This document shows positions 1 to 27,346 of a DNA stretch of 27,346 bases, piece by piece (positions within the stretch are counted from its first letter, which is position 1; each line of letters starts with the position of its first letter). This DNA comes from a virus. The stretch lies in IMG/VR virus record IMGVR_UViG_3300005264_000126, positions 1 through 27,346 of that record. The stretch is one strand, 5' to 3'. A program made the translations under genes and the position numbers. The notes beneath the pieces are model-generated. The model searched no databases. It saw only the letters and a program-made list of their open reading frames with translations, and was not told where the DNA came from.

Positions 1-240
1 GAAAATGATAATTTTGAAAATATATATAAAGTATCAGAATATATATCAAATATTTTACCAAAAAATTACGATGTTCATATTATGGAATATGATAATAATT
101 ATTTATTAATTGGTATTGAACCATCATTACAAAAAAATGAACAAACACATGGTGATTGGAAAGATGAAATCAAATCAACGTTATCTGAAATTTTTGGTGA
201 AGATAATATTACAATGAGCTGGTATGAAGAATGTTTATAA
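1..240 (+). CDS. Hypothetical protein, 3' end only
   Basis: Frame 1 is open from the first base to the TAA at 238-240, giving 79 residues with no start codon in the window, so this is the C-terminal part of a gene that begins upstream. The peptide is acidic, with a segment around NYDVHIMEYDNNYLLIGI that reads like beta strands, and it ends in SWYEECL. Codon use (AT-rich third positions, AAT/GAT/TTA) matches the neighbouring genes. I do not recognise the family. Confidence 0.6.
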   Translation, partial: ENDNFENIYKVSEYISNILPKNYDVHIMEYDNNYLLIGIEPSLQKNEQTHGDWKDEIKSTLSEIFGEDNITMSWYEECL

Positions 241-265
241 TAATTAGAATAACAAAATCTATTAA

Positions 266-379
266 AATAACGTATTAATAATCTTTGTTATTAAAAATGA
301 AACAAATGATATTAAAACAATAAAAGATTTTGTTATTGATTTTTGTGTCGAATATAACTATACTATAGATGATTTATGA
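266..379 (+). pseudogene. Open frame without a usable start, possible gene remnant
   Basis: From just after an in-frame TAA at 263-265 to the TGA at 377-379 there is an open frame of 37 codons. Its end (NETNDIKTIKDFVIDFCVEYNYTIDDL) looks like ordinary protein, but no ATG, GTG or TTG lies in the frame. Its stop overlaps the ATG at 376 as ATGA, the coupling used elsewhere in this genome. It may be the tail of a gene that lost its start, or a gene with a rare ATT/ATA start. Confidence is low. Confidence 0.22.
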
Positions 380-483
380 AACCAGGTGAATTATTTTATA
401 ACACTATTGTTTATGATTACATATTAAGAGAAAAAGGAGATTCAAAATCTTTTTCTTGGTATTTAAAGGAAATAATTAGATAA
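376..483 (+). CDS. Small hypothetical protein (35 aa)
   Basis: ATG at 376 begins MKPGELFYNTIVYDYILREK and the frame stops at 481-483, where TAATG overlaps the start of the next gene. Both ends are coupled to neighbours by overlap, which supports translation, but there is no Shine-Dalgarno sequence before the ATG. It may instead be the second half of a broken gene that includes the preceding open frame. No family is recognised. Confidence 0.35.
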   Translation: MKPGELFYNTIVYDYILREKGDSKSFSWYLKEIIR

Positions 484-872
484 TGCTGGGAAATAAAGTA
501 ATGAAAATGGATGAATGGGAAGGAAATTCTGTTTATTATAAAATTGCTTGTTCTTGTTGTGGTGGTGATGAATGTGATGCTATTATTGAGTTTGAAATTG
601 ATAATGATTTTGGTGTTATAACAGTAATTTTTTATAAAGATATTATGTGGTGTGATTATTGGCAAAATAAATGGTTTTTTCAAAAATTGTGGTCAAGATT
701 AAAAGTTGCATGTAGAGTTCTTTTAACAGGTAAAACAAAAATTAATGGTGATTTTATTATACAAGGTCAAGACCATATAAATTCCATTATTGATGCATTT
801 AATGAAGGTAAAGAAAAAATGAATAAATGGAAATTAAATTTTGAAAAAGAACAAAAGGAGAACAAAAAATGA
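483..872 (+). CDS. Hypothetical phage protein with Cys cluster
   Basis: 129 residues. The N-terminal part carries a cysteine cluster (CSCCGGDEC, about residues 23-31), then a predicted beta region, then a basic helical stretch (FFQKLWSRLKVACRVLLTGK) and a Lys/Glu-rich tail. The arrangement resembles small unnamed phage proteins in which a CxC segment is followed by an RLKxAxxxLxTG helix, but I cannot give a function. AAAGGA lies at 465-470, 12 bases before this ATG. An internal ATG at 501 with GGGAA upstream is an alternative start. The end overlaps the next gene by four bases (ATGA). Confidence 0.7.
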   Translation: MLGNKVMKMDEWEGNSVYYKIACSCCGGDECDAIIEFEIDNDFGVITVIFYKDIMWCDYWQNKWFFQKLWSRLKVACRVLLTGKTKINGDFIIQGQDHINSIIDAFNEGKEKMNKWKLNFEKEQKENKK

Positions 873-1267
873 AAATCAGACAAGGATTTGTAAGTAATAG
901 TTCATCTAGTTCATTTATTATTGCTATGGGAAAAGTTATAGATATTAAAAAATTTATGGAAGAAGTAAAAAAACATAAAATAGATTATGAATTGATCGAA
1001 TTTGAAAATGATGATGATGAAATTGTAGTGAATTCTTTTACATATAATAGTATATCTATTGGATCAGAAATATTAAAAGAAGGTGATATAGTTGCTAGAT
1101 TTGAAATAAATGGTGATGAAGGTGATGAATATTTTATGAATGATTATGGTGATATTGATTATAATATTGATTATTGTGATTTAAATAATCCATTAGTTGA
1201 CTTTTTTAATGAGTGTACATCTTTAGATAATTTAAAAATTAGTTATGGAGCTGGTAGAAATGGATAA
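869..1267 (+). CDS. SNSSSSSFI-signature protein, copy 1
   Basis: 132 residues starting MKIRQGFVSNSSSSSFII. I know this N-terminal signature from many unannotated phage proteins and some bacterial ones; its role is unknown to me. The rest is strongly acidic (runs such as ENDDDEIV and NGDEGDEYF), with a probable amphipathic helix at residues 25-40. The start is well supported by AAAGGAG a few bases upstream, and it overlaps the previous stop as ATGA. A second gene with the same signature begins at 1495, but the two proteins differ after about residue 18. Confidence 0.8.
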   Translation: MKIRQGFVSNSSSSSFIIAMGKVIDIKKFMEEVKKHKIDYELIEFENDDDEIVVNSFTYNSISIGSEILKEGDIVARFEINGDEGDEYFMNDYGDIDYNIDYCDLNNPLVDFFNECTSLDNLKISYGAGRNG

Positions 1268-1493
1268 AAAACAATTTGATGAACTTATAATAACAATTAT
1301 AAATGGTTTTAATGATATTAAAGAAAGTATTAATGATTTAAAACTTGACAATAAAAAAAGTAATAATATTAAATTAAGTGATTATGTTGGTATACCATTA
1401 TCAAGTGTTCATCATCCTGAAAATCCAGAAATGATTGGTGATTCTAGAAGAATTTGGTCAGAAGACAAAAATATGTGGATAAGGAAAAAATAA
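1260..1493 (+). CDS. Hypothetical small protein between the two SNSSSSSFI genes
   Basis: 77 residues from the ATG at 1260, chosen because GGAG at 1247-1250 sits nine bases upstream. An ATG at 1245 in the same frame is possible but has no such site. The first half (KKQFDELIITIINGFNDIKESINDLK) looks helical, perhaps a short coiled coil. The C-terminal half has a compact motif, VGIPLSSVHHPENPEMIG, followed by SRRIWSEDKNMWIRKK. The start overlaps the previous gene and the stop lies one base before the next ATG, so the three genes are probably co-translated. Function unknown. Confidence 0.65.
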   Translation: MDKKQFDELIITIINGFNDIKESINDLKLDNKKSNNIKLSDYVGIPLSSVHHPENPEMIGDSRRIWSEDKNMWIRKK

Positions 1494-1494
1494 T

Positions 1495-1794
1495 ATGAAA
1501 ATTAGAAATGGATTTGTAAGTAATAGTTCAAGTAGTTCTTTTATAATATTTACTGGGCATACTAAAAAATCTTTAAATACAATAGATGAAGTTAAGAAAT
1601 ATTTTTTTAAAGACGGATATGATGAAGAAGATATTAAATATGTTTTAACTGATAAAATAATTGATAAAATTGAAAATGAAATTGAAAAGGGATTAGGATG
1701 TATTATAATAAATGCTGATTATTGGTCAGAGAATATACTTATAGACATAGTTGATAAACTTGGTACTGATATGATAGAATTAAAACTCATGTGA
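1495..1794 (+). CDS. SNSSSSSFI-signature protein, copy 2
   Basis: 99 residues beginning MKIRNGFVSNSSSSSFII, the same signature as the gene at 869. The body is different: a helix-rich acidic section (EVKKYFFKDGYDEEDIKYVL) and a C-terminal GLGCIIINADYWSENILIDI stretch that may be beta/alpha. AAGGA lies upstream of the ATG and the gene follows the previous stop after one base. The family is recognised only by the N-terminal signature; no function is assigned. Confidence 0.78.
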   Translation: MKIRNGFVSNSSSSSFIIFTGHTKKSLNTIDEVKKYFFKDGYDEEDIKYVLTDKIIDKIENEIEKGLGCIIINADYWSENILIDIVDKLGTDMIELKLM

Positions 1795-1834
1795 TAAAAT
1801 TGTTTTTAAAATATATTATAATAAGGACTTGAAT

Positions 1835-3661
1835 ATGTTCAGAAATTGTTTTTATAATGGTCAGAAATCCGAAATCCATTTATGGGAAGAAATTAATGGT
1901 AGTAAAAAATATACAACAATACCATGGGTACCATATTTTTATCAAAAAACAGAGAGTAAAACTGGTATAAAAACACTTGATGGATTTAATGTCAAAAAAA
2001 GAAAATTTAATACACATAAACAATTTTTACAGGCACAAAAGGAATCTATTAACATATATGAAAATAATGTTTTACCTGTTATTCAATTTCTTTCTGAAAA
2101 TTATGCAGATATTCCAGATGATAATTTAATATCACCAAAATTAAAAATATATTCAATTGATATAGAAGTTCATTCTGAACAAGGATTTCCACATGCTGAA
2201 TTGGCAGAATATCCAATTACAGTTATAAATTTAAAAGAATTTAATGGTAAATCTTATTCATGGGGATTAAAACCATATACAAAAGAATTTGATTTACAAG
2301 ATGTTAATGGTAATAATATTGATATTGAATATTGTTACCATTATAATGAACCAGATTTATTAAAATCATTTATTTTATGGTTTAATAGACATCCTCCTGA
2401 TGTTTTAACTGGATGGAATATAATGTCTGATACCAAAACTAATAAATTTGGTGGTTTTGATATGCCATATATAATTAATAGATGTATACAATTATTTGGT
2501 GAAAATACCAACATTTATAAAAAATTATCACCTATTAATAATGTTAGAAAATGGATACAAAAAAATACAAATACAATGATTATTGATATTGCTGGTATAT
2601 CTATTATTGATTATATGTCATTATATAAATGGTACACACCAAAAAATCAAGAAAATTTTAGACTTGATACTATATGCCAAGATGAATTGAATATTGGTAA
2701 ATTGGAATATGAATATGAAGATTTACGTGAACTTTATAATAATGATTGGAATACATATATTGATTATAATATTATTGATAATGTTCGTATTGAAGAACTT
2801 GAAAATAAACTTGGATATATAAAATTGGCTCAGCAATTATCACTATTAACAAAAACACCAATTAAAAGTTATAATGCATCAGTACAACAAATAGAAGGTT
2901 TATTATTAACATATTATAGAAGAAATAAATTATGTGCACCATATTTTGCTGGTGGAACTCAAGAGCATTTTCCAGCAGCATATGTTAAAACACCACAAAA
3001 AGGTATTCATAATTGGGTCATTGATGTTGATATAGCATCAAGTTATCCAACAAGTATTATTATTATGAATATGTCACCAGAAACATATATTGGTCGTATT
3101 CAATTAAATGAAGATAAAATTGTTAAATATTGTAAACAAAAAAGATTTGATGAAGATTTTACTTTGATAAAAACTACTGGTATATCAAAAATGAAAAATG
3201 AAAAATTAAAAGATTTTAATAATTTTTTAAATAATAAATTAATAACTATAGCACCATGTGGAACTGTTTTTGATAATACAAAAAAAGGTGTATATGCATC
3301 AGTTGAAAAGTCTGTTTTTTTTAAAAGAAAAGAAATTAAAAGAAAAATGATTGATATTAAAAAATCAATTAAAAAAATTGAAAAGAAAAATCCAACAAAG
3401 GCAAGTATAATGAAAGAAAATGCTGATAGATTGTTTTCTTATCAATGGGCATTAAAAATTGTTTTAAATCAGGCATTTGGTATATTGGCAGTACCATATT
3501 CAAGATATTTTAATACTGATATAGCAGAAGCTATAACAAGTGCAAGTAAATATACTATTATACATGGACAAACTATTGTAAATAGATTATTTAATAATCC
3601 AAATATTAACAGTGATTTTAATTCAGAATTAAAAAAAATAATTAAACAAATAAATGGTTGA
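1835..3661 (+). CDS. 43A: DNA polymerase family B, N-terminal part (exonuclease, palm motif A, fingers)
   Basis: 608 residues from the ATG at 1835 (AAGGA at 1823-1827; a TTG at 1829 is too close to it). T4 gp43-like replicative polymerase, first part. Visible motifs: ExoI SIDIEVHSE (D109, E111), ExoII GWNIMSD...FGGFD (N195, D209), ExoIII YNIID (Y311, D315), palm motif A DVDIASSYPTSI (D399, Y404), and fingers motif B KIVLNQAFG (K541, N545, G549). The proofreading site is therefore complete. The protein stops at IIKQING shortly after motif B and lacks motif C and the thumb, which are encoded at 4373-5248. The break coincides with the inserted cassette at 3650-4363. Active polymerase would need the two chains to associate. 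The gene symbol follows the split-gene naming used for T4-like phages. Confidence 0.93.
   Translation: MFRNCFYNGQKSEIHLWEEINGSKKYTTIPWVPYFYQKTESKTGIKTLDGFNVKKRKFNTHKQFLQAQKESINIYENNVLPVIQFLSENYADIPDDNLISPKLKIYSIDIEVHSEQGFPHAELAEYPITVINLKEFNGKSYSWGLKPYTKEFDLQDVNGNNIDIEYCYHYNEPDLLKSFILWFNRHPPDVLTGWNIMSDTKTNKFGGFDMPYIINRCIQLFGENTNIYKKLSPINNVRKWIQKNTNTMIIDIAGISIIDYMSLYKWYTPKNQENFRLDTICQDELNIGKLEYEYEDLRELYNNDWNTYIDYNIIDNVRIEELENKLGYIKLAQQLSLLTKTPIKSYNASVQQIEGLLLTYYRRNKLCAPYFAGGTQEHFPAAYVKTPQKGIHNWVIDVDIASSYPTSIIIMNMSPETYIGRIQLNEDKIVKYCKQKRFDEDFTLIKTTGISKMKNEKLKDFNNFLNNKLITIAPCGTVFDNTKKGVYASVEKSVFFKRKEIKRKMIDIKKSIKKIEKKNPTKASIMKENADRLFSYQWALKIVLNQAFGILAVPYSRYFNTDIAEAITSASKYTIIHGQTIVNRLFNNPNINSDFNSELKKIIKQING
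3638..3649 (+). repeat. Left copy of 12-bp direct repeat flanking the polymerase insertion
   Basis: ATAATTAAACAA, identical to 4352-4363. Here it encodes Ile-Ile-Lys-Gln in the polymerase frame, just before that frame runs into ING and a stop. The distance between copies is 714 bp, a multiple of three, so both copies are read in the same frame. Confidence 0.7.
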
Positions 3662-3686
3662 TAAATATTATATATAATAGTATAAT
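3658..3686 (+). promoter_or_regulatory. Sigma-70-like promoter of the inserted cassette
   Basis: TTGATA (3658-3663) and TATAAT (3681-3686) are separated by 17 bases. The -35 box overlaps the TGA stop of the polymerase N-terminal gene, so the promoter begins almost exactly where the insertion begins. It would drive the lipoprotein, tRNA-Ser and possibly the C-terminal polymerase gene. Confidence 0.55.
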
Positions 3687-3701
3687 ACTTTATAAATTAT
3701 G

Positions 3702-3753
3702 AGATTACTTCATAATACGTAATCTGTAAGATAAAGATTAAAATCTGATATCT
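3702..3753 (+). other. Two hairpins in the lipoprotein leader
   Basis: AGATTAC (3702-3708) pairs with GTAATCT (3719-3725). A second hairpin pairs AAGATA then AGATT with AATCT then TATCTT (about 3728-3753, AA loop, small internal bulge). They lie in the 5' leader between the promoter and the lipoprotein start. They could affect mRNA stability or translation; no known riboswitch family is recognised. Confidence 0.4.
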
Positions 3754-3781
3754 TCAACCAACAAATAGAAAAGGATTTATT

Positions 3782-4249
3782 ATGAAAAGGATTTGTAGAT
3801 GGTCTTTAATTTTGATTTGTATGTTTTTTCTTACCGGATGTGTAGCAACTAATGCACAAAAAAGTGCTGGTATTGGATCTCTGGCTGGTATGGCTGGTAG
3901 TGCACTTGGCAAAGGTGATAGAAATACTACTTTACTTTTGGGTGGTGCTGGTGCTATACTTGGATATATGATTGGTAATGAAATGGATAAAAATATTTAT
4001 CAGCAACCAAGAAACAATTCTTATCATCAGCAACCAAGAAACAATTCTTATCATCAGCAACCAAGAAACAATTCTTATAATTATCAATCAAGAAACAATT
4101 CTTATAATTATCAATCAAGAAATAATTCTTATAGTTATCAACCAAGAACTGATTGCGAAAAAATTATTATAAGAAAATGGGTTAATGGACAAATGATTGA
4201 AACCATTGAAGAAAAATGTAAAGGTAAAGTAAGTACACCAACTTATTGA
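3782..4249 (+). CDS. Glycine-zipper lipoprotein with nine-residue tandem repeats
   Basis: 155 residues, start supported by AAAAGGA upstream. A type II signal peptide (basic MKRICR, hydrophobic core, lipobox LTGC) predicts lipidation of Cys20; Val at +2 gives no inner-membrane retention signal by the enterobacterial rule. Residues 29-68 (GIGSLAGMAGSALG ... GGAGAILGYMIGNEMD) are a glycine-zipper membrane segment as in the 17-kDa surface antigen/YMGG-like group. Residues 72-125 are six copies of a nine-residue Gln/Asn/Tyr-rich unit such as YHQQPRNNS. The C-terminus has two cysteines (125, 146). It lies inside the polymerase insertion with its own promoter, so it reads as accessory cargo, perhaps altering the host envelope or blocking superinfection; that role is inference. 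Confidence 0.85.
   Translation: MKRICRWSLILICMFFLTGCVATNAQKSAGIGSLAGMAGSALGKGDRNTTLLLGGAGAILGYMIGNEMDKNIYQQPRNNSYHQQPRNNSYHQQPRNNSYNYQSRNNSYNYQSRNNSYSYQPRTDCEKIIIRKWVNGQMIETIEEKCKGKVSTPTY
3995..4156 (+). repeat. Six tandem 27-bp repeats inside the lipoprotein gene
   Basis: Units of 27 bases (nine codons) are repeated six times. The first copies encode YHQQPRNNS, the middle ones YNYQSRNNS, and the last is diverged (YSYQPRTDC). The period is a multiple of three, so copy number can change by slippage without breaking the frame. The low-stop sequence also creates spurious long frames on both strands here. Confidence 0.85.
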
Positions 4250-4257
4250 TTTGGTAT

Positions 4258-4352
4258 GGTAGGATGGCAGAGTGGTTTATTGCAATGGTCTTGAAAACCA
4301 TCAAAGGTGTGAATAGCATCTTTCAAGGGTTCGAATCCCTTTCCTACTTCCA
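4258..4352 (+). tRNA. tRNA-Ser (UGA anticodon)
   Basis: Acceptor stem GGTAGGA/TCCTACT (4258-4264, 4342-4348, one G-U pair at the end), long variable arm as in class II tRNAs, anticodon stem ATGGT/ACCAT with loop CTTGAAA (TGA at 4292-4294), T-arm AAGGG-TTCGAAT-CCCTT, discriminator T and an encoded CCA (4350-4352). The U73 discriminator differs from the usual G73 of bacterial tRNA-Ser. It starts eight bases after the lipoprotein stop and ends on the first base of the right 12-bp repeat. It reads UCA, a frequent Ser codon in these genes. Confidence 0.93.
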
Positions 4353-4363
4353 TAATTAAACAA
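4352..4363 (+). repeat. Right copy of 12-bp direct repeat
   Basis: ATAATTAAACAA, identical to 3638-3649. Its first base is the terminal A of the tRNA-Ser CCA. Read in the frame of the downstream polymerase gene it encodes IIKQ and continues without a stop through GNC into MENVDY. Confidence 0.7.
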
Positions 4364-4372
4364 GGAAATTGT

Positions 4373-5248
4373 ATGGAAAATGTTGATTATGTTGCATATA
4401 TAGATACTGATAGTTTATTTATAAAATTTGAAGAATTTTTATTATCACATGGTGTTAATAAAGATAAATGGTTGTTAATACCTGATGATCAAAAAATTGA
4501 AATAATAATAAAACTTTCAAGAAAACTTGAAAAATATATTAATGATTCTTGTTATAAAGAATTACAACAAGAATTATATAATAGTACAATTAAACAAGAT
4601 GATTTTGCTATAATTTTTAAACAAGAAATTATTTGTAAAACTGCGTTATTTGTAAAAAAGAAAAAATATGGTTTTCATGTTGTTAATGATGAAGGTGTTC
4701 CAAAAGATAAAATTGATGTAACTGGTCTTGAAATTATTAGATCAGAAACACCAAAGGCATTTAAAATTATACTTAAAAAAGTTCTTAGTATGATACTTAA
4801 AGCAGCTTCAGATAAAGAAATTATGTCATTTGTAAATAAAAGTAAAAAAGAAATCAAAACAAACAATCCAAGCGATATATCGTCTAATATAAGTATAAAT
4901 AAAATTGATAAATATATTAAAGATGATATACCAATGAAAGGCACACCATATCATATTAAAGGTGCCGCAAATTATCATAAATTAATTAAATTATTTGGTC
5001 TTGATAATAAATATAGTAAAATTAATGAAGGTGATAAAGCATCTGTATTATATGTAAAACCAAATAAATATAAAGTAGATGTTATATCATATATTAGATG
5101 GCCAAAAGAATTCGAAAAATTAAATATTTTTCCTGATTATGAAAAACAAATTAACAAGTTTTTCATAAAAAAAATACAAATTCTTTTAGAACCAATGAAT
5201 AGAGAAAGTATTTTAACACAAAATGAAAATTTTAATTTGTTTTTTTAA
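4373..5248 (+). CDS. 43B: DNA polymerase family B, C-terminal part (palm motif C and thumb)
   Basis: 291 residues. It starts with MENVDYVAYIDTDSLF, the palm motif C whose D11 and D13 are catalytic metal ligands, so it supplies the residues missing from the N-terminal gene. KKKKYGFHVVNDEG followed by VTGLEIIRSETPKAFK matches the KKRY...GLExxKSxTPK region of T4 gp43. GTPYHIKGAANYHKLIKLFGL and the following section correspond to the thumb. The tail ENFNLFF could be a short clamp-binding motif (inference). The start has AAGGAAAT upstream, and the frame is open back through the 12-bp repeat, evidence that it was once continuous with the upstream part. Confidence 0.93.
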   Translation: MENVDYVAYIDTDSLFIKFEEFLLSHGVNKDKWLLIPDDQKIEIIIKLSRKLEKYINDSCYKELQQELYNSTIKQDDFAIIFKQEIICKTALFVKKKKYGFHVVNDEGVPKDKIDVTGLEIIRSETPKAFKIILKKVLSMILKAASDKEIMSFVNKSKKEIKTNNPSDISSNISINKIDKYIKDDIPMKGTPYHIKGAANYHKLIKLFGLDNKYSKINEGDKASVLYVKPNKYKVDVISYIRWPKEFEKLNIFPDYEKQINKFFIKKIQILLEPMNRESILTQNENFNLFF

Positions 5249-5262
5249 TTAAAGGAGTAGTA

Positions 5263-5601
5263 ATGGTATATTTGGAAAATATTAAAATAGGTGATACAGT
5301 AATGATACAACATAATAATACCTATTATAAAGATATTATATTGAGAAAATTAAAAACAAAAGTTGAATGTAAAACAGGTGAATTTTTAATTAAAGATGGT
5401 AAAATAATAGGTAAAGAAGACAAAATTATTATTGAAATGACTGATGATGTAAAAACACAAATTTTATCACAAGAATATTTTCTTTTATTAAAAAATATGC
5501 AAAAAATGACATTTGAAAACAATAAAAGTTATGAAGGATTTATTCAAAAAGTAAGAAATCTTTATAATGCAAATAAAAAACATAATGAAAAACATATTTA
5601 A
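5263..5601 (+). CDS. Hypothetical protein (112 aa)
   Basis: Starts MVYLENIKIGDTVMIQHNN after a good AAAGGAG site, 14 bases behind the polymerase gene. The first half has the alternating pattern of a small beta barrel (KIGDTVMIQ, KTKVECKTGEFLIKDGKIIG); the second half is helical and basic (NNKSYEGFIQKVRNLYNANKKHNEKHI). Function unknown. Its 3' end overlaps the start of the PEP-CTERM gene in another frame. Confidence 0.72.
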   Translation: MVYLENIKIGDTVMIQHNNTYYKDIILRKLKTKVECKTGEFLIKDGKIIGKEDKIIIEMTDDVKTQILSQEYFLLLKNMQKMTFENNKSYEGFIQKVRNLYNANKKHNEKHI

Positions 5602-6136
5602 AATAACATGTATTATAATAATATATAGTATATTATTTCCTGTATATGGCATGTCAACACCATCTTATTCAGGAATATATATGTTTACATATAGTGGTAA
5701 TGATAATGATTTAACAGAAGTAAATAACTTAATAAATGATTGGTTAAATTTAAATAATGAAGAAAATATAAAAATTGAGTATGTTTCTAAACTTGAAAAT
5801 GAAGGATCAAATAATGATTTTAAATTCTTTTTTAATGATACAAAAAAAGAAGGAACTTTTTCATCATTAAATAATATTAATTTTTATAGTGTTAAAGGTG
5901 GCAATCAATTTGCTGTATATTGGTTAGATATATCAATGTTAAATTTATCAAATTATATGTGGTCAACTGAACATTTGATTAATGGTGGAGGTAATCAACC
6001 AGACTTGTCACATATATCAATATTCTGGACAGATGAAAAAAACTTGCCAGTACCAGAATCATTAACTATATTACTATTTGGTTTTGGGTTATTATTTATT
6101 ACAGGAATAAGTAGAAAATTTAATACATTTAAATAA
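5585..6136 (+). CDS. Secreted PEP-CTERM-like protein 1
   Basis: 183 residues from the ATG at 5585 (MKNIFKITC then a hydrophobic stretch to about residue 22, a Sec signal peptide); an in-frame ATG at 5567 would add six residues and neither has a clear ribosome site. The mature part is Asn/Asp-rich and unrecognised. The C-terminus is a tripartite sorting signal: PVPES, then hydrophobic LTILLFGFGLLFITG, then basic SRKF. This matches the PEP-CTERM layout recognised by exosortases, with PES instead of PEP. It would be exported and processed at the host inner membrane if the host has an exosortase. Two more such proteins lie at 12342 and 13153. Confidence 0.8.
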   Translation: MKNIFKITCIIIIYSILFPVYGMSTPSYSGIYMFTYSGNDNDLTEVNNLINDWLNLNNEENIKIEYVSKLENEGSNNDFKFFFNDTKKEGTFSSLNNINFYSVKGGNQFAVYWLDISMLNLSNYMWSTEHLINGGGNQPDLSHISIFWTDEKNLPVPESLTILLFGFGLLFITGISRKFNTFK

Positions 6137-6192
6137 ATATATAAAAATCCAATATACTCTATTATATCTATGGAATAAGTATTGAAAAATAT

Positions 6193-6267
6193 CAGGGATC
6201 GATCATAGGACAAGTGGATTTTGGAAATCTGCGAATAAGGTTGGAGCATTACCAACATCCCTGACCA
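6193..6267 (+). ncRNA. tRNA-shaped structured RNA candidate
   Basis: CAGGGAT (6193-6199) pairs perfectly with ATCCCTG (6257-6263), followed by A-CCA (6264-6267). Directly inside the 3' strand is a hairpin with exactly five pairs and seven loop bases (GTTGG-AGCATTA-CCAAC, 6240-6256), the T-arm geometry. A middle hairpin (6214-6232) can be drawn with loop TTTGGAA, giving a TGG anticodon. Against a normal tRNA: the T-loop lacks TTCRA, no convincing D-stem exists and the gap before the T-arm is eight bases. It may be a degenerate tRNA-Pro, a tRNA mimic or an unrelated three-way-junction RNA. It fills the gap between the PEP-CTERM gene and the tRNA-Arg promoter; the rest of 6137-6345 shows nothing else. 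Confidence 0.5.
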
Positions 6268-6345
6268 CTAAAAATTTAATCAAATGAACCATTTATACAC
6301 CAATTGTGATATGTTAAAAAATGGTAAAAATTTCATCAAATACTC

Positions 6346-6374
6346 TTGACAATGTTTATTAATGGTGTTATAAT
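6346..6374 (+). promoter_or_regulatory. Consensus sigma-70 promoter upstream of tRNA-Arg
   Basis: TTGACA (6346-6351), a 17-base spacer and TATAAT (6369-6374), preceded by TGT, an extended -10. This is a perfect match to the bacterial consensus and sits 36 bases before tRNA-Arg. Confidence 0.88.
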
Positions 6375-6409
6375 TTAATAAAAAATTTTGGTTCTTTGAG
6401 TAAAAATAA

Positions 6410-6485
6410 GCCCCTATAGTTCAGTGAATAGAACACCATGCTTCTAACGTGGATATCGCAAGTTTGATTCTTGCTAGGGGTTCCA
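6410..6485 (+). tRNA. tRNA-Arg (UCU anticodon)
   Basis: Acceptor GCCCCTA/TAGGGGT (6410-6416, 6475-6481; the first pair is G-U), D-arm GTTC...GAAC, anticodon arm CCATG-CTTCTAA-CGTGG with TCT at 6443-6445, T-arm GCAAG-TTTGATT-CTTGC, discriminator T and encoded CCA (6483-6485). It reads AGA, the dominant Arg codon in these AT-rich genes, so it probably supplements the host pool. Confidence 0.94.
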
Positions 6486-6569
6486 AATTTTCAGATGTGT
6501 CATCATCTATGAAGGCATTGATAATTCAATAAGGTGGTGTCACTTCTGTCATTTAAAATCACCTATATA

Positions 6570-6594
6570 TTTCACCAAATTCTTTTGACAATGT
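6570..6594 (+). repeat. Diverged copy of the tRNA-Arg promoter region
   Basis: Positions 6570-6594 repeat 6331-6355 with about three mismatches (shared core CTnTTGACAATGT). The second copy keeps a TTGACA (6585-6590) but has no TATAAT at the correct distance, since the ribosome binding site and start of the next gene take its place. The stretch 6486-6569 between the copies has weak inverted repeats (AGGTG/CACCT at about 6531-6563) and no gene. Confidence 0.45.
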
Positions 6595-6613
6595 ATTATT
6601 AAGGAGAATAAAA

Positions 6614-6784
6614 ATGATTGGACAGTATACAGAAGATGAATTATTTGCAATGAAAGGTATTATATCAAGTGCAAAATTAATGTATGAAGGTAAAGTTGTA
6701 AGATTTGTTGGTAAAACATATAATTATTACAAAAAAGAAGTTGATGGTTCATGGACTAATTATAATTGTGGAACAAGTAGTTAA
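6614..6784 (+). CDS. Small hypothetical protein (56 aa)
   Basis: ATG at 6614 follows AAGGAG (6601-6606) at good spacing. The protein begins MIGQYTEDELFAMKGIISSA, then a stretch KLMYEGKVVRFVGKTYNYYKK that could form beta strands, and ends NYNCGTSS. It follows tRNA-Arg and is probably transcribed from the same promoter. Family and function are not recognised. Confidence 0.65.
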   Translation: MIGQYTEDELFAMKGIISSAKLMYEGKVVRFVGKTYNYYKKEVDGSWTNYNCGTSS

Positions 6785-6848
6785 ATTATTATAAATATTT
6801 TATTTTGGTAACAAATAAAACACTAAAAAATTGTTGTAAAAGGAAAAA

Positions 6849-8624
6849 ATGTCTATAAAAAAATTAAAAAAATATGATAAATTATATAATTTGGGTATAT
6901 CACCAATATCAGATTTAGAATATGATAATCTTAAAGAACAATATCAAAAAAATTATCCAAATGATCCATATTTTAAAACAGTTGGTTCAGATTCAAGAGA
7001 AAAAGTTAAATTACCGTTTATACTTGGTTCATTAAATAAAACTAAAGCAAATGGAACTTGTGAAAAATGGTTACAGAAACAAGATAGTGATATTATTATA
7101 TCACCAAAACTTGATGGTGTATCAATTCTTGTCAATTATTTTAATGGTGAAGTAAATAAGGCATATCTTAGAGGTGATGGTGAATTTGGACAAGAAATTA
7201 CTATCAAATCAAAAAGATTTATCAAATCTATTAAAGAAACTAAATCCATTTGGGTACGTGGAGAAATTCTTCTTGATTATTTACCAGAAGGATATAAAAA
7301 TAAAAGAAATGCTGTAGCTGGTATTATTAATGATAAAGAAAATGATTTACAAAAAGATTTAAAATTTATTTTTTATGAATATATTAATGCACCTGTTGAT
7401 ATTGAATGTGAAAGATTATTATTACTTGAATCATTTGATATTCCTGTTGTTATATGGAAAAAATTTAAAAAAAATGATTTAACAGAAAATATACTTGTTG
7501 AATTATTAAAAACATATAAAGAAGAAAATCCTAATATATTAATTGATGGTTTAGTGTTAACAAAAAATAACAGTGATAGAGAAAATATTAAATATCCAAG
7601 TCAAAAAGTTGCTTTTAAAGTAAATCAATCAGCAATACCAACCAAAGTTATTGATATTAAATGGAACACTTCACGAAAAGGCAGAGTAATACCATTAATT
7701 GATATTGAGCCTACTGAAATTGATGGTTCAACAATAAGAAAAGTAACTGGTCATAATGCAAAATATATTCAAGATGAAGGTATAAAAATTGGAACATCTA
7801 TTAATTTAATTAAAAGTGGTGATATAATTCCATTTATAGATAGTGTTATTGATGGTGATATTGCAGATTTACCTATTATTTGTAGTACTTGTGGTGAACA
7901 ATTGATCTGGAAAAATGTAGATTTAATATGTACCAATAAAAATTGTGAAGCACAATCCATTAAACAATTAACACATTTTATTAAAACTATTGGTGTTATG
8001 GGTATATCAATATCTACTATTGAAAAACTTAATATTAATACAATAGAAGAATTGTATAATTTATCAGTTCAAGATATAGTTAAATTAGACGGTTTTGGTA
8101 TTAAAAAATCTGAAAGTATTGTAAATGAATTAAAAGATAAATTAACAATTACACCATATAAATTTTTATCTGCACTTGGTATTAGTGGACTTGGTAATAC
8201 AAATGCTAAAAGATTAATGGAAAATTTTGATTCAATTGAAGATATATTTAATGTAACAGATTTTTCTTTTATTGATGGTATTGGTGATAAAACTAGTGAT
8301 AATATTGTAAAAGGTCTTGTTCAAGGGTTAATTACATATAAAATTCTTAAAAATAAAGGTTTAAAATTTGAAGAGAAACAAGAAGATTCAGAGTTTTCAG
8401 GTAAGGTTGTAACATTAACTGGTACAGCACCTATTAAAAGAAATAATCTTATAAGAATTCTTGAGAGTCAAGGATGTATAGTAAAAAATATTAGCAAAAA
8501 GGTTGACTTTTTGATAGTTGACGATGTAGAATCAAATAGTAGTAAAGCTAAGAAAGCAAGAAAATATAATATTCCTTTTATGAGTTATGATAATTTACTT
8601 GACAAATTAGGTGTAATTGATTAA
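6849..8624 (+). CDS. ligA: NAD+-dependent DNA ligase
   Basis: 591 residues; AAAAGGA precedes the ATG. It seals nicks in DNA using NAD+. Order: short domain Ia (residues 1-45, ISDLEYDNL core), adenylation domain with SPKLDG (K87 the AMP-accepting lysine), RGDGEFGQ, WVRGEI, DGLVLTKN and VAFKVN, then OB-fold, a four-Cys zinc finger (CSTCG...CTNKNC, about residues 345-366), helix-hairpin-helix repeats (LDGFGIKKSESI, ALGISGLGNTNAKRL, IDGIGDKTSDNI) and a C-terminal BRCT domain (about 515-590). Bacterial LigA is usually near 670 residues; the shortfall is partly at the N-terminus, where the usual YxxYY helix is reduced. It would join Okazaki fragments with the T4-like replisome genes here. Confidence 0.96.
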   Translation: MSIKKLKKYDKLYNLGISPISDLEYDNLKEQYQKNYPNDPYFKTVGSDSREKVKLPFILGSLNKTKANGTCEKWLQKQDSDIIISPKLDGVSILVNYFNGEVNKAYLRGDGEFGQEITIKSKRFIKSIKETKSIWVRGEILLDYLPEGYKNKRNAVAGIINDKENDLQKDLKFIFYEYINAPVDIECERLLLLESFDIPVVIWKKFKKNDLTENILVELLKTYKEENPNILIDGLVLTKNNSDRENIKYPSQKVAFKVNQSAIPTKVIDIKWNTSRKGRVIPLIDIEPTEIDGSTIRKVTGHNAKYIQDEGIKIGTSINLIKSGDIIPFIDSVIDGDIADLPIICSTCGEQLIWKNVDLICTNKNCEAQSIKQLTHFIKTIGVMGISISTIEKLNINTIEELYNLSVQDIVKLDGFGIKKSESIVNELKDKLTITPYKFLSALGISGLGNTNAKRLMENFDSIEDIFNVTDFSFIDGIGDKTSDNIVKGLVQGLITYKILKNKGLKFEEKQEDSEFSGKVVTLTGTAPIKRNNLIRILESQGCIVKNISKKVDFLIVDDVESNSSKAKKARKYNIPFMSYDNLLDKLGVID

Positions 8625-8660
8625 AATGTATTTTTACTTGCTTACTTATTGGATATTATT

Positions 8661-8822
8661 ATGGGAAAAAAGAAAAAGAAAATCAAGAAACCAAGAGATT
8701 GGACAGTTGTACACTTGATTAATAGAGGTGGATCAGGTATCCATGATAAAACAGAGAAACGTTCAAAAAAGAAACAAGATTTAAACATCAAAATTAAACA
8801 AGGTAAATTAGAGGATATCTAA
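8661..8822 (+). CDS. Small basic hypothetical protein (53 aa)
   Basis: Begins MGKKKKKIKKPRDWTVVHLI and has many Lys/Arg residues throughout (also EKRSKKKQD). No strong ribosome site is visible. Its stop overlaps the next ATG as TAATG, a coupling typical of this genome. The charge suggests nucleic-acid binding, but that is only inference. Confidence 0.55.
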   Translation: MGKKKKKIKKPRDWTVVHLINRGGSGIHDKTEKRSKKKQDLNIKIKQGKLEDI

Positions 8823-9001
8823 TGGATAAAATTCAAAAAGGTGTTAGTATGGCAAAAGCAGAAGCATTTAATCATATTGTTAAAATTGTAAATAAGTATA
8901 ATACAGATACAGAAAATATTGTCTATAATGTAGAAAATATTATACAAGAAACTTTGAAAAATATTAAATATATTAAAAAAAGATATAATATTGAAAAATA
9001 A
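8822..9001 (+). CDS. Small hypothetical protein (59 aa)
   Basis: ATG at 8822 overlaps the previous stop; the frame ends at 8999-9001 inside the start of the methyltransferase gene. The protein, MDKIQKGVSMAKAEAFNHIV and onward, is predicted to be almost entirely helical and ends KKRYNIEK. An internal Met at residue 10 could be an alternative start. No family is recognised. Confidence 0.5.
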   Translation: MDKIQKGVSMAKAEAFNHIVKIVNKYNTDTENIVYNVENIIQETLKNIKYIKKRYNIEK

Positions 9002-9758
9002 AATAATACATTCTGATTGTGTTGATGCAATTTGTACTTTACCTGATAATCATATTGATTTGTTAATAACAAGTCCACCATATAATGTTAATCTCGGAAA
9101 TAATAAATTTAATAAAGATAGTTATTTTTCACATGATGATAATATACCATACGATGAATATATTTTATGGCTTACCAAAATTTTTTTTCTATTAAAATCA
9201 AAAATGAAAGATGACGGAAGACTGGTTATTAATATTGGTGATGGGAAAAATGGTTTGTTACCTACTCATTCTTACATTATTCAATTTATGATACAATTAG
9301 GTTATCATCCATATACAACTATTATATGGAATAAAAATCATTGTAGTAATAGATCATCATGGGGATCATGGAAAAGTCCTTCATGTCCTTCATTTCCGAC
9401 ACAATTTGAATATATTTTAGTATTTTATAATAGATATCAAAAAAAGATTAATAAAGGTAAATCTGATATATTAAAATCGGAATTTATAAATAATTCATCA
9501 TCTATCTGGAATTTTTCTGGTGATAAAAAAAGTAAAACATGTCATCCTGCAGCATTTCCGATTGAATTACCATTAAGATGTATTAAACAATTTACATGGA
9601 TAGGTGATACAGTACTTGATATTTTTGCTGGATCTGGTACAGTTGGTGAAGCATGTAGAAGAACAAAAAGAAATTATATTTTGATTGAAAAAGATAAAAA
9701 ATATATTCCATTAATCAAACAAAGAGTAAATCAGTTAAATATAACAGATTTCTCATAA
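8991..9758 (+). CDS. DNA methyltransferase, beta class (N4-cytosine or N6-adenine)
   Basis: 255 residues from a TTG at 8991, the only plausible start before the conserved core; it overlaps the preceding gene by 11 bases. It transfers methyl from S-adenosylmethionine to a DNA base. Catalytic motif IV is TSPPYN (residues 27-32) near the N-terminus and the AdoMet-binding motif I is FAGSGT (212-217) near the C-terminus, the beta-class order. SPPY is commoner in N4-cytosine enzymes, but N6-adenine cannot be excluded. SSWGSWKSPS and FEYILVFYN are also typical. No restriction enzyme is adjacent, so it is probably a solitary enzyme that protects phage DNA or marks it; the target site is unknown. Confidence 0.9.
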   Translation: MKNKIIHSDCVDAICTLPDNHIDLLITSPPYNVNLGNNKFNKDSYFSHDDNIPYDEYILWLTKIFFLLKSKMKDDGRLVINIGDGKNGLLPTHSYIIQFMIQLGYHPYTTIIWNKNHCSNRSSWGSWKSPSCPSFPTQFEYILVFYNRYQKKINKGKSDILKSEFINNSSSIWNFSGDKKSKTCHPAAFPIELPLRCIKQFTWIGDTVLDIFAGSGTVGEACRRTKRNYILIEKDKKYIPLIKQRVNQLNITDFS

Positions 9759-9766
9759 GGAGAAAA

Positions 9767-10030
9767 ATGCCAAAATGTTATAAGTGTACAAATTTCTTTC
9801 ATCCAGATTTTAGTTTATTAATTGATCAAATTAATGGTATATATGAATGTGTGTTTTGTCATACAGGCAAAGATACAATTACTATAATTGATAAACAAAA
9901 TGGAAATGAAATTGAAGTTAAAAAACATCACGCTATAAATCAATATATTGAATACTTAAAAACGATGTCTCAAACAAAAAATGTAAAATCCATTATTGAA
10001 AATGGTTATGTATCGAGAATAATAACATGA
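9767..10030 (+). CDS. Small zinc-ribbon-like protein
   Basis: 87 residues after an AAGGAG site. Two CxxC pairs (CYKC at residues 4-7, CVFC at 28-31), separated by about 20 residues, look like a zinc ribbon. The rest (DTITIIDKQNGNEIEVKK, HHAINQYIEYLKTM) is a beta hairpin followed by a helix. Function is unknown; such ribbons often bind nucleic acids or RNA polymerase. Its stop overlaps the next ATG (ATGA). Confidence 0.7.
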   Translation: MPKCYKCTNFFHPDFSLLIDQINGIYECVFCHTGKDTITIIDKQNGNEIEVKKHHAINQYIEYLKTMSQTKNVKSIIENGYVSRIIT

Positions 10031-10203
10031 ATATAAAAGAAATATTTTATAACAAAAAAATTAAGTTAAAAAATGACATATCTGAATTGTTTTCAGAATT
10101 TGAAAAAGATACAGGTGTAAAAATTATTGATATAATTACAGATACATCTTATAATTTATTAACTTATAAAATTTTAACTAATATAGATAATGAAAATGAA
10201 TGA
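10027..10203 (+). CDS. Small hypothetical protein (58 aa)
   Basis: Starts at the ATGA overlap with the zinc-ribbon gene and reads MNIKEIFYNKKIKLKNDISE, then a mixed helix/strand region (GVKIIDIITDTSYNLLTYKIL) ending NENE. Strong acidic/basic alternation and no Cys. The coupling to the gene before supports translation. Not recognised. Confidence 0.5.
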   Translation: MNIKEIFYNKKIKLKNDISELFSEFEKDTGVKIIDIITDTSYNLLTYKILTNIDNENE

Positions 10204-10303
10204 TAATAAAATTGTGATAACCCTTATTGTCAAACATAGTGAATTAGAATTAAACGATTCTTTATATTAAAATTTGAATTAAAAGAAAAATAGGTGGTTT
10301 TAT

Positions 10304-10390
10304 ATGTTAAAAAAGAAATGTGAAAATTGTGAAATAAGACTTTGTAATATTTGCTATAATTATAATATGAATAGTGTTTGTTATGAGTAA
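10304..10390 (+). CDS. Tiny cysteine-rich protein (28 aa)
   Basis: ATG at 10304 lies after TAGGTGG. The peptide contains CENC and CNIC plus a further Cys near the end, enough for a single zinc-binding knuckle. Its stop overlaps the preferred start of the next gene (ATGAGTAA). The gap 10204-10303 shows no other gene. Because it is so short it may be only a coupling leader. Confidence 0.4.
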   Translation: MLKKKCENCEIRLCNICYNYNMNSVCYE

Positions 10391-11453
10391 AATAATAAAT
10401 AAACCTGTTACAATAATGTATCATACTTATGTTGCAGATTTGTCTGGATGTGGGTATATTAGATGTATATATCCGTCAATGCTAATGTCACAATATGTTC
10501 ATAAAGACATGGTAAGATTTTTACCATCATATGGTATACATTTTATTAATGATAAAAGTTTTTATAAAAATCAATTATTTACAATGTTTCAAAGATCTGC
10601 CACACCTGATCAATTAATTTTAATAAAACATTTTAAAAAACATTTTAGATATGAAACACAAACTCCATTAATATATGAAATTGACGATTTGTTGACTGAT
10701 ATACCTGACTGGAATTATGCATCAACATATTATAGACAACATTCACATGTGGCATTAGAAATCATAAAAATGATGGATGGTATGATCGTGTCTACTAATA
10801 AATTAAAAGAAATATTTTCACAATATCAACCAAAAATACAAGTATGTTTAAATCATTTAGTTAAAGGTCATTGGGGTGAACCAAAATATAAAGTTTGGTA
10901 TCATAAAAAACCAAAAATACTATGGGCTGGTTCAGGTAATCATTTTTCACAAGAAGGTAAAGGTGGTGATTTTGGTGATAAATTATTGAATTTTATTCAA
11001 AAAACATCTAATAAGTATGAATGGAATATATTAGGTGGATGTCCTTTAGAACTTAAAAATGATAAAAATGTTATTAAGCATGGATGGGTAAATTTATTTG
11101 AATATCCAAATTATATAAAATCATTACATGTTGATTTGGCAATTGCACCATTAGAACAAAATCTTTTTAATGAATGTAAATCTAACATAAAATCTTTAGA
11201 ATATACAGCAGCAGGTATTCCAGCTATATATACTAATATAGAACCTTATAAAAATTTATCTGTAGTATGTGATACAGAAGATTTGATGATATATCAAATA
11301 GAGACACATTTAAATAATCCTGATTTGCTTAAAAAAATATGGGAAAAGGATTATAAAATATTAAAAAATCAATTATTTTGGGAAGATAATAATAATCTTT
11401 CTAAATATTTTAATAAAATAATTGGAAATTTTAATTTTAAATTAACTAAATAA
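10383..11453 (+). CDS. Glycosyltransferase, GT-B fold (GT4-like)
   Basis: 356 residues from the ATG at 10383, chosen for its stop/start overlap; a GTG at 10374 would add three residues. It would move a sugar from a nucleotide-sugar donor to an unknown acceptor. The N-terminal half has IYEIDDLLTDIPDWN and MDGMIVSTNKLKEIF, typical of phage glycosyltransferases of this type. The C-terminal half has ILWAGSGNH, WNILGG and the donor-site motif FNECKSNIKSLEYTAAGIPAIYT (E, K and second E of the GT4 pattern). Targets could be phage DNA, virion proteins or host surface sugars; nothing here decides. No sugar-nucleotide synthesis genes are adjacent. Confidence 0.85.
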   Translation: MSKIINKPVTIMYHTYVADLSGCGYIRCIYPSMLMSQYVHKDMVRFLPSYGIHFINDKSFYKNQLFTMFQRSATPDQLILIKHFKKHFRYETQTPLIYEIDDLLTDIPDWNYASTYYRQHSHVALEIIKMMDGMIVSTNKLKEIFSQYQPKIQVCLNHLVKGHWGEPKYKVWYHKKPKILWAGSGNHFSQEGKGGDFGDKLLNFIQKTSNKYEWNILGGCPLELKNDKNVIKHGWVNLFEYPNYIKSLHVDLAIAPLEQNLFNECKSNIKSLEYTAAGIPAIYTNIEPYKNLSVVCDTEDLMIYQIETHLNNPDLLKKIWEKDYKILKNQLFWEDNNNLSKYFNKIIGNFNFKLTK

Positions 11454-11463
11454 AGGAGAAATT

Positions 11464-11679
11464 ATGGACGGTAAATTATTTGAAAAAGAAAAAGTAGAAA
11501 ATAAAGATAGAAAATTTGGAGCAGCATTAGAATATTTTCCAGTAAAATTTGTAACAACATCCAATGAAAATATTAATGCCTTATTTACAAAACACGAAAT
11601 TGATCAAGCTATTGATAGAGCAAAAAGAAATCCAGAAGATATAGAAAAAGATAGCAAATGGTGGAATTTATTTGATTAG
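11464..11679 (+). CDS. Hypothetical protein (71 aa)
   Basis: Starts after AAAGGAG. The sequence MDGKLFEKEKVENKDRKFGA then EYFPVKFVTTSNENINALFT and a helix with HEIDQAIDRAKRNPEDI ends KWWNLFD. The helix with conserved-looking basic residues resembles small phage proteins that I cannot name. The stop is 11 bases upstream of the next chosen start. Confidence 0.65.
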   Translation: MDGKLFEKEKVENKDRKFGAALEYFPVKFVTTSNENINALFTKHEIDQAIDRAKRNPEDIEKDSKWWNLFD

Positions 11680-11689
11680 GAAGTTATTT

Positions 11690-11899
11690 ATGTTTGAAGA
11701 TGATAATGATAGTATGGAAAAAAATGAATTTATTGTTAAATTACCAATATCAGGTACAATTGAAATTACAGTTAATGCTATTGATGAAACTGATGCTATT
11801 GAAAGATCATTAGATGTTGACATTACTGATTCGTTAATGTATGATAATATTGAAATTGAAATTGATTATGATCAAAAAATTGATGTAGAAGAAATTTAA
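11690..11899 (+). CDS. Acidic hypothetical protein (69 aa)
   Basis: ATG at 11690 is preferred because AGGAAG (11678-11683) lies six bases upstream; a TTG at 11672 would extend it but lacks such a site. Very acidic. After a short N-terminus it has the pattern FIVKLPISGTIEITVNAIDE, TDAIERSLDV and IEIEIDYD, suggesting a small beta-alpha-beta fold. Function unknown. Confidence 0.6.
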   Translation: MFEDDNDSMEKNEFIVKLPISGTIEITVNAIDETDAIERSLDVDITDSLMYDNIEIEIDYDQKIDVEEI

Positions 11900-11924
11900 A
11901 TGAATATTCACAAAAAGGTGTAAT

Positions 11925-12242
11925 ATGGAAAAATTGTTTTATAATAAATTAGTAAGGGATAAAATACCATCAATTATCAAAAAATCAGGTAAAAATTTTA
12001 AAGTATCTACTATATCTGATGACAAATTTTTTAATATTCTTCTTAATAAACTTCAAGAAGAAGTTGATGAATTTAAATCAAAACCAAATATAGAAGAAAT
12101 TGGTGATATAATGACTGTAATATTAGAATTAATGGATACATTAAATATAACATATCATCAATTATATGAAGAAATGTCTCAAAAATTGCTAAGTAATGGT
12201 GAATATAAACAAAAAATTTTTCTTGAATGGGTTGACAAATAA
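11925..12242 (+). CDS. MazG-like nucleotide pyrophosphohydrolase
   Basis: 105 residues, start after AAGGTG. FYNKLVRDKIPSIIKKSGK is the N-terminal signature of the phosphoribosyl-ATP pyrophosphohydrolase-like group in the MazG superfamily. Metal-binding acidic pairs EEVDE (E45, E46, E49) and EEIGD (E57, E58, D61) follow on adjacent helices. These enzymes release pyrophosphate from (d)NTPs or modified nucleotides; in phages they may cleanse the nucleotide pool or lower alarmone levels. The stop is five bases before the tRNA. Confidence 0.87.
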   Translation: MEKLFYNKLVRDKIPSIIKKSGKNFKVSTISDDKFFNILLNKLQEEVDEFKSKPNIEEIGDIMTVILELMDTLNITYHQLYEEMSQKLLSNGEYKQKIFLEWVDK

Positions 12243-12247
12243 TTAAT

Positions 12248-12322
12248 TGCGCGGTAGAGTAGTGGTAACTCAACAGGCTCATATCCTGTGATATAACAGT
12301 TCGAATCTGTTCCGCGCAACCA
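12248..12322 (+). tRNA. tRNA with CAU anticodon, initiator-like
   Basis: Acceptor TGCGCGG/CCGCGCA (12248-12254, 12312-12318), D-stem GAGT/ACTC, anticodon arm ACAGG-CTCATAT-CCTGT with CAT at 12280-12282, T-arm AACAG-TTCGAAT-CTGTT, discriminator A and encoded CCA (12320-12322). CAU may mean Met, initiator Met or lysidine-modified Ile2. The D-stem has A11-U24, a purine-pyrimidine pair characteristic of bacterial initiators, and the weak U1-A72 pair also suits an initiator. The anticodon stem has only two of the usual three G-C pairs. It lies just before a PEP-CTERM gene. Confidence 0.93.
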
Positions 12323-12341
12323 AATAACAAGGAGATTGAAA

Positions 12342-13088
12342 ATGTTTAAAAAATGTTTGATTTTAGTAATTCTATTAATTGTAAGTGTAAGTACAGTAAC
12401 AAGTTCTTTAGCAGTAACAATTAGTATTGATAATGGTGATAGATTTTATTCTGATCTTTGGGCTAAAGGTCAAACTATGAATAGTCATATTTTTGTAGAT
12501 GATCAATTTATTGCTCCTATTTCTTTAGAATTAAATAGTGTACAATATATTGCATTTTGTGTTGATTTTTTTAGTCCACTTTGGGCAGGCAATTGGTCAT
12601 ATACAATTTCAGATGCATCAGATTATATAAATAATAATTATGTTGATCCAGAAAATTCATTAGAATATGCCATATTTAATCTTGAAAATAATTGGGAATC
12701 AAGTATTCAAGATAATGAATCAAGAGCTTATACACAATTAAATTTATGGGATACTTTATATGATTATCAACCATCATCTAATATGCATATAGATTCTAAT
12801 TTTATGTATTTTGATATTCATGATAATTATGGTAATAATTATACAAATCAATTTAATCATGGTGGACCATATCAGAATGGTTTATTAAATGCAACATCAA
12901 ACGGAAGTTATTCAGTTGATGCTTTTATTGATTTATATTCAGTTATAACTGTTAGTCAAGAAGGTAGTAATGAAATATATCAAACATTATTAATAAAAAC
13001 TGGTTCTTCACCAATACCGGAACCAGCAACATTATTACTTTTTGGGTTTGGTTTGATATGTGTATCAAAATATTCGAGAAAAAAGTAA
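12342..13088 (+). CDS. Secreted PEP-CTERM protein 2
   Basis: 248 residues from the ATG at 12342, seven bases after AAGGAG (12329-12334); a TTG at 12336 is less likely. The N-terminus FKKCLILVILLIVSVSTVTS is a Sec signal peptide, cleaved probably near SSLA. The mature region, with INNNYVDPENSLEYAIFNLENN and NESRAYTQLNLWDTLYDY, looks like a host-type extracellular domain with an Asn-rich surface. The C-terminus is IPEPATLLLFGFGLICVSKY followed by SRKK, a textbook PEP-CTERM signal for exosortase-mediated sorting. It follows the CAU tRNA by 19 bases and precedes another PEP-CTERM gene. Confidence 0.9.
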   Translation: MFKKCLILVILLIVSVSTVTSSLAVTISIDNGDRFYSDLWAKGQTMNSHIFVDDQFIAPISLELNSVQYIAFCVDFFSPLWAGNWSYTISDASDYINNNYVDPENSLEYAIFNLENNWESSIQDNESRAYTQLNLWDTLYDYQPSSNMHIDSNFMYFDIHDNYGNNYTNQFNHGGPYQNGLLNATSNGSYSVDAFIDLYSVITVSQEGSNEIYQTLLIKTGSSPIPEPATLLLFGFGLICVSKYSRKK

Positions 13089-13095
13089 CTTAAAT

Positions 13096-13123
13096 AGAAG
13101 TGTTATAATATTATAACACTTCT
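13096..13123 (+). terminator. Perfect 28-bp palindrome between the two PEP-CTERM genes
   Basis: AGAAGTGTTATAAT (13096-13109) is followed directly by its reverse complement. As RNA this folds into a long hairpin, eight bases after the stop codon. No U tract follows, so it may be a processing or stability hairpin, or a dyad operator, rather than a classical terminator. Confidence 0.5.
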
Positions 13124-13152
13124 ATAAATAATTTAATTTAAAGGAGAAAAAA

Positions 13153-14028
13153 ATGAAAAAAATTTTATCTAGAATATTAATATGTGCATTTTTATTCTTA
13201 TCATCAACAAGTGCACAAGCATATTCAGTATCATTTCAAAATTGGGGCTTTAATCCTGATGGCAATACAATCATTTCACCAATTGATGAAATGACATTAT
13301 TAGGTACAACACTTAATAATAGCACACCAGAAAGTACAGGACATGGTACTTTTAAAACTTTTAGTGCCTTTCAGGCAACATCATTTCAAAACGATCAACA
13401 AGTAATTATTGGATCAGGTATTAATACATTATATCAAATCACTTTTGTTATGGATACAACTGGTAGATATGACGTAAATCCAAATGGTATAAATGATTTG
13501 ATATTTCAAAATGGATCATTAGATATGTATTTGGATACAACTATGGATTATGGTGATAATACTGATGGTTCACCAAATCCATTTTTTGGTGCAGATAATG
13601 GAACATTAATAGCATCATTTGATTTATTATCTGGTACAGGTATTATGGATTATAGTACATCACCTGCAGATGGTAGAACAAATTTAGAATTTGGTGCTAA
13701 TTATCTTGCACTTGATTATTGGTTTGATAGTGATGGCAACGATATGTCATTATATGGGAATGATCCTTTAATTATTGGATTAGTTGATTCAAATAATATG
13801 GTTTTTAGTCCACCTGCCAATGCATTAGATGAATTTATTGAACATAGTGATTTGACATATGGAACAGTTGGTGTTGATCCAAAAATGGAAACTTTCATAA
13901 CATCAAATGGATCTTATGCACCAGCATCATCAACAACAATACCAGAACCAGCAACATTGTTATTGTTAGGTTTTGGGTTACTTGGATTATCTAAAATACA
14001 AAGAAAAGAATTTAATGATATCTGTTAA
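13153..14028 (+). CDS. Secreted PEP-CTERM protein 3
   Basis: 291 residues after an AAAGGAG site. The signal peptide KKILSRILICAFLFLSSTSA ends at AQA, a good signal peptidase I site near residue 23. The mature part is Asp/Asn/Gly-rich, with NPNGINDLIFQNGSLDMYLD and FDSDGNDMSLYGNDP, suggestive of a beta-sandwich with metal-binding loops (inference). It ends IPEPATLLLLGFGLLGLSKI plus QRKEF, a full PEP-CTERM signal. The sorting segment closely resembles that of the preceding protein while the bodies differ, suggesting separate capture or fast divergence of the body. The domain is reminiscent of host PEP-CTERM surface proteins; I cannot name it further. Confidence 0.9.
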   Translation: MKKILSRILICAFLFLSSTSAQAYSVSFQNWGFNPDGNTIISPIDEMTLLGTTLNNSTPESTGHGTFKTFSAFQATSFQNDQQVIIGSGINTLYQITFVMDTTGRYDVNPNGINDLIFQNGSLDMYLDTTMDYGDNTDGSPNPFFGADNGTLIASFDLLSGTGIMDYSTSPADGRTNLEFGANYLALDYWFDSDGNDMSLYGNDPLIIGLVDSNNMVFSPPANALDEFIEHSDLTYGTVGVDPKMETFITSNGSYAPASSTTIPEPATLLLLGFGLLGLSKIQRKEFNDIC

Positions 14029-14051
14029 TTTCTTATAGGTTAAAAATATGC

Positions 14052-14087
14052 ATTGATAACAGTATTAAATTTAATACTGTTATCAAT
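14052..14087 (+). terminator. Perfect 36-bp palindrome after PEP-CTERM gene 3
   Basis: ATTGATAACAGTATTAAA (14052-14069) is followed by its exact reverse complement (14070-14087). The hairpin lies 23 bases after the stop codon and probably ends or protects the transcript. There is no U tract, so intrinsic termination is not certain. Confidence 0.55.
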
Positions 14088-14273
14088 TATCCAAGTTAGT
14101 AACAGTTCAATCCGCTTCAATATATAGAATTGTATTGTACATGTAAAATGTACAGATTATAAATCTATTAATCTTATAATATCGATTGTTCTAATTTTTT
14201 AAAGATAGAGATTAGTTCAATCTGATAAACCATTCAGCTAATATCATCAGTTTAAAACATACTAAATTTTTTC
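14088..14273 (+). other. Hairpin-rich non-coding stretch
   Basis: No gene is visible between the palindrome and the promoter. Several short inverted repeats occur: GTACAT/ATGTAC, AGATT/AATCT (twice) and CTGA/TCAG. The string AGTTCAATCyG occurs twice (about 14104 and 14214). A segment at 14204-14226 resembles 3730-3750 in the lipoprotein leader. No tRNA or known RNA family can be built from it. Confidence 0.4.
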
Positions 14274-14302
14274 TTGACAAATATATTATATACTGTTATA
14301 AT
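14274..14302 (+). promoter_or_regulatory. Consensus sigma-70 promoter for the 14335 gene cluster
   Basis: TTGACA (14274-14279), a 17-base spacer, TGT and TATAAT (14297-14302). It is 32 bases before the start of the next gene and probably drives the run of unknown genes that follows. Confidence 0.88.
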
Positions 14303-14334
14303 TTGTTTATAATTTGAAATAAAGGAGATATTAA

Positions 14335-14829
14335 ATGTCAGTTAAACATTTTCAATCAATAGCAGGTGGTGATGCAATTTGTGGTACAAAAGGAAAATCA
14401 CCAGAATTTGCCAATAATGTAAATTTAATAACATGTAAAAAATGTTTGAAAATACTTGATAAAATGGAAAATCCAACACCTAAAAAGAAAAAATCTACAA
14501 CAATTGAAAGAACAATACCAAAAAATTTAACTAAAAGAAAAAAACCAAAAAATTTAAAATTTATTGATGATAGAAAATGGGGTTATTGTTTACAAGTAAA
14601 TGCATCAACTCTTTTAAAACTTGGTGAAAATCTTAACGATAAAATTACAATAATGACACTTATAACTGATTCAGGTATAATGTCAACCAGTATGCAATTT
14701 TATAATGTCAATCAAATTTTATCTATTAAAGAGTCAAATTATCTTAGAGGCTGGTTTATTAATCATAAAATGCATAATGGTGGTAAAGTATTGATATCAG
14801 AAGTAAAAGAGGCATTTGAAAAAAAGTAA
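14335..14829 (+). CDS. Hypothetical protein with N-terminal Cys/His motif
   Basis: 164 residues, start after AAAGGAGA. The first 45 residues carry His5, Cys17, Cys34 and Cys37 (HFQSIAGGDAICG ... LITCKKCLKIL), a pattern seen in small phage proteins that probably bind zinc. A basic Pro/Lys-rich linker (residues 47-75) leads to a C-terminal domain (KWGYCLQVNASTLLKLGENL, KITIMTLITDSGIMSTSMQF) that ends in a helix. First gene after a strong promoter. Function unknown. Confidence 0.78.
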   Translation: MSVKHFQSIAGGDAICGTKGKSPEFANNVNLITCKKCLKILDKMENPTPKKKKSTTIERTIPKNLTKRKKPKNLKFIDDRKWGYCLQVNASTLLKLGENLNDKITIMTLITDSGIMSTSMQFYNVNQILSIKESNYLRGWFINHKMHNGGKVLISEVKEAFEKK

Positions 14830-14849
14830 ACATCAAAAGGAACTTAAAA

Positions 14850-15452
14850 ATGATTTACAATACAACTAAAGATAAGATTGAAGATTGGTTTCTTGAATTA
14901 TCATTTATTAAAGATAAATGGCCTCAAGAGGTATATTTTACATGGTGTAGATTATTAGATAAAATTGAAGATATTATATGGTATGGTCCAAAATTATTTA
15001 TTAAAAATATCTGGATATATAAAAAAATATTATGGTCAAATAATTGGTTTGATAGTTATTTCCTTCTTGAAATAATAAAAACAAAACTTGATTATGATGC
15101 AACACAATATAAAAAAAATGGAAATTCTGTTAATTCTGTTAATTATGCAAAAGAAATGGAATATTGTTCTTTATTGTTAAAAAGATTAATTAATGATACT
15201 TATGAAGATGAACATCTTAAATATCATAATATTAAATGGGGTGAACTTAATACATCTACAGTACCAAGTAAAACACATCCTAAATGTATAAAATTGATTT
15301 TTAGCAGAAAAAATATTATAACTGATAAACAAAAAAAACAAGAATCTAAAGAATATATTCAACACATACAAGATGCGTGGGATGAAAAACAAGTAGATAC
15401 CGAAAAACTTTTTGATTTTATGAAAAAAAATATTTATAATTGGTGGGATTGA
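14850..15452 (+). CDS. Hypothetical phage protein (200 aa)
   Basis: AAAAGGAAC precedes the ATG. The protein is rich in Trp, Tyr and Lys, with segments YGPKLFIKNIWIYKKILWSN and WFDSYFLLEIIKTKLDYDAT that match a pattern I recall from conserved unnamed phage proteins (aromatic-basic helix, then WDxxxLLxxxxxKL). The rest is helical and ends NIYNWWD. It is soluble in appearance, since the hydrophobic residues are interrupted by charges. The stop overlaps the next start as TGATG. Confidence 0.75.
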   Translation: MIYNTTKDKIEDWFLELSFIKDKWPQEVYFTWCRLLDKIEDIIWYGPKLFIKNIWIYKKILWSNNWFDSYFLLEIIKTKLDYDATQYKKNGNSVNSVNYAKEMEYCSLLLKRLINDTYEDEHLKYHNIKWGELNTSTVPSKTHPKCIKLIFSRKNIITDKQKKQESKEYIQHIQDAWDEKQVDTEKLFDFMKKNIYNWWD

Positions 15453-16021
15453 TGTATTATACTAAACTTGACATAATAAACATATACAAAAAAGTTAAAT
15501 GTCAAAAGCCAGTTAATAAAATACCCAAATTAAAACCAGAAATACTTTTAATTATTCAAGATTTGGTTAATGCTTTTAATACAAAATGGTCAAACATATC
15601 ACCATTAATATATTTTGAATGTGGACAGTCAATTTATAAGACATTTACCTATAAACATTTTTTAAATGAAAAAATTTTACAAAAATATATTAATAAAGAT
15701 AAAATTATTAAAAGAAAAGATGTTAATAAAACACAAATTATCAAATCTATAAAATACATAAAATCACAGAAATACAATTCATTAAAAGACTATGCAACAT
15801 CAGGTGATAATATTAAAACATGTATAATTGATTATTTTTATAATAAAATAGATAAAGTAATAATGTCATTATTAATATTTGATAATTATTTTAATATTAA
15901 TGAAATAGATAAATTATATACAAGTTATATTTGGAATAATGAAATAACTATGAAATCATTAGTTAAAAGATATAAAAGATATATTAAAAAATTAGAAAAG
16001 GAGTATCTTAATAATGAATAA
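15452..16021 (+). CDS. Hypothetical phage protein (189 aa)
   Basis: The ATG at 15452 overlaps the previous TGA and has GGTGGG about five bases upstream; a TTG at 15440 is an alternative. It begins MYYTKLDIINIYKKVKCQKP, includes FECGQSIYKTFTYKHFLNEK and then a basic, helix-rich C-terminal region ending KLEKEYLNNE. Position next to the gp32-like gene suggests a replication role, but no domain is recognised. Confidence 0.72.
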   Translation: MYYTKLDIINIYKKVKCQKPVNKIPKLKPEILLIIQDLVNAFNTKWSNISPLIYFECGQSIYKTFTYKHFLNEKILQKYINKDKIIKRKDVNKTQIIKSIKYIKSQKYNSLKDYATSGDNIKTCIIDYFYNKIDKVIMSLLIFDNYFNINEIDKLYTSYIWNNEITMKSLVKRYKRYIKKLEKEYLNNE

Positions 16022-16169
16022 ATCATTAGATAATAATAATTATATGGAGAAAAAGAAAAAGAAAGATCAAATAAAAGATCAAATAATTTATGGTAATGGC
16101 GAAACATTAAAAGAAAAAAAAGAAAAAAAGAAAAAGTATAAAAATAATAAACTAAACGAAAATAATTGA
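16014..16169 (+). CDS. Small lysine-rich protein (51 aa)
   Basis: The ATG at 16014 lies within the end of the previous gene (ATGAATAA), with AAAAGGAG upstream. The product is about 40 percent Lys, with short KKKKK and EKKEKKKK runs and Asn-rich ends. A nucleic-acid-binding or disordered protein is plausible but unproven. The low-complexity sequence could also be a chance frame, though the ribosome site argues for translation. Confidence 0.5.
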   Translation: MNKSLDNNNYMEKKKKKDQIKDQIIYGNGETLKEKKEKKKKYKNNKLNENN

Positions 16170-16259
16170 TAAAAATATATAAATGATATTTACTTTTTAA
16201 ATAAATTTAAGTATACTATATATAAATTAAAATCTTTTCATCAATTAACATTTAATATG

Positions 16260-16288
16260 AATATTTACGATGATGATAAGTAAATATT
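16260..16288 (+). other. Hairpin upstream of the gp32-like gene
   Basis: AATATTTAC (16260-16268) pairs with GTAAATATT (16280-16288) around an 11-base loop. It lies in the gap 16170-16313, about 25 bases before the start at 16314. T4 controls gp32 translation through its own leader RNA, so a leader structure here is suggestive; a clear pseudoknot is not visible. Confidence 0.35.
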
Positions 16289-16313
16289 ATTATAAAAAAG
16301 GAAAATAAATCAT

Positions 16314-16379
16314 ATGAGCAAATGGATTAAAAAAGATAAATTTAAATCTTTTGTAAATGATAGAGAATCTGTGTCCTAA
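16314..16379 (+). pseudogene. N-terminal remnant of the gp32-like gene
   Basis: AAAAGGA followed by the ATG at 16314 gives the expected start of a gp32-like protein: MSKWIKKDKFKSFVNDRE, then ESVS and a stop at 16377-16379. The conserved zinc region follows immediately in the +1 frame (start 16357). The natural start, with its ribosome site, is therefore out of frame with the rest of the gene, as if an internal piece had been deleted. Confidence 0.6.
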
Positions 16380-17103
16380 AACTGATGGGATGGATTGTTA
16401 TTGTCCATGGTGTGCTGTATCACAATCTTTATATAAAGGTAACAAAGAAGATAAAAAACTTGCTAGAACATATTCAAGACGTGAAAAATATGTCGGTAAT
16501 GTTTTTATAGTTAATGACCCAAGAGATGAAAACGTTGATGATGAATATAAAGTGTCTGGAAAAGTACTTCTTTATGAATTTCCTGCAACTGTTGAAGCTA
16601 CTATTAAAAATGAAATGACTGATAAACAAGAAGGTTTTGGAATGTCTATTTTTGATCCAGAAGATGGAAATGATATGTTAATTAAAATTAGATCTAAAAA
16701 ACCTGATAAAAATGGAAAAACATGGCCTGATTATTCTGATACTATGTTTGCGAGAAAACCTACGTCTTTAGGAACAGAAACAGAAATTGATGAATTAATG
16801 GAAGATACAGTTGAATTAGAAAAATATCTTAAAGATACACAATTAGATTGGTCAACTCATGAAAAACTTCTTAAAGTAGAAGGTTTATGGGAAGAAGTTA
16901 AAGATGAATTTAATAGACGTGTTAATAAAGAAGATAATAGTAAAGATACTAGTAAAGAAGATAATAGTAAAGAAGATACTAGTAAAGAAGATACTAGTAA
17001 AGAAGATACTAGTAAAGATACTGGTAAAGAAGATATTAGTAAAGAAGATATTGATGATATTGATGATATTGATGAATTATTAAACAAATTGAAAAATATG
17101 TAA
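16357..17103 (+). CDS. 32: gp32-like single-stranded DNA-binding protein, N-terminally truncated
   Basis: 248 residues from an ATG without a ribosome site. gp32-type proteins coat single-stranded DNA at the fork and recruit polymerase, primase and helicase loader. The zinc region starts at once: NLCPKTDGMDCYCPWC (C6, C14, C16, C19), then KYVGNVFIVNDPRDEN, GKVLLYEFP, DYSDTMFARKP as in this phage family, and a strongly acidic C-terminus with KEDTS repeats ending IDELLNKLKNM, the usual partner-binding tail. T4 gp32 has about 75 residues before its first zinc Cys; here only five precede it, so much of the OB-fold and the basic N-terminus is missing. A remnant of the N-terminus is at 16314. It may be a true deletion, a sequence error or a repurposed protein. 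Confidence 0.8.
   Translation: MIENLCPKTDGMDCYCPWCAVSQSLYKGNKEDKKLARTYSRREKYVGNVFIVNDPRDENVDDEYKVSGKVLLYEFPATVEATIKNEMTDKQEGFGMSIFDPEDGNDMLIKIRSKKPDKNGKTWPDYSDTMFARKPTSLGTETEIDELMEDTVELEKYLKDTQLDWSTHEKLLKVEGLWEEVKDEFNRRVNKEDNSKDTSKEDNSKEDTSKEDTSKEDTSKDTGKEDISKEDIDDIDDIDELLNKLKNM
16924..17052 (+). repeat. Degenerate tandem repeat encoding the acidic KEDTS tail
   Basis: Units built on AGTAAAGAAGATACT (15 bp) with some shorter variants encode SKEDT/SKDT copies in the acidic tail of the gp32-like protein. Near-identical codon use in the copies indicates recent expansion. The frame is kept because the units are multiples of three. Confidence 0.75.
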
Positions 17104-17111
17104 AAAATATG

Positions 17112-17139
17112 TTGACATCATAAAAATAATTATTATTAT
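17112..17139 (+). promoter_or_regulatory. Probable sigma-70 promoter of hsp20
   Basis: TTGACA (17112-17117), 16 bases, then TATTAT (17134-17139). Several overlapping AT-rich hexamers could serve as the -10. It lies just after the gp32-like stop and before the duplicated ribosome site. Confidence 0.6.
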
Positions 17140-17190
17140 ATATTAATAATTAAAGGAGAATAATTATATTAATAATTAAAGGAGAATAAT
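17139..17190 (+). repeat. Perfect 26-bp tandem duplication containing the ribosome binding site
   Basis: The unit TATATTAATAATTAAAGGAG plus AATAAT occurs twice in a row (17139-17164 and 17165-17190), so hsp20 has two AAAGGAG sites. Only the second is correctly spaced from the ATG at 17192; the first could act as a standby site. Confidence 0.85.
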
Positions 17191-17191
17191 A

Positions 17192-17548
17192 ATGTTAATA
17201 AAAAAAATTGATAATAAAATATTTGACTCATGGTTTGATGTATGGTTTGACACAGGATTAGACACAAGATTTGATTCAAAATCTTGTAATATAAGATTAA
17301 ATGATAATGATGATAATCGTGAATATGTATTAAATATTCCTGGATATGGAAAGGAACATATAAATGTTCAATATGAAGGAAATACCCTTTATATTAATGG
17401 TAAAAATGACACAGATGAATTTAAAAGATCATTTAGTGTTGATAATAATATTGATAAATCAAAAACAAAAGTTACTGTTAAACATGGTGTTTTAACATTA
17501 AAAATATTTAAAAATACTGAAAATTTCCATAAATTAAAAATAAATTAA
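17192..17548 (+). CDS. hsp20: Small heat-shock protein, Hsp20/alpha-crystallin family
   Basis: 118 residues. ATP-independent chaperone that holds unfolding proteins as oligomers. The alpha-crystallin domain runs from about residue 34: REYVLNIPGYGKEHINVQYE, NTLYINGK, EFKRSFSVDNNIDKSKTKVT and the hallmark HGVLTLKI. The N-terminal arm is Phe/Trp/Asp-rich (DSWFDVWFDTGLDTRFDS), as expected for substrate binding. The usual C-terminal I-x-I tail is replaced by LKIN. Single gene with its own promoter and a strong terminator. Hsp20 genes are known in T4-like cyanophages. Confidence 0.92.
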   Translation: MLIKKIDNKIFDSWFDVWFDTGLDTRFDSKSCNIRLNDNDDNREYVLNIPGYGKEHINVQYEGNTLYINGKNDTDEFKRSFSVDNNIDKSKTKVTVKHGVLTLKIFKNTENFHKLKIN

Positions 17549-17569
17549 AAATATTTTTTTTTATTATTT

Positions 17570-17613
17570 AAACCCTTTCTAGTTTATATAAATAAATTAG
17601 AAAGGGTTTTTTT
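17570..17613 (+). terminator. Rho-independent terminator after hsp20
   Basis: AAACCCTTTCTA (17570-17581) pairs with TAGAAAGGGTTT (17598-17609) around a 16-base loop and runs into a T tract up to 17613. It is the only classical intrinsic terminator I find in the window. Confidence 0.9.
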
Positions 17614-17632
17614 ATTTAAAGGAGAATATGTT

Positions 17633-18175
17633 ATGGGAAATGGTAAAGCAAAAGGTAGTGGATATGAAAGAACAATATGTAAATTTTTAACTAAATGGTT
17701 AACTAATAAAGAAAAACCATATGTTTGGTGGCGATCACCATCTTCTGGAGCATTGGCAACAATTACTGCTCAAAATCCAAATTTAACTGGTGATATTATT
17801 TCAGTATTACCAGAAGGACATTTTTTAACTGATATATTTAGTATAGAAATAAAAAATGGATATCCTAAAAGTTCATTTCATAAATTTTTTTCACAATCAA
17901 AAAATAATGAAATTATGAAATTTTGGAATCAGGCAAAAGAAGATATAAAAGATAATAAAAAAGAACCAATGCTTATATGGAAAAAAGATAGAAAAGATCC
18001 TTTATTATTTATTAATAAATATATAGTAGACAATTTATTAAAAACTTCACAATTAAATAATTTTATAATTAATATTAAACATGAACAAATTTCTGTTTTT
18101 AATATGAAAGAATTCTTTACTATTGTTCAACCTTCTGATATAATAAAATTAAAGGATAAGAAATGGGTAAAATAG
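17633..18175 (+). CDS. PD-(D/E)XK nuclease, resolvase-like
   Basis: 180 residues after AAAGGAG. Order of motifs: GSGYERTICKFLTKWL helix with Glu12, RSPSSGALAT, GDII with Asp54, then IEIKNG with Glu72 and Lys74, the E-x-K pair. This is the core of a PD-(D/E)XK endonuclease, in the group that includes Holliday-junction resolvase-like phage enzymes. Likely job: cutting branched or recombining phage DNA, inferred from fold and context with replication genes. The end overlaps the next gene by 13 bases. Confidence 0.82.
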   Translation: MGNGKAKGSGYERTICKFLTKWLTNKEKPYVWWRSPSSGALATITAQNPNLTGDIISVLPEGHFLTDIFSIEIKNGYPKSSFHKFFSQSKNNEIMKFWNQAKEDIKDNKKEPMLIWKKDRKDPLLFINKYIVDNLLKTSQLNNFIINIKHEQISVFNMKEFFTIVQPSDIIKLKDKKWVK

Positions 18176-18600
18176 TAGAAACGCCGGAAACTTTTTTTGA
18201 TATAGTTATAATATTTTTATATGATATGATGGTTAATATAGATATGTCTGTATTAAAACGTGATGATATAATTAGTTTAATTGATACTATGGAAAAAAAA
18301 GGTCTCAAATCAAAATTTATGAAACATTATATGGAGAATAATAAAGGTATACGTGTTGATTATAAACGTATCAAAGAAGTATTTTATAATCCTAAAAGTG
18401 ATGACAATACTATTAAACTTATATCAAATAATAATATTAATGAATCAGAAATTAATAATAACTTTTATAAAATAAAAGATCAAATAAGACAAGTTATACA
18501 TATCATGAAAAAGCAAAAATATAAAACACCTTATAAAGTAATAACTGATATGGAACTTGATAAAATAATAAATTATGTATTAACAGGAGACAAAAAATAA
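18163..18600 (+). CDS. Hypothetical protein (145 aa)
   Basis: AAAGGA precedes the ATG, which lies inside the end of the nuclease gene. The N-terminal FFDIVIIFLYDMMVNIDMSV is hydrophobic but punctuated by Asp, so it is probably a buried helix rather than a membrane anchor. The remainder is helical and basic (IDTMEKKGLKSKFMKHYMEN, IRQVIHIMKKQKYKTP). The stop abuts the next ATG. Function unknown. Confidence 0.72.
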   Translation: MGKIVETPETFFDIVIIFLYDMMVNIDMSVLKRDDIISLIDTMEKKGLKSKFMKHYMENNKGIRVDYKRIKEVFYNPKSDDNTIKLISNNNINESEINNNFYKIKDQIRQVIHIMKKQKYKTPYKVITDMELDKIINYVLTGDKK

Positions 18601-18918
18601 ATGGGTGAATTTAGAAATGATACAGAAATGAGTACTACAGCATCAAATGACATGGAACAAACCATAGATACTGAATTTCAAACTGATGTACCTGATGTAA
18701 AATCAGATAGTTTTGTTCAACATGGTAAAGATAAATTTCCATGTTTTAATGTTTCATATAAATCATTTTATCAGAATATGAATAGTGGTAGACGTAGAAT
18801 TAGATTTGAAAAAGATACACCAGTAAGTAAATATTTTCAAGGTTCAAAATATCAAAGAAAATTTTATATTAAACATACAGATAAAGAGGGTAATTCATTA
18901 ATTAGATCAATAAAATAA
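18601..18918 (+). CDS. Hypothetical protein (105 aa)
   Basis: Begins directly after the previous stop; AGGAG lies 12 bases upstream. The first 40 residues are acidic and probably disordered (Thr/Asp-rich). The second half is basic and ordered: FPCFNVSYKSFYQNMNSGRR, RIRFEKDTPVSKYFQGSKYQ, RKFYIKH. I recall similar short conserved proteins in related phages, without a known role. Its place between nucleases suggests a DNA-related part. Confidence 0.7.
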   Translation: MGEFRNDTEMSTTASNDMEQTIDTEFQTDVPDVKSDSFVQHGKDKFPCFNVSYKSFYQNMNSGRRRIRFEKDTPVSKYFQGSKYQRKFYIKHTDKEGNSLIRSIK

Positions 18919-18957
18919 AATATGATTACTGTAAAATTGTTATAAAGGAGATAAAAA

Positions 18958-19857
18958 GTGAAAACAGTTCTTATTGATGGAAATAATATCATGCAAAGAT
19001 CACTTCATAGTGATGGTACTATGATAATTGATCCAAATAATAAATATAATGTATTAGATTATGATTGGAATATGTTTAGATTTAATATATTTAATTATAT
19101 ATATTGGTCAATAAAACAAGCAAAAAATTGTTCAGAATTAGTATTTGCAATTGATGGTAAACGTCATGAAACATGGCGTAATTATGTTTGGAAGAAATAT
19201 AAAGCCAATAGAGATAAACCTAAACCTTCTGATAAAAACATTGATTGGAAATTAGTAACTGAAAAATATCTTAATTTTGCTCAAGAACTATCAGAAAATT
19301 TTCCATTTAAAATAATTCAATACAAATTAGCCGAAGGTGATGATATTATATCAACTATAGTAATGAATTCACCACAAAAACATTATATTGTTTCTGTTGA
19401 TAAGGATTATATACAACTTTATGAACCAAATAGAGTTGAAATTTATAGTCCATTAAAACAATCAACTATTAAACATCCGAATCCTGAACATTTTTTAATA
19501 GAACAATGTCTTTTAGGTCAAAGTAAAGATAACATCTATAACATAAAAACACCATTAGATCATCCAGAAGATAAAAGAAAAATTGGATTTGGTCCAAAAG
19601 CACTTGAAAAAGTAATGACTATTGGTTATAAAAAATGGTTGAAAGATAATAATTTAGAAGAAAAATTCGATTTCAATAGGTCATTGATTGATTTTAAAAA
19701 GATACCCAAAGAACTTCAAAATATTATAATGAAAAAATATAATAAAAGTAATAAGCCTGATCCAAATAAAATGTATAAATTTATTAAAAAACAAAATTGG
19801 ACAATGTTTTTAGATAATTGGACTAATATTGAATATACATTAATGGAACTTTATTAG
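18958..19857 (+). CDS. rnh: 5'-3' exonuclease, T4 RNase H-like (FEN superfamily)
   Basis: 299 residues from a GTG at 18958 after AAAGGAG. It would remove RNA primers and adjacent DNA from Okazaki fragments before ligation. Acidic metal ligands are in the expected order: IDGNN (D7), AIDGKRH (D66), AEGDD (E126, D128, D129), VDKDY (D148, D150) and GQSKDNI (D191). The basic YVWKKYKANRDK segment (residues 76-87) is the helical arch region. T4 RNase H is 305 residues, so length fits. The ligase at 6849 and polymerase genes are its functional partners. The stop TAG overlaps the next GTG. Confidence 0.92.
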   Translation: MKTVLIDGNNIMQRSLHSDGTMIIDPNNKYNVLDYDWNMFRFNIFNYIYWSIKQAKNCSELVFAIDGKRHETWRNYVWKKYKANRDKPKPSDKNIDWKLVTEKYLNFAQELSENFPFKIIQYKLAEGDDIISTIVMNSPQKHYIVSVDKDYIQLYEPNRVEIYSPLKQSTIKHPNPEHFLIEQCLLGQSKDNIYNIKTPLDHPEDKRKIGFGPKALEKVMTIGYKKWLKDNNLEEKFDFNRSLIDFKKIPKELQNIIMKKYNKSNKPDPNKMYKFIKKQNWTMFLDNWTNIEYTLMELY

Positions 19858-21266
19858 TGAATTCATTAACAACAAATGATTTCATACAAAGAGCAAACAA
19901 AATACATAATAACAAATATGATTATTCTTTAGTTAACTATAAAAATAATAAACAAAAAGTTAAAATAATTTGCTCTAAACATGGAATATTTGAACAAATT
20001 CCAGGAAATCATTTAAGAAATCAAGGATGTCCACAATGTAGTATTGAAAAATCAAAACAAAAAAGATCATTAACAACAAATGATTTCATACAAAAAGCAA
20101 ACAAAATACATAATAACAAATATGATTATTCTTTAGTTGATTATAAACATTCACATCAAAAAATTAAAATAATTTGTTCTAAACATGGTGTATTTGAACA
20201 AGTTGCTTCGTCACATTTAAATGGTTGTGGGTGTAATAATTGTTTTATTAATAATCAAAGTGGTGATTTTAATCATTTTTATAATTTATCAGTTAAAATA
20301 CATAATAACAAATATGATTATTCTTTGGTTGATTATAAAAATATGAAAACAAAGGTTAAAATAATTTGTCCTAAACATGGTGTATTTGAGCAATGTCCTG
20401 ATAATCATATACATAATCAAGGTTGTCCACAGTGTATATCAAAAAATTATGTGTCAAAATCTGAATTAGATATTCGAAATTGGATAAAATCTTATGTTAC
20501 AATTGATACAAATAATAAAAAATTAATATCACCTTATGAGGTAGATATATTAATACCAAAATATAAAATAGCAATTGAATATAACGGATTATATTGGCAT
20601 AGTGAACAACAAGGTAAAGACAAGTATTATCATTTAAAAAAATTCAACTTATGTATGAAAAAAAATTATAGATTAATACAAATTTGGGAAAATGAGTGGA
20701 TTTTAAAAAAAGATATAGTAAAAAGTATACTATTATCGTCAATTAATGGTATTAAAAATAAAATAAATGGCAGACAATGCAAAATAAATAATGTTACACC
20801 TAAAATAGCAAAATGTTTTTATGAAAATAATCATATTCAAGGATTTAAAGGTGGTCAACATAAAGGATTGTTTTATAATAATCAATTGGTATCATTAATG
20901 ACAATTGATAAAAAAGGTGAATTACAAAGATTTGCCAACAAAATATATACTATTGTGCATGGGTCATTTAGTAAATTATTAAAATCATTTGATAAAAAAT
21001 CTATTTTTACTTTTGCTGATTTAAGATACTTTACTGGTAATGTTTATATAAAAAATAACTTCAAATATGTTTATACAACCAGACCAAATTATTATTATTT
21101 CAAAAAATTATGTATTTATCATAGAATGAATTTTCAAAAAAAGAAAATAGAACAAAAAAATATGAAATTTGATTCTAACTTAACAGAATACCAAAATATG
21201 TTACAAAATGGGTATGATAGAATATGGGACTGTGGAAACAAAAAATTTTTGCTTGACAATTTATAA
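19857..21266 (+). CDS. Freestanding homing endonuclease: three DUF723 repeats plus Vsr-like nuclease
   Basis: 469 residues from a GTG that overlaps the previous stop. Three repeats of 64-69 residues (about 2-66, 71-131, 136-199) share NKIHNNKYDYSLV, VKIICSKHGIFEQ and GCPQC; these zinc/DNA-binding modules match DUF723. Then SKSELDIRNWI, EVDILIPKYKIAIEYNGLYW and HSEQQGKD...H form a Vsr/EDxHD-type nuclease core, as in the I-Bth0305I group, followed by a C-terminal region (ENNHIQGFKGG, TFADLRYFTGN) common in these enzymes. It would cut DNA of relatives lacking the gene so that repair copies it in. Repeats 1 and 2 are nearly identical in DNA, a sign of recent duplication. It sits between the RNase H-like and dUTPase genes. 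Confidence 0.87.
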   Translation: MNSLTTNDFIQRANKIHNNKYDYSLVNYKNNKQKVKIICSKHGIFEQIPGNHLRNQGCPQCSIEKSKQKRSLTTNDFIQKANKIHNNKYDYSLVDYKHSHQKIKIICSKHGVFEQVASSHLNGCGCNNCFINNQSGDFNHFYNLSVKIHNNKYDYSLVDYKNMKTKVKIICPKHGVFEQCPDNHIHNQGCPQCISKNYVSKSELDIRNWIKSYVTIDTNNKKLISPYEVDILIPKYKIAIEYNGLYWHSEQQGKDKYYHLKKFNLCMKKNYRLIQIWENEWILKKDIVKSILLSSINGIKNKINGRQCKINNVTPKIAKCFYENNHIQGFKGGQHKGLFYNNQLVSLMTIDKKGELQRFANKIYTIVHGSFSKLLKSFDKKSIFTFADLRYFTGNVYIKNNFKYVYTTRPNYYYFKKLCIYHRMNFQKKKIEQKNMKFDSNLTEYQNMLQNGYDRIWDCGNKKFLLDNL

Positions 21267-21280
21267 AAATATGGTATAAT
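21253..21280 (+). promoter_or_regulatory. Sigma-70 promoter of the dUTPase-reductase group
   Basis: TTGACA (21253-21258), 16 bases, TGG and TATAAT (21275-21280). The -35 box lies inside the last codons of the endonuclease gene and the -10 just after its stop, 28 bases before the dUTPase start. Confidence 0.83.
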
Positions 21281-21307
21281 TAATTTTTTATTAAAAAGGA
21301 GAAAATT

Positions 21308-21883
21308 GTGAATAAAAATTATAGAGGTTTTGAACCTGTTAAAAAAGAATATTTAAAAAGTTATAAAAATTGTGATGATGTAATAATGCCATTAAGAGGT
21401 ACATCAAAATCAGCCGGTTATGATTTTCATTTACCTAATGATGTTACTATACCGGCAGGTGGATCATATCTATGTTGGTCTGATATAAAGGCATATATGT
21501 GTGGTAATGAAGTCCTTGAAATTTATCCAAGAAGTTCAATTGCTATAAAAAAAGATATTATTATTAAAAATACAGTTGGTATTATTGATACCGATTATTA
21601 TAATAATATCAAAAATGATGGTAATATTGGATTATTTCTTAAAAATATTGGTGAAAAGGAACAAACTTTTAAAAAAGGTGAAGCAATTGCTCAAGCAATA
21701 TTTAAATCATTTCTTATATCTGATAACTGTAATAGTAATGATACAAGAATTGGTGGTGTAGGAAGTACAAGTAAAGAAAAATTCAATGTAGATCCAAGTA
21801 ATCAATTGCCACCAGAAGTAAGAAAAAAAATTGAAGAACAGATAAAAACTGGTGATATTAAAATACCTTTAAATAAGGAGTAA
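21308..21883 (+). CDS. dut: dUTPase (trimeric type)
   Basis: 191 residues from a GTG after AAAAAGGAG. Hydrolyses dUTP to dUMP and pyrophosphate, keeping uracil out of DNA and feeding dTMP synthesis. The five motifs are present: SAGYDFHLP, YPRSSIAIK, NTVGIIDTDYYNNIK, GEAIAQAIF and RIGGVGST. In motif V, which is usually RGxxGFGST, the Phe that stacks on the base is Val, a possible effect on activity. After motif V there is an extra tail with NVDPSNQLPPEVRKKIEEQI that recurs in the next protein. Probably co-transcribed with the ribonucleotide reductase. Confidence 0.92.
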   Translation: MNKNYRGFEPVKKEYLKSYKNCDDVIMPLRGTSKSAGYDFHLPNDVTIPAGGSYLCWSDIKAYMCGNEVLEIYPRSSIAIKKDIIIKNTVGIIDTDYYNNIKNDGNIGLFLKNIGEKEQTFKKGEAIAQAIFKSFLISDNCNSNDTRIGGVGSTSKEKFNVDPSNQLPPEVRKKIEEQIKTGDIKIPLNKE

Positions 21884-21888
21884 TATAT

Positions 21889-22221
21889 ATGCAATCAAAA
21901 TTAAGTGACATGTTAAAAAATGTTGAATCAGATAATAATCCACCTATCAATGTTGATCCTGATAACAAATTGCCACCAGAAGTAAGAAAAAAGGTTGAAG
22001 AAAAATTTAAATCTGGTTCTTTCGAAACTGAATCAACAACTGCAGATCAAAAAATAAAAGAATGGGTTAATAATTTATCTAGAAAAGAAAAATTTAAACA
22101 TGGTCTTATGTCAGAAGGATATAAAGCAGGTTATACTAAACCTACTATAGATCAAAAAAAATCGAAAAATCGAAAAAAAAACAAACAATCTAAACAATCT
22201 AGAAAACGTAATAGAAAATAA
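21889..22221 (+). CDS. Small protein sharing the dUTPase tail motif
   Basis: 110 residues, start after AAGGAG. Residues 20-41 (INVDPDNKLPPEVRKKVEEK) are nearly the same as the C-terminal tail of the dUTPase just before it. The middle section is helical (KIKEWVNNLSRKEKFKHGLM) and the C-terminus is extremely basic (KKSKNRKKNKQSKQSRKRNR). No family is recognised. The motif may be a shared docking peptide; the basic tail suggests contact with nucleic acid. Confidence 0.72.
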   Translation: MQSKLSDMLKNVESDNNPPINVDPDNKLPPEVRKKVEEKFKSGSFETESTTADQKIKEWVNNLSRKEKFKHGLMSEGYKAGYTKPTIDQKKSKNRKKNKQSKQSRKRNRK

Positions 22222-22238
22222 TTAAAAGGATAATATAT

Positions 22239-24158
22239 ATGAGTGGTGATTTTTTTACCACATCTTTTGAAGAATTTATTTATATGAGAACCTATTCTCG
22301 TTGGATAGATCAAATAAAAAGACGTGAATATTGGGATGAAACAGTTAAACGATATTTAAATTTTATGATTGAACAAGTTCCTAATGATAATGATAAAAGT
22401 AGATTTAAAGATGCTACTGATAGTATTTTTAATTTTGAAATAATGCCGTCAATGAGGTCATTATGGACGGCAGGTAAAGCATTAGAACGAGAAAATATAT
22501 GTGGATTTAATTGTAGTGCTGTCATAATTGATGATCCTGCAGTATTTAGTGAAATACTTTATATATTAATGTGTGGAAGTGGTGCCGGATTTTCAGTTGA
22601 AAGACAATTTATTAATAAAATGCCTGATATACCATCTAATTTAAAAGAAGTTGATGATGTAATTGTATTTGCTGATTCAAAACTTGGATGGGCAGAAGGA
22701 TATGCAAAATATATTAGAGAATTATATAAAGGTAATATCTTACAATATGATGTATCTAAAATTAGAGATAAAGGTGAAAGACTTAAAACTTTTGGTGGTA
22801 GAGCAAGTGGATCTGAACCATTAATTAATCTTCTTAATATTACAAAAAATATATTTATTAATGCTAAAGGTAGAAAACTTAATAGTATTGAATGTCATGA
22901 CCTTGTATGTCATATTGCCAGTATAGTTATAGTGGGAGGTGTAAGACGTTCCGCAACTATATCATTATCAAATTTATCTGATAATAGAATGGCACATGCT
23001 AAAGATGGCAATTTCTATATTAGTCAACCACAAAGATCATTGGCAAATAATTCAACTGTTTATACAGAAAAACCAGAATGTATTGATTTTATGGATGAAT
23101 GGACAAATCTTGTTAGATCACAATCTGGTGAAAGAGGTATTGTTAATAGACAAGGTATTGTTAAACATCTTAAAAAACATGTTAAAAGAAGAAATCCAAA
23201 TTTTGATTTTATAACCAATCCATGTGGTGAAATAATATTAAGAAGTAAAGGATTTTGTAATTTATCAGAAGTTGTAATACGACCTGATGATACCATTGAT
23301 ACATTAAAAAAGAAAGTAGAAGATGCTACAATTATTGGTTGTGTTCAATCAACTTTAACAAAATTTAAATTTTTAAGAAAACAATGGACAGATAATGCAG
23401 AAGAAGAAAGACTTTTAGGTGTATCATTAACAGGTTTAAGAGATCATCCAGTATTAAACCATGTTCATAATACAGCAAAATATTGGTTAGAAGAATTAAA
23501 AGATCATGCCATTAAAACATCTAAAATATGGGCAAATAAACTTGATATAAATGAACCAACTGCAGTTACATGTGTTAAACCAAGTGGGACAGTATCATTA
23601 TTAAATAATACATCAAGTGGTTTACATACACGATTTTCCAAATATTATATAAGACGTGTTAGAGTAAGTAGAACTGATCCTTTATGTAATATGATGATTG
23701 ATCAAGGATTTAATTGGAATCCAGAAGTAGGTGAAACTGAATTTAATTGGCAAACTGCAGTATTTAACTTTCCTATTAAATCACCTGAAAATTCGGTATG
23801 TAATAATAATACTGATGCTATAGAAATGCTAGAATATTGGAAAATGTTAAAAGTTCATTGGTGTGAACATAATCCATCTTGTACTATATTTGTTAAAAAT
23901 GATGAATGGTTAAAAGTTGGTAATTGGGTATTTGAAAATTGGAATAAAATTAGTGGTTTGTCATTTTTACCAACAGATAATTCTACTTATCAATTAGCGC
24001 CATATGAAGAAATAACTGCAGAACAATATGAAAAATTAATTAAAAAACAGCCAAATATTGATTTTTCTCAATTATCGAAGTACGAATTAGAAGATACAAC
24101 AAAAGGGTCACAAGAATTAGCGTGTTCTGGTGGTAGTTGTGAATTAGGTGGACAATAA
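22239..24158 (+). CDS. nrdJ: Class II (adenosylcobalamin-dependent) ribonucleotide reductase
   Basis: 639 residues, start after AAAAGGA. Reduces ribonucleotides to deoxyribonucleotides using a cobalamin-generated thiyl radical. Like the monomeric Lactobacillus leichmannii enzyme it has one early cysteine pair region (CGFNC, C88/C92), the NPCGEIILRSKGFCNL active site with C329 and C340 (the same 11-residue spacing as C408/C419) and a C-terminal redox pair C629/C634 in CSGGSC. FCNLSEVVIR, VGGVRRSA and VTCVKPSGTVSLLNNTSSGL are family hallmarks. About 100 residues shorter than the 739-residue reference. No thioredoxin or small subunit is needed next door. Its activity would depend on host B12. 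Confidence 0.93.
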   Translation: MSGDFFTTSFEEFIYMRTYSRWIDQIKRREYWDETVKRYLNFMIEQVPNDNDKSRFKDATDSIFNFEIMPSMRSLWTAGKALERENICGFNCSAVIIDDPAVFSEILYILMCGSGAGFSVERQFINKMPDIPSNLKEVDDVIVFADSKLGWAEGYAKYIRELYKGNILQYDVSKIRDKGERLKTFGGRASGSEPLINLLNITKNIFINAKGRKLNSIECHDLVCHIASIVIVGGVRRSATISLSNLSDNRMAHAKDGNFYISQPQRSLANNSTVYTEKPECIDFMDEWTNLVRSQSGERGIVNRQGIVKHLKKHVKRRNPNFDFITNPCGEIILRSKGFCNLSEVVIRPDDTIDTLKKKVEDATIIGCVQSTLTKFKFLRKQWTDNAEEERLLGVSLTGLRDHPVLNHVHNTAKYWLEELKDHAIKTSKIWANKLDINEPTAVTCVKPSGTVSLLNNTSSGLHTRFSKYYIRRVRVSRTDPLCNMMIDQGFNWNPEVGETEFNWQTAVFNFPIKSPENSVCNNNTDAIEMLEYWKMLKVHWCEHNPSCTIFVKNDEWLKVGNWVFENWNKISGLSFLPTDNSTYQLAPYEEITAEQYEKLIKKQPNIDFSQLSKYELEDTTKGSQELACSGGSCELGGQ

Positions 24159-24162
24159 AATT

Positions 24163-24191
24163 TTGACATAAATTAATTATTATGTTATATT
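24163..24191 (+). promoter_or_regulatory. Sigma-70 promoter after the reductase gene
   Basis: TTGACA (24163-24168), 17 bases, TGT and TATATT (24186-24191). It starts four bases after the reductase stop and probably drives the run of coupled genes up to the primase. Confidence 0.77.
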
Positions 24192-24225
24192 AATGTTATA
24201 TTATAAAAGGAAAGGAAATAACATA

Positions 24226-24537
24226 ATGAAAATTTATCTTGATGATGAAAGATATCCACCTATTGGATGGATCAGAACAAAAAATGTAAACTCTACTATT
24301 ACTTTATTAAAAACTGGTAGAGTTGTATCTTTAAGTCTTGATCATGATCTTGGAACAAATAAAGAATGTGGTTATGATGTTTTACTTTGGATAGAAGAAC
24401 AAGTATTTACTAATAAAACATATAAATTACCAAATAATATATATATTCATACAGCAAATCCTTCTGCAAGAAAAAAAATGGACCTAGCTCTTAATAAAAT
24501 TAAGGAGACGTATTATGAAAAAAAGAAAAAAAATTAA
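24226..24537 (+). CDS. Cyclic-phosphate-processing receiver-like domain protein
   Basis: 103 residues from the ATG at 24226, after AAAGGAAAGG; an upstream ATG at 24193 lies almost at the transcription start and is unlikely. MKIYLDDERYPPIGWIRTKN, VSLSLDHDLG, GYDVLLWIEEQ and IYIHTANPSARKKM fit the cyclic-phosphate processing receiver domain (cPRD), a receiver-fold group associated with RNA-end or cyclic-phosphate metabolism. The first Asp pair and the DHD motif would bind metal. Exact substrate is not known. It overlaps the next gene. Confidence 0.8.
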   Translation: MKIYLDDERYPPIGWIRTKNVNSTITLLKTGRVVSLSLDHDLGTNKECGYDVLLWIEEQVFTNKTYKLPNNIYIHTANPSARKKMDLALNKIKETYYEKKKKN

Positions 24538-24682
24538 TGTTATTACTAAATCGGAATTTAATAAACGTAGAAGATTATATATTAAATCATTGATTAATAA
24601 TGAAAATTTTGAAGATGCAGAAGGTCATGGAGTAAATAGAAATAAAGAATTTACAAAATATTTTGGAGCAACTATAAATTAA
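24515..24682 (+). CDS. Small basic protein (55 aa)
   Basis: ATG at 24515 has TAAGGAG upstream, inside the previous gene. MKKRKKINVITKSEFNKRRR is strongly basic, followed by LYIKSLINNENFEDAEGHGV and a short C-terminus. The stop overlaps the next start (TAATG). Both ends coupled, so probably translated. Not recognised. Confidence 0.6.
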   Translation: MKKRKKINVITKSEFNKRRRLYIKSLINNENFEDAEGHGVNRNKEFTKYFGATIN

Positions 24683-25674
24683 TGAGATTTAAAACTAATG
24701 ATGGAATCTATCATAACATTGAAGATTTCAGACAAGGCAATTCTATAATTTTAAAAGGTAAAAAATTTAGAGAATTACCTAAAGGTATGAATATTGATGG
24801 TAATCTTATAATAAAAGATACTTACATAAGATCAATACCACCTAAAACTATTATATCTGGTGATCTAATAATGGATGGAAGTAAAGTATCCAAAATTCCT
24901 GGTACTGTTAAAATTGGTAGAAATTTAAGTGCAAAAAATACAAGATTATTATCATTTCCTGGTACTTTAAAATCTAATGGTGATATGGATTTATCAGGAT
25001 CATTAATAGAAAAATTACCAAATAATTATAGAGTAAGGGGTGATTTAGATTTAAGTCATACAACTTTATTTAAATTACCCAAAAAACTTACTGTTCAAGG
25101 TGATTTAGATTTAAGTCATACTAGAATTGTTGAAATACCAAAAGATTTAAAAATTGGTCAATCATTATATATTATTAATACTTCTTTTACTGAATTACCT
25201 GAAAATTATCATATTAAAGGTAGCTTGCATTGTGATAATATTAAATTATATTATTTTCCAAAAGGTTTAAAAATTGATGGTAGTTTATATGCATCACAAT
25301 TACCTATTACAACGTTACCTGATGATATACAAATTAAAGGAGATATTGATTTATCAAAATCACTTTTAACATCATTACCTTCTAGTTTTTCAAGTAATGG
25401 TAATTTGAATTTATCATATACAAGAATAACATCATTACCTGATAGATTAAGAGTTAATGGTAATTTAGATATAAGTTATTCAAGAATAAAAAGTTTGCCT
25501 AAAAGATGTCATATTACTGGAAATTGTAATATGATACATACAATATTGAACAAAATTAGTCAAAATTTTAATGTTAATGGATTTGTTGATTTTAGATATA
25601 CTAAAATTGAAAAAATACCCAGACATATAACATATGATCATTATAATGAAATTGATGAAGGAGAAATACAATAA
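24682..25674 (+). CDS. Leucine-rich-repeat-like protein with exact 20-residue period
   Basis: 330 residues. From residue 30 to 309 there are 14 consecutive 20-residue repeats and a partial one, with no insertion or deletion, of the form xxLPxxLxVxGDLDLSxTxI (for example KLPKKLTVQGDLDLSHTRI). The layout is near the 20-residue bacterial leucine-rich repeat with LP at the turn, and would build a beta-solenoid. No signal peptide or membrane segment is visible, so it is probably cytoplasmic or a virion protein. Such surfaces bind other proteins; the partner is unknown. The last gene-end bases overlap the next start. Confidence 0.8.
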   Translation: MRFKTNDGIYHNIEDFRQGNSIILKGKKFRELPKGMNIDGNLIIKDTYIRSIPPKTIISGDLIMDGSKVSKIPGTVKIGRNLSAKNTRLLSFPGTLKSNGDMDLSGSLIEKLPNNYRVRGDLDLSHTTLFKLPKKLTVQGDLDLSHTRIVEIPKDLKIGQSLYIINTSFTELPENYHIKGSLHCDNIKLYYFPKGLKIDGSLYASQLPITTLPDDIQIKGDIDLSKSLLTSLPSSFSSNGNLNLSYTRITSLPDRLRVNGNLDISYSRIKSLPKRCHITGNCNMIHTILNKISQNFNVNGFVDFRYTKIEKIPRHITYDHYNEIDEGEIQ

Positions 25675-25943
25675 TGTCTTTCATGACCTATGAAGAAATT
25701 GGTAAAGAAATGAATATATCAAAACAGGCAGTTAATCAATTACTTAATAAAGCAATTGATAAAACATTTAAAGTGATTTCCAATAATACAGATAGCCCAT
25801 TTGATGCAATAAAAACAATGACAATGATCTTTAATATTAATAATAATAAAGATTTTCAACAAATGTATAAAATTTTAAATAAAAAATATAAACAGGAAAT
25901 TGAAAATGACAAAGAATGGAAAGCAAATCAACAAATGTGTTAA
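25674..25943 (+). CDS. Sigma-70 region 4-like helix-turn-helix protein
   Basis: 89 residues, coupled to the previous gene by TAATG, with AAGGAG upstream. The N-terminus MTYEEIGKEMNISKQAVNQL and following LNKAIDK is a classical sigma region 4.2 helix-turn-helix (YEEIGxxLxISxxxVxxxxxxA). The other sigma regions are absent. The rest is helical. It may redirect host RNA polymerase or act as a small DNA-binding regulator; which is not shown by the sequence. Confidence 0.72.
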   Translation: MSFMTYEEIGKEMNISKQAVNQLLNKAIDKTFKVISNNTDSPFDAIKTMTMIFNINNNKDFQQMYKILNKKYKQEIENDKEWKANQQMC

Positions 25944-26088
25944 TTGTGTTAATTGTATTCAAATAAATAAAAATAATTTATTTGAATGTGACCTTGGATA
26001 TTTTCAAAATGCTACTAAAACACAAGTAATGATTTATATTCCAATATTATTTGAATGTATTAATTTTGAAAGAATAAAATATGATTAA
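25906..26088 (+). CDS. Small cysteine-rich protein (60 aa)
   Basis: ATG at 25906, nine bases after AGGA, preferred over a TTG at 25900. The motif CVNCVNC (residues 11-17) plus Cys28 and Cys51 could hold a metal or Fe-S centre. The pattern C-x2-C-x2-C ... ECDLGYF ... FECINFE resembles small phage proteins of unknown function. It overlaps genes at both ends. Confidence 0.62.
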   Translation: MTKNGKQINKCVNCVNCIQINKNNLFECDLGYFQNATKTQVMIYIPILFECINFERIKYD

Positions 26089-27091
26089 AGAGTATCGTAT
26101 TACAGAAATGTTATATGAAAAGTGTCAAAAAGTAACAATTAAAAAAAATGAATGGGTGTGTAGATGTCCACTTTGTGGTGATTCTACAACTAAATCAAAT
26201 GTTAAAAGATTTCATATAAATTACTATCCAGCATATGATACTTTTATGTATAAATGTCATAGATGTGGTGAAAGTAATAATGTTTATCAATTATATAGTA
26301 TTCTTTATGATACATCATATAAAGAAGCTAAAAAGTTTTTAAATGATTCAACATTTAAATCAGAATCTATACAAAAAAGATTATCTACACAAAAAGAAAA
26401 TTGTGATACAAAATTAAAAACTGATTTGGATATTAATTTAAAAACTGATTGCTATTTTATTGATGATAATCCATCATCAATAATTGGTAAAAAATTAGTT
26501 AAAAAATTACAATCATTTATTAATGATAGAAAAATATCAGAAAAATGTTTTATTGCACATACTGGAAGATATAAAGGTAGAATAATTGTACCTATTATTA
26601 ATAATAATATTTTAGAATATTTTCAAGGTAGATCATTATATAATAATATTGAACCAAAATATCTTAATCCAAAAATAGAAAAAGACAATATTATATTACA
26701 TAGAAATGTTTTTGATAAAAATAGAGATATTATTATTACAGAAGGTATAATTGATGCTATGTCAATTGGTAATCAATCTACATGTTGTCTTGGTTCATCA
26801 ATATCAGATGAATTTTTAACACAGATTATGTCATATACTAATAAAGGAATTATTATTTGTTTGGATAATATCTTTATTGATAATGCAGCAAAAAATCAAA
26901 TGTTAAAATTAATAAAAAAATCAAAATATTCTAAAATATTAAAATATTTTTTAATGCCAAAAAAATACAATCATATAAAAGATATTAATGAACTAAAAAT
27001 AAAATTTAATATAGAAAATCTTGAAAATTTTGTACAATTAAATAGTTATTCAAGTTTTTTTATTGAAACAAAGGTAAAAATGAAATTATAA
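26081..27091 (+). CDS. 61: DNA primase, T4 gp61-like (zinc finger plus TOPRIM)
   Basis: 336 residues. Makes the RNA primers for lagging-strand synthesis. The N-terminal zinc finger is CRCPLCG (C29, C32) ... YKCHRCGE (C59, C62) with the usual spacing. The RNA polymerase domain includes IAHTGRYKGRIIVPI, the LEYFQGRSLY strand, and TOPRIM motifs IIITEGIIDAMS (Glu of EGxxD) and IICLDNIFID (two Asp). No helicase domain is fused, as in T4. The start overlaps the previous gene and has no strong ribosome site, so translation is probably coupled. It completes the replisome set of this window. Confidence 0.9.
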   Translation: MIKEYRITEMLYEKCQKVTIKKNEWVCRCPLCGDSTTKSNVKRFHINYYPAYDTFMYKCHRCGESNNVYQLYSILYDTSYKEAKKFLNDSTFKSESIQKRLSTQKENCDTKLKTDLDINLKTDCYFIDDNPSSIIGKKLVKKLQSFINDRKISEKCFIAHTGRYKGRIIVPIINNNILEYFQGRSLYNNIEPKYLNPKIEKDNIILHRNVFDKNRDIIITEGIIDAMSIGNQSTCCLGSSISDEFLTQIMSYTNKGIIICLDNIFIDNAAKNQMLKLIKKSKYSKILKYFLMPKKYNHIKDINELKIKFNIENLENFVQLNSYSSFFIETKVKMKL

Positions 27092-27158
27092 TAATTCTTT
27101 TTAACTAAATATAATCAATTAGTGCATTTGAACAGTTTATGTTAAAAAGGAGAATGAA

Positions 27159-27346
27159 ATGAAATTTACAATACCTGGTAAAGATGTTATTAAAATTGAT
27201 GAAAAAGATTTTGAATCTAAAAATATTATTCAATCAGATAATAAAATACATCTTATAAAATTAGATTTTAAAATCCCAACAAACGAAAAAATAAAATGGG
27301 TTTTACAATCATATAATTCAACTAATAGATATATTATTAATAATAA
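27159..27346 (+). CDS. Hypothetical protein, 5' end only
   Basis: ATG at 27159 after AAAAAGGAG; an ATG at 27154 would stop at once. 62 codons are visible (MKFTIPGKDVIKIDEKDFES ... LDFKIPTNEKIKWVLQSYNS) before the window ends. Mixed charged sequence with probable beta strands; too short to identify. The gap before it (27092-27158) shows no clear promoter. Confidence 0.6.
   Translation, partial: MKFTIPGKDVIKIDEKDFESKNIIQSDNKIHLIKLDFKIPTNEKIKWVLQSYNSTNRYIINN

Follow-up and report, generated by a model that had tools for sequence, protein, structure and literature searches.

PEP-CTERM proteins encoded by a T4-like phage, one with a predicted thioester domain, as putative substrates of a host exosortase

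The DNA stretch analysed here (the window, 27,346 nt of IMGVR_UViG_3300005264_000126) represents part of a T4-like phage genome and encodes three PEP-CTERM proteins. One of these belongs to a family with a predicted thioester domain (TED) and another resembles the flocculation-associated protein PepA. Judged from sequence, it has about an even chance of being true that the phage makes its own exosortase substrates, that the host sorts them, and that the TED and PepA-like proteins would re-coat, stick together or cross-link the infected cells. A wider proposal is put forward more tentatively: several phage lineages may feed TED adhesins of their own into the exosortase pathway of the host, so that infected cells become covalently cross-linked to the matrix or to their neighbours. 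The PEP-CTERM thioester proteins would then be covalent adhesins of a Gram-negative class not yet described, which Desulfobacterota use and which their phages have borrowed.

All three genes are located on the + strand, at 5585..6136 (183 aa), 12342..13088 (248 aa) and 13153..14028 (291 aa). The first is taken to start at an ATG at 5585 (5567 in the ORF list) and the second at an ATG at 12342. In the ORF list, the latter opens with a TTG at 12336, which gives 250 aa. AAGGAG-type ribosome sites precede the 12342 and 13153 genes. Each protein has a charged N-terminus and a hydrophobic stretch, a second such stretch directly after the motif, and a basic end. From hydropathy, signal peptides are predicted in all three (the N-terminal stretch behind the basic start), and none of them has an internal hydrophobic segment.

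The initial annotation had named all three as PEP-CTERM proteins. Profile searches place two of them above the curated cut-offs (20.7 bits for PF07589 and 16 bits for TIGR02595). The 13153 protein scores 27.7 and 20.6 bits, respectively, through its tail IPEPATLLLLGFGLLGLSK (13939..13995, +), and the 12342 protein scores 25.5 and 17.3 bits through a sorting tail of the form PEP...LLLFGFGLI...RKK (13017..13085, +). The 5585 protein is sub-threshold with both models (15.0 and 14.9 bits) because its motif reads PVPES and lacks the third-position proline of PEP. Its body, however, aligns with a Desulfobacterota protein over 160 aa at 35% identity (E 1.4e-17) and also matches other PEP-CTERM proteins, and its tail is homologous as well. 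It is therefore accepted as a real, divergent member.

The family of the 12342 protein combines a predicted TED, with a putative thioester bond, and a PEP-CTERM tail. Single-protein scans of IMG/VR and of genome contigs with the PEP proteins returned no relatives, since their 8-residue patterns are too specific; alignment queries did work. Those PEP queries that were run against the plasmid and GenBank phage collections likewise found no relatives. The family alignment comprises 22 members (6 from phages and 16 from bacteria), with 16-43% identity to the window protein. Only the Cys and Gln of the TED, one Trp and the P-E-P-L of the tail do not vary between members. Numbered from the TTG at 12336, the predicted thioester residues are Cys75 (12558..12560, +), in an FCVD that fits the [YFL]C-hydrophobic-polar motif, and Gln216 (12981..12983, +), in a YQTLL that fits the hydrophobic-Q-polar-hydrophobic-hydrophobic motif. 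Between them lies TQLNLW, which corresponds to the TQxx-hydrophobic-W helix motif of TEDs (Q134 to W138, 12735..12749, +). Here W138 is the invariant Trp and Q134 is at least 90% conserved. The triad of Cys75, W138 and Gln216 is intact in all phage copies aligned; it arose in none of 200,000 shuffled versions of the 12342 body and is absent from all 74 other bacterial PEP-CTERM ORFs compared.

When the family profiles were compared to the PDB, the first matches were the TEDs of SaTIE (6fx6), SfbI (5a0l) and a fibronectin-binding protein (5dcq), with modest E-values (0.0064 to 0.32) and with the motifs in register. The Gln216 motif is aligned with YQNLL of the SfbI TED. The TED model PF08341 matches 8 of the 22 members at E ≤0.1 (best 2.8e-5) and gives 21.9 bits against a cut-off of 22 for the phage L128 member; the 12336 protein alone has no PF08341 match. 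AlphaFold, with 5-row alignments, produced models of low confidence (pLDDT 47.5 and 43.8), and Foldseek gave no significant match; the topoisomerases and kinases listed by fold searches are meaningless with such models. Another PDB match, 3ism_C, was partial, did not include the Cys and was gone once the alignment had been enlarged. A PepA identity of the 12342 protein was also rejected, as its NF033554 match covers only the C-terminal part (residues 156-250).

The TED motifs have been defined for Gram-positive adhesins (PMC4450167, PMC6194298). In the TIE adhesins (SfbI, SaTIE, FbaB and Cpa; PF08341) the [YFL]C, TQxx-hydrophobic-W and Q motifs appear in the same order and register as in the TED-PEP family. 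The two groups differ in their anchor, which is PEP-CTERM here and LPXTG there, and the TED-PEP family has no isopeptide stalk. They also differ in distribution: TEDs were found exclusively in Gram-positives (PMC4450167, which defines the [YFL]C motif), while the TED-PEP proteins occur in Desulfobacterota and phages. If the assignment is true, thioester adhesins would reach from Gram-positives to Gram-negative bacteria.

The 13153 protein matches the PepA equivalog profile (NF033554) over its full length with 73 bits (E 3e-20). The curated cut-off is 80 bits, 7 bits higher, and the protein is therefore labelled PepA-like and not PepA; it is a distant homologue. PepA itself is known from Zoogloea and Aquincola, and its overexpression in Aquincola brings back flocs and bound exopolysaccharide (PMC9850573). 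The phage-encoded protein is nearest to Desulfobacterota homologues instead: in the tree it is the sister of two of them (L059 and L066, support 98/94), and these nearest relatives co-occur with an exosortase. A search for close homologues in the class of its best match returned only that one match again.

As the initial annotation had noted, there is no exosortase gene in the window, and none was found in 19 further viral records that are related or PEP-bearing, including two of 156 and 157 kb (20 records in all). The host exosortase is deduced from the nearest sampled homologues, which come mainly from Desulfobacterota genomes. An exosortase is encoded in 6 of the 8 Desulfobacterota genomes with homologues, and in 11 of the 17 genomes with PEPATLL-type matches. 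The phage proteins thus share with the PEP-CTERM/exosortase (XrtA/EpsH) system the signal peptide, the PEP motif, the hydrophobic stretch and the basic tail, two of the three above cut-off. In contrast to that system, the substrates are encoded by a phage that has no exosortase gene, and sorting would need the host.

The following course of events can be proposed. The PEP genes lie among DNA-metabolism genes, from which we infer early or middle expression. The three proteins would be exported by Sec via their signal peptides, after which the host exosortase would cut the PEP-CTERM tails and sort the proteins to the surface. There, the TED of the 12342 protein, with its predicted Cys75-Gln216 bond, would react covalently with amines of the surface, the matrix or neighbouring cells. 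The PepA-like protein may tie exopolysaccharide to the cell, by analogy with PepA. The likely net effect would be a re-coated, sticky or cross-linked cell surface. Aggregates could keep infected cells and released virions close to new hosts, and adsorption to cells may be altered.

Phage-encoded surface or periplasmic proteins (phage morons) often cause superinfection exclusion. As the initial annotation had suggested, the three proteins might likewise act against rival phages; they would cover or block the receptor against adsorption or injection, with the TED making the cover permanent. The variation of the site suits this explanation. In G003, an independent phage contig, the 12342 orthologue occupies the syntenic place with 42% identity, compared to 70-83% for most replication genes, and the 5585 and 13153 genes are missing from the corresponding sites. 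Such a fast-changing variable site with lineage-specific extra copies would fit an arms race. Nevertheless, exclusion is considered unlikely, as thioester cross-linkers and PepA-like floc proteins are more familiar as agents of adhesion than as masks (PMC4450167, PMC9850573). Given the presence of both a TED and a PepA-like protein, surface cross-linking or aggregation is the more specific hypothesis than generic masking.

The genes could also be host-derived morons, taken up by chance and without a role for the phage. The 13153 gene in particular has a GC content of 30.3% (z 2.2), the second-highest among the genes listed, and no orthologue in G003, and bacterial homologues exist. Against such a passenger status, which is improbable, stand the intact triad of every phage copy, the ameliorated codon use of the PEP genes (GC3 0.08-0.12) and the retention of 12342 at a single site among phages that have just ~40% identity in their common genes. 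More improbable still is a decoy function, whereby abundant phage PEP-CTERM proteins would occupy the host exosortase, block the maturation of host surface proteins and loosen the matrix before lysis. The many and different PEP-CTERM bodies in phages do have only the tail in common, but a decoy needs neither a conserved thioester triad nor a PepA-like body, and the bodies are themselves conserved. Finally, bacterial genomes often carry PEP-CTERM genes, but a bacterial chromosome or chimera is scarcely credible, as the recognisable neighbours are phage genes, T4-type genes run all along the window (T4-like DNA polymerase, gp32-like SSB, RusA-like resolvase, exonuclease, class II RNR, primase), and G003, from a different metagenome, repeats the gene order including the PEP gene. 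The phage origin stated in the initial annotation is thereby upheld. The matching place of the 12342 gene in G003, together with related genes on other phage contigs, also rules out an assembly artefact.

The proposed cross-linking of infected cells by sorted adhesins has partial parallels. The conjugative plasmid pLS20 is likewise a mobile element with a thioester-domain surface protein that aids its own spread (PMC8092201), although there the element is a Gram-positive plasmid, the process is conjugation and exosortase sorting is not involved. Morons for superinfection exclusion or receptor conversion also act at the envelope of the infected cell, as would the proteins described here, which differ by a tag for the host exosortase and by thioester chemistry. 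Among the papers searched, none describes a precedent for phage-encoded PEP-CTERM proteins, nor had the initial annotation been aware of such a strategy. If true, phages would exploit, with covalent chemistry, a sorting route hitherto investigated solely in the context of bacterial biofilms. This would add a new means by which phages change the cells they infect, and phage PEP-CTERM proteins would be cheap natural probes of exosortase function.

A PEP gene is also found at the syntenic place in G007 and G008, where it is a weak homologue of 12342, and further TED-PEP genes adjoin phage genes in L125, L128 and L131. The near relative G006 has tRNA genes but no PEP gene at the corresponding site, so that the PEP genes are dispensable in some phages. 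In the window, a tRNA-Met gene (12248..12322, +) is situated directly upstream of the TED-PEP gene. In G003, G007/G008 and G006, the variable PEP/tRNA site is bordered on the left by the counterpart of the phage glycosyltransferase-like gene at 10374..11453 (+; phrog_7162, E 2.8e-29), and such a gene also lies near the PEP gene of L126.

All three proteins to which the initial annotation had ascribed a signal peptide and a PEP-like end (window 5585-6136, 12342-13088 and 13153-14028) begin with a signal-peptide-like stretch and end in a PEP-like tail; by hydropathy, each contains the two hydrophobic segments expected and no others. Two of the three, the 12342 and 13153 proteins, exceed the curated Pfam and TIGRFAM thresholds for PEP-CTERM, and the ribosome sites of their genes are clear. 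The 5585 protein, with its PVPES variant, lies slightly under both thresholds. Its body matches a Desulfobacterota protein (35% over 160 residues, E 1.4e-17) and its C-terminal part matches further PEP-CTERM proteins, so it is counted as a genuine but divergent member. The supposed lack of an exosortase was borne out as well: searches found none in the 20 virus records examined (the window and related or PEP-bearing records).

The 12342 protein (+ strand; residues counted from the TTG at 12336) belongs to a family in which a thioester domain (TED, PF08341) appears to be joined to the PEP-CTERM tail (TED-PEP). The alignment of three phage lineages contains a constant AFCVDF block, and their profile retrieves bacterial PEP-CTERM proteins. 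Cys75, Val76, Gln134, Trp138, Gln216 and seven tail residues are invariant among nine sequences. Extending the set to 22 sequences leaves full invariance only at Cys75, Trp138, Gln216, the P-E-P and one Leu, with Gln134 at 90% or more; the bacterial members were picked for their resemblance to the phage proteins, which makes invariance among them not fully independent. The conserved residues are recognizable as the three TED-defining motifs, namely [YFL]C-hydrophobic-polar, TQxx-hydrophobic-W and hydrophobic-Q-polar-hydrophobic-hydrophobic (PMC4450167; PMC6194298). None of 200,000 shuffled versions of the 12342 body reproduces this triad, and none of 74 other bacterial PEP-CTERM ORFs has it. 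The 12342 relatives in L125, L128 and L131, which were found via the tail pattern, also carry it. Against 177,635 PDB sequences, the family profiles rank the SaTIE TED first or second, followed by the TEDs of SfbI and another fibronectin-binding protein (E 0.0036-0.32, motifs in register). PF08341 itself matches 8 of the 22 members. The AlphaFold models are of poor quality, and the TED fold is a prediction from sequence motifs and profiles. TEDs have been reported exclusively in Gram-positives (PMC4450167); bacterial PEP-CTERM proteins with the complete triad (L118-L123 and L160-L186) are found here in Desulfobacterota genomes.

The flocculation PepA model NF033554 spans the whole 13153 protein, at 73 bits and thus under its cut-off of 80. 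In the tree, this protein clusters with a pair of Desulfobacterota proteins (support 98/94), and the genomes of both encode an exosortase. In Aquincola, PepA overexpression causes soluble exopolysaccharide to become cell-bound and flocs to form again (PMC9850573).

The genes, their conservation, the tails, the triad and the absence of exosortase from the examined virus records are direct observations, from which a mechanism can be proposed. The phage proteins would be exported by Sec, their tails would be processed by the host exosortase, and a thioester may form in the 12342 protein. The infected-cell surface would thereby be cross-linked and the cells would aggregate. This effect is favoured because both recognizable bodies (12342 and 13153) are adhesion types. 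Superinfection exclusion by the phage surface proteins is a serious rival, and could coexist with cross-linking and aggregation.

No report of phage-encoded PEP-CTERM proteins, nor any paper joining PEP-CTERM with thioester domains, was found in a literature search whose coverage included few subscription journals. A hot-spring virus paper mentions in one line horizontally acquired TIGR03118 proteins, to which it ascribes a putative exosortase interaction domain (PMC11003980). The components are each known already; their combination in phages appears to be new.

At E 1e-11, the TED-PEP profile is clearly commoner in Desulfobacterota (27 of 297 genomes) than in Pseudomonadota (2 of 299), some of the 27 matches being tail-only and both genome samples partial, with the phylum taken from that of the genomes used as sample centres. 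A search with the PEPATLL-type tail likewise leaned to Desulfobacterota. Together these searches point to, but do not prove, a Desulfobacterota host.

The window (27.3 kb) has a GC content of ~20-30% and three tRNA genes, and all its larger plausible genes lie on the + strand. In profile searches, a T4-type DNA polymerase is recognized across two ORFs (1829-3661 and 4373-5248), together with a gp32-like single-strand-binding protein, a RusA-like resolvase, an exonuclease, a class II ribonucleotide reductase and a primase. The closest GenBank polymerases, at ~30% identity, belong to T4-like cyanophages and Methylophilales phages.

Relatives were retrieved by using an alignment of the RusA-like protein as the scan query. 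The contig G003 (IMGVR_UViG_3300011013_000099) shares synteny with the window from 0.5 to 19.9 kb. Its counterparts of 11672 and 14335 flank a 12342 orthologue (42% identity), and neither the 13153 nor the 5585 gene has an equivalent there in this comparison. An assembly artefact is ruled out by this orthologue at its syntenic place, and the PEP genes are a phage trait. In G008 (156 kb) and G007, probably one phage, a PEP-CTERM gene adjoins homologues of the window glycosyltransferase gene (10374-11453). G006 has tRNA genes and no PEP gene at the matching site, and in locus L126 the glycosyltransferase gene, exported proteins and a PEP-CTERM gene precede the gp32 and RusA-like genes. Judged from these gene orders, the PEP site of this phage group is a variable site common to tRNAs and PEP genes.

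A PEP-tail pattern scan with the TED-PEP alignment yielded ten virus contigs, three of which, besides G003, hold full-length 12342 relatives. L131 begins with a gp32-like gene; the end of its TED-PEP gene runs into the beginning of a second PEP-CTERM gene, and the latter overlaps a thymidylate synthase gene. A third PEP-CTERM gene lies 4 kb upstream, making three in all. In L128, the TED-PEP gene is followed by a PEP-like gene slightly under the Pfam cut-off. This gene (8135-8920) and the third of L131 (2435-3247) form a second phage PEP-CTERM family with a long proline-rich linker (39% identity). L125 has a tail-fibre-like gene upstream of its TED-PEP gene, and a 42-kb virus contig (L127) encodes a PEP-CTERM protein with C39-type peptidase resemblance by eye (7311-8078).

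Several further features were observed. Near the TED-PEP gene of G007, L015 encodes a CFI-box-CTERM protein (2503-2868; 88.9 bits, cut-off 40); further lipoproteins adjoin the PEP gene, and the GC of this stretch is 42% vs ~35% for the phage. The ~20 kb G006 contig (L021) contains 13 tRNA genes plus one for a tmRNA (tag ADDYNYAVAA) at 8518-10351 and 18115-18727. The polymerase of G003 is also split (5418-7253 and 7526-8326), at the same point as in the window (phrog_262 positions to 564 / from 569). The gap between the window polymerase ORFs holds tRNA-Ser and the gene of another exported protein, a small lipoprotein with a glycine-zipper and tandem PRNNSYHQQ-type repeats (3782-4249), whose GC of 31% is the highest among the genes listed. 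Paralogous small proteins starting MKIR(N/Q)GFVSNSSSSSF are encoded at window 869-1267 and 1495-1794 and at G003 4041-4373. Window 19857-21266 encodes a homing-endonuclease-like protein with treble-clef repeats and a Vsr-like domain, present in several copies in G006, and 24682-25674 a regular, leucine-rich-type repeat protein of 330 aa.
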